Of a stretch of DNA of 64,000 bases, positions 1 through 64,000 are shown one piece after another. This DNA comes from Roseobacter sinensis (lineage in GTDB: Bacteria; Pseudomonadota; Alphaproteobacteria; Rhodobacterales; Rhodobacteraceae), in the NCBI RefSeq assembly GCF_025755255.1, contig NZ_JALIEB010000006.1:124001-188000 (forward strand), written 5' to 3'. Made by a program: the position numbers and the translations under genes. Below the pieces are notes generated by a model, which searched no databases, was not told the DNA's origin, and worked only from the letters and a program-made list of their open reading frames with translations. Each line of letters opens with the position of its first letter. Within the stretch, counting starts at the first letter, position 1.

Positions 1-965
1 TCCGAGAGGTCGAGCGACCGACCGTGTCAGACGGCAAGGTCGTCGTGAAGATCGAGGCCTGTGGCGTTTGTCACACCGATCTGCACGCCGCGCGCGGTGA
101 CTGGCCCGTGAAGCCGACACCGCCATTCATACCCGGGCACGAGGGCGTCGGTACCGTCGCGGAGGTGGGCCGCGGCGTGACGTCCGTGAAGGAAGGCGAC
201 CGGGTCGGCGTGCCCTGGCTGCACACGGCCTGCGGCCATTGCCGGCACTGCGTGGGCGGGTGGGAGACACTCTGCCCCGATCAGTCCAACACCGGCTACA
301 GCGTGAATGGCGGGTTCGCGGAATATGTGCTGGCCGATCCGGGCTATGTCGGGCACCTCCCGCGTGCCCTCGAGTTTTCGCCCGCCGCACCGATCCTGTG
401 TGCCGGGGTCACGGTCTACAAAGGGTTGAAGGAAACCGATGCGCGCCCCGGTCAGACGGTCGCAATCGTCGGCGTGGGCGGTCTCGGGCACCTGGCAGTG
501 CAATACGCCAAGGCGATGGGGTTTCACGTCATCGCCGTGGATATCTCGGATGAGAAGCTTGCCTTGGCCGCGTCGCTCGGGGCGGATCTGACGGTGAATT
601 CCGCCACAACCGATGCGGCAGCCGAGCTTCAGAAAGGCGGCGGTGTCGAAGGCGTTCTGGTCACTGCGGTCTCGCGCGACAGCTTTGCCCAATCCGTCGG
701 GATGCTGGGCCGGGGCGGCACGATGAGCCTCGTCGGTCTGCCACCCGGCGCCTTCGACCTTCCGATTTTCGAGGTCGTGCTGATGCGGAAGACCATCCGC
801 GGGTCGATCGTGGGCACGCGAAACGATCTGGTCGAGGCGCTGGAGTTTGCGGCCGAAGGCAAGGTCGCCTCGCACTACAGCACGGATCGGCTCGACAACA
901 TCAACGGGATCTTCGACCGGATGGAACAGGGCCAGATCGAGGGGCGTGTCGTGATGGAGATCTGA
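1..965 (+). CDS. Zinc-dependent alcohol dehydrogenase, 5' truncated by the window edge
   Basis: Medium-chain zinc alcohol dehydrogenase, oxidising primary alcohols with NAD (or the reverse). The reading frame is open to the window edge and codes for family-like sequence ([12 protein letters not shown]) before the first in-window GTG at 24, so the true start lies to the left. Visible are the catalytic-zinc residues in CGVCHTD and GHE, the structural-zinc cluster CGHCRHC with a later Cys, and the Rossmann motif GVGGLGHLA. The protein lacks only its first ~20 residues. It is 49 bases ahead of the antiporter on the same strand and may be co-transcribed. AdhP/AdhA-like is the closest description; the substrate is not visible. 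Confidence 0.9.
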
Positions 966-1014
966 GCTTTCGACGGTTGGGTGTCGGACGACGTGCGAGT
1001 CGAGAAGGTGGATC

Positions 1015-2739
1015 ATGACAGAGGCAATCGAGGGGTATCTGTTTTACGAGATCGCGGCGCTGCTCGTTTTAGCGGCGGGGGTCGGATTTATTGGCCTGAT
1101 GCTGCGTCAGCCGCTGATCGTGAGTTTCATCGCCGTCGGCATCCTTGCGGGGCCGTCCGTGCTGGACATCGCGCAATCGCATCAGCAGATCGATCTTCTG
1201 GCCGAGTTGGGGATCGCGCTTCTCCTCTTCCTCGTCGGCCTGAAGCTCGACTTCAATCTTGTCAGGACATTGGGGCCCGTCGCGCTGGTGACCGGCCTCG
1301 GCCAGGTGATCTTCACGACGGTTTTCGGTTTCCTGATTGCGCTCGCGCTCGGGATACCTCCGCTGACGGCGCTCTACGTCGCCATCGCCCTGACGTTCTC
1401 CTCGACGATCATCATTGTGAAGCTGCTGTCGGACAAGCGCGAGATCGATGCCTTGCACGGGCGCATCGCACTGGGCTTTCTGATTGTGCAGGATGTGGTC
1501 GTTGTGGTGGCCATGATCTCGCTGGCCGCCATCGGTGTTGGTGGCGCGGCCACGGGTGATGGCGCCGTCGGCGATGTGCTGATCGTCCTGGGCTACGGGG
1601 TGGCGATGCTGGTCTTCGTGGTTGTGGTCATCCGATACGTCGCAACGCCGGTCGTCGAGCGCCTTGCGCGCGCGCCCGAGCTTCTGGTGTCCTTCGCCAT
1701 CGGTTGGGCGGCCCTTCTCGCTGCAATCGGACACTACCTGGGCTTTGGCAAGGAACTCGGCGGATTGCTCGCCGGCGTTTCGCTGGCCTCGACCCACTTC
1801 CGCGAGGCCATCTCCGCACGGCTTGCGAGCTTGCGCGATTTCCTTCTGCTGTTCTTCTTCATCGCACTGGGGGCCTCGCTCGATCTGTCCGTTCTGGGCA
1901 CCAATGTCGGACCGGCCATCGTGCTGTCGCTTTTCGTTCTGATCGGCAATCCGTTGATCGTGCTGACGATCATGGGCGCCATGGGTTATCGCAAGCGGAC
2001 GGGCTTCCTGGCAGGGCTGACCGTCGCTCAGATCAGCGAATTCTCCTTGATTTTCATGGCGATGGGCGTGGCGATCGGTCATGTCTCGGAAGATGCCCTG
2101 GGATTGGTGACGCTGGTCGGGCTCGTGACCATTGCCGCCTCCACCTACATGATCACCTTCTCGCACCAGCTCTACAGCGCCTTCGAGCCGCTGCTTGGTC
2201 CGTTCGAGCGGCGATCGGCCGGGGCGGAACAGGAGGAGAGCGCGGAGATGGCGCGGCCATATGATGCGATCGTCTTCGGGCTCGGCCGCTACGGCCTCGG
2301 GATCGCCTCGGCGCTGCAGGACGGCGGCAAACAGGTCCTCGGCGTGGATTTCAGCCCCGATGCGGTTCGCCATGCACGGCAGATGGGCCAGGAGGCCGTT
2401 TTCGGTGATGCAACCGACCCCGAATTTCTGGCGCATCTGCCGCTGGCGCGCGCGGAGTGGCTGGTCATGGCGGTTCCCGAACACGCGACCGGCCTTTCAC
2501 ATGACGATCCCCGCCACGCGCTGCTGAAGGCGGTCCGCGATCTTGGTTATGACGGCAAGATCGCCGTCGCAGCGCACCTGCAAGAGACGGCCGCGCGCCT
2601 TGCCTCTGACCGGGCCGACCTTGTCCTGATGCCCTACCGCGATGCGGCCTATGCAGCAGCCCGGATGATCGCGGGCGAGGCGCTTGCCGCGCGGCCGGTT
2701 ATCGAAGATCCCGAAGGTCAAAAGGAACTGCCAGCATGA
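1015..2739 (+). CDS. CPA2 monovalent cation:proton antiporter with RCK/TrkA-N domain (KefB/RosB-like)
   Basis: 574-aa inner-membrane cation/proton exchanger. The first ~390 residues are a Na_H_exchanger-type block of about 12 hydrophobic segments (LLFLVGLKLDFNLV near 75-90 is typical of the family). Residues ~410-530 form a cytoplasmic RCK-N nucleotide-binding domain with the glycine-rich turn FGLGRYGLG. This matches KefB/KefC/RosB proteins, which move K+ or Na+ against H+ under nucleotide or thiol control. An AAGGTGG ribosome site precedes the ATG. The stop overlaps the ATG of the universal stress protein (ATGA), indicating translational coupling. The transported ion cannot be read from sequence. 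Confidence 0.9.
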   Translation: MTEAIEGYLFYEIAALLVLAAGVGFIGLMLRQPLIVSFIAVGILAGPSVLDIAQSHQQIDLLAELGIALLLFLVGLKLDFNLVRTLGPVALVTGLGQVIFTTVFGFLIALALGIPPLTALYVAIALTFSSTIIIVKLLSDKREIDALHGRIALGFLIVQDVVVVVAMISLAAIGVGGAATGDGAVGDVLIVLGYGVAMLVFVVVVIRYVATPVVERLARAPELLVSFAIGWAALLAAIGHYLGFGKELGGLLAGVSLASTHFREAISARLASLRDFLLLFFFIALGASLDLSVLGTNVGPAIVLSLFVLIGNPLIVLTIMGAMGYRKRTGFLAGLTVAQISEFSLIFMAMGVAIGHVSEDALGLVTLVGLVTIAASTYMITFSHQLYSAFEPLLGPFERRSAGAEQEESAEMARPYDAIVFGLGRYGLGIASALQDGGKQVLGVDFSPDAVRHARQMGQEAVFGDATDPEFLAHLPLARAEWLVMAVPEHATGLSHDDPRHALLKAVRDLGYDGKIAVAAHLQETAARLASDRADLVLMPYRDAAYAAARMIAGEALAARPVIEDPEGQKELPA

Positions 2740-3716
2740 CATCAAAAGGTCTCCGCCTCCGCCGTATTCTTGCGGTTACGGACGACAGCTATGCCCAAGT
2801 GGCTTTGCGCAGTGCTGTGGCGCTCGCAGAGGCTCATGGTGCCGCGCTGGAGGTTCTCGCCTGCGTCGAGCCGCCAAACGACATGGGGATCATCGCGCGC
2901 CTGACCCGCTCGGACCGGCAGACGCTGACCAAACATCTTCTCGACCAGAAGCGCGCGACGATCCGGGCGCGATTGAAGGACATGTTTCCGGATCGGCAGA
3001 TCGAGCCGCATATCGCCCTCGGCAAACCCTTTCTCGAGATCATCCGGAAGGTCTCCGAGACCGACAGCGATTTGGTTGTGAAGGCCGCCGACCCGCTGTC
3101 GGGGGCCAGTCGGTTCCTCTATGCCAGCACGGACCAACATCTCTTGCGGAAGTGCCCCTGTGCTGTCTGGCTTCAGATGCCAGCCGCGCCGGTCACGCCG
3201 CGGCGTGTTCTCGCGGCAGTCGACCTCGATTCCGAGGATGTGGCCGAACCTGAAACCTTGACGGCCTTGAACCGGCAAGTCGTTGATGTGGCGCGTGGAA
3301 TCGCCCGTGGGCCCGAGGCGCAGGTCATCGTGCTTCACGCCTGGGATGCCGTCGGCGAGGGCGTTGTCTGGGCCTTTACCAGCGGGATGGACGCGCGGCT
3401 CTCCTCGGATCGGTACGTGAAGGAGGTTCTCAAGAGTCGCCGGCAGGCCATGAACCGCTTCATCGCGTCGGTCGAGGACCCCAACAGACCTGGCCCGCCT
3501 CTTTTGCCGAAGCTCATACGCGGCGCACCGGAGCAGGTCATCGAAGCGCAAAGCCGCACCCTGCATGCCGATCTTGTCGTGATGGGCACCGTGGCGCGGA
3601 CGGGCGTCAGCGGTGTCTTCATCGGAAACACCGCCGAAAACATCATCAACAGCCTGGGATGCCCGGTCCTGGCCGTGAAACCGGACGGCTATGTTAGTCC
3701 AGTCCTGCTGAATTGA
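2736..3716 (+). CDS. Tandem universal stress protein (UspE-like)
   Basis: 326-aa soluble protein with two UspA folds, ~1-150 and ~155-320. The C-terminal repeat carries the ATP-binding-type loop of UspA proteins, G-x2-G-x9-G(S/N), seen as MGTVARTGVSGVFIGNTAE, followed by GCPVLAVKP. Double-Usp proteins act in stress survival, often under anoxia or energy limitation. The ATG overlaps the antiporter stop, so the antiporter and this protein are probably made together. Its placement with an alcohol dehydrogenase and an ion antiporter suggests a stress/low-oxygen module (inference). Confidence 0.88.
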   Translation: MTSKGLRLRRILAVTDDSYAQVALRSAVALAEAHGAALEVLACVEPPNDMGIIARLTRSDRQTLTKHLLDQKRATIRARLKDMFPDRQIEPHIALGKPFLEIIRKVSETDSDLVVKAADPLSGASRFLYASTDQHLLRKCPCAVWLQMPAAPVTPRRVLAAVDLDSEDVAEPETLTALNRQVVDVARGIARGPEAQVIVLHAWDAVGEGVVWAFTSGMDARLSSDRYVKEVLKSRRQAMNRFIASVEDPNRPGPPLLPKLIRGAPEQVIEAQSRTLHADLVVMGTVARTGVSGVFIGNTAENIINSLGCPVLAVKPDGYVSPVLLN

Positions 3717-4724
3717 GCGGCTTCTTTGCGGCCTATCGGACCTTCCGTCTGCGCATGTGAGGAAGGTCGGCTTTGCCGCGTCGGAGCCATTCGTCGCATG
3801 ACGATACCGCGCGTTCGAGCCGCGGCTGCCTCGGGGGGGTGCTGCCGCAGAGGAGGAGGGGGTGGATGTCCGGCTTGGCTCGCTGAGTGCCCGTCGCCGA
3901 TGTCATCCGGTAGTCTCAAGGCAGAAGACTTGTGTCAAAGGCCCGTGCGAAACCGCGGTCTGGCGAGCGATGCGACAGGATTTCGTCGGGTGCTCAAACC
4001 CGAGACTCGCCAAGTTGATCCCCAGCGCGCCCTACGGCTTTTCTACGTAGAGAGAATTGGCATCCAGCAGCCGACCTGGGCGCATCCGTGGCGTTTTGTC
4101 AGCCGGAGCCACAGCGGCCACGTCTCTGCACATGAGCCCTTGCTACTTGCCGCGCAGGACTCACTTGTCGCGAATTTTTCCGCGCAGGCCGAGGGAGACA
4201 CGCCGAGACATCGCCGAAACGCTCGCGGGATGTGTTCGGCAGCAAAAAAGCCCGCGTCATTCTGGACCACCGTCAGGGGAGCATCGCCGCGGTGGAGCAG
4301 CGATGCGGCGGGACTGCCCCGCAACCGTTCCAGACACTGCGCCGGGCTGATGCCCATCTCGTCCGAAAGCCGCCGGGAAAACTCTTCTCACTCATCCCGG
4401 CTTGCGCGACCTGTGACGAGACCGTCTTGCAGAATGTCGGCCTGACCTGTGGTCGAGGTTTTGTGCAAGGACCTGTCCGATCAGTCAGCGCGGAAAGCAG
4501 GCAAGCTGAACTGGGCTTATCCAATCGTCCGGCAGCGCGGGAACGACATCATCTCAAAGGAACCCTAGCCCAGGTGCAAGAGGTGAGCGGACGCCTCAGG
4601 TACCCGCCGCCACCTGACCGCTGAGCCACGCGTCAGACAGGCGCTGGCGGTCATTGCGCAAGGATCGGGTCGAAAGGAAGGCCTCGCCGCTGCACCCTCG
4701 AGCGCAAAGTTACGAGGTCGCCGC
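3717..4724. other. Gene-poor 1 kb stretch containing decayed coding sequence
   Basis: No intact gene can be supported here. Several short open frames exist on both strands but none shows a family signature, except the AraC/GlxA-like remnant listed separately on the minus strand. The stretch from ~3720 to ~4150 shows nothing recognisable. The MFS gene that follows has its own ribosome site (ACGAGG at 4712-4717). Confidence 0.6.
4159..4425 (-). pseudogene. Frameshifted remnant of an AraC/GlxA-type HTH regulator
   Basis: Read on the minus strand, one frame gives VAQAGMSEKS at about 4410-4380. A second frame then gives EEFSRRLSDEMGISPAQ, followed by LERLR, a degraded linker, and RAFRRCLGVSPSACAEKF. 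Together these align with the tandem HTH of GlxA-like AraC regulators (AGMSxRxFxRxF...GxSPAxYxExLR...FRRxxGVSPSxYRxRF). An in-frame TGA at 4388-4390 and the frame change near 4380 show that it is broken. No N-terminal DJ-1/PfpI-like domain remains recognisable upstream. It is a relic of a lost regulator. Confidence 0.6.
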
Positions 4725-5933
4725 ATGTCTGTCATACGCCGTTTGTCCGGTGCCGCCTATGGCACGCATTTCGCCGATCAGGTCGCACTTGTCTCTGTCC
4801 CGCTGATCGCGGCTTTGGCTTTTGATGCGTCCCCTGCAGTGATCGGAACCCTCGTGGCCTGCCAGTCGTCCGCCCATCTGCTGGGGTCCGTTCCATTTGG
4901 GCTCCTCGTGGACAAGCGGCAGTTGCGGCACCTTGCGATGGCCTCGGCGCTCATCTCGGCATCGGGCTTCGCCCTGGCCACGGTCAGCGTGCTGTTGCAG
5001 ATCATTGTTCTGTTCGGCATGGCGATCACCCTGGCGGGCTTTGGCGTTGTGCTGTTTGGTTTGACGGCGCTGTCGATCATTCCGCAAGTCGCGCGGGCCG
5101 ATGGGCTGGGCCGCGCGAACGCCGCCATCGAGGTGCCCAGAGCAATGTGCTCTTTTGTCGTCCCGTTGTTGCTTGGACTGATCATCACTGACGTCCCCAG
5201 CTGGACGCTGTTTTTGGCGGCCAGCCTCGGCTCTCTCGTTGCCTTTCTGATGTCCTGCTCGCTGCCCAGGTTTCAACGCCGCGCGACACCGGGCCAGGCG
5301 GTTCTGCAAACCATTCTGGAGGGCGGCTCATTTGTCATGCGTCATGCGCTGCTCTTGCCGATTTCGCTCTGCGCGGTCTGCTGGAACTTCGCGTTTGCAG
5401 CCCTCTTGGTGGTTCTGGTGCCTGCGATTGCGGATCTCTTCGTGCTGGATCCCGGCAGCTTTGGCATTGCCTTGTCCGCCTTTGGCCTCGCGGCGATCGG
5501 CGGGTCGTGGCTCAGCGGCCGGGTCGCGAACCGTCTACGCCCTTCGGTGATCCTGCTCTTCGGTCCCGGCAGCTCGGCGGTTGCCGCAGCGGGTCTGCTG
5601 GTGATCGGGCCGGACACCGCCGCGCGTTGGCTGTATGCTATGTTCTTCCTTCTGGGGTTTGGCCCGTCGATGTGGCTGGTGGCCCAGAATTCGGTGCGCC
5701 AACTGGTGACACCGCCACAGATGCTGGGCCGGGTCAACGCCGTCATCCAGACAGCAATCTATGGTGTGAGACCCGTCGGCGCACTCGTCGGAGGGGTTTG
5801 GGCCAGCCAGTTCGGTGTGACCTCCGGGCTGCACCTTGTGGTCGCGGCCTTCACCCTGTCCTTTCTCGTGCCTGTGCTCAGCGACCTGCGGCGGGTTGCG
5901 AGCTATCGAGCGATCGCTCCGGACCAGTCGTGA
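4725..5933 (+). CDS. Major facilitator superfamily transporter (MFS_3/EntS-like)
   Basis: 402-aa inner-membrane transporter with about 12 predicted hydrophobic segments. The N-terminus (GTHFADQVALVSVPLIAAL) and the loop between TM2 and TM3 (PFGLLVDKRQLRH, an MFS A-like motif G-x3-D) fit the MFS_3 branch that includes enterobactin-type exporters. The central loop near 185-200 is basic, as usual between the two six-helix halves. The start is supported by ACGAGG seven bases upstream. It stands alone, with no siderophore or resistance genes nearby, so the substrate is unknown. Drug or small-metabolite efflux is the default expectation. Confidence 0.82.
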   Translation: MSVIRRLSGAAYGTHFADQVALVSVPLIAALAFDASPAVIGTLVACQSSAHLLGSVPFGLLVDKRQLRHLAMASALISASGFALATVSVLLQIIVLFGMAITLAGFGVVLFGLTALSIIPQVARADGLGRANAAIEVPRAMCSFVVPLLLGLIITDVPSWTLFLAASLGSLVAFLMSCSLPRFQRRATPGQAVLQTILEGGSFVMRHALLLPISLCAVCWNFAFAALLVVLVPAIADLFVLDPGSFGIALSAFGLAAIGGSWLSGRVANRLRPSVILLFGPGSSAVAAAGLLVIGPDTAARWLYAMFFLLGFGPSMWLVAQNSVRQLVTPPQMLGRVNAVIQTAIYGVRPVGALVGGVWASQFGVTSGLHLVVAAFTLSFLVPVLSDLRRVASYRAIAPDQS

Positions 5934-6036
5934 CAGATCTCTTCGGTATTGAAGCGGGGCGTCCGCGCTGCAGGTGTGGCAGGTGGTCCGGGCACTGAGC
6001 CCAAAACACCTGAGCGGACCGCTTTACGGTTTCGAA

Positions 6037-6510
6037 TTACGTGACCACACGCTCGACCGCGGCGGCAAAGCAGCCCGGCTTTGCGTTGTGGATGTGAGCA
6101 TATGCCACGGTCTGATCGTCGAAGGCTCTGGAAATCGCATCGGCCAGCGCGTCGCCCGGCATGACATCCGCATCGATCATCATGTGATCCCGATCGAAAC
6201 ACCGCAGCGATACAAGGCGTGATCGGATGACCTCAGGCACTTCATTCGTCGCGATATGGGCTTGCGCGGCGTTCTCGCGCACGAAGATGCCGTGGGACGC
6301 CTTGTAAGGGCTGCTGCCCGGCTGGTGTTCATAGTTCAGCAGGATGACGGTCTCGCCCACCTCCGCGTCTTGCATGCTGACGCGACAGGGTGTGCCGGGC
6401 TTCGACGAGACGACCTGACGCACCGCGTTCTGTTCTGCCAACGCCTCATCCGAGAGGTCGAACAGATGGGCGAAGGCGCGAAGGGGCAGCGGTTTGATTT
6501 GAAAGTCCAT
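6037..6510 (-). CDS. DUF1203 domain protein
   Basis: 157-aa cytoplasmic protein matching the DUF1203 family over its whole length. It begins with the typical F-x-I-x-PLP pattern (MDFQIKPLPLRAFAHLF) and contains PCRVSxxDAExGExVxLLxYEHQP and SSPYKASHGIFVRE, the family's signature blocks. The biochemical function of the family is unknown. The gene diverges from the AraC regulator at 6719, and the 208-base gap between them probably holds both promoters. GGAG lies about seven bases before the ATG. Confidence 0.85.
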   Translation of the reverse strand: MDFQIKPLPLRAFAHLFDLSDEALAEQNAVRQVVSSKPGTPCRVSMQDAEVGETVILLNYEHQPGSSPYKASHGIFVRENAAQAHIATNEVPEVIRSRLVSLRCFDRDHMMIDADVMPGDALADAISRAFDDQTVAYAHIHNAKPGCFAAAVERVVT

Positions 6511-6590
6511 GAGATAACTCCGTCGATGATGATTGCGCTGCGACTATGGCGGATCAGTCGGGCAGGGCGACCCGGAGTTTGAGCAATGAT

Positions 6591-6645
6591 GCCCCGCGAT
6601 GATGGTCTTGCTGAAGGTGGCTGAAGATATTTCGACGCGCGGGGC
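6591..6645. promoter_or_regulatory. Inverted repeat in the divergent DUF1203/araC promoter region
   Basis: GCCCCGCG at 6591-6598 and its exact reverse complement CGCGGGGC at 6638-6645 flank 39 bases between two divergent genes. It could be an operator that loops the region, but no binding protein is shown. Confidence 0.3.
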
Positions 6646-6718
6646 TCTGGTTGCAGCAACGCCACTCTTTACCTATGGCGCTGAATTTCTATCCTTATAG
6701 GGTGGGAGGACAACCAAA

Positions 6719-7672
6719 GTGAGCGCTGCGACGCCATTTGAGGTTTGGAACGACGACCTGGCGGCCATATGCGGCAGCTATTTCGGCGTCCCGAACAGGG
6801 GGCAGGACCGTGTTGCGGGGCGCGTCGCGGTGCGCGCCTACGGCACGCTGGATGTGGCAGATATCTCCGACGACATTGACAGGATCGTCCGCGACCGCCG
6901 CGGTATCCGACAGGATGACGCAGAACACATCTTTTTGGTGATGCAGGTCGATGGCCGCCTGGGCGTCGACCACAACGGGCAGCATACGGTGTTGGAGGCG
7001 GGCGACTGCATCCTGCTCGACTCCACAAAGGAAGGCACGCTGCAGAACCTGCACGACCAGCGCCGCATTCTGTCCTTTCACCTGCCGCGGCAGTCCTTTT
7101 TGAATGAACGCGGCGCGGTGCCGGAGATTGGCGGGGCGTTGACGCGCGGCACGCTGGCCTCGCGCCTGCTGCGGCGGCGGTTGGGGCAGGTCCTGCAGGG
7201 CAGGGGGACGACCGGCCGCGCTGATCTGCTCTTCGACTTGGTCCACCATGCCTTTGCGCGACCGGGCGTTGGCCTGAAAGACATGGCTTTGGAAAGCAGT
7301 GCCGGACGCTATGCGCTGGCGCTGGAGGTCATGGACCTCAACCTCGGGTATGAGGCCCTGTCGCTGCCGTGGCTCGCCGGGCAGATCGGCCTTTCACCGC
7401 GCCAGCTCCAGCGGGTGTTTCACGACCGCGGCACCAGTTTTCGCGAGGTCTTGCGGGCCAAGCGCTACCGTTTTGTCCTAGAGCATCTCGAGCGGTTGCC
7501 AAGCGCGCATGGGAACATCGCCGCGCTTGCCTACGAGGCCGGCTTTCGGGATCTGTCGAACTTCAACCGCGGGTTTCGCCGGCGGATCGGCATGACGCCA
7601 CGCGACTATCACGCGCGCGCCCATGCGCGGATGGCGCAAAAGTCCAAGATTTCGAAGACCGATAGGGATTAG
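6719..7672 (+). CDS. AraC-family transcriptional regulator
   Basis: 317-aa DNA-binding activator. Residues ~30-190 resemble the cupin-like AraC_binding_2 sensor domain. Residues ~215-310 hold the double HTH, with [19 protein letters not shown] in the first helix pair and [29 protein letters not shown] in the second. It starts with GTG preceded by GGGAGGA. It lies directly upstream of an acyl-CoA synthetase and a PQQ alcohol dehydrogenase on the same strand and probably controls them. The effector may be the alcohol or its acid product (inference from position). Confidence 0.87.
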
Positions 7673-7679
7673 CCCTATC
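7661..7679 (+). promoter_or_regulatory. GATAGGG/CCCTATC inverted repeat at the end of araC
   Basis: Perfect 7-base arms (7661-7667 and 7673-7679) with a 5-base spacer overlap the araC stop codon, 48 bases before the acyl-CoA synthetase start. A related ATAGGG occurs just before the araC start (6697-6702). It could be an operator for the regulator or a weak hairpin terminator. Confidence 0.35.
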
Positions 7680-7727
7680 AATCAACTGAGAGCCGCGAAG
7701 ACGCGGCCTAGACCATGGGAGGACGGC

Positions 7728-9467
7728 ATGGCGAAGACCTATGCTGCGATGGCCACGGGGGAGCTTGGCCAAACACCTCTGGGTGGCTTGTCACAAGTGG
7801 CCGGTCCGCGCGAGGAACCGCTTCTGGATCAGACGATCCCGGCGTTGCTGGCGGAGTGTGTGGCGGCGCGCCCGGATGCCGAAGCGGCGGTCTTCCCAGC
7901 CGAGAACCTCCGCCTGAGTTGGAGCGAATTTGCGCAGCGCGTCGATGCCCTGGCCGGCGGGCTGCTTGAGATCGGCATCGAGACGGGGGACCGCGTGGGC
8001 ATCTGGGCGCCCAATCGGCCCGAATGGGTGCTGACGCAATTTGCAACAGCGCGGATCGGCGCGATCCTTGTGAACATCAACCCGGCCTACCGCGTCTTCG
8101 AGCTGGAATTCGCGCTGCGCAAGACCGGCTGCAAGGCGCTGATCCTCGCGGAACGCTTCAAGAGTTCGGACTACGTGGGCATGATCCGCGATGCGGCGCC
8201 CGAGCTCGCCAGCGCCGCACCCGGCGCCTTGACCGCCGGCGATCTGCCCGACCTCAAATCCGTCATTGTCTGCGGGGATGCCCCGCATCCGGGCTGCTTC
8301 AGCTTTGCCGAGATCGAGGCGCGGGGGGCGGCCGTTCCACAGTCGCGGCTTGACGCCATAACCGCGGCACTCGACCCGGACGATCCGATCAACATCCAAT
8401 TCACCTCCGGCACCACGGGCCTGCCCAAGGGGGCGACCCTGACCCATCGCAACATCGTCAACAACGCCAATTTCGTCACGGCCGCCATGGCGTTGACCGA
8501 GGCGGACCGGCTTTGCATCCCGGTGCCCTTTTACCATTGCTTCGGCATGGTCATGGGCACGCTGGGATGCGTCACCAAGGGGGCGGTCATGGTCGTACCC
8601 GGCGAGGGGTTCGACCCCGAGAGCACCCTGCGCACGGTATCCGACGAAGGCTGCACGGCACTTTACGGCGTGCCGACGATGTTCGTCGCTATGCTGGAGT
8701 ATGAGGGCTTCTCCATCTTCGATCTCAGTCACCTGCGGACGGGCATCATGGCAGGCTCACCGTGCCCGATCGAGGTGATGAAGAAGGTGCAGAAGGATAT
8801 GAACATGTCTGAGGTCACCATTGCCTACGGGATGACCGAGACCAGCCCGGTGTCCTTCCAATCGAGCATCGACACGCCGCTCGACAAACGCGTGTCGTCT
8901 GTCGGGCGCGTGCAACCGCATCTCGAGGTTCGCATTGTCGATGAGGCGGGACATGTCGTGCCGGTGGGCGCCGAGGGCGAGCTGCAGACCCGCGGCTATT
9001 CAGTGATGCAGGGCTATTGGGACGATCCGGAAAAGACGGCCGAAGCGATCGACGCCGACGGCTGGATGCACACGGGCGATCTGGCCCGGCTGGACGCCGA
9101 CGGCTACTGCAACATCACCGGCCGCGTGAAGGACATGATCATCCGCGGCGGCGAGAACATCTCGCCCCGCGAGATCGAGGAGTTTCTCTATACCCATCCC
9201 GGCGTCAGCCAGGTGCAGGTGTTCGGCATTCCCGACGACCGGTTCGGTGAGATCGTCGCAGCCTGGATCGTGCCAAAACCGGGGACAAGCCCGACCGAAG
9301 AGGAGGTGCGCGCCTTCTGTCGTGACAAAATCGCACACTACAAGGTGCCCGCGGTGGTGCGCTTCAAGGATGCGCTGCCCATGACGGTGACCGGGAAGCC
9401 GCAGAAATTCGTGATGCGTGACGCCATGATCGAGGAGCTTGGGCTGAGCACGCAAACGACCGCCTGA
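7728..9467 (+). CDS. Acyl-CoA synthetase (AMP-binding, fatty-acid/medium-chain type)
   Basis: 579-aa ANL-superfamily ligase that activates a carboxylic acid to an acyl-CoA through an acyl-AMP. Motif A3 [10 protein letters not shown], motif A5 YGMTETSP, the hinge block [12 protein letters not shown] with [16 protein letters not shown], and the C-terminal catalytic lysine in VTGKPQK are all present. The ATG at 7728 is preferred because GGGAGGA lies four bases upstream; an open frame extends further into araC but is not family-like. The downstream PQQ alcohol dehydrogenase (32 bases away) would supply an aldehyde/acid, so the pair plausibly feeds an alcohol into beta-oxidation. Chain length cannot be read. 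Confidence 0.9.
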
Positions 9468-9499
9468 CAACATCGACAACCAAAGGGAGGACCAGCACA

Positions 9500-11593
9500 A
9501 TGCGACTTTACTGTGCGCTAGCGATTGCCGCGACGGCCAGCATGACACAGGCGCAAACCATCACCGAGGAGCAGATCAGGGCCGCCGTCGGGCCCATCGA
9601 TACCGCCGCCATCATCGAAAACGACAGCCATGACCGAAACTGGCTGAACTACGGTCTGAACTATGCCGAGACGCGCTATTCACAGCTCGACGCCATCACG
9701 ACCGAGAACGTGGGTGAATTGGGCCTGGAGTGGTCCTACGATCTGAAATCGCGACGCGGAGTGCAGGCGACACCCATCGTTGTCGACGGGGTCATGTATG
9801 TCACCGCTTCGTGGTCCGTGGTGCACGCGCTCGATGCGCTCACGGGCGCGCCGCTGTGGGTCTATGACCCCGAAGTGCCGGGCGAATTCGCCTCGCGCGG
9901 CTGCTGCGACGTGGTGAACCGCGGCGTGGCGGTCTATGACGGCAAGGTCTATGTGGGCGCCTTCGACGGCTATCTGCATGCCATTGATGCGGCGACGGGC
10001 GAGCAGGTCTGGAAAGTCGACACCATCGAAAACCGCGAGATGTCCTACACCGTCACCGGCGCGCCGCGGATCATCAACGGCAAGGTGATCATCGGCAATG
10101 GGGGCGCCGAGTACGGCGTGCGGGGCTACATCACCGCCTATGATACGACCACTGGCGAAGAAGCGTGGCGCTGGTACACGGTGCCGGGCGATCCCTCGAA
10201 GCCCTTCGAGAATGACGCAATGGAAATGGCCGCAGAGACCTGGGACGCCTCCGCGAACTACTGGGAGGCGGGCGGTGGCGGGACCGTCTGGGATGCGATG
10301 GCCTACGATCCCGAGCTCAACCTGCTCTACATCGGCACCGGGAACGGCTCGCCGTGGAACCAGCATCTGCGCAGCCCGGCGGGCGGAGATAACCTTTTTC
10401 TTGCCTCCATCGTCGCGCTGAATCCCGATACGGGAGAGTATGTCTGGCACTACCAGAACACGCCCGGCGACACCTGGGACTATACCTCGACCCAGCACAT
10501 CATCCTTGCGGATCTGGAGATCGGCGGCGAGATGCGTCAGGTGCTGATGCAGGCGCCAAAGAACGGGTTCTTCTATGTGATCGACCGCACGGACGGCAGC
10601 TTCATCTCGGCGGAGCCCTTCGTCGAGACGACTTGGGCCAAGGCCTATGACGACAGCGGGCGGCCCATCGAAAACCCGGCGGCGCGCTCGAAGGACGAGC
10701 CCTTCGAGACGGTCCCGTCAGCCTACGGGGCGCACAATTGGCACCCGATGAGCTTCAACCCCGACACCGGGCTGGTCTACATCCCCGCGCAGGGCGTGCC
10801 GCTTGTGCAATCCACCGATCCGGGCTGGTCACTCAACTCGCACCAGCCGATGTCGACAATGTCGGGAATGGGGTGGAACCTCGGCTACCTGTTCAATGTG
10901 GTGGCCCCCGAGGCGACGCCCTTTGGCCATCTTCTGGCCTGGGACCCGGTCAATCAACGCGAGGCCTGGCGTGCAGAATATGTCTCGCCTTGGAACGGCG
11001 GCACGCTGACGACAGCTGGCAATCTGGTGTTCCAAGGCACTGCCGATGGCCGGTTCATCGCCTATGACGCAACCACCGGCGAGACGCTCTGGCAGACGCC
11101 CGTGACCTCGGGTGTGGTGGCCGCACCAATGACATGGGAGAAGGACGGAACGCAGTATGTGACCATTGCCGTGGGCTGGGGCGGTGTCTACGGGCTGATG
11201 CAACGCGCAACTGAACGGGTCGGCCCGGGGCGTGTCTTTACATTCCGCGTCGGTGGGACGGCAGAAATGCCGCGCTTCGAGATGTCGGACCGGACCGAGC
11301 TTGTCTCGGGTGTGCCCTATGATCGCGCCCAGGTCGAGGCCGGTCTGGCAACCTATGTTGCCAATTGCCTCTTCTGCCACGGGGTGCCCGGCGTGAACAA
11401 TGGTGGCGCGATCCCCAATCTGGGCTATTCCGCATCCGAAACGCTGGTCAACGCCGATGTCTGGGTGCTGGAAGGTGCGGGCATTCACAACGGCATGCCG
11501 CGGTTCGACGCGCATCTGAGCGAGGCCGACGTGCAGGCCATTCTGGCCTTCATTCAGGGCACGGCGGATGCCGTGCGCGGGGCTGCGCAGTAA
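9500..11593 (+). CDS. PQQ-dependent quinohemoprotein alcohol dehydrogenase (methanol/ethanol family)
   Basis: 697-aa periplasmic enzyme oxidising alcohols to aldehydes, passing electrons through PQQ to an internal heme c. A Sec signal (about 1-18, ending TQAQ) is followed by an eight-blade propeller with tryptophan-docking repeats. The vicinal disulfide that caps PQQ is C135-C136 (RGCCDVV). The catalytic Asp is probably D327 in TWDYTS; the residue two positions on is Thr329, not the Asp found in lanthanide-dependent enzymes, suggesting a calcium enzyme. A C-terminal cytochrome c domain carries CLFCH (623-627) and a candidate axial Met in HNGMPRF. AGGGAGGA precedes the ATG. Confidence 0.93.
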   Translation: MRLYCALAIAATASMTQAQTITEEQIRAAVGPIDTAAIIENDSHDRNWLNYGLNYAETRYSQLDAITTENVGELGLEWSYDLKSRRGVQATPIVVDGVMYVTASWSVVHALDALTGAPLWVYDPEVPGEFASRGCCDVVNRGVAVYDGKVYVGAFDGYLHAIDAATGEQVWKVDTIENREMSYTVTGAPRIINGKVIIGNGGAEYGVRGYITAYDTTTGEEAWRWYTVPGDPSKPFENDAMEMAAETWDASANYWEAGGGGTVWDAMAYDPELNLLYIGTGNGSPWNQHLRSPAGGDNLFLASIVALNPDTGEYVWHYQNTPGDTWDYTSTQHIILADLEIGGEMRQVLMQAPKNGFFYVIDRTDGSFISAEPFVETTWAKAYDDSGRPIENPAARSKDEPFETVPSAYGAHNWHPMSFNPDTGLVYIPAQGVPLVQSTDPGWSLNSHQPMSTMSGMGWNLGYLFNVVAPEATPFGHLLAWDPVNQREAWRAEYVSPWNGGTLTTAGNLVFQGTADGRFIAYDATTGETLWQTPVTSGVVAAPMTWEKDGTQYVTIAVGWGGVYGLMQRATERVGPGRVFTFRVGGTAEMPRFEMSDRTELVSGVPYDRAQVEAGLATYVANCLFCHGVPGVNNGGAIPNLGYSASETLVNADVWVLEGAGIHNGMPRFDAHLSEADVQAILAFIQGTADAVRGAAQ

Positions 11594-11600
11594 CCAAGAT

Positions 11601-11640
11601 CCAAGCCAGGGGCCGTCCGATGACCGGAGGGCCCCCTTGG
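11601..11640 (+). terminator. Long GC-rich hairpin after the PQQ alcohol dehydrogenase
   Basis: CCAAG...GGGGCCGTCCG pairs with CGGAGGGCCCC...CTTGG around an ATGA-containing loop, with one mismatch and a 3-base bulge. It sits 8 bases past the stop. There is no clear T-run, so it may stabilise the 3' end or act as an imperfect terminator. Confidence 0.5.
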
Positions 11641-11723
11641 CATCACTACGGGCTGTGACAGGCGCACCATCATCTCAGTCGACCCCGCCTGACAGGTCAG
11701 CCGCGGTCTGATACGCTGGCCTC

Positions 11724-12347
11724 ATGGCCAAAGCTCTCAGCCAGGATCCGCATCGGACGGCGCAGTTTCAGGAAAAGCAACTCGAGGTCGCCATCGGGCG
11801 GCAGGTGCGCGGCCTGCGCCGGCAGAAGGGCCAGACGATTGCGCAACTCGCGGCCGAGATGGGGATCAGCGAAGGCATGGTCTCGAAGATCGAGAACGGG
11901 CAGGTCTCGCCCTCGCTCTCCATGCTCCAGCGTCTGTCACAGGCGTTTTCGGTGCCTCTCACGGCCTTCTTTCGCGGATACGAAGAACAGCGGCCGGTAA
12001 TGCACGTGAAGGCGGGCGAAGGGATCGAGGCGGAGCGGGCCGGCACCCGCGCCGGGCATCACTACACGCTGTTGGGGTTGCTGAGCGCGCAATCGGCTTC
12101 GGTTATCGTGGAGCCCTACCTGATCACCTTGACCACGGCGTCGGACACGTTCGAGACCTTCCAGCATGACGGCATGGAGTTTCTCTACATGCTCGAAGGC
12201 GAGGTCGTGTATCGCCACGGCACCGATCTCTACCCCCTGAAACCCGGTGACAGCCTGTTTTTCGACGCGGATGCCCCGCATGGGCCGGAAAGCTTGATGT
12301 CCCTGCCGGCACGCTTCCTGTCGATCATCTGCTACTCAAAGGAATGA
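11724..12347 (+). CDS. XRE-family regulator with C-terminal cupin domain
   Basis: 207-aa regulator: HTH_3 at ~27-80 (IAQLAAEMGISEGMVSKIENGQVSPS) and a cupin_2 sensor at ~120-200 (YMLEGEVVYRHG, LKPGDSLFFDADAPHGPE). Such XRE-cupin proteins (PuuR/SutR-like) usually repress catabolic genes and sense a small molecule in the cupin barrel. It lies 108 bases ahead of the mgsABC-gmaS like operon on the same strand, and related regulators commonly accompany glutamine-synthetase-like amine genes. It is therefore the likely local controller. No strong ribosome site is visible. Confidence 0.85.
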   Translation: MAKALSQDPHRTAQFQEKQLEVAIGRQVRGLRRQKGQTIAQLAAEMGISEGMVSKIENGQVSPSLSMLQRLSQAFSVPLTAFFRGYEEQRPVMHVKAGEGIEAERAGTRAGHHYTLLGLLSAQSASVIVEPYLITLTTASDTFETFQHDGMEFLYMLEGEVVYRHGTDLYPLKPGDSLFFDADAPHGPESLMSLPARFLSIICYSKE

Positions 12348-12381
12348 TCAGCGCCAAAAATTTCTGCAAAAGAATAAAATC

Positions 12382-12394
12382 TTCTCTTTGAGAA
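12382..12394 (+). promoter_or_regulatory. AT-rich promoter region with TTCTC-TTT-GAGAA palindrome
   Basis: An A/T-rich stretch (12356-12400) unlike the GC-rich surroundings contains a perfect 5-base inverted repeat, TTCTC/GAGAA, 60 bases before the amidotransferase start. It is a candidate binding site for the upstream XRE-cupin protein. No transcription start is known. Confidence 0.35.
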
Positions 12395-12455
12395 AACCTC
12401 TCTGGACCGTTTGCGGGTGGCTGCTACCCTGCAATTCGAGGTGCAAGGGGGCGAT

Positions 12456-13334
12456 ATGTGCGGGATCGTTGGGCTGTTTCTGAAGGACAGGGCGCTCGAG
12501 CCAAGGCTGGGTGAGTTGCTGACCGGCATGCTTGTCACCATGTCGGATCGGGGCCCGGACAGCGCCGGCATCGCGATTTACCGCAATCTAAGTGACGGGC
12601 AGGCGAAGATCACCGTACAGTCGGCTCGCCCAGAAGAGGAGTTTGCCGGCCTGGGCGACGCCCTCGATGCAGACATCACGATCTCTGATACCCATGCGAT
12701 CCTCTTGGTTGCCGAGAGCCGGGTGACGGAGGTCATGAACACCCTTCGCGAGCGGCACCCCGGGGTCCGTATCATGTCGCGGGGTGCCGCCATCGAGATC
12801 TACAAGGAGACGGGGCTGCCCCGGACGGTCGCCGACCGCTTCGACATCCCGGCGCTCGCGGGCAGTCACGGGATCGGGCATACACGGATGGCCACCGAGA
12901 GTGCGGTGACCACGCTCGGCGCGCATCCGTTCTCGACCGGACCGGACCAGTGCCTTGTGCACAACGGATCGCTGTCGAACCACAACCGGCTGCGCCGCAA
13001 GCTCGCCCGGCGCGGTGTGCGGGTCGAGACCGAGAACGACAGCGAGGTGGCCGCGGCGTATCTCACCGACCGGATGGCGCAGGGCGATGATCTGGGCGCG
13101 GCTTTGCAGGCCAGCCTGGATGCGCTCGACGGGTTCTACACCTTTGTCGTCGGCACGCAGCAGGGCTTCGGTGTGCTGCGCGACCCCATCGCGTGCAAAC
13201 CGGCGGTCCTTGCCGAAACGGAGCAATTCGTGGCCTTCGGATCCGAATACCGCGCGCTGGCGGATCTTCCGGGCATTGCCGCGGCCAAGGTGTGGGAGCC
13301 CGAGCCCGCAAGAGTTTATTTCTGGGAGCACTGA
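12456..13334 (+). CDS. mgsA: Class II glutamine amidotransferase subunit of N-methylglutamate synthase-like complex
   Basis: 292-aa glutaminase subunit. The start at 12456 puts Cys2 (MCGIVGLF) at the N-terminus, where the Ntn-type amidotransferase nucleophile must be; longer starts would bury it. Glutamine-site motifs are visible (GHTRMATES, LVHNGSLSNH, ENDSEVAA). It corresponds to the first part of glutamate synthase, and to MgsA/GlxB when encoded separately. The stop overlaps the next ATG (TGATG), so the three subunits are coupled. In methylamine users the complex makes N-methylglutamate; other amine or glutamate roles are possible. Confidence 0.85.
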   Translation: MCGIVGLFLKDRALEPRLGELLTGMLVTMSDRGPDSAGIAIYRNLSDGQAKITVQSARPEEEFAGLGDALDADITISDTHAILLVAESRVTEVMNTLRERHPGVRIMSRGAAIEIYKETGLPRTVADRFDIPALAGSHGIGHTRMATESAVTTLGAHPFSTGPDQCLVHNGSLSNHNRLRRKLARRGVRVETENDSEVAAAYLTDRMAQGDDLGAALQASLDALDGFYTFVVGTQQGFGVLRDPIACKPAVLAETEQFVAFGSEYRALADLPGIAAAKVWEPEPARVYFWEH

Positions 13335-14017
13335 TGCAACAGCTCGATCTGGACCGGCAGAGCCTGCGCGAGGTGAATGCAACGCTTCAGGCGCAGTCCG
13401 ACCACACGAACCAGCCGATGTGGGAGATCGTGAACCCGAAAGGTGCCCACGCCATCGCCTGCGGGCTGGACGCCGATCTCGATGTGACCATCCGAGGCTC
13501 CGCGGGGTACTATTGCGGCGGCATGAACAAGCGCGCGACGATCCGTGTCGAGGGGTCGGCCGGGCCGGGACTGTGTGAAAACATGATGTCGGGCGTGACG
13601 GTCGTCGACGGCGACGCCAGCCAATACGCCGGGGCAACCGGCCGCGGCGGGCTGCTGGTGATCAAGGGCAATGCCGCCAGCCGCTGCGGCATCTCGATGA
13701 AGGGGATCGACATCGTCGTGCATGGAAACATCGGGCACATGAGCGCCTTCATGGCGCAAGCCGGAACGCTGGTGGTCTGTGGCGATGCCGGTGAGGCCCT
13801 CGGCGACAGCATCTACGAGGCACAGCTTTTCGTCCGGGGCTCGGTTGCCTCATTGGGTGCGGATTGCATCGAGAAAGAGATGCGTGCCGAGCATCTGGAG
13901 CGGCTGGCAGCGCTTCTCGAAGCGGCGGGCAGCACCACAGACCCGGCGTCGTTCCGGCGCTATGGCTCGGCGCGCACGCTCTACAATTTCGACATCGACA
14001 ATGCGGGAGCCTATTGA
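13334..14017 (+). CDS. mgsB: GXGXG-domain subunit of N-methylglutamate synthase-like complex
   Basis: 227-aa protein equal to the C-terminal beta-helix (GXGXG) domain of glutamate synthase. The repeat appears as GSAGYYCGGMN, GSAGPGLCENM, GATGRGGLLVIKG and GNIGHMSAFMAQAG. In glutamate synthase this domain is structural and holds the enzyme together; here it is a separate chain, as in MgsB and GlxC. It overlaps both neighbours by one base (TGATG on each side). Its N-terminal ~35 residues are outside the repeat. Confidence 0.87.
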   Translation: MQQLDLDRQSLREVNATLQAQSDHTNQPMWEIVNPKGAHAIACGLDADLDVTIRGSAGYYCGGMNKRATIRVEGSAGPGLCENMMSGVTVVDGDASQYAGATGRGGLLVIKGNAASRCGISMKGIDIVVHGNIGHMSAFMAQAGTLVVCGDAGEALGDSIYEAQLFVRGSVASLGADCIEKEMRAEHLERLAALLEAAGSTTDPASFRRYGSARTLYNFDIDNAGAY

Positions 14018-15351
14018 TGGAGCGGACGCCGAGAACCCATCCCGTCAAATCCTGGACCTTCGACGACTACACCAGCTCCTATATCCGGCGCGCGGCGGCG
14101 ACCGGGATCTATGACATCCGCGGGGGCGGATCGAAGCGCCGGCTGCCGCATTTCGACGATCTGCTGTTTCTGGGTGCTTCGATGTCGCGCTATCCGCTTG
14201 AAGGCTACCGCGAGACCTGCGGCACTGCGGTGACGCTGGGCACGCGCCATGCGAAACATCCGATCGAGCTCGATATTCCGATCACCATCGCCGGGATGAG
14301 CTTCGGCGCGCTCTCGGGACCGGCCAAGGAGGCGCTGGGGCGCGGCGCCTCTGCCGCGGGCACCTCGACGACGACCGGCGATGGCGGCATGACGGCGGAG
14401 GAGCGCGCGCATTCGACCAAGCTGGTCTACCAGTATCTGCCATCGCGCTACGGGATGAACCCGGATGATCTGCGCAAGGCCGATGCCATCGAGATCGTGG
14501 TCGGGCAGGGGGCGAAGCCCGGCGGGGGCGGCATGCTGTTGGGGCAGAAGATCAGTGATCGCGTGGCCGAGATGCGGACCCTGCCCAAGGGCATCGACCA
14601 GCGGTCCGCCTGCCGTCACCCGGATTGGACCGGTCCCGACGATTTGGAGATCAAGATCCTCGAACTGCGCGAAATCACCAGCTGGCGTGTGCCGATCTTC
14701 GTCAAGGTGGGCGGCGCGCGGCCTTTCTTCGACACCACTCTGGCGGTGAAGGCCGGTGCCGATGTCGTGGTGCTCGATGGGATGCAGGGGGGCACGGCGG
14801 CGACGCAGGATGTGTTCATCGAACATGTGGGGCTGCCGACGCTGGCCTGTATTCGCCCCGCGGTCCAGGCGCTTCAGGACCTTGACGTCCATCGCGAAGT
14901 TCAACTGGTGGTCTCCGGTGGGGTGCGGACGGGCGCCGATGTCGCCAAGGCGCTCGCGCTGGGGGCGGATGCGGTCTCCATCGGGTCTGCGGCCCTGATC
15001 GCGCTTGGCGACAACGACCCGGCACTTGAGGAAGAGTACCGCAAGCTTGGCACGACCGCCGGTGCCTATGACGACTGGCACGAAGGCAATGACCCCGCGG
15101 GCATCACGACCCAGGACCCGGTTCTGGCCGCCCGGCTCGACCCGATCCAGGCGGGTCGGCGCCTGACCAACTACCTCAAGGTGATGACGCTCGAGGCGCA
15201 GACGATTGCGCGCGCAAACGGCAAGAGCCACGTTCTGAATCTCGAGCCGGAAGACCTCTGCGCGCTGACGGTGGAAGCGGCGGCCATGGCGGGCGTGCCG
15301 CTCGCCGGCACAAGCTGGATACCCGGCACAACACACGGAGACGACATATGA
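14017..15351 (+). CDS. mgsC: FMN-binding glutamate-synthase-like subunit (N-methylglutamate synthase)
   Basis: 444-aa catalytic subunit with the FMN TIM barrel of glutamate synthase. Family blocks include MSFGALSGPAKEALG, GDGGMTAEE, GQGAKPGGGG, VDGMQGGTAATQ-type substrate loop (seen as LDGMQGGTAATQD) and VSGGVRTGADVAKALALGADAVSIG. The later cysteine-rich iron-sulfur cluster pattern of GltB is not obvious. MgsC and GlxD are the close family names. It starts inside the mgsB stop and its own stop overlaps the gmaS ATG (ATGA), giving four coupled genes. The amine substrate is inferred, not seen. Confidence 0.87.
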   Translation: MERTPRTHPVKSWTFDDYTSSYIRRAAATGIYDIRGGGSKRRLPHFDDLLFLGASMSRYPLEGYRETCGTAVTLGTRHAKHPIELDIPITIAGMSFGALSGPAKEALGRGASAAGTSTTTGDGGMTAEERAHSTKLVYQYLPSRYGMNPDDLRKADAIEIVVGQGAKPGGGGMLLGQKISDRVAEMRTLPKGIDQRSACRHPDWTGPDDLEIKILELREITSWRVPIFVKVGGARPFFDTTLAVKAGADVVVLDGMQGGTAATQDVFIEHVGLPTLACIRPAVQALQDLDVHREVQLVVSGGVRTGADVAKALALGADAVSIGSAALIALGDNDPALEEEYRKLGTTAGAYDDWHEGNDPAGITTQDPVLAARLDPIQAGRRLTNYLKVMTLEAQTIARANGKSHVLNLEPEDLCALTVEAAAMAGVPLAGTSWIPGTTHGDDI

Positions 15352-16649
15352 CGGATCTCGCACAATGGGCGGCTGAGAAGGGCGTTCGGTTCTTTCTATG
15401 TAATTTCACCGACCTCTTCGGTGTCCAGCGGGCCAAGCTGGTTCCGGCCGAGGCGATTGCCGGAGCGCAGAGCGGTGGGGCCGGTTTTGCGGGCTTTGCC
15501 GCCTGGCTCGACATGACGCCCGCCCATCCGGACATGCTGGTGATGCCGGATGCGGGCAGCGTCATGCAACTGCCTTGGAAGCCGGAGCTGGCCTGGGTCG
15601 CGGGCGATCCCTGGATGGACGGCGCGCCCGTCACCCAGGCTCCGCGGCTGGTGCTGAAAGAGCTGATCCGGAAGGCGGACGGGATGGGCCTGATGATGCA
15701 GTCCGGCGTGGAGCCCGAGTTCCACCTGATCAATGCCGATGGCTCCGCGATCTCGGACGACCGCGATATCCAGGAAAAGCCCTGCTACGATCAATCGGCG
15801 CTGATGCGGCGCTATGACTTGATCGCCGAGATCTGCTCGACCATGATCGCGCTTGGATGGAAGCCCTATCAGAACGATCACGAGGACGCGAACGGGCAGT
15901 TCGAGATCAACTGGGACTTCGGCCCCTGTCTGCAGACCGCCGACCGGCACGCCTTCTTCAAGTTCATGGTTAAGGAGGTCGCCGAGAAACACGGGTTGCG
16001 GGCCACCTTCATGCCCAAGCCGTTCTCCGATCTGACCGGCAACGGCTGCCATGTGCACCATTCCCTCTGGTCGGCCGAGGGACAGACCTGCGTCTTTGAC
16101 GGCGAGGACGAGATGGGCCTGTCGGAAACCGCCTATCATTTCCTGGGCGGTCTGATGGCGCATGGGCAGGCGATCTGCGCCATCACCAACCCGACCGTGA
16201 ATAGCTACAAGCGGATCAATGCGCCCGAAACGGTCTCGGGTGCCACCTGGTCACCGCAGTCGGTGACCTATGGCGGCAACAATCGCACCCATATGGTGCG
16301 GATCCCGGACGGCGGGCGGCTCGAGCTGCGTCTGGGCGACGGCGCGGCGAACCCCTATCTTTTGCAGGCGGTGCTGCTGGCCGCGGGGCTCGACGGGTTG
16401 GAGCGCAAGCTGGACCCGGGCAAGCGGCTCGACATCGACATGTATAGCGAAGGCCACAAGGCGCGCGGCGCCAAGAAGCTGCCGCTGAACATGCTGGACG
16501 CGCTGCGCGCCTTCGAGAAGGACAAGACCTTGACCGCGCTCATGGGGGATACGTTCTCGCGCGCCTACGTCAAGCTCAGGACGCGGGAGTGGAACCAGTA
16601 TTGCCAGCATCTCACCGAGTGGGAGCGCGACGCGACGCTGGACTGCTGA
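15348..16649 (+). CDS. gmaS: Glutamine-synthetase-like gamma-glutamylmethylamide synthetase (GmaS/GlnT)
   Basis: 433-aa ATP-dependent ligase joining an amine (methylamine) or ammonia to glutamate. It has the glutamine synthetase N-terminal beta-grasp (FTDLFGVQRAKLVP) and catalytic domain blocks SGVEPEFHLI, NDHEDANGQFEINW, MPKPFSDLTGNGCHVHHS, ITNPTVNSYKRINAP and NNRTHMVRIP. Length and sequence type fit GmaS/GlnT rather than the ~470-aa GlnA. Its fusion by overlap to mgsABC is the order expected for the indirect methylamine pathway, but the mgdABCD dehydrogenase genes do not follow. GlnT-GlxBCD of rhizobia has the same makeup, so a role in ammonium or another amine cannot be excluded. Confidence 0.85.
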   Translation: MTDLAQWAAEKGVRFFLCNFTDLFGVQRAKLVPAEAIAGAQSGGAGFAGFAAWLDMTPAHPDMLVMPDAGSVMQLPWKPELAWVAGDPWMDGAPVTQAPRLVLKELIRKADGMGLMMQSGVEPEFHLINADGSAISDDRDIQEKPCYDQSALMRRYDLIAEICSTMIALGWKPYQNDHEDANGQFEINWDFGPCLQTADRHAFFKFMVKEVAEKHGLRATFMPKPFSDLTGNGCHVHHSLWSAEGQTCVFDGEDEMGLSETAYHFLGGLMAHGQAICAITNPTVNSYKRINAPETVSGATWSPQSVTYGGNNRTHMVRIPDGGRLELRLGDGAANPYLLQAVLLAAGLDGLERKLDPGKRLDIDMYSEGHKARGAKKLPLNMLDALRAFEKDKTLTALMGDTFSRAYVKLRTREWNQYCQHLTEWERDATLDC

Positions 16650-16969
16650 CGCCGGCCGCACGAGGGCGGCGCTGACCCGAACGGCGCCGGGCGTCAAGAC
16701 CATTTGCAGCCGCTGTGCTGCGGAATTTGGCCGAAGCTACGCCGAAATCCGCGCAAGAGAACGCCTCTGCACCCCCTCAGCTGCATTTTTCGCAGACGCT
16801 GCGCGCTGCGTGCCTAAAGTACTGCCGGGTATGGGGGCTGCGGCTGCGGCCCTTGAGGGTCTTGCGGAGTCTTTGTGGTCAGCGCGGTTTTGGGTGAGAC
16901 GGTCTTGCAGCACCGGATGGCCGATGGCGTGATGGCGCCTCGGGCGCGCCGCGACGGTGGGCGCGCGCG
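16650..16969 (+). other. Intergenic region between gmaS and the secretion ABC gene
   Basis: No gene supported. Short GC-rich inverted repeats follow the gmaS stop (for example GCAGC/GCTGC near 16706-16721), which could end that operon. Nothing resembling a strong promoter or riboswitch was recognised before the ABC gene. Confidence 0.5.
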
Positions 16970-18652
16970 ATGACCGAGCAGAGCCGCGATGCCGCCGAGA
17001 CGGCACAACCGCGGATGGTGCCGCTTTCCTGGTTCGGCCAGACGCTGTGGAAGTTTACGCCACTCTACGTCGAGCTGGTGTTCCTTGCGATCTGCATCCG
17101 GCTCCTGGGGCTGGTCGAGCCGTTCATCTTCCAGGTCATCATCGACCGGATCTTGCCCTTCCAGCGCGAGGCCACGCTGATTGTCGTCATGGCGGTCTTC
17201 GCCGCCGTCAGCGTGTTTCACATCGGGTTCAACATCCTGTCGAGCCTTCTGGGCATGCTCACCGCCAATCGGGTCACGCGCGAGCTTGGCAGCCGGATTT
17301 TCGAACATCTCTTCCGGCTGCCCTACAGCCACTTCCGCAAATGGCCGGTCGGCGAGACGATCGCCCGGGTCAGCGAGACCGATACGATCCGCGCCTTTCT
17401 GGTCGGGACCACGACGGGCGTGGTTCTGGACCTGCTGTTCGTCGTGATCTACCTCGGCGTCCTCTATACGCTCTCGCCGCTGCTGACGGCCATTGTCGTG
17501 GCCTCGCTGCCCTTGCAGGCCTTCGTCTATTTCATCTTCGGTCCCTTCCTGCGGCGGCGGCTCCGCGTGCAGTTCGACGCCGGGGCGCGGCACCAGTCGC
17601 GCATGGTCGAAAGCATCGGGGGCATCGCATCGGTCAAGGCGCTGAGTGCCGAGGACAAGATGCTCGGCGGGCTGCGCGAGACCCTCGGCGATACGCTCGA
17701 TGCGGGCCTGCGGGTGGGCAAGCTGCGGATCGCGAGCAGCAACCTGATTTATGCGGTCAGCCAGACGCTGACCATTCTCATCATCTTCATCGGCGCGCGC
17801 GAGGTCTTCGCCGGTGCGCTCACGCTGGGACAGCTGATCGCATTTCACCTGATTGCCGAAAAGGTCGCCTCGCCGATCAGCAATTTCTCGGGGCTCTGGG
17901 AGAAATGGCAGAACATCAAGATCTCGCGGCAGCGGCTGGGGGATATCCTGCTCTCCGAGCCCGAGGCCTTCGAGGCGCTGCCGCGCCTGCCAGCCGATGT
18001 GGAGCCGGAGCTGCGCTTCGAGCAGGTGGATTTCGCCTATCAGCCGGGCACGCCGATCCTGACGGAGTTCTCCTTTACCGCCAAGGCGCGCAGCCTGTCG
18101 CTGGTCATCGGGCCCTCCGGCATCGGCAAGAGCACCTTCGGTCGCCTGGCCTCGGGCATCGAGGCGCCGACGGGCGGGCGGATCACGCTCGATGGGCATG
18201 ACATCTCTGAGCACGAGCCGCACGACGTCCGCACCAGGATCGCCTATGTCCCTCAGGAACCTTACCTTTTCTCCGGAACCGTGCGCGAGAACCTGTCGCT
18301 GAACGTGGGTGCGGACGTCAGCGAGGCGGTCATCGCCGATGCCCTGCGAACCGCCGCGGCCGATGCGATGGTCGCGCGCCTGCCGCTGGGGCTCGACACC
18401 CAGGTGGGCGAGCGCGGTGCAGCTCTGTCCGGCGGGCAGCGTCAGCGCATCGCGATGGCCCGTTCGCTGCTCAACGCGCCCCGGGTTCTGATCCTGGACG
18501 AGCCGACCAGCGCGCTGGACGGGGCCGCGCAGGCGCAGATGGTGGCCGAGATCGAACGGCTGAAAGCGACCATGACCGTGATCGTGATCACCCATCGGCC
18601 GGACGTCTTCGCGACCCCGGATCAGGTCATCGACTTCGAGGCCCTGAGATGA
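16970..18652 (+). CDS. Type I secretion ABC transporter (HlyB/PrtD-like, no peptidase domain)
   Basis: 560-aa inner-membrane exporter half. Six TM segments lie within ~30-300, followed by an ATPase with Walker A GPSGIGKST (K387), signature LSGGQRQR and Walker B VLILDEPTSALD. The TM block and the RQRLGDIL motif before the ATPase match HlyB-type proteins. It starts directly with the TM domain, so it lacks both the C39 peptidase and the C39-like domain carried by many bacteriocin or RTX exporters. HlyD overlaps its stop (ATGA). The substrate may be encoded by the convergent genes at 20-22 kb (inference). No TolC-like gene is in the window. Confidence 0.9.
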   Translation: MTEQSRDAAETAQPRMVPLSWFGQTLWKFTPLYVELVFLAICIRLLGLVEPFIFQVIIDRILPFQREATLIVVMAVFAAVSVFHIGFNILSSLLGMLTANRVTRELGSRIFEHLFRLPYSHFRKWPVGETIARVSETDTIRAFLVGTTTGVVLDLLFVVIYLGVLYTLSPLLTAIVVASLPLQAFVYFIFGPFLRRRLRVQFDAGARHQSRMVESIGGIASVKALSAEDKMLGGLRETLGDTLDAGLRVGKLRIASSNLIYAVSQTLTILIIFIGAREVFAGALTLGQLIAFHLIAEKVASPISNFSGLWEKWQNIKISRQRLGDILLSEPEAFEALPRLPADVEPELRFEQVDFAYQPGTPILTEFSFTAKARSLSLVIGPSGIGKSTFGRLASGIEAPTGGRITLDGHDISEHEPHDVRTRIAYVPQEPYLFSGTVRENLSLNVGADVSEAVIADALRTAAADAMVARLPLGLDTQVGERGAALSGGQRQRIAMARSLLNAPRVLILDEPTSALDGAAQAQMVAEIERLKATMTVIVITHRPDVFATPDQVIDFEALR

Positions 18653-19977
18653 GACGCGGCCCTGCCTCGCTGGGTGTCGGCTCGCCCACGCTGCACGCCA
18701 CGGTGCTTTTCACCTTGTCGGTCTTCGTCGCAATCCTCGTGATGTCCTATGCGCTGAAGGTCGAGATCGTGGCCAAGGGGACGGGCAAGATCGTCCCGCT
18801 CGGGCGGGTGCAGGTCGTGCAGCCAGAGTTCGCGGGGCAACTGGCCGCCATTCACGTGCGCGACGGCATGCGCGTTGCGAGGGGCGCGGTGGTGATCGAG
18901 CTCGATCCGACCAATGCGCAATCCGCGCTCAACACGCTGCGCGCCGAAGAGGAGCGCTTGCAGATCGAGCGGCGGCGGATCGAGACGGTACTCGCCGCAC
19001 TTCCGGCCTTCGAGACGGGCGAGACAGATGATATCTCCGTGCATGAAGCCGCGTTCCTCGGTGATGCGCCGCAGGTGCCATCGCGCTTTTTCAAGGAGCA
19101 GCGCGCCTTGCTTACGGCCGAGCTGACCGAGCTGCGCGATGCGCTTGTCCAGATCGACGCGCGCCTGCTGGCCAATGAGAAATCAAAGGAGGTGACGCGG
19201 GCGGGGATCGGGCGGATCGACGCCGCGCTGGAGACACAGCAGGAGCGGCTGGAGACCGTGCAGAGCCTGCTCGACAAGGGCACGGCCAGCCGCGCCAACT
19301 ATCTCGACGTTCTGGACGGCTTCAACACGTTGGAGAGCGAGCGCGAGGTCTTCCTGCGCGAACTTGATGAAAAAACGGCGCAGGATGCCTCCTATATGGC
19401 GGAGCGGGCCGGCATCCTGTCCGCCCTGCGCAGCCGGCTGCAAACACGGCGGGCCGAGCTCGAGGCCCGCGGCGCGGCTCTATCGGAGGAGTTGGTCATC
19501 GCCCGCCGGCAACTGGCCAACACGCGGCTGGTCGCACCCGAAACGGGGGTGATCGACCAGCTTTCCGTTTTCACCATCGGCGGGATCGTCGAGGCCGGTC
19601 AGGAGCTTCTGCGGGTCGTGCCCGCGGATCAGGCCTTTGAGGTGGAAGCGATCTTTCCCAATATAGATGTGGGCTTTCTGGAGGTTGGCCAGAAGGCCAA
19701 TGTTAAGCTCGACGCCTATCCGGCCGAACGCTTCGGGGCGTTGGAGGGTGTGGTTTCCAACGTGTCGGCGGACGCCATCGAGGTTGAGACCAACAGCTTC
19801 GGTTTCGTTGTCCGCATCGCACCTGACACGCCGCGGCTGGAGACGGCTACGGCGAGCTACGCGGTCCAGCCCGGCATGACAGCGGTTGTCGACGTGATCA
19901 CCGGCGAACGGCGGCTGATCAGCTATTTCTTCGCGCCCATCGTGAAGGTGGTGCAGGACAGCCTCGGTGAGCGCTAA
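18649..19977 (+). CDS. HlyD-family membrane fusion protein of type I secretion system
   Basis: 442-aa periplasmic adaptor linking the ABC exporter to an outer-membrane TolC channel. One N-terminal TM helix (~17-40) is followed by a first half-lipoyl segment (VVQPEFAGQLAAIHVRDGMRV), a long coiled-coil hairpin (~95-290, rich in E/R/L heptads), the second half-lipoyl part (LVAPETGVIDQL) and a C-terminal beta-barrel (QPGMTAVVDVITGERRLISYFFAPIV). The last block is typical of HlyD proteins. ATGA overlap with the ABC gene shows one operon. A hairpin followed by TTTT ends the transcript. Confidence 0.9.
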   Translation: MRRGPASLGVGSPTLHATVLFTLSVFVAILVMSYALKVEIVAKGTGKIVPLGRVQVVQPEFAGQLAAIHVRDGMRVARGAVVIELDPTNAQSALNTLRAEEERLQIERRRIETVLAALPAFETGETDDISVHEAAFLGDAPQVPSRFFKEQRALLTAELTELRDALVQIDARLLANEKSKEVTRAGIGRIDAALETQQERLETVQSLLDKGTASRANYLDVLDGFNTLESEREVFLRELDEKTAQDASYMAERAGILSALRSRLQTRRAELEARGAALSEELVIARRQLANTRLVAPETGVIDQLSVFTIGGIVEAGQELLRVVPADQAFEVEAIFPNIDVGFLEVGQKANVKLDAYPAERFGALEGVVSNVSADAIEVETNSFGFVVRIAPDTPRLETATASYAVQPGMTAVVDVITGERRLISYFFAPIVKVVQDSLGER

Positions 19978-19986
19978 GTGCGCGGC

Positions 19987-20009
19987 GCGCGCCGGGCCTG
20001 GCGCGTTTT
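19987..20009 (+). terminator. Rho-independent terminator after hlyD
   Basis: CGCGCC (19988-19993) pairs with GGCGCG (20000-20005) across a 6-base loop and is followed directly by TTTT. It lies 10 bases after the hlyD stop. Confidence 0.65.
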
Positions 20010-20030
20010 GCCTTTGAGCCGAGACGGGAC

Positions 20031-20091
20031 GCGTCACCCCTTGCATTGATTTCATTGAAATCAGGCGGCGAGAGGTGACGCAGCTGCAAGG
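20031..20091. repeat. Nested palindromes between convergent hlyD and the 20101 gene
   Basis: TGATTTCA-T-TGAAATCA (20047-20063) is a perfect palindrome inside GCGTCACC (20031-20038)/GGTGACGC (20074-20081). A third pair, CCTTGCA (20039-20045)/TGCAAGG (20085-20091), crosses the second. It sits between convergent stops and may form alternative or pseudoknotted hairpins. Confidence 0.6.
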
Positions 20092-20100
20092 CGACTTGCT

Positions 20101-20955
20101 TTAAGTCGTCTCCCAGACCCAGCACCGGTCGTCGCGGTATTCGGACAGATGCTGCGCGCGGGTCGCTGCGGCGGCGAGAAGCGCGTCGAACTCTGTTCTC
20201 AGATGCGCGCGCATCTGCTCCATCTTGTGCAGACCGGAGGTAGAGGGGCCGAGCAGCAGCTCCAGCAGAACGATGTCCACGCTGCACAGCCCGATCGGGT
20301 TGTTGTGGAACCACTGGGAATAATCCTTGTTGCGCAGATCTTCCCCAAGCAGCGACACGATCTCGGTGGTCTCCACGTCAGAGGCGCGCAGGATCGACTG
20401 GATCAATTCTTCGGTCATGATCGAACGGGCCACCTCTTGCGGCATGTCGTCGGCGAAGGTCGAAAACGTGAAAGATCGGTGGCGCGACCCGGGAAGGTCC
20501 ACCGAAAGACCGAGCGCCCATTCGGGAAACAACTCATCGGGATTGGGGGGCCCGCTGCCGACGATGCGCTCCATCACGTCGAGCAACTCCGATTGATCGG
20601 GCCGTTCGCCCTGCACCACATAAAAGGTGGTGCTATCGGTCGGGCAGTCTGCCAGATCATCCACCAGAACCTGCGTCCACCCCAGCTCGAACGCCTCCGC
20701 CATATCGGAGACGATCCGGCTGGGGGGGAACGCGGCACCTGAATGCTCCTGGATGCAGAAGGTCTCGGAGCCGTTTCTGACCCGGAGAATGGGATTGCTG
20801 ATCTCGTCGCTGATCTTCGAGGCGAAGGCGGCGTCGAAGATGCTCTGTGTTTTTGCCGCGAGATCGCCGCGGGCAAGCAGGGTGCTGGCGAGCGCCGCGA
20901 GGCCCGCACAGAGCGCGATCAGCAGGATGGAAATCTTCATGTGGGATGCCCGCAT
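20101..20955 (-). CDS. Exported protein of unknown function in the secretion island
   Basis: 284-aa protein beginning with a hydrophobic signal-like segment (MKISILLIALCAGLAALAST after five residues), then a mostly soluble body. I do not recognise it firmly. The C-terminal third (MTEELIQSILRAS ... CSVDIVLLELLLGP ... MRAHLRTEF) resembles the end of DUF2927 proteins only weakly. The ATG at 20955 has GAGG seven bases upstream; the ATG at 20940 is an alternative. It is the last of three minus-strand genes (metallopeptidase, CTGCH protein, this one) and converges on the type I secretion pair. An envelope role linked to the small protein is possible but unproven. Confidence 0.65.
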   Translation of the reverse strand: MRASHMKISILLIALCAGLAALASTLLARGDLAAKTQSIFDAAFASKISDEISNPILRVRNGSETFCIQEHSGAAFPPSRIVSDMAEAFELGWTQVLVDDLADCPTDSTTFYVVQGERPDQSELLDVMERIVGSGPPNPDELFPEWALGLSVDLPGSRHRSFTFSTFADDMPQEVARSIMTEELIQSILRASDVETTEIVSLLGEDLRNKDYSQWFHNNPIGLCSVDIVLLELLLGPSTSGLHKMEQMRAHLRTEFDALLAAAATRAQHLSEYRDDRCWVWETT

Positions 20956-21008
20956 CGGCGCGCCTCGTCGTCGGGTGTGGAAGGGGCGCGGGACGCCCCT
21001 TCGCTGGA

Positions 21009-21311
21009 TCAGTTCGGATAGTGCGTATCGTAGGCGCCCTGGTGGCAACCGGTGCAGCCGCCGATGGATCCGGTCGGGCTGTCGGGCCAGCCATTGGCCG
21101 CCTGGTTGACCTGCTGTGCGGCATGTTGGCGGGTGTCCATCTCGGACCACGCGTTCTCATTTCCGAGCGCATTGTCGAGCGCCTGCTGCGTCGCGGAGTT
21201 GTCGCGGTCCATTTTCGAGGTGATCGCATCGGGGCCATCACTGCTGCTGCCGCCACTGCTGCCACCGCCGCAAAAGCTCACTGGAGAGTCAAAAGCGTCA
21301 AAATCAAACAT
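21009..21311 (-). CDS. Small protein with Gly/Ser cluster and terminal GG-CTGCHQG motif (candidate secreted peptide)
   Basis: 100-aa acidic protein without a Sec signal. Near the start a Cys is followed by a Gly/Ser run (CGGGSSGGSSS); the middle is polar, Asn/Gln/Ala-rich and helical-looking; the tail is SIGG-CTGCHQGAYDTHYPN. The GG before a short Cys-rich tail resembles a double-glycine leader junction, and CTGCH matches the heme-c CxxCH pattern, though without a signal peptide heme attachment is doubtful. It lies between a metallopeptidase gene and an exported protein and faces a type I exporter lacking a peptidase domain. A precursor peptide or secreted protein is a reasonable hypothesis; it resembles no family I know. 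Confidence 0.6.
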   Translation of the reverse strand: MFDFDAFDSPVSFCGGGSSGGSSSDGPDAITSKMDRDNSATQQALDNALGNENAWSEMDTRQHAAQQVNQAANGWPDSPTGSIGGCTGCHQGAYDTHYPN

Positions 21312-21505
21312 CGGTCATGTCCTGTCATTCGGGTGGTCTTTGATGTATAGAACCCCCCATTGCTGTTTGCCGGGCTTCACGCCCGGCGGCTCAATCGGCG
21401 GGAGGGGAGGCACCCCCTTCCGCCAACCATTCGGCCGGTGGCCGAATTCTCTCTGCTCCATAGCGCCTGCCACCACAGCACCGACGGGCGCGCACCGAGG
21501 GTCTA

Positions 21506-22321
21506 TCATGCTGCCGCACCCCTCGGGTGCCAGGCTGCAGCGCAGTGCTGAATGTAGGACCCGCCCTCCGGTCCGGCTCTGTAGAGCGCGCCGAGATTGC
21601 ACGCGCTCTCCGAGCGGAAGAGACGCGCGGCGATATGGCGGGCAAGCGGATAGTTCCAAGCGTATCGGTACGGCTGCCGGGGGTCGGTCATGGCTTCGGC
21701 AAGCGCGCGGGCGTTGTCTCCGAAGTAGATTGCGTCATCGGCCTGATGGGCTGGGGCAAGCGCGGCAAAACGCGTCGGCAGGTGCTGCAGGATCGCAAGC
21801 TCGGCAAGAAAGGCACAGCATTCGCGCGCGACGGGCGGCATTTGCCCATCGCTACGGCCCTGGCTGGCGACGATTTGCAGGGCGTGGCCGACCTCATGCG
21901 CCATGGCCAGCAGATCGACCGGTCGGTCTTGGTAATGCAGGCTCACGAGGGGCAGGGCGCCGCCCCCCAGATCGTAGGTGAAGGGTCGGGGATGCTTGCC
22001 GGCCCGTGGCGCCAGACACTTGGGGGCGCGCATTTCGACCTCGCCAATTTGAGTGCCAAGCTCGGGGACCGCGGCGCGCAGCGCGCCGGCGCAGAGACCC
22101 CAGGCCTGCGCTGCGGAGAGCCCCAGACGGGCCGGAACTGGCGGCCCGACCGATCCGTCCGGCGCGGTGATCGCAGCCAATTGTGCCCGCACCAGATCCC
22201 GTGTCAGCCCGTTGACCGCGAGCCAGTCGTCAAAGCCAGCCTTTGGTTGGGTGCGCGGTGCGGCGGCCGCCGACGGTCTCTCCGCCTCACCAAGCAATAC
22301 CTTGAGCTCCAATGGCCACAC
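21506..22321 (-). CDS. Compact M3-like zinc metallopeptidase
   Basis: About 271-aa protein with a zincin active site AMAHEVGHALQ (HEVGH at ~142-146) and downstream acidic residues in PPVARECCAFLAEL, the arrangement of M3/oligoendopeptidase F peptidases (HExGHA ... E). Ahead of it, GALPLVSLHYQDRPVDLLAMAHE resembles the strand-plus-helix before the M3 zinc site. M3 enzymes are usually 550-700 aa, so only a catalytic core is present. The start is uncertain: GTG at 22321 (GGGG nine bases upstream) or TTG at 22336. A peptide-cleaving role on the neighbouring 100-aa protein is inferred from position. Confidence 0.65.
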   Translation of the reverse strand: MWPLELKVLLGEAERPSAAAAPRTQPKAGFDDWLAVNGLTRDLVRAQLAAITAPDGSVGPPVPARLGLSAAQAWGLCAGALRAAVPELGTQIGEVEMRAPKCLAPRAGKHPRPFTYDLGGGALPLVSLHYQDRPVDLLAMAHEVGHALQIVASQGRSDGQMPPVARECCAFLAELAILQHLPTRFAALAPAHQADDAIYFGDNARALAEAMTDPRQPYRYAWNYPLARHIAARLFRSESACNLGALYRAGPEGGSYIQHCAAAWHPRGAAA

Positions 22322-22362
22322 GTGAAAATACCCCAAAGTAAGCGATTGAGCGGAACGCTACG

Positions 22363-22412
22363 GCGGATCACATTTTAGTCAACGAGGAACGCGGGTCGCG
22401 AAAATGATCCGC
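22363..22412. promoter_or_regulatory. GCGGATCA/TGATCCGC inverted repeat between divergent genes
   Basis: Perfect 8-base arms (22363-22370 and 22405-22412), each followed inwards by a T/A-rich extension (CATTTT and AAAA), flank 34 bases between the metallopeptidase and GNAT-like genes. It is a candidate shared operator. The rest of the 310-base gap (22322-22630) shows no gene. Confidence 0.45.
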
Positions 22413-22630
22413 GGAATAGCGCCGCATGACAGGGACCGCTTCGGCGGCGCTTTTCTCATCGGGCGGAGTTCCGCCTTGCGACCGGGTCGGCCCTGCAAGG
22501 CATCGCCGAAAAGACAACGCGGCAAGGAAGATGATGGACAGGGCCGCCGGCCCTTGAGTCTTCTCGGGCCCATGCTGGTGGCCGCCAGTTGCAGCTGCCG
22601 GAGGTGATCAGCCGCACCGTGGGAGAGAGC

Positions 22631-23116
22631 ATGGGGGACACCGCAAGACTATGGATTCGACCGACGCAGGCGCAGGATGTGGATGTCGTTCTGCCGCAGT
22701 TGGCCGAACGGGCGCTGGCCGAGATCGACCGCTTCCTGCGCGATGACCCGCCGGAGGCGCGCCTCGCCATCATCCGCGATCACGTCCTTGCGTCGATTGA
22801 GGCGGGCCGAGCGGACACGTTTCTTCTGGGGGATGCGCCGGTGGGTATCATCACCCATACGCCCGAGCGCGACTATCACTATACCACTGCGCTGCCGATG
22901 GAACGCTATTTCGAACGCGATTTTCTGCGGATCTCGCGAAGCTACGGGCAGGACCTCGCGCGGCGTCTGGGGACCGGTCTGCGCGCCTACAGCCGTTCGG
23001 AGCATGCGCGCGTCGGCACCTGGTTCTCGCTGATGGGCTTCAGGTTTGCGGGATGGGACGGGGACGCGCGGGTCTTCGTCTTCGATCCGGGGCGGTTCGC
23101 GCATGCGGGGCGCTGA
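22631..23116 (+). CDS. GNAT-like acyltransferase-fold protein
   Basis: 161-aa soluble protein. The pattern IRPTQAQDVDVVLPQLAERALAEI at the start, DTFLLGDAPVGIITH in the middle and RAYSRSEHARVGTWFSLMGF near the end resembles GNAT-fold proteins of the kind common in phages and accessory DNA. The usual acetyl-CoA loop (Q/R-x-x-G-x-G/A) is not clear, so catalytic activity is uncertain. GGGAG lies five bases before the ATG. It diverges from the metallopeptidase gene across an inverted repeat, so the two may be co-regulated. It could modify a peptide, but nothing in sequence proves this. Confidence 0.5.
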   Translation: MGDTARLWIRPTQAQDVDVVLPQLAERALAEIDRFLRDDPPEARLAIIRDHVLASIEAGRADTFLLGDAPVGIITHTPERDYHYTTALPMERYFERDFLRISRSYGQDLARRLGTGLRAYSRSEHARVGTWFSLMGFRFAGWDGDARVFVFDPGRFAHAGR

Positions 23117-23161
23117 CAGGCAGGCGCGTTGCGACGGTGGCGCTATGTCTCACGCAGCCTC

Positions 23162-24655
23162 TCAACGCTCGAAGGTTTCGAACGCGCCCGGCGCGCGCAG
23201 GACGCGCCCGCTGACGAAGCCTTGCCGGCCTGTCGCGTCCGTTGCATTGTACCAGACGGCGTTTGGCGCGATGCAGGTGGTGGTGTAGCGATCTCGCAGC
23301 CCCCGCCACTCGGGGCTGCCGTCATCGAAAAGGTTTCGCGGAGCTTCTGCGCGATCGAGCTCGGCGCAAAGCTGTGCGCAGCGGCTGCGGCGCTGCGGCG
23401 ATCCGAGAAAGACGGGCGCGGCGCCTGTCAGTTCGACCAGCGCGAAGCGCGGGACTTCAGCCGTCACCGCAGCGTCAAAGCCCGGGGCAGCACGCAGCGT
23501 TGCAAAGCTGTTCACCTCGGCGATGGCCGCGCGCTGGCCTGCGGGCTTGCGACAGGCGCCGCGAAACGCTTGCGTCAGATCATCCTCCCAGATCGCAAGA
23601 TGGATGTAAGGACCGAGCGGTACATCGCCGGGCTTGCGAGGCAGGCTGGCAAGCGGTTGATGCGGTGACAGCCCCGCGATCCTGTCGTATCGCCAGTATA
23701 CGTCGCAGGTGAACCGACCATCCAAATCGAAACTCGACACTCCGATCCGAACGCCGAGGCTCTGATCAATCCCGCAGACTTCAATGAGATCCTGCGCAGG
23801 GCGCACACGGCATTCGTGCAGGAGATACCCTGCATTGGACCCTGTGACCAGGTAGCCATCGCCGTCTGGGCGCGGCGGGTCCCACGTCTGCGAGGCCTCA
23901 GGCGGGTCGCGCAGGGCCTGCCACCGGGTCAGGTTGTCACAGGCGTGTTGCGCGGCAGCGGCATCCAGAGAGGGGAGTTCGGCATAGCCGAAGAGTCTGA
24001 TGCCCCAGCGCCGCGCCTTGTCGACGGTGTCGATGAAAAGATAGTCCTCTCCGCGGCGCAGAAACATCGCACGCAAAAGATCCGACCGGATCATGGGCCG
24101 ATTGCTCACCGGCGCATTGCGGTTCGCCAGAAGCAGCAGATCGGCCGTTGTCTCCAGCGCGGCGGCAAAGCTGGCCTCGACCTCGCCCAGTGAGTAGAGC
24201 CCGTCGACGGGCAGCGGCAGGTCCAACTCGGGCCGGTGAAAGCCCAGCGTGCCGCCGACGTGCAGATGACGGTCGAGGAAATCATCCTCGTTCGACCGGA
24301 CGGTGCCCATCATGAAGACAACAGCGCAGGCAGAGAGGCAGCTTGCATTCTCCTCGATCACGGTGCCGATGCCGGTCTCGTAGATGTGGGCGCCGATCCG
24401 GATGGCTTCGGCCAGATCGCCGCCGTCCGGACTGTCGAGGCAGAGCGGAAAGGACACGCCGCCGGGGTAGAAAGAGGGCGGCAGTTTCTCCCGCACCGCC
24501 TTGAGGCGCGCCAGATCGCCATCCCGGATCGGCCCGCTGAGCCGCATGACACAAGTGGGGCTGTCAACCAGCTCGATCTCGGCAGCAGGCGACGGGCCCG
24601 CAAGGCTGACAGCGCCGAGCCAGGCTGCGGCGAAGATGCTAGCAGCTCTCGACAT
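23162..24655 (-). CDS. Exported ClpP-fold (COG3904-like) protein with C-terminal extension
   Basis: 497-aa protein with a signal peptide (cleavage near PSPAAE, ~25). Residues ~65-230 match periplasmic ClpP/crotonase-fold proteins: LCLDSPDGGDLAEAIRIGAHI, then ENASCLSACAVVFMMG, with Ser108 at the usual nucleophile position, and LGFHRPEL. Two flanking cysteines (CLSAC) are typical of this periplasmic branch. Residues ~230-497 are an unassigned, Cys-containing region; the end (WYNATDATGRQGFVSGRVL) looks SH3b-like. The start is chosen at the signal peptide, which overlaps the upstream gene by 17 bases. Proteolytic activity is unproven for this branch. Confidence 0.7.
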   Translation of the reverse strand: MSRAASIFAAAWLGAVSLAGPSPAAEIELVDSPTCVMRLSGPIRDGDLARLKAVREKLPPSFYPGGVSFPLCLDSPDGGDLAEAIRIGAHIYETGIGTVIEENASCLSACAVVFMMGTVRSNEDDFLDRHLHVGGTLGFHRPELDLPLPVDGLYSLGEVEASFAAALETTADLLLLANRNAPVSNRPMIRSDLLRAMFLRRGEDYLFIDTVDKARRWGIRLFGYAELPSLDAAAAQHACDNLTRWQALRDPPEASQTWDPPRPDGDGYLVTGSNAGYLLHECRVRPAQDLIEVCGIDQSLGVRIGVSSFDLDGRFTCDVYWRYDRIAGLSPHQPLASLPRKPGDVPLGPYIHLAIWEDDLTQAFRGACRKPAGQRAAIAEVNSFATLRAAPGFDAAVTAEVPRFALVELTGAAPVFLGSPQRRSRCAQLCAELDRAEAPRNLFDDGSPEWRGLRDRYTTTCIAPNAVWYNATDATGRQGFVSGRVLRAPGAFETFER

Positions 24656-25163
24656 ATTGCGCGACGCCGGCGCCGATGTTGGTGGCGCCGATTTCCTGGT
24701 TGAGATGGTCGAAGAAAGGGCCGTAGACCCGCTGTGTCGTGGCTGCAATCGGGCAGAAGTAAGCGTGCAGCAGAGCCCGGTCGCACAGCCCGGCGGTGTC
24801 GCAGAACTGCGCGCGTTCAAAAATGCTCGCGGTCTGCATCAAAAAAGCGCGCACCTCGGCCTGGTACTCAGAGACCGGGAATGTGGCCCCAACGAAGGCG
24901 GCGTATTCGCCTGTCGTCAGCGCGTGGGTGCGGATGTGCGCAACAAAGGCCGGATGCGACGACCAGTAGGCATGCATATGCGTCTGCCCCTCGATCATCG
25001 CCGGGCCGCCGTGCTCCTCGATCAGGGCCAGCGCGCGCTCCTGCGCGGCTGCTGCGTTGTCTTGCGCCCGCTCGTCGAAGTATCGCCACAGGCCGAAACA
25101 GGCGATGAGTACCCCGATGACGCCCAGGCAAACGTCGAAGATGCGTTTGGTTGCGTCATTCAC
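24639..25163 (-). CDS. Single-pass membrane protein of unknown function
   Basis: 174-aa protein with one N-terminal TM helix (~8-26, VCLGVIGVLIACFGLWRYF), then a helical, His/Glu/Ala-rich periplasmic or cytoplasmic body containing four cysteines near the end (QFCDTAGLCDRALLHAYFC and a C-terminal SC). No family is recognised. It overlaps both neighbours (8 bases with the gene before, 17 with the ClpP-fold gene after), so the three products are translationally coupled and probably work together at the inner membrane/periplasm. Confidence 0.65.
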   Translation of the reverse strand: MNDATKRIFDVCLGVIGVLIACFGLWRYFDERAQDNAAAAQERALALIEEHGGPAMIEGQTHMHAYWSSHPAFVAHIRTHALTTGEYAAFVGATFPVSEYQAEVRAFLMQTASIFERAQFCDTAGLCDRALLHAYFCPIAATTQRVYGPFFDHLNQEIGATNIGAGVAQYVESC

Positions 25164-25518
25164 CGGTGCTGGCCTCGATCAGGCAGCGGGCGGGCCAGAG
25201 GCGGTGAAAGGGCGCGGCGCGGTCGATCTTCGCATCCGCCAGACACTCCAGCTGCGGACGGGTCAGGACGATCAGCGCATCATGCGCGCGCTCCTCCAGC
25301 TCGAAATCCGGCGCGCTGTTGGTGACGTAGTCTCGGAAGTCGACCGCTGTTTCAGGGCAGCTCGGCAGCGAGATGACGTAGGCCACCTTGTCCTCGGCGA
25401 GATAGGCGCTGGTGTTGGCCGAGAGGCATTCCAGATCAGCGGTGCGCAGCACATAGACGGTCTCGCTCGCAGCCGCCGTGCCCAGACCGGTCAAGACAGC
25501 GACGAGGCTGCGTGTCAT
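25156..25518 (-). CDS. Small exported protein of unknown function
   Basis: 120-aa protein with a Sec signal (MTRSLVAVLTGLGTAAASE) and a body with four cysteines (DLECLSANT, SLPSCPE, QLECLADAK, PARCLIEA) that may form two disulfides in the periplasm. An in-frame ATG eight codons earlier is the alternative start. First gene of the minus-strand trio with the TM protein and ClpP-fold protein. No known family is recognised. Confidence 0.6.
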   Translation of the reverse strand: MTRSLVAVLTGLGTAAASETVYVLRTADLECLSANTSAYLAEDKVAYVISLPSCPETAVDFRDYVTNSAPDFELEERAHDALIVLTRPQLECLADAKIDRAAPFHRLWPARCLIEASTGE

Positions 25519-25736
25519 CACCTTCCGCGCGTCCACGGCCACCCTCCGTTCCTGCGGTTCCCGGTTCAGGTATAGGACACCAAAAACGCCTTGCCTAGAT
25601 TTTCGGACCGCCGTTGGTCCAAGCTTGCCCTGGGTGCGGCCCCTGTGCGCGGGCCTGAATTCTGATGACAGGGGCGATCCCGCTGTTTAGGCTCCGATGC
25701 ATAAAATTTTACCTTTTCAAAGTCGGTCTCTTATCC

Positions 25737-26708
25737 ATGCTTTTCATCACCAACCGCTTTCCCACGCAAAGCATCCGCACGCGCAAGGGGCGCCGCTTTA
25801 CCTTCGACCTTGATAACAATGCCCCGTCCAATTCCGTTTTCTACTGCGAGACCGGTGCGGACGGCAATCACACCGAGATCACCAGCGCCGAGCTGCTGGG
25901 CCGCGTGCGCGACAGCAATTATCGGCAGATCCTGCTCTTTATCCACGGGTTCAACACGCTGCCCGACAAGGTCTTCGGGATGACAGCGGAGCTGCAGAAG
26001 CTGTGCGACAAGGCGAAGCCGAAAGAGGCGCTGGTTCTGCCGCTGATCTGGCCGAGCGACAACGACAAGGGCATTGTCCAGGACTATTGGGACGATCAGA
26101 AGTCCGCGGATCAGAGCGGCTTTTCCTTTGCGCGGGTCCTCGAGCGCTTTCTCGACTGGCGCAACAGCGAGGAAGGTGCGCCGGACGGGACGCCCTGCCT
26201 GAAGCGCATCAACGTGCTGGCCCATTCCATGGGCAACCGGGTTTTGCGGCAGAGCCTGTCGCTTTGGGATCGCTACGATCTCGCCTCCGGCGTGCCGCTG
26301 CTCTTTCGCAATACCTTCATGGTGGCGGCGGATGTGGTGAACGAGACCCTGCATGAGGGTCAGACCGGCGCGCTGATCAGCCATGCATCGCGCAACGTCG
26401 TGGTCTATTTCGCCTCCGATGATCTGGCGCTCAGGGCCAGCAAGGCGGCAAACCTGAAAAACCGGGTGGCCTCGCGTCGCCTCGGCCACACCGGACCCGA
26501 GAACACCGACCTGACCCCGCGCAACGTCTTCCAGGTCGATTGCGACGACGTCAACACCCGGTACGATCCGCCGACGGGGCACAACTACTTCCGCTCCGGC
26601 ACCCGGCGCGGGCAGGCGGGGCTAGTCTTCAAGCATATCTTTCAATGCATCGAGAGCGGCCGGGTCTTCCCCGATGACCCGCACCAGCGGTCCGTCATCC
26701 TGCGCTGA
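25737..26708 (+). CDS. DUF900-type alpha/beta hydrolase
   Basis: 323-aa esterase/lipase-superfamily protein (COG4782-like). The strand-turn ILLFIHGFNTLPDKVF gives the oxyanion region and NVLAHSMGNRVLR the nucleophile elbow (Ser in AHSMGN). The end (GHNYFRS) may supply the catalytic His. No signal peptide is seen when starting at the ATG at 25737; a short extension upstream is not family-like and is A/T-rich. It converges on the MocR gene with ~110 bases between. Substrate unknown. Confidence 0.8.
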   Translation: MLFITNRFPTQSIRTRKGRRFTFDLDNNAPSNSVFYCETGADGNHTEITSAELLGRVRDSNYRQILLFIHGFNTLPDKVFGMTAELQKLCDKAKPKEALVLPLIWPSDNDKGIVQDYWDDQKSADQSGFSFARVLERFLDWRNSEEGAPDGTPCLKRINVLAHSMGNRVLRQSLSLWDRYDLASGVPLLFRNTFMVAADVVNETLHEGQTGALISHASRNVVVYFASDDLALRASKAANLKNRVASRRLGHTGPENTDLTPRNVFQVDCDDVNTRYDPPTGHNYFRSGTRRGQAGLVFKHIFQCIESGRVFPDDPHQRSVILR

Positions 26709-26720
26709 GGTGATCGCCAC

Positions 26721-26734
26721 TGAGGTCGACCTCA
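26721..26734. repeat. Perfect 14-base palindrome between convergent genes
   Basis: TGAGGTCGACCTCA lies between the hydrolase stop and the MocR stop. It has 7-base arms and no loop; it could be a protein site or part of a bidirectional terminator. Confidence 0.4.
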
Positions 26735-26817
26735 CCATCGGTGCCCGTTTCAGCAGCGCCCATCGCGATGGCCGCCGTCGAGCGACGTTGCCGTCTCGCG
26801 GGTCGACCACCGGCCGG

Positions 26818-28275
26818 TCAGACCTGCGTCGAAAACGCCTTCCGGGCGGCTCTGCTGAGCACGTCGACAAGTGTGCGGGCCGCGGCCTTCAGCGTCTCCT
26901 CGTCAAAGCCTGCATACCCCAGCAAGAGGCCTTGCGGCGGGTCCGGCAGAACGCAATGAGATGACAGCGCGCGCACGTTGAGCCCTGCCGCTGCGCAGGC
27001 CGCAGATATCTCCGCGTCGCTGCGCACCGCCCGCAGCGCCGGCCGGAGCAGGCAGCACAGGTGCATGCCCGACGGATCGGGCTGCAACTCCAGCAGGGAC
27101 GCCAACGGCGCGAGCTCCGACAGCAGAAGCGCCTGTCGCTTGGCATAGGTGCGGCGGCAACGGCGCAGATGGCTGGCGAATTCGCCACTGTCCATGAAGG
27201 CGGCAAGCGCGGGCTGCGGGACCAGCGAGACCCGCACGCCGCTCTGCGCGAGCACTGCGCGTGCCGTCTCGGCAAGGGCATGCGGGATGACGAGATACCC
27301 CAGCCGCAGGGTGGCGCTGAGCAGCTTGGAAAAGCTGCCGAGATAGATCGTGCGCCGCAGACCGTCGAGCCCCGACAGGGACGGCAGCGGCTGGCCCTGG
27401 TAGCGGAACTCACTGTCGTAATCGTCCTCGATGACCCATGCGTCGGTGGACCGCGCCCAGTCCAGCAGCGCCAGCCGCCTGGCCAGCGGCATGGCACAGC
27501 CGGTGGGGAAGTGGCGCGAGGGCGTCACGATAGCGGCCCGCGCAGCACCCAGCGCCCGCGGGTCGAGACCCTCGTTATCGATCCGGACGGGACGGGTTTG
27601 CAGGCCCGCGCGGTCGAGCGCCGCACGCAGTGGTGACCAGCCGGGATCTTCCATCACCGCCACGTCTCCGGGCGTCAAGGCGGCGCGAAACAGCAGATCG
27701 AAGGCATCGGACGCCCCTGCTGTCACGACGATCTGTGCCGGATCGCACTCGAGCCCGCGCCAGGCCGCAAGATGCGCAGCGATTGCCGCGCGCAGCGGGT
27801 ACCAGCCAAAGGGGTCGGGCGCGGCCTGCAAGGCAGGGTCTGGCCGGCGCCAGGCCCGTTCGAGATGCCGCGCCCAGAGACGGTCTGGAAAGAGTGCGGG
27901 GTCCGGAATACCCGGTTGAAACGGCCGGATCGGCCGCGGGTCTGGCGGGTGATGCGGGACCGCCGGGGCCGGGGGCGCCAGGTGCGGCACGTGGTCGGCG
28001 ACAAAGGTGCCGCTGCCCGCGCGTGCGCTCAGATAGCCTTCGCTCAGCAGCTGGTCGTAGGCCGTGGTGATCGTCATCCGCGAGACCGAGAGCTCCGCAG
28101 CCAACGTCCGGCTCGCGGGCAGGCGGGTCCCGGCGGCTCCGGGGTGCGACAGGATCAGCGCACGCAGCGCGTCGGCCAGTTGCGCATGCAACGGCTGACG
28201 GCCGCCCTTGTCCAACCCGAGCGCGAAGAGCGCCGTATTCAGAGTGGACTGGGATTTTTTTGCGATACTGGACAT
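26818..28275 (-). CDS. pdxR: MocR/PdxR-family regulator (GntR HTH plus aminotransferase domain)
   Basis: 485-aa PLP-binding regulator. An N-terminal GntR winged helix (~20-90: LPASRTLAAELSVSRMTITTAYDQLLSEGYL) is joined to a fold-type I aminotransferase-like domain (~110-470) with VIEDDYDSEFRYQGQPLPSL and the PLP-lysine region YLGSFSKLLSATLRLGYLVIP. Divergent pairing with a pyridoxamine-phosphate-oxidase-like gene 59 bases away is typical of PdxR-type regulators that respond to PLP supply; the symbol is therefore a best guess within MocR. An inverted repeat overlaps its start codon. Confidence 0.85.
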   Translation of the reverse strand: MSSIAKKSQSTLNTALFALGLDKGGRQPLHAQLADALRALILSHPGAAGTRLPASRTLAAELSVSRMTITTAYDQLLSEGYLSARAGSGTFVADHVPHLAPPAPAVPHHPPDPRPIRPFQPGIPDPALFPDRLWARHLERAWRRPDPALQAAPDPFGWYPLRAAIAAHLAAWRGLECDPAQIVVTAGASDAFDLLFRAALTPGDVAVMEDPGWSPLRAALDRAGLQTRPVRIDNEGLDPRALGAARAAIVTPSRHFPTGCAMPLARRLALLDWARSTDAWVIEDDYDSEFRYQGQPLPSLSGLDGLRRTIYLGSFSKLLSATLRLGYLVIPHALAETARAVLAQSGVRVSLVPQPALAAFMDSGEFASHLRRCRRTYAKRQALLLSELAPLASLLELQPDPSGMHLCCLLRPALRAVRSDAEISAACAAAGLNVRALSSHCVLPDPPQGLLLGYAGFDEETLKAAARTLVDVLSRAARKAFSTQV

Positions 28276-28288
28276 GTCGCCCTGTCCA
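28269..28288. promoter_or_regulatory. Probable MocR operator TGGACA-N8-TGTCCA
   Basis: Perfect inverted repeat (28269-28274 and 28283-28288) overlapping the regulator's start codon and lying 46 bases before the divergent flavoprotein gene. Position suggests autoregulation and control of the target. Confidence 0.5.
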
Positions 28289-28334
28289 ATAGCCTGCTAG
28301 CTGCCACCCGACAACCACAGCCGGAGGCTTTGCC

Positions 28335-28988
28335 ATGACCGAGACCCTGCCTATCACCGACCGATCGCGCCTGCGCCGCCTGCATGAGCGCGGCCATTTC
28401 GACCGCGAGACCATCAACGCGGTGCTCGACGCACAGCCGCTTTGCAGTGTCGGCTATGTCTTTGACGGGGCGCCCTACGTCACGCCCACGTTGCAGTGGC
28501 GCGAGGGCAACCACGTCTATTGGCATGGCTCCTCGGCGAGCCGCGGGCTGCGGAGGTCCCGGGATGCGGAGGTCTGCCTGACGGTGTCGATCCTCGACGG
28601 CTTCGTGCTGGGGCGGTCGGGCAAGCACCATTCGGTGAACTCGCGCTCCGTGATGCTCTATGGGACGGCCAGAAAGGTCGAGGACCCAGAGGTCAAGCTG
28701 GCCAAGCTGCGCCGCTTCGTGAACGGGCTCTTTCCCGGCCGGTATGACATGCTGCGCCCGGACCATGCGCAGGACCTGAAGGCGACGATGGTCCTGGGCA
28801 TGGAGATCAAAGAGGGGAGCGCCAAGATCCGCACCGGCGGGCCGGTCGATGACGAGGAGGATTATGCGCTGCCGATCTGGGCCGGGGTGATCCCCGTCCG
28901 CACGGAAGTCGGTGCGCCGATCCCCGATCCGCGCAATCTCGATGGCGTGGAGATGCCTCAGCACGTGCGGGACTTCCGCCTGCCCTGA
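28335..28988 (+). CDS. Pyridoxamine 5'-phosphate oxidase family (FMN split-barrel) protein
   Basis: 217-aa flavin-binding protein of the PNPOx-like split-barrel superfamily. Characteristic blocks are CSVGYVFDGAPYVTPTLQWREGNHVYWHG and VCLTVSILDGFVLGRS followed by NSRSVMLYGTARKVED. It belongs to the Nim/HugZ-like group rather than true PdxH. GGAGG lies eight bases before the ATG. It is divergent from the MocR regulator and is its likely target. Reduction of a small molecule or heme/flavin handling are possible roles. Confidence 0.82.
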   Translation: MTETLPITDRSRLRRLHERGHFDRETINAVLDAQPLCSVGYVFDGAPYVTPTLQWREGNHVYWHGSSASRGLRRSRDAEVCLTVSILDGFVLGRSGKHHSVNSRSVMLYGTARKVEDPEVKLAKLRRFVNGLFPGRYDMLRPDHAQDLKATMVLGMEIKEGSAKIRTGGPVDDEEDYALPIWAGVIPVRTEVGAPIPDPRNLDGVEMPQHVRDFRLP

Positions 28989-28992
28989 AGGC

Positions 28993-30612
28993 TCAGATGC
29001 CGTGCTGCGCAAGAAAGGCCTTGGCCGCGGTCATCCACGTGTGCCAGGCCGGCTCGTGGCCCAGCAGGATGTGGTTCTTGCTGTCGAGCTCGACGAAGTC
29101 CGCGCCGGGAATGCCGGCTGCCAGCGCGCGGCCCTGATCCAGCGAAATCCGCTCGTCGTCACGGGCATGGAAGACGATGGTGGGCACCTGTACCTTGGCC
29201 AGATCGTCGCGCACGTCGATCGTTCCGAAAGCCTCCTGAAAACGCACCGCGTTCTCCGGTGAAACCGTCCGACGCTGGAACTCATCGAACCACGCAAGGT
29301 CGTCCGGCTTGGCGTCAGGCATGAAGGTCTGCGAGAAGATGTGGCGATAGGCCGGGTTGGAGGTGCCCCAGCCGTGGCGGGTCAGAGTGAGCACGGCCTC
29401 GCGCCGGGCCTGCTCCTCGGCACTGGCGCCGATCCTCCAGCCGGTTGCATAGCCGCCGATCAGGATCAGCCCGGAGACCCGCTCGGGGTGCCGTGCCGCG
29501 TAGGCAATGCTGACCGCACAGCCCTGCGAGATACCAAGCAGCGGGAAACGATCCAGCCCCAGCGCATCGACCACGGTTTCGAGATCGCGCACGAATGCAT
29601 CGAAGCCGATCTGCTTCACATCCCAGTCAGAGAGGCCATTGCCGCGCTCGTCATAGCGGATGAAGCGGCGGTCTGCGGCCCAGGCGTCGAAGGTCGGCCC
29701 CCAGATTGGGCTGTTGCAGTCAAGCTCCAGATGATTCAGCCAGTTCGCGGCTTTCACCAGAGGTGGCCCGTCGCCAATGCTGGCATGGGCGATCCGCACC
29801 CCGTCACTGGACCGGCAGAACCCGATCTGCTGCTTGCGCAACATACGGCGGTGCAGGGTTTCGTCAGGCCGGCTCTGATCGGTGGCCGGCTCGGCAGGGG
29901 CGGGTGTCTCGGGCATCAGGGGCCCCGAAACCTCAAGCCCGGCTGCCTTGGCGGCCGCAAAGAAGTCGGCCTCGTGCTGGCGCGCCTCGTCTTCGCGGCC
30001 GGTTCGGGCCAGCGCATGCACGAGGCTCCGTGCGGCATCTTCTTCGAGCGGTGTCTGCTCTTTCCAGCGCCGCGCCCATTTCACCGCTTCAGGGCGACCG
30101 ATCTCCGGGTGCAAGGCCAGACGCCGCAGAACGTTCCGGCGCAGCAGCAAGACATCCTCCCGCTCCGCTGCCAGCCAGAGCTGAAAGTACTCGCCGCCAG
30201 CCTGTGCCAAGCCGTCAAGCAGAGGGTGTTCGAGTTCTGCCGCCATTTGCCTCAGCTCGGCAGGTGGCAGAAAGGGCGGCTCGTCAAGCAGCCGTGCCCG
30301 GATGGCGAGAAGATCGACCTCCTCCATGGCGCCCGAGAAAGCCACGCGCTCGCGATCGGCGACAATGTGCGGGCTGTCCTCGCTGTCCACCGCCGGGCGC
30401 AGCTTGCTCAGCGCCCACCGCAAGGCACTGCGCGGGTCATCCGGAAGTTCCCAGAACAGCTCGCACAGCCGCTCCCGGCGTACGGGGCGGGCGGTGGCCG
30501 CCAGATAGCCCAGAACGGCCCGCGCCTTGCGCGACGCGGGAAGGGCGACAGGCGCGCCATTTCGGGTGACCGTCAGCTCGCCCAGCAATGAGATGCGCAG
30601 CGAATGATCCAT
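28993..30612 (-). CDS. SARP/BTAD-type regulator fused to an alpha/beta hydrolase
   Basis: 539-aa fusion. Residues ~1-95 form an OmpR/SARP-like winged helix (RISLLGELTVTRNGAPV, SRKARAVLGYLA, ALRWALSKLRPAV). Residues ~95-240 are TPR-like and BTAD-related. Residues ~260-539 are an alpha/beta hydrolase with RYDERGNGLSDW, nucleophile elbow GISQG (Ser362), ARDDER (Asp) and KNHILLGH (His), so the triad looks complete. Similar hydrolase fusions occur in LuxR and adenylate-cyclase-type proteins, where the hydrolase may sense or degrade a ligand. It converges on the PNPOx-like gene with five bases between. Target genes are unknown. Confidence 0.8.
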   Translation of the reverse strand: MDHSLRISLLGELTVTRNGAPVALPASRKARAVLGYLAATARPVRRERLCELFWELPDDPRSALRWALSKLRPAVDSEDSPHIVADRERVAFSGAMEEVDLLAIRARLLDEPPFLPPAELRQMAAELEHPLLDGLAQAGGEYFQLWLAAEREDVLLLRRNVLRRLALHPEIGRPEAVKWARRWKEQTPLEEDAARSLVHALARTGREDEARQHEADFFAAAKAAGLEVSGPLMPETPAPAEPATDQSRPDETLHRRMLRKQQIGFCRSSDGVRIAHASIGDGPPLVKAANWLNHLELDCNSPIWGPTFDAWAADRRFIRYDERGNGLSDWDVKQIGFDAFVRDLETVVDALGLDRFPLLGISQGCAVSIAYAARHPERVSGLILIGGYATGWRIGASAEEQARREAVLTLTRHGWGTSNPAYRHIFSQTFMPDAKPDDLAWFDEFQRRTVSPENAVRFQEAFGTIDVRDDLAKVQVPTIVFHARDDERISLDQGRALAAGIPGADFVELDSKNHILLGHEPAWHTWMTAAKAFLAQHGI

Positions 30613-30782
30613 AAGCCGGGGTTCTGCCCCAATTGGGAGGGCGGAGCCAGCGGAATTCTACCCGCATCCCGGTGCCCGGTCAAAAATGTGCTGTCGCGGC
30701 AAAATTCAACACTCATGACAACGCTCATTCAAACGGTCGGGCGCCAGAAGGGACCATTGTTTACGAATTGGAGTATTTTACG

Positions 30783-31709
30783 ATGACGCAACTGCCGCAT
30801 ATGAGCGACCGCCCGTTTCTGACGGATGCGGGGCTGGAGACTTGGCTGCTGTTCCAGCGCGGGTTCGATCTGCCTTTCTTCGCCTCCTTCGCGTTGCTGC
30901 GCGATACGGCTGGGCGGGCAGCGATGACCGAGTATTTCTCGGGGTTTCTCGACCTGGCCGCAAGCCGGAACACAGGATTTGTGCTCGACACCTGTACCTG
31001 GCGCGCGAACCCCGATTGGGCCGCGCGGCTGGGTCACGATGTGACGGCCCTCGCCGAGATTAATGCCGACGCCGTCCGCTACGCGATGGAGCTGCGCGTG
31101 CAGTCCGGTATCGGCGATGCGGTGCTGGTCAATGGCGTGGTCGGGCCGCGGGGCGACGGCTATGATCCTGCGGAGCTGATGTCGGTGATCGAGGCGCGCG
31201 CCTACCACCAGTTCCAGGTGGATGCGCTGGCGCGCGGCGGGGTCGATCTGGTCTCGGCCATCACCATGACCAACACCGCCGAAGCGATCGGGATCGCCGA
31301 TGCCGCCGCCCAGGCGGCTGTGCCCTGCGTGGTGAGCTTCACGGTGGAGACGGATGGCTGTCTGCCCACCGGGCAGCCACTTGCCGATGCGATCGCCGAG
31401 ACCGACGACGAGAGCGCGTGTGCTCCGGCATACTACATGATCAATTGCGCGCATCCTGATCACTTCCGCAACCGTCTGACGGAGGGCCGCTGGCGCGACC
31501 GCATCTATGGGCTGCGGGCCAATGCCTCGCGCATGTCCCATGCCGAGCTGGATGCCTGCGAGACGCTGGATGATGGCGATCCGCAGGAGCTGGGCGCGCT
31601 CTACGCCGATCTCAAGGCGCATCTGCCGCGGCTCGCCGTCTTCGGCGGCTGCTGCGGGACCGACCTGCGCCATGTGAGCAGCATCTGCGAGGCGGTCCAC
31701 GCCAGCTGA
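30783..31709 (+). CDS. Homocysteine S-methyltransferase family protein
   Basis: 308-aa zinc enzyme of the Pfam S-methyl_trans family. The barrel starts with FLTDAGLETWLLFQRG and carries the three zinc cysteines in YMINCAHPDH and FGGCCGTD. Such enzymes move a methyl group to homocysteine from S-methylmethionine, betaine or similar donors. The ATG at 30783 is chosen as the first family-like Met; a longer frame starting at 30633 is A/T-rich and not family-like. It is separated from flanking genes by its own upstream region. The methyl donor cannot be assigned. Confidence 0.85.
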   Translation: MTQLPHMSDRPFLTDAGLETWLLFQRGFDLPFFASFALLRDTAGRAAMTEYFSGFLDLAASRNTGFVLDTCTWRANPDWAARLGHDVTALAEINADAVRYAMELRVQSGIGDAVLVNGVVGPRGDGYDPAELMSVIEARAYHQFQVDALARGGVDLVSAITMTNTAEAIGIADAAAQAAVPCVVSFTVETDGCLPTGQPLADAIAETDDESACAPAYYMINCAHPDHFRNRLTEGRWRDRIYGLRANASRMSHAELDACETLDDGDPQELGALYADLKAHLPRLAVFGGCCGTDLRHVSSICEAVHAS

Positions 31710-31870
31710 TCCGCGGTCTTGCACAGATCCGGTCCGGGGTGCGGGACAGCCGCGCCCCGGTCACTGACCCCCTGACGTTGCGCTGAGGGAGCCGCGCCAG
31801 GTTCACCCCGCATCGGCATCGCGAGACGCCGATGTGCCCTCGCTTCTCTGCTTAACGATTGGATACGACA

Positions 31871-32440
31871 ATGATCAGACAGATTCTCTTTGGCGCGATT
31901 CTTGCGCTGACCCCGGTGATGAGCGCCACAGCGGCCGAGCCGGTCACCCGGTTCGACGTCGCCGAAGACCACACGCGCTTTGTTTTTGCGCCTGCCCCCG
32001 TGCATGAGAGCGGGATGCCGGCGCATGGCAACCCCTTCGTCACCCAGGGTTACATCTACCCCGTGGGGACGCTGAAGGAGGGCACCGATGGGGTGCTGGC
32101 AGACGGCAGCCCCGCCTTCCCGGACCTGGTGCTGGGCACCTGGACCTGTGACGGATGGTTCGTCGGCGAAGGTGGCGATGCCACCACCGGCGTCTGGCTG
32201 GTGAGCCGGCAGATCATGCAGTTCACCTCCGGCGATGTGATCATCACCCAAGGCACCGAACTGGCCGATATCGGTATTGCCAACACCCGCCCGATTACCG
32301 CGGCCACGGGCGACTATGCCGGGTTGCAGCTGGCGATGGAGCAGACGCTGCTCGGGTTTCACAGCCACATGGGCGTGCAGGCGCGCTTCGTGATCCCCGA
32401 GGATGCCTATGACGCCCAGCGGATGTTCTTCGAGGACTGA
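31871..32440 (+). CDS. Exported protein resembling the allene oxide cyclase/dirigent barrel
   Basis: 189-aa protein with a Sec signal (about 1-21, ending SATAAE). The body is beta-rich: YIYPVGTLKEGTDG, LGTWTCDGWFVGEG, WLVSRQIMQFTSGDVIITQG and RPITAATGDYAGL resemble strands of the AOC/dirigent eight-stranded barrel, including the conserved pattern of a G-D turn followed by ITxxTGxY. Only one Cys is visible. Proteins of this fold in bacteria are poorly characterised. A strong hairpin follows the gene. Function unknown. Confidence 0.65.
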   Translation: MIRQILFGAILALTPVMSATAAEPVTRFDVAEDHTRFVFAPAPVHESGMPAHGNPFVTQGYIYPVGTLKEGTDGVLADGSPAFPDLVLGTWTCDGWFVGEGGDATTGVWLVSRQIMQFTSGDVIITQGTELADIGIANTRPITAATGDYAGLQLAMEQTLLGFHSHMGVQARFVIPEDAYDAQRMFFED

Positions 32441-32460
32441 CCGCCTGCATCCCGATCCCC

Positions 32461-32488
32461 AGCGCCCGGCGGCTGACTGCCGGGCGCT
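32461..32488 (+). terminator. Perfect 10-bp hairpin between the exported barrel protein and GNAT genes
   Basis: AGCGCCCGGC (32461-32470) and GCCGGGCGCT (32479-32488) are exact inverted repeats around an 8-base loop, 20 bases after the stop. There is no T-run, so it may act with Rho or protect the 3' end. Confidence 0.55.
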
Positions 32489-32514
32489 CCCCTCGATTCC
32501 AGAAAGACAAAAGC

Positions 32515-33108
32515 ATGACACTGACATCACAGCAGCGGTTCGCGATCCGCCCGGCCACCCGAGCCGATGCCGAGCACCTCGTGCAGTTCACTCTATCGGC
32601 GAGCAAGGGCCTGTCACTGATCACTTGGGAGGCGGCCAAGCGCCCGGGTGAGACGGCGCTGGAGGCCGGGCTGCGCCGCGCGCGCGATGGCACGGGTGGT
32701 TTCTCGTATCACAAGGCTGACATGGCCGAGATGGACGGCGCGGTGGTCGCGGGGATCGTCTCTTACCCCATCGCGCCCGAGGGGCCGACCGATGTGTCCG
32801 ATATCCCGGAGGTCTTCCGCCCGCTTGTGCTGCTCGAAGACCGGGCCGGTGCGAGCTGGTACATCAACATTCTGGCGACCTACGAGGAGGCGCGCGGGCA
32901 GGGTGCGGCGACGGCACTGATGCAGCATGTGGCGGCGCGCGCCAAGGCGGCGGGCCAGAGCCGGATCAGCATCATCGTGGATGCGGTGAACCCTGCCATG
33001 GGGCTTTACACACATTTGGGCTTCGAAGAACTCAGCCGTATGCCGTTCGGGCGAACGGAGGACAAAGGCTCCGAGGGTCATTGGGTGCTGATGGTCAAGC
33101 CGCTCTGA
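32515..33108 (+). CDS. GNAT-family N-acetyltransferase
   Basis: 197-aa acetyltransferase. IRPATRADAEHLV at the start, WYINILATYEEARGQGAATALMQHV carrying the acetyl-CoA loop (R-G-Q-G-A), and VNPAMGLYTHLGFEELSRMPF at the C-terminal strand make a complete GNAT fold. Substrate is not predictable. It has its own upstream gap with a strong hairpin, so it is probably transcribed separately from the gene before it. Confidence 0.87.
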   Translation: MTLTSQQRFAIRPATRADAEHLVQFTLSASKGLSLITWEAAKRPGETALEAGLRRARDGTGGFSYHKADMAEMDGAVVAGIVSYPIAPEGPTDVSDIPEVFRPLVLLEDRAGASWYINILATYEEARGQGAATALMQHVAARAKAAGQSRISIIVDAVNPAMGLYTHLGFEELSRMPFGRTEDKGSEGHWVLMVKPL

Positions 33109-33204
33109 ACGGTCGCGGGTCGGCGTCCGTCGGCGAGCGCCGAAGCGGCTGGCCATCAGAGCGCGCCGGGCTAGCTCTGGCACCAGAACGACGCAGGGGG
33201 CACC

Positions 33205-34191
33205 ATGGGCGGCAAAGCACGGATTGCGATCATCGGCGCGGGGCTGACGGGCCTGACACTGGCCAAGGCGCTGGAGGACATTGCCGAGGTCACCGTTTTC
33301 GAGAAGTCACGCGGACTTGGCGGACGCATGTCGACCCGCCGTGCCGCGCCCTTCGCATTCGATCATGGGGCGCAGTATTTCTCGGCCAAAGGGCAGGACT
33401 TTTCCGAGTTTCTGGCGCCTTACCTCGCAAGCGGCGTCGTACAGCCCTGGGCACCGCGGCGTGTCGTTTTGCCGATGGGCGCCGGGGCGCCACCGGAGTG
33501 GTCGGCCCCGCGATATGTTGCGGTACCCGCGATGACTGCGCTCGCCAAGGCGCTTTCGGAGGGGTTGACCATCGCGCGCGCCGCGCATGTCGAGCGTATT
33601 GCGCGATCGGAGGCCGGCTGGCAGCTTACCTGCCGGGATGGCATAGCCCATGGCCCGTTCGACTGGGTGATCAGCACCGCGCCCGCTTTTCAGACCGCCG
33701 CGCTGATGCCGGAGGTCTTCGCCGGACAGGCGGCACTTGCTGCTGCGCGCATGCAGGGGTGCTACAGCCTGATGCTCGGCTTTGCCACGCCCTGCAGTCT
33801 GGACTGGGATGCCGCCTGGGTGCGCGAGGGACCACTGGCCTGGATCGCAGTCGATACCTCCAAGCCGGGCCGGGCGGGGCCGCAATCGATTGTCGCCCAG
33901 GCCTCCAACGATTGGGCCGACGTCAATCTCGAGCGGGATCAGGCGGAGGTTCAAGCCGCGTTGCAAGATGCCTTCAGCGCGGTCACCGGATGCAACCCGG
34001 AGGCCGCGGATTGTGTCAGCCTGCACCGCTGGCGCTATGCCAATGTGTCAGTGCCGTCAGGTGCGCCGTTCCTGCTCGATGCGCCGAACGGTCTGGCCGC
34101 CGCAGGGGATTGGTGCGGTGCGGGCAAGGTCGAAGCCGCTTTCGAGAGCGGCAGCGCGCTGGCCGCAGCCGTGCAGGAGCACCTGGGTTAG
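33205..34191 (+). CDS. Renalase-like FAD-dependent oxidoreductase
   Basis: 328-aa flavoprotein (COG3380-like). The N-terminus AIIGAGLTGLTLAKAL is a dinucleotide fold; FEKSRGLGGRMSTRR is the second FAD motif with the GG doublet, and FDHGAQYFSA is typical of renalase-like proteins. The C-terminal FAD motif reads GDWCGAGKVEAAFESG. AGGGGG precedes the ATG. It overlaps the end of the convergent TauE gene by four bases. Renalase-like bacterial enzymes oxidise off-isomers of NAD(P)H, but that role is only suggested by similarity. Confidence 0.83.
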   Translation: MGGKARIAIIGAGLTGLTLAKALEDIAEVTVFEKSRGLGGRMSTRRAAPFAFDHGAQYFSAKGQDFSEFLAPYLASGVVQPWAPRRVVLPMGAGAPPEWSAPRYVAVPAMTALAKALSEGLTIARAAHVERIARSEAGWQLTCRDGIAHGPFDWVISTAPAFQTAALMPEVFAGQAALAAARMQGCYSLMLGFATPCSLDWDAAWVREGPLAWIAVDTSKPGRAGPQSIVAQASNDWADVNLERDQAEVQAALQDAFSAVTGCNPEAADCVSLHRWRYANVSVPSGAPFLLDAPNGLAAAGDWCGAGKVEAAFESGSALAAAVQEHLG

Positions 34192-34952
34192 CCGGGCGGC
34201 CACAAAAGCTCTGCGCCCCCCGCATAGACCAGCCGCAGCGCGAGAAGGGTCAGAAACGCGGTCAGCACCCGCTGGAACAGCGCCTCGTTCAGGCGCACCA
34301 GCACCGACCGGCCCGCCAGCGTGCCCAGAAAGCCAAAGAGGATCAGCAGGACCACAAAGCCGATCCATTGCGAAAAGGCAAAGCCGAGCAAGCCGAAGGC
34401 GACGGTTTTCAGAAGGTGCTGCACGGTCATCATGGCCGCATGGGTGGCGACATGGGTCGTACGATCGAAGCCCAGTGTCTTGACGAAGGCCGCGATGAAT
34501 GGCCCGGTGCCGCCAACGAACATCGTCAGGCCACTGGACAGCGCGCCGGTCAGGCCGGCCGAGCGCTTCATCAGGCGCGGGATCGGCAGGTAGAGCGTCC
34601 AGAGGACGAAGAGCCCCACGATCATCTGGAGGGCGCCGGCATCAAGCTGCACGACGACACTGCTGCCGATTGCCACTCCGAGGACCGCGCCGACTGTGAA
34701 CGGCAGCAGATGCGCGCGGTTGATCTGGTGCCGAAAGACACATGCCCGCCCGGCGTTCGAACCCAGCTGCACCAGCCCATGCACCGGTATGAGCGCAGAC
34801 GCAGGCAGCAGAGTTGCCATGACTGCGAGCATCATGGTGCCGCCACCGATACCGAAAGCGGCGGTGATGAGCGAGCTGAGAAAGCTGAGACCGAGGAGAG
34901 TCAACGCCACGGGCAAATCGAGACCCGCAATGTGCATCTCGCCCGTGGTCAT
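34188..34952 (-). CDS. TauE/SafE-family membrane permease
   Basis: 254-aa inner-membrane protein with about eight TM helices in two repeats: LSSLITAAFGIGGGTMMLAVMATLLP in the first and GALSSGLTMFVGGTGPFIAAFV in the second, the two glycine-rich signatures of TauE/SafE (sulfonate, sulfite or organic-anion export). The ATG at 34952 follows GGGAC; the start could be up to five codons earlier. The upstream region (34980-35040) is strongly A/T-rich and probably contains its promoter. No sulfonate genes are adjacent. Confidence 0.85.
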   Translation of the reverse strand: MTTGEMHIAGLDLPVALTLLGLSFLSSLITAAFGIGGGTMMLAVMATLLPASALIPVHGLVQLGSNAGRACVFRHQINRAHLLPFTVGAVLGVAIGSSVVVQLDAGALQMIVGLFVLWTLYLPIPRLMKRSAGLTGALSSGLTMFVGGTGPFIAAFVKTLGFDRTTHVATHAAMMTVQHLLKTVAFGLLGFAFSQWIGFVVLLILFGFLGTLAGRSVLVRLNEALFQRVLTAFLTLLALRLVYAGGAELLWPPG

Positions 34953-34967
34953 GCAGTCCCGCTGCAC

Positions 34968-35506
34968 ACGTGAGGCATATTAAAGTATTGCATTAGAAAT
35001 AACAGGTAAACCGTTTTATTATAGTAAAAAATCCGCATTATGCTAAGAGCATTTCTCTGATCATCTCGTCAGTGCCATCGCCCCCAGCGGCGTCAAGACA
35101 CGCCGACCGGTAAGCGATCCGCTCTGGCGTCTTTCGAACGATCTGATCAGAACTGACCCGCCGATGCCGGAGTCCGTTTGTGGTAAGAGTGATGATTGCC
35201 TCGGAAGGCCGGATCACGGCAACATGGGCGCTCCGGTTGTGTTCGACGCAACGGACCTGACGAAGGGGACACCTCGGATCGCTCCCGACCCTTGGCAGGG
35301 TGGGTCTGTCGGGCGCGTCGATCATGTAGAGGAGCATTCTGTCTCCGCGAGGCCTCTGAGTGCCCGTGACCTTAGCGGATTCGCGCGGAAGCGCCATGCC
35401 TCTCCGCGGGACGCGAGCGCGGGCCAAATCGCCGCAGTGCGCGTTCAGCCTTGCGGATCGTACACTCTGCCCCATGTCGTTCACTGACGACCCAAGAAGG
35501 TGCGCC
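34968..35506. other. 540-base region: A/T-rich promoter segment and possible acyl-CoA dehydrogenase remnant
   Basis: The first ~75 bases are far more A/T-rich than the surroundings and suit a minus-strand promoter for the permease. On the minus strand at ~35038-35095 the peptide GGDGTDEMIREMLLA-stop resembles the conserved C-terminus of acyl-CoA dehydrogenases (GGTDEIMREIxARxLL), but nothing upstream extends the match. The remainder shows no supported gene. Confidence 0.35.
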
Positions 35507-36184
35507 ATGGTTCTGAAAATCACCCATCTGGTCAAGCGATATGACCCCGCGGGCGATGCGGTGCTGCGCGATGTCTCATTCGAGATGGCCGCGGGTGAGA
35601 CCCTGGCGCTGGAAGGTGAGTCTGGCAGCGGCAAGAGCACGCTCCTGCATCTGGTCGCAGGGCTCGACCGCGTCACCGCCGGGCAGATCGAGGTAGATGG
35701 GACCGATATCACCACCCTCTCGGATGCCGCGCTGGCGCAGATGCGGCGGGTCGTGGTGGGGCTGGTGTTCCAGCAGTTCAACCTGATCCCCAGCCTGACA
35801 GTGCAGAGCAACATCGCCTTTCAGGCGCGGCTTGCCGGGCGGCACGATGCCGATTGGGCGGCGCATCTGGCCCAGACCATCGGTCTCGAGGCGCATCTGT
35901 CGAGCTACCCCGAGACCCTCTCGGGCGGGCAGCAGCAGCGCGTGGCTATTGCGCGCGCGCTGGCCGCCAAGCCCCGGTTGCTTCTGGCGGACGAACCGAC
36001 GGGCAACCTCGATGAGACCACGGCAGACGCGGTGCTGCACCTGATGCTGGAGAGTGCGGCGGAAACCGAGACTGCGCTGCTGATGGTCACCCATTCGCCC
36101 CGGCAGGCGGCCCGGATGCAGCGGCGACTCACGCTCAGCCATGGGGTGGTGAGCACGCGAGGTCCGTCCGAGGTGGCGATATGA
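35507..36184 (+). CDS. LolD/MacB-type ABC transporter ATPase (AttE-like)
   Basis: 225-aa ATPase of the FtsE/LolD/MacB class. Walker A GESGSGKST, Q-loop VFQQFNLIPSLTVQSN (the LolD-like pattern), signature LSGGQQQRVAIARAL and Walker B LLLADEPTGNLDE are intact. AAGAAGG lies six bases before the ATG. It overlaps the FtsX-type permease by four bases (ATGA), and a lipocalin-like gene overlaps the permease, which is the AttE-FG-H arrangement. Likely role: powering movement of a lipid-like molecule or envelope signal, not classic import. Confidence 0.9.
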   Translation: MVLKITHLVKRYDPAGDAVLRDVSFEMAAGETLALEGESGSGKSTLLHLVAGLDRVTAGQIEVDGTDITTLSDAALAQMRRVVVGLVFQQFNLIPSLTVQSNIAFQARLAGRHDADWAAHLAQTIGLEAHLSSYPETLSGGQQQRVAIARALAAKPRLLLADEPTGNLDETTADAVLHLMLESAAETETALLMVTHSPRQAARMQRRLTLSHGVVSTRGPSEVAI

Positions 36185-38559
36185 CCCGCCTGGGGCTGGG
36201 GGCGCTGCTGTCGCATTGGCGCCACAACCCCTGGCAACTCGCGACCTTGATCGCCGGGCTGGCGCTGGCGACCGCCTTGTGGTCCGGCGTGCAGGCGATC
36301 AACGCGGAGGCGCGAGTGAGCTATGATCGGGCCGCAGACGTCGTCTCGGGCCGCGGTCTGGCCCAGATCACCCGTGTCGACGGAGCCAAGATCCGTACGG
36401 AAGAGTATGTTTCGCTTCGCCGCACGGGCTGGCAGGTGAGCCCGATCCTCGAAGGCGAGGTGCAGCGCGGTGGCCGATCGGTCCTGCTCATCGGGATCGA
36501 GCCGATGACGCTGCCAGGCGGTGAGGGCACGCAGGACGACGAACAAAGCCCGCTCGAGCTTGAGGACACCGAGGGAGCAGACGTGATCTCGGCGCATCCG
36601 GACGATGCAGCCGTTTTCGAGGGGCTTGACGTTACGGTGCGGCCGGACACAGCCCGGGTGCCGGGCCGGGCGCTGGCGGACATTGCTGTGGCGGAGGATG
36701 TGCTGGGACGCCCGGACGAGATTTCGCGCCTATTGGTCGCACCGGAGCAGCCGCTCGGGCTCGACCCGCTGCCGCCGACCTACCGGTTGACCCAGACCGG
36801 CGATCAGACGGATGTCGCGCGACTAACCGAGAGCTTCCACCTCAATCTGACGGCTTTTGGCCTTCTCTCGTTCGCGGTGGGCATCTTCATCGTCTATGGC
36901 GCGGTGGGTCTGGCCTTCGAGCAGCGGCGCGCGGTGTTCCGGACGTTGCGCGCGCTTGGCCTGCCGCTCAGGCGGCTCATGGCGTTGCTGGCGCTGGAGC
37001 TCGGCGTCTTTGCTCTTGTCGCCGGTGCTCTCGGCGTCGCCCTCGGCTATCTGATCGCCGCAGCCCTGCTGCCGGATGTGGCTGCGACCCTGCGCGGGCT
37101 CTATGGCGCGGACATCTCCGGCCAACTGCGGGTGCGGCCGGCCTGGTGGCTGTCTGGGCTCGGGATGGCGCTGGCGGGGACCGCGCTGGCGGGGGCAGCA
37201 GCGCTTTTCAAATTGGCGCGCCTGCCGCTTTTGTCATTCAACCACCCAAGGGCGATGAGCATGCACGCCGATGCGGCGGCGCGGTGGCTTGCTCTTGCGG
37301 CCGGCGGTCTCTTCGGGATGGGCGCCGTGATTGCGATTGCGGGGCAGGGGCTCTTCGCGGGTTTTGGCCTGCTGGCCTGCCTGCTGATCGGCGCGGCCTT
37401 CTGCCTGCCTCTGACCCTCTCCGCCGCGCTGCGCCTTGCGGGACGATGGCACCACGGGCCCTTGGCCGAGTGGTTCTGGGCTGACAGCCGGCAGCAGTTG
37501 CCGGGGCTTTCCATGGCGCTCATGGCGTTGTTGCTGGCGATGGCCGCGAATATCGGCGTATCGACGATGGTGTCGAGCTTCCGGTTGACCTTCACCGGCT
37601 ATCTCGATCAGCGCCTCTCATCCGAGCTTTACCTGACCACCAGCTCGCCGGGCCAAGCGGAGGCGGTGACGCGCTATCTGGACGACACAGGGGCAACCGT
37701 GCTGCCCATCGTCTGGCAGGATCTGCGCATCGGTGGGCTGCCAGCCGAGATCTACGGCATCCGCGACCACACCACCTATCGCGAGAACTGGCCGCTGCTT
37801 CAGGCGGTGCCGCAGGTCTGGGACAGGTTGGCGGCGGGTGAGGGGGCCCTCATCAACGAGCAGTTGTCGCGCCGCCTGGCGCTGAACCCGGGCGACACGC
37901 TCGAGACCGGGGATCGCGTGCTGGGGGTCTACAGCGATTACGGCAATGCGGCGGGACAGGTCGTGATCTCGGAGACGGCCTTCAAGGCCCGCTATCCGCA
38001 GATCGAGACGCTGCGCTTCGGCGTGCGGACCGCCGATCCCGACACGCTCGCGGCCGCGCTGCGCGAGCGCTTTGACCTGCGCGAGGATGCGCTGATCAAC
38101 CAGGCCGATCTCAAGGCGTTCTCGTTGTCCGTCTTCGAGAGGACCTTCGCGGTGACGACCGCGCTTAACATACTTACGCTGGCGGTTGCAGCGCTGGCCT
38201 TGCTGATCGGGCTGCTCACGCTGGCGAGCCTGCGCCTGCCGCAGCTCGCGCCGGTCTGGGCGCTGGGGCTGACGCCGCGGCATCTGGCGGGGATGGAGCT
38301 TTTGCGCGCGGTGGCACTCGCGGCCGTGACGGGGCTGCTGGCTGTGCCGCTTGGGCTGGCGCTGGCCTGGGTACTGCTGGCTATCGTCAACGTCGAAGCC
38401 TTCGGCTGGCGGCTGCCGATGTTCCTGTTTCCTGCGGAGTACGCGCGGCTCGGCGCACTGACGCTCGTCGCCGCCGTGCTTGCGGCGGCCTGGCCCGCAC
38501 TGCGGTTGTCGCGCACGCCCCCTGATCGGCTGTTGCGGGTGTTCAGCAATGAACGCTAG
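36181..38559 (+). CDS. FtsX-like ABC transporter permease with two FtsX domains (AttFG-like)
   Basis: 792-aa inner-membrane protein. One N-terminal TM segment (~15-40) is followed by a ~190-residue periplasmic domain. A first FtsX block with three TM helices follows (~225-350). Three or so more helices and a second periplasmic domain (~470-640) lead to a final FtsX block (~650-780). This is the size of one fused AttF+AttG-type permease. Type VII (MacB/LolCE/FtsX) permeases do mechanotransmission or lipoprotein extraction rather than channel transport. Both ends overlap partner genes. Confidence 0.87.
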   Translation: MTRLGLGALLSHWRHNPWQLATLIAGLALATALWSGVQAINAEARVSYDRAADVVSGRGLAQITRVDGAKIRTEEYVSLRRTGWQVSPILEGEVQRGGRSVLLIGIEPMTLPGGEGTQDDEQSPLELEDTEGADVISAHPDDAAVFEGLDVTVRPDTARVPGRALADIAVAEDVLGRPDEISRLLVAPEQPLGLDPLPPTYRLTQTGDQTDVARLTESFHLNLTAFGLLSFAVGIFIVYGAVGLAFEQRRAVFRTLRALGLPLRRLMALLALELGVFALVAGALGVALGYLIAAALLPDVAATLRGLYGADISGQLRVRPAWWLSGLGMALAGTALAGAAALFKLARLPLLSFNHPRAMSMHADAAARWLALAAGGLFGMGAVIAIAGQGLFAGFGLLACLLIGAAFCLPLTLSAALRLAGRWHHGPLAEWFWADSRQQLPGLSMALMALLLAMAANIGVSTMVSSFRLTFTGYLDQRLSSELYLTTSSPGQAEAVTRYLDDTGATVLPIVWQDLRIGGLPAEIYGIRDHTTYRENWPLLQAVPQVWDRLAAGEGALINEQLSRRLALNPGDTLETGDRVLGVYSDYGNAAGQVVISETAFKARYPQIETLRFGVRTADPDTLAAALRERFDLREDALINQADLKAFSLSVFERTFAVTTALNILTLAVAALALLIGLLTLASLRLPQLAPVWALGLTPRHLAGMELLRAVALAAVTGLLAVPLGLALAWVLLAIVNVEAFGWRLPMFLFPAEYARLGALTLVAAVLAAAWPALRLSRTPPDRLLRVFSNER

Positions 38560-39598
38560 CGCATTCCTCGCCGCGGCTCTGGCGCTCGTCCTCTCGGCGG
38601 GCGTGGCGCTGTCGCAGAGCTTTGCCGGGCTCGGAAGCGATGCAGAGGGCTTCGCGCTGCCCGAGCGCGGGTATGTCTTCGACTTTCCCGCCGATCACGG
38701 CGCCCATCCCGCCTATCGCATCGAATGGTGGTATCTGACCGCCAACCTGACCGGCGCGGATGGGGTCGAGTACGGGTTGCAATGGACGCTCTTTCGCAGT
38801 GCATTGGCGCCGGAAGAGCGCCCCGGCTGGCGCAGCCCGCAGCTCTGGCTGGGGCATGCGGCCGTGACGACCCCGGAGGCGCATTACGTGGCAGAGCGCC
38901 GGGCGCGTGGCGGCATCGGGCAGGCGGGCGTGATCGCCCACCCCTTCGAGGCCTGGATCGACGACTGGCAAATGGCGGGCGCGGACATGCAGCGGATGCG
39001 GCTGACTGCGCGGGGCGCGGAGTTCGCCTACGACATGCGGCTCGAGGCGCAGGGGCCGCTGATCTTCCATGGAGAGAATGGCTATTCGCAGAAGTCCGCG
39101 TCGGGACGTGCGAGCTACTATTACTCGCAACCCTTTTTCGAGATCGCCGGCACCTTGACCCTGCCGGATGGGCCGGTCGAGGTGACCGGACAGGCCTGGC
39201 TCGACCGCGAGTGGGCGTCTCAGCCGCTCGGCGCGTCGCAGATCAGCTGGGACTGGTTCTCGATGGCCTTCGACGACGGCAACCGGCTGATGGGCTTCAC
39301 CCTGCGCGACAGCGCGGGCCCGGATTACACCGCCGCCACCTGGATCGAACCGGATGGGACCACGACGGCCTTCCCCGATGGTGCATTCTCGGCAGAGGCC
39401 TTGACCGAGAGCCGGGTGGCCGGGCGCGAGATCCCCACTCGCTGGCGCGCGGTGCTGCCCGAGAAGGGCGTCGACGTGACGGTCGAGGCGATCAACCCGC
39501 AGGCCTGGATGGCCACGTCCATTCCCTACTGGGAAGGCCCGGTGCGGCTGTCCGGCAGCCACCGGGGCCGCGGATATCTGGAGATGACCGGATACTGA
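38549..39598 (+). CDS. Lipocalin-like CrtC/AttH family exported protein
   Basis: 349-aa protein with a Sec signal (about 1-22, ending ALSQ). It carries family blocks FPADHGAHPAYRIEWWYLTANL, YGLQWTLFRSALAP, WLGHAAVTTPEAHYVAERRARGG, the tandem-lipocalin link and GQAWLDREWASQPLG with SWDWFSMAFDDGNRLMGF. This family includes carotenoid 1,2-hydratase (CrtC) and AttH. Its ATG lies inside the end of the permease gene, and no carotenoid genes are nearby, so the AttH assignment is preferred. It probably binds a hydrophobic ligand handled by the ABC system. Confidence 0.87.
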   Translation: MNASAFLAAALALVLSAGVALSQSFAGLGSDAEGFALPERGYVFDFPADHGAHPAYRIEWWYLTANLTGADGVEYGLQWTLFRSALAPEERPGWRSPQLWLGHAAVTTPEAHYVAERRARGGIGQAGVIAHPFEAWIDDWQMAGADMQRMRLTARGAEFAYDMRLEAQGPLIFHGENGYSQKSASGRASYYYSQPFFEIAGTLTLPDGPVEVTGQAWLDREWASQPLGASQISWDWFSMAFDDGNRLMGFTLRDSAGPDYTAATWIEPDGTTTAFPDGAFSAEALTESRVAGREIPTRWRAVLPEKGVDVTVEAINPQAWMATSIPYWEGPVRLSGSHRGRGYLEMTGY

Positions 39599-39689
39599 TC
39601 TGACGTGCGGTCACGCGGGGCCGAGACGCCTTTGCGGTGCGGTCCAATCATCGTAAACTCATCTCGCGCAGGATCAGAAGGAAGCATCC

Positions 39690-41930
39690 ATGAGCCGGCT
39701 TGGCACTCTCACGCGGCGGGGTCTGATGATCGGAGCGGCGGCGGTGGCCGGAGGTGTCGCCTTCGGTACCTACACCGTGCTCACGCCGCATGCCAACCCG
39801 CTGGCCCGCGATCTGGGGCCCGGCGCGGCCAGCTTCAACCCCTACATCCGGATCACGCAGGATCGGATCACGCTGATCGTACCGCATGTGGATCTCGGGC
39901 AGGGCGCGGCTTCGCTGCAGGCCGCGCTGATCGCCGAAGAGTTGGACGTGGAGTTCGGCCAGTTCGAGCTCGAGCAGGCCGCGCCCGATCCGGCCTATTA
40001 CAACACCGCAATGGCAGATGAGGCGGTGCCCTTCATGTCCACCGACACCGGTTTTCCCGCGGAGGCAGCGCGCGCCGCCATCGGTGCGGGCATCAAGCTG
40101 GCCGGGGTGCAGGTGACCGGGGGCTCCACCGCGGTGCCGGATAGTTTCGAGAAGCTTCGGCTTGCAGGCGCCGTGGCGCGCGAGACGCTGAAGGCCGCAG
40201 CCTCGGCCGAGACGGGGTATGGCGTGGCCACGCTGCGCACCGAGGAGGCCGCCGTGATCCTGCCCGACGGCAGCCGGCGCGCCTATACGGAGCTTGCCGC
40301 GACCGCGGCAACGCTCGACCCGGTCACCGATGTGACATTGCGGATGTCCGACGCCTGGCGGTTCATCGGTCAGCCCATGCAGCGATGGGACATCGTGGCG
40401 AAGTCCACCGGTCAGCAGCGCTATGGGATCGATATGGAGATCGACGGCATGGTGCGCGCAGCGGTGCGCTGCAATCCGCGCAAGGGTGGCGCGCTGCTCG
40501 GCTATGACGCCTCTGCGGCCGAGGCGATGCGGGGCGTGCAGCGGGTGGTGCCGGTGACCGGTGGTGTCGCCGTTATCGCGGAGAACACCTGGTATGCGTT
40601 CCAGGCGCTCGATGCGATCACCTATGACTGGGGGCCCGCGCCCTATCCTGCCAGTCAGGACGAACATTGGGCTGCGCTCGAGGCCGCCTTCACGCCCGAC
40701 GCGCTGGATCGGGTCTGGCGTGATGACGGCGATGCCGAGGCGGCGGTCAGCGAACGGTCCGATCTGACAGTGGAGTACCGCGCGCCCTATCTGGCGCATC
40801 AGCCGCTCGAGCCGCTCAACGCCATCGTCAGAGTGACCGAGGATCGCGCCGATGTCTGGGTCGCGCATCAGATGGTGCGCTTCGTCCAGCAGCGGGTGGC
40901 CGAGCGCTGCGGGCTGGGTGCAGAGCAGGTCTTTGTGCACAACCAGTTCGCAGGTGGCAGCTTCGGCCATCGGCTGGAGTTCGACCTGATCGACCGCGCC
41001 ACCGAGATCGCGCTGCAGATGCCGGGCACGCCGGTCAAGCTCATCTTCAGCCGCGAGGAGGATTTCGCGCAGGATTATCCCAGGCAGATCGGCATGGCCC
41101 GGGTGCGCGGGCGGGTCGAGAACGGCAGGGTTCGGGCGCTCGATCTGCAGATCGCGACGCCTTCGGCCGTGCGCAGCCAGATGGGTCGGGTGGGCCTGCC
41201 CGTGCCAGGCCCCGATCCGCAGATTGCGGCGGGGGCGTGGAACCTGCCTTACGCGATCCCGGATTTCCGGGTGTCGGCCTATGCGGTGCCGGGGCTCGCG
41301 CCCACCAGCTCCTGGCGCTCGGTCGGGGCGTCGACGGCAGGGTTCTTCGCTGAAGCGGCCCTCGACGAGCTGATCCATGCGGCCGGCGCCGACCCGATGG
41401 CGGAACGGCTGCGGCTCGTCACCGATCCGGTTGCCCGCGGCGTGCTGGAAGCGGTCGCCGAGATGTCGGACTGGGGCCGCACGGTGGCGCCGGGCCAGGG
41501 ACGTGGCCTGGCCTTCGTTACTTCCTTCGGCGTGCCGGTTGCCGAGGTGATCGATGTCACCCAGACGCCCGAGGGCCTGCGGATCGACCGGGTCTATGTT
41601 GCGGCAGACGTCGGGCGCATCATCGACCCCGTCAACTTCGAAGCGCAGGTGCAGGGGGGCGTGATCTGGGCGCTTGGACATGCGATCAACTCCGAAATCA
41701 CATATGCCGACGGGCAGGCCGAGCAGATGAACTACTACGACGGCGAAGGCATGCGGCTCTCCCAGACGCCTGAGATCCTCGTCCGGGGTCTCGAAACCCA
41801 AGCCAAGATCCGCGGGATCGGCGAGCCGCCCGTACCGCCGGCCGCCCCGGCCTTGGCCAATGCGGTTTTTGCGGCCACGGGCCAACGCCTGCGCGAGATG
41901 CCCTTCAACCGTCACATCGCATTTGTGTGA
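39690..41930 (+). CDS. Xanthine dehydrogenase-family molybdopterin-binding large subunit (IorB-like)
   Basis: 746-aa molybdenum hydroxylase large subunit of the isoquinoline 1-oxidoreductase (IorB)/membrane aldehyde dehydrogenase type. A twin-arginine signal (LTRRGLMIGAAAVAGG) sends it to the periplasm folded. Two cofactor-domain repeats are visible, with VDLGQGAASLQAALIAEELDV, FAGGSFGHRLEFDLI and the C-terminal GIGEPPVPPAAPALANAVFAATG, whose Glu is the probable catalytic base. AGAAGGA precedes the ATG. The 2Fe-2S small subunit and cytochrome partner usually encoded alongside are not in the flanking DNA. Confidence 0.87.
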   Translation: MSRLGTLTRRGLMIGAAAVAGGVAFGTYTVLTPHANPLARDLGPGAASFNPYIRITQDRITLIVPHVDLGQGAASLQAALIAEELDVEFGQFELEQAAPDPAYYNTAMADEAVPFMSTDTGFPAEAARAAIGAGIKLAGVQVTGGSTAVPDSFEKLRLAGAVARETLKAAASAETGYGVATLRTEEAAVILPDGSRRAYTELAATAATLDPVTDVTLRMSDAWRFIGQPMQRWDIVAKSTGQQRYGIDMEIDGMVRAAVRCNPRKGGALLGYDASAAEAMRGVQRVVPVTGGVAVIAENTWYAFQALDAITYDWGPAPYPASQDEHWAALEAAFTPDALDRVWRDDGDAEAAVSERSDLTVEYRAPYLAHQPLEPLNAIVRVTEDRADVWVAHQMVRFVQQRVAERCGLGAEQVFVHNQFAGGSFGHRLEFDLIDRATEIALQMPGTPVKLIFSREEDFAQDYPRQIGMARVRGRVENGRVRALDLQIATPSAVRSQMGRVGLPVPGPDPQIAAGAWNLPYAIPDFRVSAYAVPGLAPTSSWRSVGASTAGFFAEAALDELIHAAGADPMAERLRLVTDPVARGVLEAVAEMSDWGRTVAPGQGRGLAFVTSFGVPVAEVIDVTQTPEGLRIDRVYVAADVGRIIDPVNFEAQVQGGVIWALGHAINSEITYADGQAEQMNYYDGEGMRLSQTPEILVRGLETQAKIRGIGEPPVPPAAPALANAVFAATGQRLREMPFNRHIAFV

Positions 41931-42022
41931 GACGCATGCCCTGCTGGCACTGCGTTTCGGAATAGTGCTATCTCAGCGTCAGGGCGCGGGGTCCCGCGCA
42001 CCGCAGGACAGGAGGGGATGAC

Positions 42023-43171
42023 GTGGATTTCGCCGCAACCGAAGAACAATCGGCTATTTTCGACATGGCCTATGCCTTTGGGCAGGAGCATATCGCCCCC
42101 TTCGCACAGGAGTGGGAGACGCAGGGCACCATCCCCAAGGCGCTCTGGCCGAAGGTGGCGGAGCTGGGCCTCGCGGGCATCTACGTCTCGGAAGAGCACG
42201 GCGGCTCGGGCCTGAGCCGTCTCGACGCCACGCTGGTTTTCGAGGCCCTGTCGATGGCCTGCCCCTCCGTGGCGTCGTTTCTGTCGATCCACAACATGTG
42301 CGGCGGCATGATCGACAAGTTCGGCTCGGACGAGAGCAAGGCCAAATGGCTGCCCCGCATCTGCACCATGGAGACGGTGTTCTCCTACTGCCTGACCGAG
42401 CCGGGCTCCGGCTCGGACGCCGCGGCTTTGCGCACGCGGGCGGTGCGCAGCAACACGGGCTATGTGCTGAGCGGGACCAAGGCCTTCATCTCGGGCGGCA
42501 GCTATTCCGATGCCTATCTCACCATGGTCCGAACCGGGGAGGACGGGCCCAAGGGCATCTCGGCCATCGTTGTCGAGGCCGGCAGCGACGGGCTCTCTTT
42601 TGGCGGGCTGGAGCAAAAAATGGGCTGGCGCGCCCAGCCCACCGCACAGGTTCAATTCGACGATTGTGCGGTTCCAGCCGAAAATCTCATTGGCGAGGAA
42701 GGCCGCGGTTTCACTTATGCGATGGCGGGCCTCGATGGCGGACGGCTGAACATCGCGGCCTCTGCGCTTGGTGGCGCGCAGGCAGCCCTTGATGCCGCGT
42801 TGAGCTATGCCGGTGAGCGCAAGGCCTTCGGCCGATCCATTGATCAGTTCCAGTCGCTTCAGTTCAAGCTGGCGGATATGGAGGTCAAGCTGCAGGCCGC
42901 GCGCGTGTTCCTGCGCCAGGCCGCCTGGAAGCTGGACACCGGGGCAGCGGATGCAACGAAGCATTGCGCCATGGCGAAGGTGTTCGTCACGGACGCGGCC
43001 TTCGCGGTTGCGAATGAGGCGCTGCAGATCCACGGCGGCTACGGCTACCTGGCGGATTACGGTATCGAAAAGATCGTGCGCGACCTGCGGGTGCATCAGA
43101 TCCTGGAAGGTACCAATGAAATCATGCGGTTGATCGTGTCGCGGCAGATGCTGTCCGACCGCGCGGCGTAA
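42023..43171 (+). CDS. Acyl-CoA dehydrogenase (isobutyryl-/short-chain type)
   Basis: 382-aa FAD flavoenzyme forming 2-enoyl-CoAs. The family's first signature YCLTEPGSGSDAAALRTRA, FAD-binding region, GSYSDAYLTMVRTG, and the C-terminal block QIHGGYGYLADYGIEKIVRDLRVHQILEGTNEIMR (catalytic Glu in EGTNE) are present. Branched short-chain enzymes such as isobutyryl-CoA dehydrogenase (valine degradation) show this sequence style, but specificity is inferred. It starts with GTG after AGGAGGGG. No valine-pathway partner genes adjoin. Confidence 0.9.
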   Translation: MDFAATEEQSAIFDMAYAFGQEHIAPFAQEWETQGTIPKALWPKVAELGLAGIYVSEEHGGSGLSRLDATLVFEALSMACPSVASFLSIHNMCGGMIDKFGSDESKAKWLPRICTMETVFSYCLTEPGSGSDAAALRTRAVRSNTGYVLSGTKAFISGGSYSDAYLTMVRTGEDGPKGISAIVVEAGSDGLSFGGLEQKMGWRAQPTAQVQFDDCAVPAENLIGEEGRGFTYAMAGLDGGRLNIAASALGGAQAALDAALSYAGERKAFGRSIDQFQSLQFKLADMEVKLQAARVFLRQAAWKLDTGAADATKHCAMAKVFVTDAAFAVANEALQIHGGYGYLADYGIEKIVRDLRVHQILEGTNEIMRLIVSRQMLSDRAA

Positions 43172-43278
43172 CCGCACGCACGGCACCAAAAACGCTGGGC
43201 CATTAAGTCTCGCTTCATATCTTCTTGCCATAACATCGAAAAGGATCGCGGCGACAGCGTCTGCTGATCGCGGCATGA

Positions 43279-44430
43279 ATGGCACAGGACTTCGATGTGA
43301 CACACCCCTACAGCACGGAGGCTGGCGCCCATACGGGCGCCGCAAAACGCGTTTTGGTCGTGGACGATTCCCGCGCGATGCGGGCCTGGCTCCGGACGGT
43401 CTTGACAGCGGACCCGCGGTTGCACGTGGTGGGCGAGGCTGCGGATGCGGTCGAGGCTCGGGACTATATCAAGGCCAACCCCGTCGATGTTCTGACGCTC
43501 GACATTGAAATGCCGGGGATGAGCGGGCTGGACTTTCTGACGCGTCTGATGCGGGCGCGGCCCATGCCGGTGGTGATGATGTCGAGCCTGACCGCTGCGG
43601 GCAGCGAAGCGGCGATCCAGGCTTTGTCGCGCGGCGCTATCGATTGCATGGTCAAACCGACCTCGGCCTACGGCGAAGAGCTCACGAATGACATTTGCGA
43701 GCGTGTTTACCACGCCGCCTGCACGCGCCCGTCGCAGTTGCAGATGTGGTTGCAGACCAAAGGTGCGCGCCCCGCGCCCGCCGCTGCCGCGCCAGCCTCG
43801 CAACAGCGTCATGCCTATCGGCGCGGCGCCCTCATTCTGATCGGAGCGTCGACCGGCGGTGTGGCCGCCCTCGAGACGGTGCTGCCAGCACTCGATCCGC
43901 ATGGGCCGCCTGTCGTGGTGGTCCAGCATATGCCGGGCAACTTCCTCGTCAGCTTCTCCGAGCGTCTCAATCGTCAATTGCCGCAGAATGTCTATCTGGC
44001 CGATGAGAGCCGCGCGCTCGAGAACGGCGACATCGTGATTGCGCCCGGGCATGACCGTCACACCGAAGTGCGCAACCGCGGCGGCAGCTGGTATTGCCGC
44101 TTCGTTCCGAACGATCCACCTGCGCTGCATTGCCCATCGGTCGATGTGTTGTTCGCCTCTGCGGCGTCGCAGGCGCGGCACATCTCCGCGGCCCTGCTCA
44201 CCGGTCTTGGCCGCGACGGGGCGGATGGGCTGCTGAAGCTTTCGCAGGCAGGGGCGGCAACTTTTGGCCAGGACGAAGCGACCTGCGTCGTCTACGGCAT
44301 GCCGAAGGCTGCCAAGGCACTGGGTGCGATACAGCGTGAACTGCCGTTGGACGACATCGGTGCGGCCATCCGCGATAGCCGCATTGCGCCGAGACGAGAT
44401 GAGGCGCATGGAACGGAGCAGATGCAATGA
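43279..44430 (+). CDS. cheB: Chemotaxis protein-glutamate methylesterase CheB
   Basis: 383-aa adaptation enzyme that removes methyl groups (and deamidates) on chemoreceptors when phosphorylated by CheA. A ~22-residue N-terminal extension precedes the receiver domain (VVDD at 28-31, phospho-acceptor D75 in TLDIEMPG). The catalytic domain carries GASTGG (S191), VQHMPG (H217) and GLGRDGADG (D313). It overlaps cheD by four bases (ATGA). The cheBD pair is on the opposite strand from the cheA operon and converges toward it across 1.1 kb. Confidence 0.95.
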
Positions 44431-44945
44431 CGGGTCCGCGGGTTCATATCACGCAGGGTGAACAAGCTGTTGGGTCTGATCCCGACATGGTGATCACCAC
44501 TCTGCTGGGATCTTGCGTCTCTTGTTGCCTCTGGGATCCGGGCGCTGGGGTCGGCGGGATGAACCATATGCTCCTGACCAGTTCGGCGTCCGGCGGCGGT
44601 GCGTCTCAGCTGCTCGGTGTCAACGCGATGGAGCTTCTCATCAACGAGATCCTCAAACAGGGCGGCGATCGCCGCCGCCTGCGGGCCAAGGCGTTCGGCG
44701 GCGCGCGGATGGTTGCGGGCCTGAGCGAGATCGGGAAACAGAACAGCGACTTCATCCTCAACTTCCTCGAACGCGAGGGGATTGTCTGTGAAAGCCATTC
44801 CTTGGGTGGATATACCGCGCGTCATCTGAAGTTTTGGCCCGCATCGGGTCGTGTCATGCAGAGGATCCGCGACGATGCTCCGCAGGAGACAGTCGCGCAG
44901 GTCAGCGCACCGGAAAGCGCGGGCAACGGGCTCGAGCTGTTTTGA
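44427..44945 (+). CDS. cheD: Chemoreceptor glutamine deamidase CheD
   Basis: 172-aa enzyme deamidating glutamines on chemoreceptors. Family blocks: [31 protein letters not shown] with the catalytic Cys in [15 protein letters not shown] with the His, and [13 protein letters not shown]. The C-terminal ~40 residues are less conserved. ATGA overlap with cheB. There are no methyl-accepting chemotaxis genes in the window, so its receptors are elsewhere. Confidence 0.93.
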
Positions 44946-46023
44946 TCACTTGCAACGCCCGGGGCTTCGAACCATCTCATTTGCACCGCAGGCTGTTTGG
45001 GGCCGCCTCTGTGCGGACCTGACGGTACCGCGATTCGTATGCGCATGCGTTTGACGGCGCAGCGGGCCAAAGGCGTTCGGCGGTCACCGGCTTGAACGTA
45101 GTCTTGCCTTAACAGCTCGTGATCCTGAAAACCGGATTTGTCCTGCCTTCTGAGAAAATGAAATTACTTCAATAGGCTTATGTGAGCTTCCTCAAATCCT
45201 GCCTATGGCGGCAGCAGCTTGATCAGTCTACGCGCGCGTTAGGCAGTTTTCGGATTGGCGACGTGCGTCGACTTGATCCTCAGTGAAACTTCGTCCGACG
45301 CAGGCCTAAGCGACGAGCTTCGCAAACAGCCGGCAGGGCGGTCCTCCGCCAGGATGGTCCTTGGGCGTATCCTGACTGCTTAGTTCAACACGTCGTGGTT
45401 GGTAAAATCAGCCCGCTTCCCCATGCAAGCAAAGCGCCGGCTCCATCTGTGTCGGGAATAGCGTTCCTTACGGCTTGGCGGCATCGCACGACGCTGTTCC
45501 TGTTCACAAGTGCCGTGGTCGCCTCGTTGCTTTCTTAGCCGGACCTGCTGACGCAGGTCGATGACCAACTGCTGCAGCGGCATGGCTCCTGGCCTCGCTC
45601 TTGGTCGTAGCGTAGGTGGCCCGTGGGGCTTGTGATAATCAACGGCAACACAGCGGACCGCTCAGCATCCAGAGATCTAGCCGGATCGATAGCGATATGC
45701 AGCACTTCGTCTTGAGCTTTGTCTGTTCAATCGGACGACTTGCGAAAGTCGCTCACCCATGTATTTTCACCTTTCTGCAGCAGTTTTTGCGGAAAGATCG
45801 GATTTGGGTTTGCTGATTGGCCGAGAACGTGTGATCGACCCCATCTCACCGTTGCGACCGAGTTCGGCGAAACTAAAACAATCTGGGATACTATTGGCGC
45901 AAACGACCATAGAAAGACGTCGCATTTCGATCATGGATCAATCGTCTTGCACTTGCATCGGGTGCAGTTTTTCCCGGCCGGTTCAACTCAGACCCCAGAG
46001 TGTTGAAAAAACGCCCGGCTTCG
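44946..46023. other. 1.08 kb region without a supported gene between convergent chemotaxis operons
   Basis: Base composition is less GC-rich than the neighbours, especially 45680-46010. Short open frames occur on both strands but none matches a family I know. A small hairpin with a GCGA tetraloop (CGACTT/AAGTCG, 45736-45751) was noted. A minus-strand T-run lies just after the last gene of the cheA operon (A-run at 46006-46011 on the plus strand) and may help end that transcript. A decayed insertion is possible but not shown. Confidence 0.5.
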
Positions 46024-46398
46024 CTAGAAGAGGTCCAGATCGTCAGCGCTGTCCTTCTTCGTCCCGAAATCGTCATGTTGCTGCCCTTCCAGAACAGCGC
46101 AAGTCACCTTCAGCTTAAGTTTCTGAGAGATTTTTTCAATTTCCGGGGCCGTGAGTGACACTTTGTTTTCTTGTCCGATCAACAGGGTCATTATGGCCAA
46201 ATCTTCGAGGGACTGGCGCAAAAAATCGAGTGACTGGAGGCTCGTGATTGTTTGAGGCTCAGCGGAACTGCTCGTGTCTACAGCGTGACTGATTGCTTCT
46301 TCCAGATCGAAGATCTGGCCGGCAAGTTTGTCCAGATAGGACGAGAGTCTGATGTTGATGGTCGATATCGGATGCTCCGATCCGTTATCAGCGAACAT
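46024..46398 (-). CDS. Small chemotaxis-operon protein, CheT/CheZ-like CheY-phosphatase candidate
   Basis: 124-aa mostly helical acidic protein, last gene of the cheA operon. The segment LQSLDFLRQSLEDLAIM contains D58-x3-Q62, the DxxxQ arrangement that CheZ uses to dephosphorylate CheY, and the C-terminus ends DDLDLF, reminiscent of the CheZ tail that binds CheY-P. Alphaproteobacterial che operons often carry such a short protein (CheT in Sinorhizobium). It is far shorter than CheZ (~210 aa) and overall homology is not obvious, so the function is an inference from motif and position. It begins one base before the stop region of the cheY2 gene. Confidence 0.6.
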   Translation of the reverse strand: MFADNGSEHPISTINIRLSSYLDKLAGQIFDLEEAISHAVDTSSSAEPQTITSLQSLDFLRQSLEDLAIMTLLIGQENKVSLTAPEIEKISQKLKLKVTCAVLEGQQHDDFGTKKDSADDLDLF

Positions 46399-46785
46399 TT
46401 AGAGGCGGCCCACAACGGCTTCGATGCAATTGCGTAGATCAGCCTGTTCAAACGGCTTCTTGAGATAATTGTTCATTCCCAGTTTTTTGCCGTGATCGAT
46501 GATCTGTTGCTCTGCACGTCCGGTAATGAGAATGAACCCGACGCCCTTGGTTTTCGGCCCGCTTCGCAGATGGTGAAGAAGGTTGAGCCCATCCATTTCA
46601 GGCATGTTGTAATCCGAAATTACCAGGTGAACGGGATGTGTGGCCAAAGCTTTCAGCGCGCTCACACCATTATCTGCAGTGGATACGTTCCGAATGCCAA
46701 ACGCATCAAGTGCTTGTGTGATCAGGCCGCGGCTGGTTGACATGTCATCCACAACCATAATTCTGATTTGGTCTCGCAGTGACAT
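46399..46785 (-). CDS. CheY-type response regulator (second copy)
   Basis: 128-aa single receiver domain. Acidic pair at VVDD (11-14), phospho-acceptor D58 in ISDYNMPEMDG, Thr in LITGRAE and Lys in YLKKPFE complete the site. It has no output domain and so probably acts on the flagellar switch or as a phosphate sink. It lies between cheR and the CheT/CheZ-like gene and differs clearly from the other CheY at 50392, implying distinct roles. Confidence 0.92.
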   Translation of the reverse strand: MSLRDQIRIMVVDDMSTSRGLITQALDAFGIRNVSTADNGVSALKALATHPVHLVISDYNMPEMDGLNLLHHLRSGPKTKGVGFILITGRAEQQIIDHGKKLGMNNYLKKPFEQADLRNCIEAVVGRL

Positions 46786-46787
46786 AT

Positions 46788-47669
46788 TCAGGATTCCTTT
46801 AGTGGCGTTGAGGGGTGTAGACCCGCGGCGACTGGTCTGTAGGTGGTAGGCCCGCTGGTGGTGAAGCCAACGTCATCTGGTTCGGCAATACGCTCCGAGT
46901 GTCCGAGGAACAGGTAGCCGTCCGGTTTTAGAATATTGTGAAAGCGCGGCCAAAGCCGGTTTTGGGTTTCAAGGTCGAAGTAGATGACGACATTTCGACA
47001 GAATATGATGTCCATCTGCTGCTTCATCGGCCAATTTGACAGCAAATTCAGCTCCTTGAAGGCAACCATGTCTCGAATTTTTTTGTGTGCGGAGAAAATG
47101 ACTTCTCCATTCAGTGTTTCTTTGTCGAAGTAGCGTTGCAAGAGCGTGTCGGGTACGCCCGAGATCAGACGATCAGGATATCTTCCTTCTGTTGCAAACC
47201 TCACGACATTCGCATCTATGTCCGTCGCCAGAATGCGGATATCGAATTCGGCGATTTCAGCAGAGAACTCCAGAAGTGTCATCGCGATGGAAAAGGCTTC
47301 CTGGCCGTTCGAGCAGCCCGCGGACCAGATACGTACCTTCTGTCCGGATCGAAGCTTTGGAAGGAGATTTTGCCTCAGCGCTGCGGTCAGAACATCGAAG
47401 TGGTGCTTCTCTCTAAAGAAGTGAGAGACATTGGTCGTCAGAGCAGAAATCATATGGCGGCGCTCAGTTCGGCCGTCTTCGGAGCAGACGAATGCACTGT
47501 AGTTCTCGAAGTCCGAGATGTTCAGCGCGCGGAGACGATGACGCAGACGAGACTGTATCATCGACGTCTTTTCCACCGCCAGCTGCAATCCGCTTTCGCG
47601 ATACGCCAGTTGAGCGATTGCCGCGAAGCTTTCCGCAGTCAGGCCATTATCGCCAATTCGGTCGGTCAT
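46788..47669 (-). CDS. cheR: Chemoreceptor methyltransferase CheR
   Basis: 293-aa SAM-dependent methyltransferase that methylates receptor glutamates. An N-terminal helical domain (to ~85) is followed by the Rossmann domain with RIWSAGCSNGQEAFSIAM (SAM motif I), RILATDIDANVVRFA and DIIFCRNVVIYFD. The next block PDGYLFLGHSERI is characteristic of CheR. Its ATG overlaps the cheW stop by one base (TAATG). Confidence 0.95.
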   Translation of the reverse strand: MTDRIGDNGLTAESFAAIAQLAYRESGLQLAVEKTSMIQSRLRHRLRALNISDFENYSAFVCSEDGRTERRHMISALTTNVSHFFREKHHFDVLTAALRQNLLPKLRSGQKVRIWSAGCSNGQEAFSIAMTLLEFSAEIAEFDIRILATDIDANVVRFATEGRYPDRLISGVPDTLLQRYFDKETLNGEVIFSAHKKIRDMVAFKELNLLSNWPMKQQMDIIFCRNVVIYFDLETQNRLWPRFHNILKPDGYLFLGHSERIAEPDDVGFTTSGPTTYRPVAAGLHPSTPLKES

Positions 47670-48127
47670 TATGCTGCGTTACTCTGCACTGAAGTCACAA
47701 TGGAACTGAGGTCTAGAACACGGATCATCCGTTCGTCGATCAGCGTCAGGGCGCTGACGACATTGGGCGAGCTATTTGCTTGCATCTCCGGCGGCGGTTG
47801 CAGATCATCATCGGTCAGCGCGATGATGTCTGACACCGCATCAACCAAAAGACCTGTCATAACATCCCCGTGGTTTACGACGATGATCACGTTCCGATCG
47901 GTTTGCTTCTGCGGCTTGAGGCCCAGTCGTTCGGACAAATCCATCACAGGCAAAACGGTTCCGCGAAGGTTGATCACACCCTTCATGTAACTCGGCGCAT
48001 GTGGCAGCGGCGTTGTCTTTGTCCAGCCACGGATCTCTCTTACCGACATGATATCGAGAGAATACTCCTGATCTGCCAATTGAAACGTCAGCAATTCGAT
48101 CGCGGTGGGTGTCTCTTTGTCACTCAT
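47669..48127 (-). CDS. cheW: Chemotaxis coupling protein CheW
   Basis: 152-aa adaptor linking receptors to CheA. CheW blocks LLTFQLADQEYSLDIMSVREI, MKGVINLRGTVLPVMDLSERLGL and VVNHGDVMTGLLVDAVSDI are present. The ATG at 48127 is chosen because it forms an ATGA overlap with the cheA stop (48124-48126), a coupling seen again with cheR; an ATG eleven codons earlier would lie inside cheA. Confidence 0.95.
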   Translation of the reverse strand: MSDKETPTAIELLTFQLADQEYSLDIMSVREIRGWTKTTPLPHAPSYMKGVINLRGTVLPVMDLSERLGLKPQKQTDRNVIIVVNHGDVMTGLLVDAVSDIIALTDDDLQPPPEMQANSSPNVVSALTLIDERMIRVLDLSSIVTSVQSNAA

Positions 48128-50382
48128 GCCGTCAGTCCTGTGGTTACTTGTGGTGCGCAAGCTCCGCTGGAGCCGATTGCGTTTGTTATGATGTCCGAGG
48201 TGTCAAGGATGAGCGCGATCTGGCCGTCACCCAGGATCGTAGCGGCGGCGATGCCCGGAGCACGGTAGAAGCTGTCGTCAAGACCTTTGATGACGACTTG
48301 GCGCTGGTCCTGAATGCTGTCGATAATGAGTGCAGCCCGGCTGCCATCTTCATGGGCGATAAGCAGAACCACCGAGCCATCGTAATCCTCGACGGGGTCG
48401 CGATAGCCGAGCTCTTTTCCAAGATCGAAGAGTGGAACGAACCCGCTACGAACTCGAACGACGTGAGCTCCCGGGCGAACCATCTCAACATCTTGATTGG
48501 TCAGCGTCAGCGTTTCTATGACGACGTTCAAAGGCAGTACGAGAGTTTCTTCTGCAACTTGGACGACCATGCCATCGAGCACCGCGAGGGTCAGGGGGAG
48601 CGAGATGGAGAAGGTCGTTCCTTCGCCCGGAGTTGATGTGATCGAGATCCGACCACCCAAAGCTTGGATGGATGTTCGCACGACATCCATTCCCACACCG
48701 CGACCGGAGAGATCCGAGACCACCGATGCGGTGGAGAAGCCCGGCAAGAACAGAAGATTGTCGATCTCCGTGTCCGAGAGGGTGGCATCCGGTGAAACCA
48801 GGCCCTTGTCAATCGCGATCTGCAAAACCTTCGGGCGGTTGATGCCGCCGCCGTCGTCGGACACTTCGATAACGACGCGGCCGGACCTGTGTGCAGCCGT
48901 GAGGTTCACCCGTCCCTGTTCCGGTTTGCCTGCAGCGATGCGCGCCTCGGAGTCTTCAAGGCCGTGATCCACGGCGTTCCGGATCATATGTGTCAGCGGA
49001 TCAGCCAGTCTTTCGATCACCGTCTTGTCGACCTCGGTGCTTTCGCCGTCGGTATGGAGGCGCACGTCTTTACCGACCGCCGCGGAGGCTTCGCGCACGA
49101 TGCGCGACATCCGCTGAAAGAGCGATTTGACCGGCTGAGCCCGGATCATCATCACACTGTCCTGGATGTCGCGGGTGAGACGCTGAAACTCTTCCAACCC
49201 GTTCATCGCGTCGGAGTGGGGTGAGAGCCCGGAGCGTTCCAGGCTTTGCGACAGCATCGCCTGATTGATGACCAACTCACCAACAAGGTTTACGAGGCGT
49301 TCGATCCGATCAAGGTCGACACGAACAACGGATTTGGCGGCGGCGGGAGCTGCCTGCTTGGCAGGTGCCGGTGCTGCCTTCATCGGAGCTGCCGGCGCCG
49401 GTTCGGCTTTGCTCTCTTGCGGAGCATCGGCCACCGGTGTCTCGGTCGGCGGTACAGGGGAAGGCTCCGCCGGCGCATCGGCTTTCACGACCGGCTCATC
49501 CTCCTGGACTGGCGGTTCCTCGTCTGCCGGAGACTCCTGCGAAGGCGCGCTGCTCACGTCATCGGCAGTCTTTTTTTTAATATCGAGCGTGCAGAGCCCG
49601 TCGACGAACTCGAAAGCGGCGGCAATCTCTGCCTCCTCAACATCCGTTTCGATATCGATCGTCCATGACAGATAGGATGTCTCGGCCGCCAAAGCGTCGA
49701 GGTCGGGCAAATCGTCCAGATGGCAGGTCACCGTGCATGTGCCCAACTCATCCAGAGCGCGCAGCATGTGAAACGGTTCGTTGCCGGTTTCGAAGAGATC
49801 GTTGTCCGGCTTGAAGCGGATCGTAAAGCCAGACGGCGCGGCAGTCGGCAGCGCATCCAAGGGTGGAAGATCCGGGATTGACCCTTCCTCGTCGTCGCCG
49901 CCCAGATCCAGGTCGAGCGAGAGAACGGCAGGCTGGAAGTCGATCTCTTCTTCCTCTGCGTCGTCTGCTTCCTCTTCGATCCCGGCTTCACCAAGGAGGC
50001 CGTTCAGCGAGTCGAGAAGGGCCGCAGTCTCTTCCGTCGGCAGTTCACCATCGTCGCGGCTGATGCGCACGAGATCCGACAGGTGGTCGGCACACTGAAA
50101 GAAGACCTTGCGGGCTTCCGTATCGGGCGACATGCGGCCGGCGCGCACCTCGTCCAACACCGTCTCGAAGCGGTGCGCAAATCGAACCAGGGCTTCGAGA
50201 CCGAAGGCGCCGGCACCACCTTTGATCGAGTGCACGGCACGGAAGACAATGTTGATGGTTTCGGGGTCATCATCGCCGTCGTCGAGCGCCTGAAGACCGT
50301 CTTGCAAAGCTTCCAGCAGCTCTTCGCATTCGATAAAAAACGAGGCGCGAATTTCCGCCATCGGATCGTTGGTGTTAGACAT
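48124..50382 (-). CDS. cheA: Chemotaxis histidine kinase CheA
   Basis: 752-aa cytoplasmic kinase phosphorylating CheY and CheB. Domains: Hpt P1 (~1-110, H51 in AVHSIKGG), an acidic P2-like region (~170-275), a Pro/Ala/Glu-rich linker (~280-345), dimerisation P3 (~350-410), HATPase P4 with N-box MIRNAVDHGLED and G-boxes DDGGGIN and DLSGRGVGMD, and CheW-like P5 at the end (~620-750). All kinase motifs look intact. It follows cheY with nine bases between. Order STAS-cheY-cheA-cheW-cheR-cheY2 forms one minus-strand operon. Confidence 0.96.
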   Translation of the reverse strand: MSNTNDPMAEIRASFFIECEELLEALQDGLQALDDGDDDPETINIVFRAVHSIKGGAGAFGLEALVRFAHRFETVLDEVRAGRMSPDTEARKVFFQCADHLSDLVRISRDDGELPTEETAALLDSLNGLLGEAGIEEEADDAEEEEIDFQPAVLSLDLDLGGDDEEGSIPDLPPLDALPTAAPSGFTIRFKPDNDLFETGNEPFHMLRALDELGTCTVTCHLDDLPDLDALAAETSYLSWTIDIETDVEEAEIAAAFEFVDGLCTLDIKKKTADDVSSAPSQESPADEEPPVQEDEPVVKADAPAEPSPVPPTETPVADAPQESKAEPAPAAPMKAAPAPAKQAAPAAAKSVVRVDLDRIERLVNLVGELVINQAMLSQSLERSGLSPHSDAMNGLEEFQRLTRDIQDSVMMIRAQPVKSLFQRMSRIVREASAAVGKDVRLHTDGESTEVDKTVIERLADPLTHMIRNAVDHGLEDSEARIAAGKPEQGRVNLTAAHRSGRVVIEVSDDGGGINRPKVLQIAIDKGLVSPDATLSDTEIDNLLFLPGFSTASVVSDLSGRGVGMDVVRTSIQALGGRISITSTPGEGTTFSISLPLTLAVLDGMVVQVAEETLVLPLNVVIETLTLTNQDVEMVRPGAHVVRVRSGFVPLFDLGKELGYRDPVEDYDGSVVLLIAHEDGSRAALIIDSIQDQRQVVIKGLDDSFYRAPGIAAATILGDGQIALILDTSDIITNAIGSSGACAPQVTTGLTA

Positions 50383-50391
50383 GAGCCCCTC

Positions 50392-50757
50392 TTACCCCGC
50401 GACCATCTGCAGAGCTTTGATCAGTTTCGTCGGATCGAACGGCTTCACGATCCACCCGGTTGCGCCGGCATCGCGGGCCCGTGCTTTCAGCTCGGGGGCG
50501 GCCTCGGTCGTCAGGACAAGAATTGGGGTTGCGCGGTGCTTGTCTTGTCCGCGCACCGCGTCGATGAAGCCGAAGCCATCCATCCGCGGCATATTGATGT
50601 CGGTGATGATGGCATCGGGCTCGATCCCTTCGAGCACTTCGATACCATGCACGCCATCATCGGCGGTGTGCACGTTGAAGCCGGCGGGCAACAGCGCCAA
50701 CCGGATCATGTCGCGCATGGTGCGGCTGTCATCAACGGCAAGGATCTCCAAGCTCAT
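50392..50757 (-). CDS. cheY: Chemotaxis response regulator CheY
   Basis: 121-aa receiver-only protein. Acidic pair in AVDDSRTMR, phospho-acceptor D53 in ITDINMPRMDG, Thr in LVLTTEA and Lys in IVKPFDP. Close to the typical chemotaxis CheY of alphaproteobacteria. Its ATG overlaps the stop of the STAS gene by four bases, and it lies directly before cheA, so it is probably the CheA partner that reaches the flagellar motor. Confidence 0.93.
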   Translation of the reverse strand: MSLEILAVDDSRTMRDMIRLALLPAGFNVHTADDGVHGIEVLEGIEPDAIITDINMPRMDGFGFIDAVRGQDKHRATPILVLTTEAAPELKARARDAGATGWIVKPFDPTKLIKALQMVAG

Positions 50758-51029
50758 GTCCGCCCCCGCGCAATTGTTTCGGGGCTCATGCCCATGACGC
50801 GCAGCTGATCGGTGACCCGGTCCGTTGCATTGATGACCGAGACGGCGCGGCCGGCGGCCACGGCACCGGTGGCGGCGGCCAGCATCACCTGCAGGCAGAG
50901 GGCGCCCAGATGTTTGACCTCGGACAGATCCATGATGAGGTCGCCTTCGGCATGCTCTTTCAGCTGGGTCTTGAGTGCTGACGCTGCGGGCAGGTCGAGG
51001 CGGGAGGCGAGAACGATAGGGTCACTCAT
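50754..51029 (-). CDS. STAS-domain protein of the chemotaxis operon
   Basis: 91-aa STAS fold (anti-sigma-factor-antagonist/MlaB-like): ASRLDLPAASALKTQLKEHAEGDLIMDLSEVKHLGALCLQVMLAA. The usual phosphorylatable Ser position in DLSxVxxxGALCLQ reads Gly-Ala-Leu-Cys, so phosphorylation as in SpoIIAA is uncertain. It is the first gene of the cheA operon and overlaps cheY, an arrangement common in alphaproteobacterial chemotaxis clusters. The exact role is unknown. Confidence 0.85.
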   Translation of the reverse strand: MSDPIVLASRLDLPAASALKTQLKEHAEGDLIMDLSEVKHLGALCLQVMLAAATGAVAAGRAVSVINATDRVTDQLRVMGMSPETIARGRT

Positions 51030-51207
51030 TGCGCTGGTCTCCGGATGAAGGAATTGTGCGGCTGCATCGCTCTCTCCACGTCAACTGATCTCACGAATGG
51101 AGGGGTTGTAGAGCGCAGGACGTTAAGACGGAGTTACCCGCAAAAAAACTTTTCAACCGCTCGGCATCGGGGGTGGTGTCAGTGGCTCTCGCCGCGCCGG
51201 CAAGCAC

Positions 51208-51232
51208 AAAAAACCCGGCCGATCAGGCCGGG
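51208..51232 (-). terminator. Rho-independent terminator after the corrinoid methyltransferase gene
   Basis: On the minus strand CCCGGCC-TGATC-GGCCGGG is followed by TTTTTT (plus-strand A-run 51208-51213; stem 51214-51220 with 51226-51232). It is 27 bases past the stop and ends the minus-strand folate operon before the che operon. Confidence 0.85.
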
Positions 51233-51258
51233 GTCCTCATCCATGACGATGGGCGACG

Positions 51259-52341
51259 TCAGGCGCGCCGCCGTCGTCCCCCGACGCGGCCCGCGCGGCC
51301 GCGTCCTTCGTGCCCCGGCTTCGGCGCTTCCTTGTTGAAGGTGATCCAGGCCCCACCATGCGGGTCGTTGTTTGTCAGGAAATTCGCGGCCCGAATCGCC
51401 TCCATTTCCTTGCCCGGGCGCGGCTTGGTCGAGCCAAGGCCGGTGAGCTGACAGAAAAGCTCCGGGTCCATGTCGTCAGGCACACTCACGCCGGCTGCCG
51501 CGAGTTCCGCCCGCTTCGCCTCGATCTTGGCCGCCGAGACGGGCAGGGCCACCGGGTTCATGATCGCCGAGGTCATGCCCGCGCCCATGGCCATCGGCAA
51601 AAAGGCGTTGTTGATCCCGTGACGGTTCGGCAACCCGAAGGAGATGTTCGATGCACCGCAGGTCGTGTTCACGCCCAGCTCTTCGCGCAGGCGGCGCACC
51701 AGCGTGAAGACCTGATTGCCCGCGGTGGCCATGGCTCCGATAGGCATCACCAGAGGATCGACGACGATGTCATGGGCGGGGATACCGAAGTCGGCGGCCC
51801 GCTCGACGATTTTCTTGGCGACGGCAAAGCGCACGTCGGGGTCTTCCGAGATGCCGGTGTCATCGTTGGAGATCGCCACGACCGGCACATTATACTTCTT
51901 CACCAGCGGCAGCACGATGTCCAGCCGCTCTTCCTCGCCCGTCACGGAGTTCAGGAGCGGACGGCCCTCGCAGGCCTCGAGGCCGGATTCCAGCGCCCCG
52001 GGGACCGAGCTGTCGATGCAGAGCGGGACATCGACAATGGCCTGGACACGCTCGACCAGTTCCTTCATCAGCGGCGGTTCGACGAAATTGTTGTCGGCAT
52101 AGCGTGTGTCTTCTGCCATCTTGTTGGTGAAGACGGCGCCCGAGTTCACGTCGAGCACGTTCGCGCCTGCCTCGACCTGCGCCACCGCATCCGCTTCCAC
52201 CGTCGAGAAATCCCCCGCTTCCAGTTCCAGCGCCAGCTTCTTGCGACCGGTGGGGTTGATCCGTTCGCCGATCACGCAGAAGGGCTGATCAAAGCCGATG
52301 ATCGCGGTCTTGGTCTTGGATTCGACGATTGTGCGGGTCAT
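51259..52341 (-). CDS. Methyltetrahydrofolate:corrinoid methyltransferase (MtgA/AcsE-like)
   Basis: 360-aa pterin-binding TIM barrel moving methyl groups between a corrinoid protein and THF. FCVIGERINPTGRKKL, VLDVNSG, PLCIDSS, LLNSVTGEEER, VAISNDDTG and CGASNISFGLPNR follow the dihydropteroate-synthase-like barrel. The last ~18 residues are an Arg/Gly-rich tail (GHEGRGRAGRVGGRRRRA) not expected in the family. AAGGA precedes the ATG. It is 15 bases after the methylene-THF reductase, implying that incoming methyl groups are passed to THF and then oxidised. The corrinoid protein is not in the window. Confidence 0.85.
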   Translation of the reverse strand: MTRTIVESKTKTAIIGFDQPFCVIGERINPTGRKKLALELEAGDFSTVEADAVAQVEAGANVLDVNSGAVFTNKMAEDTRYADNNFVEPPLMKELVERVQAIVDVPLCIDSSVPGALESGLEACEGRPLLNSVTGEEERLDIVLPLVKKYNVPVVAISNDDTGISEDPDVRFAVAKKIVERAADFGIPAHDIVVDPLVMPIGAMATAGNQVFTLVRRLREELGVNTTCGASNISFGLPNRHGINNAFLPMAMGAGMTSAIMNPVALPVSAAKIEAKRAELAAAGVSVPDDMDPELFCQLTGLGSTKPRPGKEMEAIRAANFLTNNDPHGGAWITFNKEAPKPGHEGRGRAGRVGGRRRRA

Positions 52342-52356
52342 GCAGCGGTCCTTAGG

Positions 52357-53283
52357 TCAGGCGTTGGCGGGAACGGCGGAGGCACCGCCGTTGTCGATGG
52401 CCCATGTGGCGTTCGTCTTGATGCCGCCCAATGGGAAGAAGTGCACGTTGGTGATGTTGAAGTCCGGGTGCGCCGCCTTGTGCGCGGCGAGGACGCCGAG
52501 CACATCCGTGGGCTCATAAGGCAGCAGCAGCTTGGTCACGTCCATCGCGCGCTTCTGCAGCACCTTGAGCGACGGGCCGACGCCGCAGGCGATGGCGAAT
52601 TTGATCAGGGTTTGCAGCTTTGCGGGGCCCGCAATGCCGATGTGGATGGGCAGGGTGATGCCTTGCGCGGCCAGATCGTCGGCCCAGGCGATGATCGGTT
52701 TGGCATCGAAGGCAAACTGCGTGGCGATCGCCATCTGCGCATCCGTCCGGCTTTGGAAGTCGTTCTTCCATTTCAGCGCGGCGGTCACATTGGTCATGGA
52801 GCCGTCGGCGTCGATGTCGCGGTTGCCCTCTGGGTGACCGGCCACATGCAGGCGCTCGAAGCCTGCTTCATCGAAGAGCCCGGTCTCCATCAGCTGCATG
52901 GAGCTGTCGAAATCGCCATGCGGCCTCGCCACGCCCCCGGCGAGCAGCAGCGCCTGTTTGACGTCCGCCTCGCCCTGATAGCGTGCGATCCAGTCGGCGA
53001 GCGTTGCCCTGTCCTTGATGATACGCGCCGGGAAATGCGGCATGACCGGGTAGCCGTCGGCGTTCAGGCGCTTGGCGGTTGCGACCATGTCGTCGATGGG
53101 CGTGCCTTCGATGTGAGCGACATAGACGCGCGTGCCCTCGGGCAGCAGGTCGCGGAAGTTCTCGACCTTCTCGGCTGTGCGCGGCATCACCTCGATGGAG
53201 TATCCCTGCAGGAACGTCTCGACCTCCGGGTTGGTCGGGGTCAGCACGGGGGCCGCTTTCTTCTTGAAATTCAGCAGAGCCAT
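52357..53283 (-). CDS. Methylenetetrahydrofolate reductase (MetF-like)
   Basis: 308-aa flavoprotein barrel of the MTHFR family. RVYVAHIEGTPIDDMVATAKRLNADGYPVMPHFPARIIKD, LLLAGGVARPHGDFDSS, HVAGHPEGNRDI and IHIGIAGPAKLQTLIKFAIACGVGPSL are recognised blocks. It differs from E. coli MetF and fits the Rhodobacterales type found beside corrinoid methyltransferases, where it may run in the oxidative direction (methyl-THF to methylene-THF). AAAGGA lies eight bases upstream. Confidence 0.85.
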   Translation of the reverse strand: MALLNFKKKAAPVLTPTNPEVETFLQGYSIEVMPRTAEKVENFRDLLPEGTRVYVAHIEGTPIDDMVATAKRLNADGYPVMPHFPARIIKDRATLADWIARYQGEADVKQALLLAGGVARPHGDFDSSMQLMETGLFDEAGFERLHVAGHPEGNRDIDADGSMTNVTAALKWKNDFQSRTDAQMAIATQFAFDAKPIIAWADDLAAQGITLPIHIGIAGPAKLQTLIKFAIACGVGPSLKVLQKRAMDVTKLLLPYEPTDVLGVLAAHKAAHPDFNITNVHFFPLGGIKTNATWAIDNGGASAVPANA

Positions 53284-53331
53284 CAGACGGTCCTTTCGGG
53301 TCAGAAGAGGGTCGAGGAAGCGCAGCAGGGG

Positions 53332-53628
53332 TCAGGCCCAGCCGTCGTTATCAATCAGCGCCTTTATGCGGTCGCGGTCGTATTCTGTGTCGAGCCGCGC
53401 CGCCTGCGCGTCGGCAATCGCCTCCGGGTCGCCGTCGACCGAAAACGGATCGGCCTTGCGCCACTCTCCCAGATATGCATCGGTGTCCGCAGCACCCACC
53501 TTCATCGCCGCCCGGTCGATCGCCTGCTCGAACCGCTCGGGAAGAGGGCGCTTGGCCCCACGCCGCCCCTTGCCCACAATCACCTGGGCCGGGATATCGC
53601 GCCAGTAAACAATTGTCACATCGGGCAT
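53332..53628 (-). CDS. Virulence-factor (PF13769-like) small protein
   Basis: 98-aa protein. The start VTIVYWRDIPAQVIVGKGR, with KRPLPERFEQAIDRAAM, is the conserved block of the small 'Virulence_fact' family; despite that name the biochemical role is unknown. The ATG at 53628 is the family-consistent start. It is first of a three-gene minus-strand operon with the methylene-THF reductase and the methyltransferase, a linkage suggesting a role in one-carbon metabolism. Confidence 0.8.
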   Translation of the reverse strand: MPDVTIVYWRDIPAQVIVGKGRRGAKRPLPERFEQAIDRAAMKVGAADTDAYLGEWRKADPFSVDGDPEAIADAQAARLDTEYDRDRIKALIDNDGWA

Positions 53629-53907
53629 GGGCTGATTCCCTATGAGCATCTCTTCGCGCCTGTCTAACGGCTGCTGATCCGTTTTCGAGGCCGAATTTCG
53701 ACAGAACGCGCGTTGTCCGCGACCCCGTGGGTGTATCGCATCTGCGCGCGCAGAGCGAGCGATGCGCGCCGCCAAAATCCTCATGATGACTGTGAGGCGC
53801 ACTGCATCGGCCGGGCCGGGAGCGGTATGTCCTGGGACACAGCAGCGCTTGCGCACGGGCGCGCGCCGGATTACTCTACCCGCAACTCGAAATGAAAGGC
53901 GCAAAAG

Positions 53908-55023
53908 ATGGCGCCACAGCGTCCCAAAGGTGCGGGCGCGCTCGAAAAAAAGACGGCTCTGAGCCCCGCGCCAGTTCCGCCCCGATCCGGTGAGCTTTAT
54001 GCCGCGCTCGATCTGGGCACAAACAGCTGCCGCATGTTGATTGCCCAGCCGAAGGGCAATGGTTTTCATGTGGTCGACAGCTTCTCCAAATCCGTGCAAC
54101 TGGGCGCGGGGCTGGAGAAAACCGGGCGGTTGTCGCGCGGATCTATGACGCGCACCATCCAGGCCCTGCGCATCTGCCAGCAGAAGCTGCGGCGCAACAA
54201 GGTGCGGCGGATGCGCCTCGTGGCCACCGAGGCCTGCCGCCGGGCGCTCAATGCACAGGATTTCCTGCGCCGCGTGCAGCGCGAGACGGGGCTGCGGCTG
54301 GACATCATCAAACCGCAGGAGGAGGCGCAGCTGGCCGTGATCTCCTGTGCGCCGCTGGTCAGCCGCAATACCGAGAACCTGCTCGTGGTGGACATCGGCG
54401 GCGGCTCGACCGAGCTGGTGTGGATTGACCTGACGGATGTGCCGCGCCACGACCGGCCGCAATCGATCATGCGGCTGCACAACGGGTTCAATCCGGTGAT
54501 GACGGACCTGCCGCAGGCGCGGGTGGTGGACTGGATCTCGGTGCCGCTTGGGGTCGCGACCCTGCGCGACCAGTTCAACGACGTCGAAGACGATGCGGCG
54601 CGCTTTGCGCTGATGAGCTGGTTCTTCGAGGAGAACCTTGCGGACTTCACGCCTTATCACGACACGCAGCCGCATGAGAAATTCCAGATCGTGGGCACCT
54701 CCGGTACCGTGACCACGGTGGCCGCGAGCCACCTCGGTCTCAAACGCTACGACCGCACGAAGGTTGACGGGCTGCACATGACCTCGGATCAGATCGACCG
54801 GGTGATCCGCTCGTATCTCGCGCTCGGCCCGGCGGGTCGGCGGGCCGATCCGCGCATCGGGCAGGACCGGCAAGCGCTGATCATGTCCGGTTCGGCGATC
54901 CTGCAGGCGCTGATGCGCTGCTGGCCGACGGACCGGCTTTCGGTGGCGGATCGCGGGCTGCGCGAGGGGCTGCTCTACGCTCAGATGAATGCCGACGGCG
55001 TGTTGGAAGACGGAGAGTTCTGA
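53908..55023 (+). CDS. Ppx/GppA-family phosphatase
   Basis: 371-aa ASKHA-fold phosphatase (exopolyphosphatase or pppGpp phosphohydrolase). The first ~28 residues are a basic, low-complexity extension. Then come phosphate-1 [14 protein letters not shown], catalytic Glu region [10 protein letters not shown], phosphate-2 [11 protein letters not shown], and [11 protein letters not shown] in the second half. It lacks the C-terminal HD-like domain of E. coli Ppx, so GppA-like regulation of (p)ppGpp or polyP are both possible. The stop overlaps rlmE (TGATG). Confidence 0.88.
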
Positions 55024-55745
55024 TGGCAAAGACGCCAAGCGGCAAGAACACATCCGGGCGCGGGCAGCGTGAGCTGAAGGTCAAGGTCAAATCTGCCCGC
55101 GGGCGCAAGCTCAGCTCGACCCGCTGGTTGCAGCGGCAGTTGAACGATCCTTACGTCAAGCGCGCCAAGGCCGAGGGGTATCGCGGCCGCGCGGCCTACA
55201 AGATCATGGAGCTCGATGACAAGTATCGCTTCCTCGTGCCCGGCGCACGGGTGGTGGACCTTGGGGCGGCTCCCGGTGGCTGGTGCCAGGTGGCGGTGAA
55301 GCGGGTCAATGCGCTGGGGGAGAAGTCGGGCAAGGCCGTGGGCACCATCCTCGGCATCGACTTGCAGGAGATGGAGCCCATCGCGGGCTGCGATCTGCAC
55401 CAACTCGACTTCATGGAGGAGGATGCGGATCCCAAGGTGAAAGAGTGGCTGGGCGGCAAGGCGGATGTTGTGATGTCGGACATGGCGGCCAGCAGTTCCG
55501 GCCACAAGCAGACCGATCACCTGCGGATCATCGCGCTCTGTGAGGCGGCTGCATATTTTGCGTTCGACGTGCTGGACGAGGGTGGCACTTTCGTGGCCAA
55601 GGTCCTTGCGGGCGGGGCGGAAGGCGAATTGCAGAAGCTGCTGAAGCAGCGATTCTCCAAGGTGGCCAACATCAAACCACCCGCGTCACGCTCGGACAGC
55701 TCCGAAAAATTCGTTGTGGCAACAGGGTTTCGCGGCGCCCGCTGA
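55023..55745 (+). CDS. rlmE: 23S rRNA (uridine-2'-O-)-methyltransferase RlmE
   Basis: 240-aa RrmJ/FtsJ methyltransferase that methylates U2552 of 23S rRNA in the ribosomal A-loop. SAM motif [16 protein letters not shown] and the catalytic K-D-K-E tetrad can be placed at K60 (AAYK), D153 (MSDMA), K193 (FVAKV) and E228 (SSEKF). The first ~35 residues are a basic extension longer than in E. coli. One-base overlap with the upstream ppx/gppA gene is a conserved alphaproteobacterial arrangement. Confidence 0.95.
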
Positions 55746-55834
55746 CCGCTTTACCATCCATTAAAGAAGTTCAGCTTAGCGTGAGCGCAGTTTTGCGCCG
55801 CCTCTGGCGTATCCACGCTGAAAAGGACCCATAG

Positions 55835-56407
55835 ATGCTCCGCACATTTGCACTTTCCCTCCCGGTCGTCGTTGCAGCCAGCATGGCGGCTGCCGTCGAA
55901 GCACCGCCCGCAATGACAGCCTTTGTCGAAACCGACATCATGTCCTGGGCGCAAAGCCAGCAGGTGATCGACGCGGTGAACGAAAAGAACGGCAAGACCG
56001 CGGGCGTGAGTGCGGCGCAGATTGAAGAGTGGGACACCCAGTGGCGCGCGGAAGTGGGCCAGACGGACCAGCCGCTGGTCAGCGCGGTCATGTCCCACCC
56101 GCTCTCGGCGTTTCTGTCCGAGCAGGTGGCCGCATCGGGCGGACGTATCACCGAGATTTTCGTCATGGACGCCGTCGGCCTGAACGTGGCGGCCAGCGAT
56201 GTTACCTCTGATTACTGGCAAGGTGATGAGGACAAGCACATCAAGACCTACGGCGTCGGCCCCGATGCGATCCACGTCAGCGAGATCGAATTCGACGAGA
56301 GCACTCAGACCTACCAGGGGCAGGTCTCCTTCACGCTGACCGACCCGGCGACCAACCAGGTGGTCGGGGCGATGACGGTGGGCCTGAACGCCGAAGCCTT
56401 CTACTGA
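55835..56407 (+). CDS. Free-standing exported Cache/PDC-like sensor domain
   Basis: 190-aa protein with a Sec signal (about 1-20, SMAAAVEA) and a single PDC/Cache-like domain: FVMDAVGLNVAASDVTSDYWQGDEDKH, then YQGQVSFTLTDPATNQVVGAMTVGLN. Cache domains normally form the periplasmic sensing part of chemoreceptors and kinases; here no TM helix or output follows. It may bind a ligand in the periplasm and act with another receptor. AAAGGA lies before the ATG. A perfect hairpin follows the stop. Confidence 0.75.
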   Translation: MLRTFALSLPVVVAASMAAAVEAPPAMTAFVETDIMSWAQSQQVIDAVNEKNGKTAGVSAAQIEEWDTQWRAEVGQTDQPLVSAVMSHPLSAFLSEQVAASGGRITEIFVMDAVGLNVAASDVTSDYWQGDEDKHIKTYGVGPDAIHVSEIEFDESTQTYQGQVSFTLTDPATNQVVGAMTVGLNAEAFY

Positions 56408-56434
56408 TCGCAGATGCAGGCGCGCCTTCGGACG

Positions 56435-56452
56435 CGTCTGCCAAGGCAGACG
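56435..56452 (+). terminator. Perfect 8-bp hairpin after the Cache-like gene
   Basis: CGTCTGCC-AA-GGCAGACG, 27 bases beyond the stop; no T-run follows. The rest of the gap to 56846 shows no supported gene and no obvious promoter. Confidence 0.5.
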
Positions 56453-56846
56453 TCCTGCCTCCTCTGACCCACGCGCAGAAGATCCTTTGACATCTTGATG
56501 GCCTTCCCGGTTCGGGCAGGCCATTCTGCTGCTGGCGCCCTCCCTTTTTCCGAAATCCTTTGAAGAGGCAAGGTCAGGGGAAGCGCGCAAATCGGCTCTG
56601 GCCCCAAAGGACTCTTCAAAGACCAACCGCGTGATTGCGACTTCGGGGGTCGTCCTGGCCGTGTCGTTCATGTCGCTGGAGCGCGGTATCCTGGCCGGGC
56701 GACGCCCTGAGCCGTTGCCGGCGCCCCCGTTGCGTGACCGCAGGGCTATGGCCGCGTTGTGACGAAGCCGTTTCGCGAATGACATCGGCTGGGCTATGCT
56801 GCCTGAAAACACGGACGGCGCAGGAACCGCAGCACCTGGGTCTCGC

Positions 56847-59800
56847 ATGGGGGTGCGAACCATCGAAAAGTCTCTCTTTCAATTCATTTGGAAGTACTCG
56901 AAGCGTGACCAACTGAAACTTCTGTTGATCACCAGCACGCTGTTTCCCTTTCTATACCTGACGCTGGAGCTGCCGAAGCGGATCATCAATGACGCCATCG
57001 GGGCGCAGGCGACGAGTGTTGCCGCCTTCGGTCTCGAGTTCACCCAGCTCGGCTTTCTGTTCCTGCTCTGTGCGGCCTTCCTCGCCTCCGTGCTGGCGCA
57101 TGGGCTGCTCAAGATGCGAATCAACACGCAGAAGGGTATCCTGTCCGAACGCCTTTTGCGGCGTCTGCGCTACACGCTGATCTCGCGCATGCTGCGCTTT
57201 CCCAAGGCCTATTTTCGCCGCACATCGCAAGGTGAACTGGTCGCCATGATCACCGGCGAGACCGAGCCGATGGGCGGTATGATGGGCGACGCGCTCACCC
57301 AACCGGTGCTGCAGGCCGGGCAGATGCTCACGATCCTGATTTTCCTGTTTCTGCAGAGCGTATGGTTCGGCCTTGCCGCAGTGGCGCTCATCCCGCTGCA
57401 AGCCTGGCTGATCCCGCGGCTTCAGCGGCACATCAATGTGATGAACAAGGAGCGGATCAAGGAGGTACGCCAACTGGCGGCGCTGATCGGCGAGAGCGCG
57501 GCGGGCGCGTCCGAGCTGCGCATCCACGGCGGCTGGCGATACCGTCTCTCGGCGATCAGCCATCGGTTGGGGATCATCTTCGGGATCCGCCTGCGGATCT
57601 ACCGGAAGAAGTTCTTCATGAAGTTTCTCAACAACTTCATCACCCAGCTGACGCCGTTTTTCTTCTTCTCGGTCGGCGGCTACCTGGTGATCAACGGGGC
57701 GGTGTCGCTTGGGGCGCTGGTCGCAGCACTTGCGGCCTACAAGGATCTCAGCGCCCCGTGGAAGGAGCTGCTTGCCTTTTACAACCAGGCACAGGACATG
57801 TCTCTGCGGTGGGAGACGGTGACGGAGAAATTCTCGCCCACGGGGGTGATTGATGAGGCACTGTTGCAGGGCACGCCGGATGAGATCCCCCGCCTGAGCG
57901 GTGCGATTGCGCTGAGCGATGTGACGGTGACCGACGCGGACGGCAACCCGGTGCTGGAGAAGATCACCGCGCGCTTTGCGCCGGGATCTCTGGTGGCGAT
58001 CGATGCGCCGAGTGTCGAGGACCGGCAGGCGCTCGCCGATGTGCTGACCCGAGAGGTGATCCCGGCCAGTGGCGGCGTGACGGTGGGCGACCAGCCGCTG
58101 GCGGGGCTGCATCAATCGGTGATCGCCGCGCGCATCGGGCACGCACAGCGCAGCCCGGTGCTCTTTCGCGGCAGTCTGGAGGACAACGCGGTGATGCCGC
58201 TCAAGCCGCATCCCGGAGGTGAGATATCGGAAGAGATGCAGCGCGCCACGGAGGAAAGCGCGCGGGCGGGCGCTGGCAATGACCCGGTGGAGGCCGATTG
58301 GCTCGCGCCGGCGGTGGCCGGGTTCGAGACCTCCGGAGAGGTCCGCGCCTGGTGGCACCGTCTGCTCCAGGGCATGGGCGCGGCTGATCCGCTCTATCGC
58401 CGGGCGCTCGACCAAAGGCTCGATGACGCGACCAGCGCGGAGCTGGCCGAAGCCCTTGTGGCCGCACGCCCCAAGGTGTGGGAGGCGGTGGTGGCCGCAG
58501 GTCTCGACCGGCAGGTCTACCGGTTCGATCCCGACCGCTACAACCCAGCCCTGCCGGTCACCAGCAACCTGCTCTTTGCAACCATGCGCCGGTCGCTCAG
58601 CCAGGCGGATCTGGCCGCACAAACCGATCTCTTCGAGTTGATCCGCGCTTTGGGGCTCGAGGCCGATCTGTTGGAGCTCTCGCGCGATGTCATCGCGCTG
58701 CTGCACCGGATCTTCGGCACCGATGGCACCGAACATCCGCTGTTCCGCAAACTGGGTCTTGATCCGCATCTGTTCGAACAGTCGGTGGCGCTGGTTCTTG
58801 GTCGCCGCGCCGCCGGCGCCAAGCCGTTGAGCGATGCGGAAAAGACCCTTTTGATGACCGTGCCCGCGCATATCTCGGCCGAGCAGATCGGGCCGACCTT
58901 CACCGAAGAGATGCAGAGCCGCATCCTGGATCTGCGCAAGGCCAACGGATTCGACGCCCGCAGTGTACTGCTGTCGCTTTACGCGCCCCTGAAGCCTGAC
59001 AAGATCGCGCCGGGGCTGACGGTGCTGGAGAACGCGCTCTTCGGCAAGATCTCCGACGGTGCCGGTGGCCGCGCGGATGAGCTGCGCAGGATCGCGGCAA
59101 CCGTACTCGATGCAGCCGGGCTGCGCCTGCCGATCACCGAGCTGATCTACGATCTGCCGCTCTCTCTTGGCGGGGCCGATCTGCCCGCGGTCTTTGCCGA
59201 ACCTTTGGCGATCAGCCGCGCCGCCATCAAGCGCCCCGATATCCTGATCCTCGACAATGTGCTGAAGGGCGAGGCGGCGGGCGATCGCGCTGCCGCGCTC
59301 AAGCGCCTGCGCGCGCTTCTTCCCGAGACCACAATGCTCTACCTCGGTGACAGCTTCGACACCTACGACGGGTTCGACAGCCACCTTGAAATCCGTCAGG
59401 GGCGGATGGTCTCGGCCGAGGACGTAGGCCGCGGGGTCGAGGAGGGCGCGGCCAGCGCCGACCTGCTGCGCAAGGTACGGGCTCTGGAGACGACGCCGCT
59501 CTTTTCCGGGCTCAATCGCAAGCAGCTTCGTCTGCTGGCCTTCGGCGCGCGGTGGTTCTCGGCCTCTGCCGGCGATGTGATCTTCCGCAAGGCCGACATG
59601 CCGACGGACGGGGCCTACATGATCCTTTCCGGCGAGGCGGTGCTGTATCATCCGGAGGACGGGGAGGCGGCCGCACCTGTGGCGGAGGTCGGGCCGGGGA
59701 CACTGGTGGGTGAACTGGGCGTGATCCGCAATGTGCCGCGGGCGCTGACGATGCAGGCCAAGACGGATGTGAAGGCACTGCGTCTCGGCGCGGAAGAGCT

Positions 59801-59873
59801 GCTCTCGGTGATCGAGAACGATGCGGCCACGGCCTTCAAGCTCTTGCAGGTGGTGGCGGGCTACACCTCCTGA
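56847..59873 (+). CDS. ABC-exporter-like protein with degenerate ATPase motifs and C-terminal cyclic-nucleotide-binding domain
   Basis: 1008-aa protein. An exporter-type TM domain (~15-320; EKSLFQFIWKYSKRDQ, VNTQKG-like INTQKGILSERLLRRLR) is followed by an ABC-like region starting ~350. The Walker A position reads IDAPSVEDRQAL, with no GK(S/T); an insertion of ~330 residues (~455-770) precedes PLSLGGADLP where LSGGQ is expected; Walker B is ILILDNVL with Asn for catalytic Glu; the H-loop His is absent (YLGDSFDTYDGFD). Residues ~885-1000 are a CRP-like cNMP domain with GELGVIRNVPRAL. ATP hydrolysis is doubtful; a regulated pseudo-ATPase is likely. Start uncertain (56796 also possible). Confidence 0.8.
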   Translation: MGVRTIEKSLFQFIWKYSKRDQLKLLLITSTLFPFLYLTLELPKRIINDAIGAQATSVAAFGLEFTQLGFLFLLCAAFLASVLAHGLLKMRINTQKGILSERLLRRLRYTLISRMLRFPKAYFRRTSQGELVAMITGETEPMGGMMGDALTQPVLQAGQMLTILIFLFLQSVWFGLAAVALIPLQAWLIPRLQRHINVMNKERIKEVRQLAALIGESAAGASELRIHGGWRYRLSAISHRLGIIFGIRLRIYRKKFFMKFLNNFITQLTPFFFFSVGGYLVINGAVSLGALVAALAAYKDLSAPWKELLAFYNQAQDMSLRWETVTEKFSPTGVIDEALLQGTPDEIPRLSGAIALSDVTVTDADGNPVLEKITARFAPGSLVAIDAPSVEDRQALADVLTREVIPASGGVTVGDQPLAGLHQSVIAARIGHAQRSPVLFRGSLEDNAVMPLKPHPGGEISEEMQRATEESARAGAGNDPVEADWLAPAVAGFETSGEVRAWWHRLLQGMGAADPLYRRALDQRLDDATSAELAEALVAARPKVWEAVVAAGLDRQVYRFDPDRYNPALPVTSNLLFATMRRSLSQADLAAQTDLFELIRALGLEADLLELSRDVIALLHRIFGTDGTEHPLFRKLGLDPHLFEQSVALVLGRRAAGAKPLSDAEKTLLMTVPAHISAEQIGPTFTEEMQSRILDLRKANGFDARSVLLSLYAPLKPDKIAPGLTVLENALFGKISDGAGGRADELRRIAATVLDAAGLRLPITELIYDLPLSLGGADLPAVFAEPLAISRAAIKRPDILILDNVLKGEAAGDRAAALKRLRALLPETTMLYLGDSFDTYDGFDSHLEIRQGRMVSAEDVGRGVEEGAASADLLRKVRALETTPLFSGLNRKQLRLLAFGARWFSASAGDVIFRKADMPTDGAYMILSGEAVLYHPEDGEAAAPVAEVGPGTLVGELGVIRNVPRALTMQAKTDVKALRLGAEELLSVIENDAATAFKLLQVVAGYTS

Positions 59874-59906
59874 GCGGTCACCCACGTGCCGGCCCAGGAG
59901 GCCCGA

Positions 59907-59922
59907 GGCGGCCGGAGCCGCC
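59907..59922 (-). terminator. GC hairpin after the sodium/alanine symporter gene
   Basis: GGCGGC-CGGA-GCCGCC (plus strand) lies 11 bases past the symporter stop and 33 bases past the stop of the convergent ABC-like gene. No T-run on either side, so only a weak terminator call. Confidence 0.35.
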
Positions 59923-59933
59923 CCGGTGAGAGG

Positions 59934-61484
59934 TCAATGTGCGAACTTCTTGATCTCGCCGCTCCGCAGGCGCGCGGAGTAGGAGCGCAGCTCCTCACGG
60001 ACGATCGACATCAGGAAGTAGAGCGCCGTGATGTTGACCACCGCCATCGCAAAGATCGCCGCATCGGAGAAATCGATGACCGGGCCGAGGCTGGCCGCCG
60101 CGCCGATGACGATGAAGATGCAGAAGATGATCTTGAACGTGAGCTCCGAGGCCTTGCCTTCGCCGAAGAGGTAGGTCCAGGCCTTCAGGCCGTAGTAGGA
60201 CCACGAGATCATGGTCGAGAAGGCAAAGAGCACCACGGCCAGCGCCAGAATGTAGGGGAACCAGCTGATGCCCGAGGCGAAGGCCGCGGAGGTCAGCGCG
60301 ACGCCCGAATTGCCGTCGACCGTCGCGATTGCGGTGCCGGCTTCATTCAGCATGTAGTTGCCGGTGTCCGCGTCGATGATCAGCTGCTGCGAGATGATGA
60401 TCACCAGCGCTGTCATGGTGCAGATCACAACCGTGTCGATCAGCGGTTCCAGAAGCGAGACAAAACCTTCGGTGATCGGCTCCTTGGTGCGCACGGCAGA
60501 GTGCGCGATGGCTGCCGAGCCGACGCCCGCCTCGTTGGAGAAGGCCGCCCGCTTGAAGCCCTGGATCAGCGCGCCGACAAAGCCGCCCGCCACGCCGAGG
60601 CCGGTAAAGGCGCCCGCGAAGATCTGGCCAAAGGCCCAGCCGACCATGTCGTAGTTGACGATGAGGATTATGAGCGCTGCGCCCACATACATGATCCCCA
60701 TGAACGGCACCACTTTCTCGGTGACGCGCGCAATGGACTTGATGCCGCCGACGATGACCGCAAAGACCACCGCGGCAAAGATGAGGCCGGTGATCCAGCC
60801 CGGGTAGTCGCCGGTGATCTGGGTGATCTGGGCATGGGCCTGGTTGGCCTGGAACATGTTGCCGCCCCCCAGAGCGCCGAGGATGCAGAAGACGGAGAAC
60901 AGGATCGCAAGGAGGCCGCCGCCCGGCAGGCCGCGTTCCTTGAACCCCTTCGACATGTAGTACATCGGGCCACCCGAGACGGTGCCATCGGGGTATTCGT
61001 TGCGGTATTTGACCCCGAGCGTACATTCGGTGAACTTCGAGGCCATGCCGAGAAGGCCCGCGAGGATCATCCAGAACGTGGCGCCCGGACCACCGATGCC
61101 GACGGCAACCGCCACGCCCGCGATATTGCCCAGACCCACCGTCCCGGAGAGCGCGGTCGCCAGCGCCTGAAAGTGGCTGACCTCACCGGCATCATCCGGG
61201 TCGGAATAGTCACCCTTCACCAACGCGATGGAGTGGCTGAAAAAGCGCAGTTGCACAAAGGAGAAATAGATCGTGAAGATCGAGGCTGCGACCACCAGCC
61301 ACAGAACGATCCAGGGAAAGCTGGTGCCCGGCAATGGCGCGAAGATGAGGTTCACGAAAGGCCCGGTGAATTCGGCGAAAACCGCGTTGACCTGTTCATC
61401 GAGCGTGCCGGCCTCCTGGGCTTGCGCGGGCAGGGCAGCCGCCACGGCTGCACCAGCAAAAAAACCTGTTTTCAAATACTTCAT
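59934..61484 (-). CDS. Alanine/glycine:cation symporter (AGCS family)
   Basis: 516-aa sodium-coupled amino acid importer. An N-terminal signal-like segment (to ALPAQAQ) is followed by about 11 TM helices. Family blocks: ALATALSGTVGLGNIAGVAVAVGIGGPGATFWM, GMASKFTECTLGVKYR, GGPMYYMSKG, FVGALIQGFKRAAFSNEAGVGSAAIAHSAVRTKEPITEGFVSLLEP. It starts 12 bases after the stop of the universal stress gene with AAAGGGGG as ribosome site, so the two form one operon. Confidence 0.92.
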   Translation of the reverse strand: MKYLKTGFFAGAAVAAALPAQAQEAGTLDEQVNAVFAEFTGPFVNLIFAPLPGTSFPWIVLWLVVAASIFTIYFSFVQLRFFSHSIALVKGDYSDPDDAGEVSHFQALATALSGTVGLGNIAGVAVAVGIGGPGATFWMILAGLLGMASKFTECTLGVKYRNEYPDGTVSGGPMYYMSKGFKERGLPGGGLLAILFSVFCILGALGGGNMFQANQAHAQITQITGDYPGWITGLIFAAVVFAVIVGGIKSIARVTEKVVPFMGIMYVGAALIILIVNYDMVGWAFGQIFAGAFTGLGVAGGFVGALIQGFKRAAFSNEAGVGSAAIAHSAVRTKEPITEGFVSLLEPLIDTVVICTMTALVIIISQQLIIDADTGNYMLNEAGTAIATVDGNSGVALTSAAFASGISWFPYILALAVVLFAFSTMISWSYYGLKAWTYLFGEGKASELTFKIIFCIFIVIGAAASLGPVIDFSDAAIFAMAVVNITALYFLMSIVREELRSYSARLRSGEIKKFAH

Positions 61485-61496
61485 GGTTGTCCCCCT

Positions 61497-61934
61497 TTAT
61501 GAGATGACCGTGACAGGCACGGTCGCGCTCATGACAAGATTAACGGTCGAGCTGCCGAAGATGCGTTTTGTAATGCCACCTTCGGAAGAGCGGCAGACGA
61601 TGATCTGGTGCCCCCCTTCCTTCTCGCAGATGCTGTTGAGCGTATGGGCCACGTCGCCGTGGCGCACGACGCCGGTGGCCTTCATGCCGCTTTGCGTCAA
61701 TTGCGCGACAGCCGGGTCGACCACGCGTTCGCGCGCGGTAGAGATTTCCTCTTCCCGCCGCTTGTGCCGTTCGGCGTTTTCCTCAGCCGTCTGGAACGAG
61801 TAGGGTGACCACTCGATCACATAGGCCACGATCAGCTCGCAGTCCCCGATCTTGTTGGCCAGATCGGTGGCGAAGCGGAGGGCACGTTCGCCGGACCCCT
61901 CACCATCCAGGCCAATCACCAGTTTGGTTGTCAT
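61497..61934 (-). CDS. Single-domain universal stress protein
   Basis: 145-aa UspA protein. TTKLVIGLDGEGSGERALRFATDLA at the start, VVRHGDVAHTLNSICEKEG in the middle and SSEGGITKRIFGSSTVNLVMSATVPVTVI, with the ATP-binding G-x-FGSxT loop, at the end. AGGGAC precedes the ATG at 61934; an in-frame ATG 25 codons earlier is not family-like. First gene in the operon with the AGCS symporter, suggesting control of, or stress linkage to, amino acid uptake. Confidence 0.88.
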   Translation of the reverse strand: MTTKLVIGLDGEGSGERALRFATDLANKIGDCELIVAYVIEWSPYSFQTAEENAERHKRREEEISTARERVVDPAVAQLTQSGMKATGVVRHGDVAHTLNSICEKEGGHQIIVCRSSEGGITKRIFGSSTVNLVMSATVPVTVIS

Positions 61935-62283
61935 GATTTGTCCCTTTTTTCCGTTTTTTGGTCGTCTTGTTATTCTGGCCATGTTCAACGCAGACGTGTA
62001 TTTCGGCAAATGATTAATTCACAGGCACTCAGGCGGCTGACAGGCCAGTATTCTGCATTTTGAAGAAAACGACGCGGAAATATTCTCCGACTTTTGAAGA
62101 TTTCCGGAAGATCGACCTGTTTTTCGGAAGAAAACCGTCAAACTGCGCACCGCTGCGACGTCGCAAACTGGCGAAGATCAGCCCTCTCGTTGCGCAAAAC
62201 CGCAGCGGCATGTCCTCAAAGATGGGCGCAAACGGCTCGCGCGGCTCAGGAAAAAGGGGCGCCGGTGCCGATGAAGCCGCACA
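61935..62283. other. Intergenic region upstream of the usp-symporter operon
   Basis: Contains A/T-rich segments and a TTCCGGAA palindrome (~62102) with a nearby second CGGAAGA copy. These may be control sites for the minus-strand operon. No gene is supported. Confidence 0.4.
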
Positions 62284-63225
62284 TCATCGTGGCGCCGGCT
62301 CTCGCCCTGTCACAACGAGCGCGGCGCCAGCGCCCTCGCGAAAATAGGCTCGGCAGGCATCGACGAAACGCGTCACCACGCGTCGCGGGTTGGATCTGTC
62401 ATAGCCCACGGCGAGCGACAGCGATGGCAAGGGGTCGCGAATGGGCCGCGCTGCCAGCGCTTGCCCCGCATAACTGATATCGAGGGCCGGGCGCATGTTG
62501 AGTATGGCGCATCCATGGCCAGCCCCGACGAGGCTGCGCACCATCTCGCTGGAATTCGCATAGGCGAGCGTTGCCGGGTTCTGGCCCGCAGCCTCCAGGA
62601 GTTGCCGATAGTAATCGACCGCGACAGGGCGGTTCAGCACGATCACGGGTTCGCCGCCGAGCTGCCGCAAATCGACGGCATCCTGCTGCGCCAGAGGATG
62701 CGCGGCAGAGCAGAGACAATAGGCCGGCGCCTCGATCAGCACCTCGAAGTCGACCTGAGGCGGAACAGCGTCGGGGACGAATAGGATCGCATCGAAGTCA
62801 CCGGCCAGCAGCCCGGCCTGCGCCCGGTCGTTGTTGCATTCCTCCAGATGGATCGTTGGCGCGGCTTCGGTCGTTGCAAGCGTTGACAGGATCTCGGGGA
62901 GGAAGGCGGGTGCGACAGGCGCGTAATAGCCGATGCGCAGCGATCCCGTCAGCGCATGTTTCAGATCCGAGCCCTCGGCGAGCACCGCCTCATATTCCTC
63001 CAGCAGGTGGGCGAACTTGCGCGCGAGGGCACGCCCGCTCGCCGTGGCCGAGATGCCTCGCGCCCGGAACCGGTTGACGAGCTTGAGTTGGAACTGCGCT
63101 TCGATCTGATCGATGGCCGCCGAGATGGCCGAGGCGGCCACATTCAATTCCTCGGCGGCGCGAGAGATGCTGCCGTGAGACAGCGCGCAGGTGAAATAGC
63201 GCATGGACTTCAGAGATATCGCCAC
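62284..63225 (-). CDS. LysR-family transcriptional regulator
   Basis: 313-aa LysR regulator. N-terminal winged HTH (MRYFTCALSHGSISRAAEELNVAASAISAAIDQIEAQFQLKLVNRFRARGI split across ~7-60), then the two-lobe LysR_substrate domain (~90-300) with LRIGYYAPVAPAFLPEIL. The start is GTG at 63225, preceded five bases by GCGAGG; it adds AISLKS before the first ATG, which fits the family. It diverges from a sterol-desaturase-family gene 99 bases away and probably regulates it. Confidence 0.87.
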   Translation of the reverse strand: MAISLKSMRYFTCALSHGSISRAAEELNVAASAISAAIDQIEAQFQLKLVNRFRARGISATASGRALARKFAHLLEEYEAVLAEGSDLKHALTGSLRIGYYAPVAPAFLPEILSTLATTEAAPTIHLEECNNDRAQAGLLAGDFDAILFVPDAVPPQVDFEVLIEAPAYCLCSAAHPLAQQDAVDLRQLGGEPVIVLNRPVAVDYYRQLLEAAGQNPATLAYANSSEMVRSLVGAGHGCAILNMRPALDISYAGQALAARPIRDPLPSLSLAVGYDRSNPRRVVTRFVDACRAYFREGAGAALVVTGREPAPR

Positions 63226-63279
63226 CGAACCTCGCAAAATCAGATGTAATAAGTCGTTTAATTCTGTTTTTCGCAGGAT

Positions 63280-63306
63280 GCCCGATATGTCAAACTCTTC
63301 TCGGGC
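63280..63306. promoter_or_regulatory. GCCCGA/TCGGGC inverted repeat in the LysR divergent promoter
   Basis: Six-base arms at 63280-63285 and 63301-63306 with 15 bases between, located between divergent genes. It is a candidate LysR-type site; the T-N11-A core was not pinned down. Confidence 0.3.
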
Positions 63307-63324
63307 GTCACAAGGGGTTGCGGC

Positions 63325-64000
63325 ATGTCTGACACGGGGTTGAAGGGCTGGAATCACATGCCGGAGGTGCCGTTGAAGGTATCCCCCTTCTTCATCTGGC
63401 CGCCGAACCCGGTCGAGATGGTCAAGTGGGTCTGGAATTCCTGGGCGCTGATCTCCGAGAAGCTGATCATCCTCGGTCTCGCCTGGGCAAGCCTGATCTG
63501 GTTTCAGCCTCCGCTGGAGGAGACGAAAACCTTCGCCGTCGGATGGATCGCCCAGATGTACCTGCGCAATCTCGTCCTTGCTCTGGCCGTGGGCGGCGCG
63601 TTGCACCTGTGGTTCTACACCTTCTCGGCGCAAGGACAGGCGCTCAAGTACGATCCGCGCCCGCTGATGGTGAACGGCAAGCAATTCACGCTCGGCGGGC
63701 AGGTGCGCGACAATATGTTCTGGACGCTGGGCCCCGGCGTGCTGATCTGGACGGCCTATGAGGTGATCCTCTTCTGGGCGCTGGCGAACGGCCATATGCC
63801 GCTGCTGACCTGGGCCGCCCATCCGGTCTGGTTCATCGCGCTCTTCCTCCTTATCCCGGTATGGGAGAGCTTCTACTTCTACTGTATTCACCGTCTGATC
63901 CACATCCCGGTCCTCTACCGGCACATCCACTACTTGCATCACCGCAACATCAACGTTGGCCCCTGGTCCGGCATGTCGATGCACCCGATCGAGCAGATGA
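63325..64000 (+). CDS. Sterol desaturase/fatty acid hydroxylase family protein, 3' truncated by the window edge
   Basis: At least 225 residues, open to the right edge. Translation from the ATG at 63325 (AAGGGG eight bases upstream) gives MSDTGLKGWNHMPEVP, several hydrophobic segments (~40-60, ~75-95, ~130-180) and the di-iron histidine motifs HRLIH and HYLHHRN typical of membrane fatty-acid hydroxylases/sterol desaturases. The third histidine box lies beyond the window. The protein would be an integral inner-membrane oxygenase acting on lipids, sterol-like or carotenoid substrates. LysR control is likely from the divergent layout. Confidence 0.85.
   Translation, partial: MSDTGLKGWNHMPEVPLKVSPFFIWPPNPVEMVKWVWNSWALISEKLIILGLAWASLIWFQPPLEETKTFAVGWIAQMYLRNLVLALAVGGALHLWFYTFSAQGQALKYDPRPLMVNGKQFTLGGQVRDNMFWTLGPGVLIWTAYEVILFWALANGHMPLLTWAAHPVWFIALFLLIPVWESFYFYCIHRLIHIPVLYRHIHYLHHRNINVGPWSGMSMHPIEQM

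Follow-up and report, generated by a model that had tools for sequence, protein, structure and literature searches.

A conserved six-gene unit

The window analyzed here, a 64,000-nucleotide stretch of Roseobacter sinensis DNA, carries genes that together probably produce, trim and export a small peptide. We favor the reading that they form a pared-down member of a peptide export family defined by motif-tagged cargo and an M3-like peptidase. Genes for a type I secretion ABC transporter without a C39 or C39-like domain (560 aa; 16970-18652, plus strand) and an HlyD-family periplasmic adaptor (442 aa; 18649-19977, plus strand) face three minus-strand genes. These encode a divergent M3-like metallopeptidase of about 271-276 aa (21506-22336, starting at TTG 22336 or GTG 22321), a 100-aa small protein that is the candidate exported cargo (21009-21311) and, directly downstream of the latter, an exported protein without a family match (20101-20970; 284 aa from ATG 20955). 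A further protein, of 160 aa, is encoded at 22634-23116 on the plus strand (from ATG 22634, in an ORF open from 22589).

The same six genes, with different flanks, were found in an uncultured Roseobacter (L008), at identities of 90% for the ABC protein, 81% for HlyD, 68% for the exported protein, 88% for the small protein, 51-52% for the peptidase and 68-70% for the 160-aa protein. Judged from these sequences, the six genes are one unit. The preliminary description had recognized the exporter pair without C39 facing the three minus-strand genes, and this arrangement is confirmed, with all of them conserved as proteins in L008. Its genes are real, but its set was one gene short, as 22634-23116 is conserved alongside in L008. 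It had also proposed that small protein, C39-less exporter and separate peptidase belong together, with a link by position only. The unit is supported, and the link now exceeds position: genes were read in 12 loci carrying the divergent peptidase, all 12 have a gene with the motif no more than 1.8 kb away from it, and the six-gene set is repeated in L008. A type I exporter was present in the fetched stretch of 11 of the 12 loci; the other (L044), cut by a contig end, has none beyond an HlyD remnant, and its contig starts 1.2 kb upstream.

The exporter pair

Type I and peptide-export models match the window ABC protein only downstream of their N-terminal part (TIGR01846, model positions 119-662 of 694, 443 bits, below the curated cut-off of 725.55; TIGR01193, positions 157-680 of 708), and the C39 or C39-like part is therefore absent. 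The adaptor scores 309.7 bits against TIGR01843 (cut-off 208.65). No RTX-type match was found among ten proteins encoded within 16970-26708 and scanned with Pfam and NCBIfam. The ABC protein is 75% identical to that of L070, 68% to those of L006 (Actibacterium) and L058, and 66% to that of L059; the adaptors of these four loci are 44-61% identical to the window's. The exporters of L045, L046, L047 and L071 are only 22-27% identical to the window's, giving two exporter clades. The peptide would leave the cell via the window's ABC and HlyD proteins, presumably joined by a TolC-type channel.

The small protein and its N-terminal motif

The small protein, which ends in SIGGCTGCHQGAYDTHYPN, has the N-terminal motif DSPVSFCGGG, a single lysine at position 33 and the C-terminal segment GGCTGCHQGAYD. 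Its L006 homologue is 50-53% identical. GGCTGCHQGAYD does not vary among the three closest peptides (window, L008 and L006), of which it is the best conserved part; CTGCHQGAYD is likewise unchanged across the three. An alignment for a GG junction and conserved Cys/His residues, suggested in the preliminary description, shows both to be invariant in these three peptides but not family-wide. GG precedes CTGC only there, and of the other six aligned cargo proteins only that of L058 ends in GGCR. GG-CTGC was consequently dropped as a common cutting site, since the cargo alignment shows the N-terminal motif as the shared element. No common double-glycine leader was seen across the nine aligned cargo proteins.

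The family-wide element, established by sequence, resembles D-L-x-x-P-V-S-F-G-G-G-G and was defined from the same clusters that it describes. Nine of the motif calls in the 12 loci were made with a strict regular expression and three variants (L046, L047, L070) by eye. Within the first 70 residues, [VAILF]SF[GCS]G occurs in 13 of 3133 distinct ORFs of at least 50 aa from the window and loci (12 cargo candidates and one chance occurrence); before the last loci were added the count was 12 of 2542 ORFs, 11 of them cargo. The DNA pattern PVSF-x-GGG has in-frame matches in two of 265 family genomes (G000 and G063), both peptidase carriers. A reversed control occurs at 16 places versus 8, and only the reading-frame check, applied to the real pattern alone, separates them. 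The preliminary description had named small-protein homologues occurring widely without exporter or peptidase as evidence against itself; no such occurrence was seen in the 265 genomes by this pattern, which misses variant cargo (two of the four carriers in the set were recovered).

Neither the small protein nor the exported protein nor a peptidase-HlyC fusion has a match in the plasmid collection. Across the genomes of all species, the scan relied on two short peptide patterns from the small protein and is of limited reach. Four further small-protein matches (E range 2e-4 to 0.0098) were rejected, two that overlap longer same-strand ORFs (L003, L005) and two with internal stop codons (L004, L042). 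There is one counter-example, L048, where about 10 kb around the cargo and a cupin gene contain neither peptidase nor exporter; a peptidase of the same genome is on another contig (L049). Distant relatives of the cupin from the second own cluster occur on 21 plasmid records, and the three such regions examined adjoin NRPS-type or lanthipeptide-type genes.

These observations suggest that the 100-aa protein would be the cargo, with its D-x-x-x-P-V-S-F-C-G-G-G segment serving for recognition, as in the other cargo proteins that have this element but little else in common.

The M3-like peptidase

The window peptidase carries HEVGH, and H143, E144, H147 and E168 are invariant in an alignment of eight members. 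A profile of the family matches the structures of an oligopeptidase (3ahm, E 8e-6) and of oligoendopeptidase F (2h1j, E 1e-5). By its HExxH, downstream Glu and sequence match it is a predicted M3 metallopeptidase; it belongs to a distant branch, because its match to TIGR02290 (E 1.6e-4) falls far below the cut-off. Of 394 family genomes, five carry the divergent family at E < 1e-30; after these, the strongest match has E 1.4e-8. The matches in other genomes (E 1.4e-8 or weaker, mostly in frames of at least 600 codons among the matches listed) were presumed to be ordinary oligoendopeptidases and were not counted. At E 1e-12 it was found in two of 80 and two of another 80 further genomes of the same family, and in one of 385 genomes drawn from the class, the window's own.

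Peptidase and motif form the constant core of these loci, because the exporters diverge, HlyC-type genes occur in eight of 12 and oxygenases only in part. Since the two are common to both exporter clades, despite an identity of just 22-27% between these, the N-terminal cargo motif is most likely what the peptidase reads. The signal-less enzyme would then cut in or near the glycine run before export, taking over the job of a C39 domain.

Accompanying genes in related loci

HlyC-type acyltransferases are encoded in eight of the 12 loci and 2-oxoglutarate-type oxygenases in seven. The HlyC assignment is firm (PF02794, E 6e-27, 5e-25 and 3e-15; ApxC structure, E 5e-17), and the oxygenases match PF05118 (E 1e-17), PF13621 (E 1.5e-29) and TIGR02466 (E 8e-62 and 5e-76). 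In these clusters the cargo is probably altered further by both kinds of enzyme. The window cluster has neither an HlyC match (no PF02794) nor an oxygenase. Lysine acylation as a universal step was dropped, as two HlyC-linked cargo genes encode no lysine: the first peptide of L006 and the L059 cargo read from an internal ATG, although the longer reading of the latter has one. The 160-aa protein occupies the place of the HlyC genes in other clusters. It matches nothing in Pfam or NCBIfam, its PDB sequence matches all lie at E 0.38 or above, and it does not resemble the HlyC profile significantly; that it is acyltransferase-like (GNAT) is no more than a suspicion. It may modify the cargo, as HlyC and the oxygenases probably do in related clusters.

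The exported protein, which starts at ATG 20955 or further upstream, has a mean hydropathy of 2.47 over 19 residues from residue 10. It matches nothing in Pfam (PF11150 included) or NCBIfam, and no PDB sequence comes below E 0.47; when its profile was compared with a DUF2927 member, the similarity was not significant (E 0.25). It is 27-29% identical to an Actibacterium protein (L006:9106-9933), and across related loci it is an inconstant partner. Other loci encode extracytoplasmic protease-like proteins (DUF4344, E 2e-32, in L071; DUF2927, E 5e-9, in L006) and, identified by eye, M16-like pairs (L049, L059) or HExxH proteins (L044, L046, L047, L048). The exported protein would act outside the cytoplasm, in maturation or self-protection.

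In the case of L059 and L070 the cargo is glycine-zipper-like (PF13488, E 1.6e-4 and 1.1e-3, both under the cut-off), and L070 has a small hydrophobic neighbor that could be an immunity protein. As a first guess, drawn from these two relatives only, the product might be a competition peptide.

A structured RNA leader

The window also contains an element absent from the preliminary description, a conserved three-hairpin RNA leader at 21330-21432 on the minus strand, 18 bases upstream of the small-protein start codon. The model match covers 21359-21431 (79.2 bits, E 3e-23 in 352 kb, the sequence being itself a model member), with a fold z of -2.9. The shared RNA, established at the sequence level, precedes nine cargo genes. 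The model was built from the nine leaders that it finds, and its informative part is that no other place exceeds 28.3 bits, either in the 352 kb or among the candidates scored in 11 whole genomes (150 in each, out of 405-2182). At the gathering score, Rfam has no match for the window leader or the other eight leaders (seven loci), and permissive thresholds gave nothing convincing for three leaders. Helix P2 shows too little variation for a test, its observed value being reached in 2232 of 10000 shuffles; the shuffle control for P3 is biased, its pairs having been picked by folding, and the P1 anchors were set by hand from folds. The leader is not family-wide, because it is missing from the cargo of L045, L046, L047, L049 and L071. 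Lying between the peptidase and cargo genes, it would set the level or timing of cargo synthesis.

Alternative explanations

It is scarcely credible that the exporter is an ordinary type I system serving a protein whose gene lies elsewhere, adjoined by chance to unrelated genes. Among 72,556 plasmid records, the nearest exporter is that of S. meliloti pSymB, and it does stand with HlyD and HlyC and no visible small cargo; however, the six genes are conserved in L008 despite different flanks, and motif, peptidase and exporter occur together in 11 of 12 loci. CxxCH is the signature of c-type cytochromes, and the invariant CTGCHQGAYD could mark the small protein as a heme or metal binder with unrelated neighbors. 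This is very unlikely, given that it has CTGCH but no signal-like hydrophobic segment (maximum mean hydropathy 0.27), which periplasmic heme attachment requires, and that the other six aligned motif-bearing cargo proteins lack CxxCH.

The motif may instead be a secretion or assembly signal retained on secreted, partly structural proteins with no cleaved leader, as in L045, L046, L047 and L071 it stands at the start of acidic proteins with NEG/DEG repeats (63 to 1065 aa), the longest of which look structural. We consider this unlikely: different exporter clades would have to read one N-terminal signal, type I secretion signals are usually C-terminal, and the motif's constant partner is the peptidase. 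There is a small but real chance that the peptidase serves only in quality control or in scavenging leaders, degrading short fragments while others trim, such as the exported protein outside the cell. M3 enzymes cut short peptides, as do the oligopeptidase and oligoendopeptidases F that are its nearest solved structures, so it may only clear cut-off leaders; many clusters also add a second, extracytoplasmic protease-like protein. Yet it is the only enzyme common to both exporter clades and is always near a motif-bearing gene in the 12 loci, and scavenging could be done by other M3-type proteins, since 379 of 394 family genomes have some M3-type match, most of those listed being as long as ordinary oligoendopeptidases. 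Cleavage of motif-tagged cargo by the M3-like peptidase is the reading that we retain.

Significance and comparison with known systems

Tentatively, and with slightly less than even confidence, we propose a separate class of ribosomal peptide or protein secretion. Its cargo would bear an N-terminal PVSFGGGG tag, and a dedicated M3-type peptidase, separate from the transporter, would read that tag. Acyltransferases of the HlyC type and oxygenases of the 2-oxoglutarate type would modify this non-RTX cargo, and either of two unrelated type I exporter clades would export it. One branch would use a cargo-specific structured RNA leader, a new cis-regulatory element. If true, leader cutting is uncoupled from the exporter, where elsewhere one C39-ABC protein does both, and HlyC-type acyltransferases reach beyond RTX toxins. 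Motif, peptidase profile and RNA model would then be handles for genome miners to find such clusters, and the structured RNA would offer a directly testable role.

Judged by titles and the starts of abstracts, with subscription journals thinly covered, no account of this combination was recognized. The RiPP pathways with separate metalloproteases likewise place a stand-alone metalloprotease near the precursor gene, and the M16-like pairs of L049 and L059 recall them. The families named there are M16 (PttP1/PttP2), M1, M50, M61 and M103; "M3 family" and "type I secretion" do not occur in the accessible portion of that review (PMC10885120).

NHLP/NHLM bacteriocin export also moves peptides by ABC and HlyD-like proteins, but the scores of the window's proteins fall well short of the NHLM cut-offs (280.8 versus 709.4, 276.3 versus 853.3 and 47 versus 156.2 bits). 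With HlyCABD hemolysin-type RTX systems the family shares ABC and HlyD and, in the eight loci noted, HlyC (PF02794); the window module differs in having an M3-like peptidase and an N-terminal motif and in lacking RTX cargo, an HlyC match and a C39-like exporter domain. The C39 peptidase-containing bacteriocin exporters (PCAT) carry a fused N-terminal C39 domain that the 560-aa window ABC protein lacks, its TIGR01193 match beginning at position 157.

Class II microcins and bacteriocins of the colicin V type are exported by a C39-ABC transporter, an HlyD-type adaptor and TolC. Small ribosomal peptides and an ABC protein with an HlyD-type adaptor are common to both, as are the glycine-zipper-like cargo of L059 and L070 and the possible immunity neighbor in L070. 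Here, in contrast, there is no C39 domain and no family-wide double-glycine leader; a separate M3-like peptidase is present, and many clusters add HlyC, oxygenases and an RNA leader of their own.

Organization and occurrence of the module

The type I exporter pair consists of an ABC protein (16970-18652) and a HlyD-type adaptor (18649-19977), both on the plus strand. On the minus strand, in order of transcription, are an M3-like peptidase (22336 or 22321 to 21506), an RNA leader (21432-21330), a 100-aa protein that is the candidate cargo (21311-21009) and, last, an exported protein (20955 or 20970 to 20101). The preliminary description had placed an ABC/HlyD pair lacking a C39 domain opposite three minus-strand genes, and the genes for the peptidase, the 100-aa protein and the exported protein were found so placed. 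Neither Pfam nor NCBIfam matched the small protein, the exported protein or the product of the sixth gene (22589-23116, plus strand); the peptidase drew only a weak M3 match from NCBIfam.

The species-genome collection was scanned with two short peptide patterns taken from the first two small proteins. Two loci were returned: L008, from an uncultured Roseobacter (88% identity), and L009, from Actibacterium sp. 188UL27-1, which is the same stretch as L006. By eye, L008 has the window's six genes, arranged identically, between other neighbours. Its exporter side is bordered by a TetR-like regulator plus an RND-type efflux system, and its opposite side by an alpha/beta hydrolase plus a betaine-type transporter; glutamine-synthetase- and glutamate-synthase-like genes lie beside the window module. 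Because L008 keeps all six genes between different neighbours, the module, delimited by this comparison as 16970-23116, looks transferable. A search of 9 other genomes from the window's genus did not turn up the small protein.

Next to the module, at 23162-25542, the minus strand encodes three proteins in a row that show signal-like or membrane segments by eye; neither Pfam nor NCBIfam matched any of them, and they were not seen beside the module in L008. Elsewhere in the window, a chemotaxis-type gene group (44427-51029, by eye) has lower GC, with a minimum of 0.52 at 46001-48000.

Distribution of the peptidase and its partners

With peptidase profile A3, 5 of 394 family genomes carried the peptidase at E < 1e-30. 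Some A3 match at E 0.001 was present in 379 of the 394; outside the five, these were 1.4e-8 or weaker among the matches listed. A second profile, A6, built from eight members, identified one carrier among 385 genomes of the class draw, the window's own, and 2 and 2 carriers in two lists of 80 further genomes. Genome G636 entered through a weak small-protein match, and its peptidase was then read from the contig. The HExxH motif and a downstream Glu are invariant in the eight-member alignment. In clusters with HlyC-type genes, the peptidase often bears a second HlyC-like domain (E 3e-4 by profile comparison, yet a probability of only 39%).

Profile A3 also picked up a second peptidase gene in the genome that holds the window (G000:C11). 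The cluster around it, L044 (G000:C11:1190-5314), has HlyC, a cupin, its own cargo and its own RNA leader; the exporter encoded in the window might act in trans for this cluster.

Twelve peptidase loci were compared (the window, L006, L008, L044, L045, L046, L047, L049, L058, L059, L070 and L071), with partner genes placed by tblastn. The exporters split into two clades. One, at 64-90% identity, comprises those of the window, L008, L006, L058, L059 and L070, plus that of L049, truncated by the contig end at residue 47. The other, 22-27% identical to the window's, comprises L045, L046, L047 and L071, which also have TIGR02466-type oxygenases and acidic NEG-repeat cargo. HlyC-type genes occur in 8 of the 12 loci (PF02794; ApxC structure E 5e-17), and cupin/JmjC-type genes in L006, L044 and L070; L048, which lacks a nearby peptidase, has one too.

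The neighbourhood check proposed in the preliminary description was borne out in part. The peptidase and a motif-bearing gene occur together in 12/12 loci, with the nearest cargo gene at most 1.8 kb away; however, only a HlyD remnant of the exporter is present in L044, whose contig begins 1.2 kb before the peptidase, and L048 has motif-bearing cargo with no peptidase nearby. From the constant pairing we infer that the peptidase recognises the motif.

In a Sinorhizobium meliloti pSymB locus (L057:8965-12482), an exporter 44% identical to the window's adjoins HlyD and a HlyC-type gene, with no visible cargo. In a Rhizobium johnstonii plasmid (L051:3880-11792), a cupin-like protein is flanked by genes whose annotations read lantibiotic dehydratase and LanC family.

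The cargo motif and the exported proteins

The window and the related loci contain 3133 distinct ORFs of at least 50 aa. The expression [VAILF]SF[GCS]G, applied to the first 70 residues, matched 13 of them; 12 are proteins of these clusters, including two in L006, two in L045 and one in L048, and one is a chance match. An earlier run, before the last loci were added, matched 12 of 2542. The expression covers 9 of the 12 peptidase loci. By eye, the cargo of the other three carries variants: PISFS/GISFS at the head of acidic repeat proteins in L046 and L047, and TVSYGG in L070.

A DNA pattern for PVSF-x-GGG matched 8 places in 7 of 265 family genomes. Of these, three fall in cargo genes of G000 and G063; within 3-kb stretches, no complete frame of at least 40 codons reads the other five. 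Variant cargo escapes the pattern, namely that of G025 and G038 and the second one of G000. Since its reversed control matched 16 places, the raw count represents no enrichment; the in-frame check was applied to the real pattern only.

Acidic proteins with NEG/DEG repeats, the longest of 1065 aa (L046:10623-13820, L047:6343-9468, L045:7128-9389 and 13708-16296, L071:7919-8287), are neighbours of TIGR02466 oxygenases, a type I exporter and the M3-like peptidase; possibly they are hydroxylated secreted proteins.

The exported proteins vary: a DUF4344 metallopeptidase in L071 (E 2e-32), a DUF2927 protein in L006 (E 5e-9), further HExxH proteins, seen by eye in L044, L046, L047 and L048, which begin with signal-like segments and reach no Pfam cut-off, and M16-like pairs (by eye) in L049 and L059. 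No such exported or protease-like protein was seen in the L058 and L070 clusters. The window's exported protein has no HExxH, and its kinship to DUF2927 is not significant.

A three-hairpin RNA leader

Three hairpins precede nine cargo genes (window, L008, two in L006, L044, L048, L058, L059 and L070) and are absent before the cargo of L045, L046, L047, L049 and L071. The linkers are conserved, about AUUGAGCC and CAAACA-CAA, and in the stretches cut for analysis the leader ends 14-18 bases upstream of the start codon. For each of the nine, the fold is more stable than the average of its shuffled versions (z -2.3 to -6.3). On hand-anchored helices, P1 had 52 of 54 cells paired and two-sided changes at 4 positions, with 6 of 10000 shuffles as good; P2 had 45/45 paired with little variation; and P3, whose pairs were picked by folding, had 36/36 paired with two-sided changes at 4/4 positions. 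These counts support the predicted structure but do not prove it, because related sequences can beat shuffles without structure.

A model, R1, built from the nine leaders, scored them at 62-81 bits; the next match in 352 kb scored 28.3 bits and is antisense to one of the nine. Among 150 candidates scored in the window's genome, no further place exceeded 24 bits. In ten more genomes, with 150 candidates scored in each, the only strong matches were six cargo leaders, in G063 (two), G566, G418, G431 and G636; the best score in G326, G025, G038, G561 and the same-genus control G266 was 21.8 bits. At the Rfam gathering score, no leader matched in the window or in the seven loci that hold the other eight leaders, where one tRNA gene in L058 was the sole match; permissive thresholds gave nothing convincing for three leaders.

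In 8 of 9 cases the leader lies between a same-strand upstream cluster gene and the cargo. This position suggests a means of making more cargo than enzyme, or of timing the cargo.

Possible functions and comparison with known exporters

The cargo of L059 and L070 contains glycine-zipper-like stretches (PF13488, E 1.6e-4 and 1.1e-3, below the curated cut-off), and L070 has a small hydrophobic protein as neighbour. For those two, these features hint at membrane-active competition peptides. No hydrophobic stretch occurs in the window peptide, whose tail, GGCTGCHQGAYD, is conserved. Two HlyC-linked cargo genes have no lysine codons, so the acyltransferases may have a different target, either some other residue or some other protein.

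The case for a peptide-export family as a whole is comparative throughout, and a literature search, partial in coverage, found nothing describing this combination. Because the alignment of the window ABC protein to type I and peptide-export models starts only after the models' N-terminal domain, the protein has no C39 or C39-like part; elsewhere the C39 peptidase and the ABC part form one protein.
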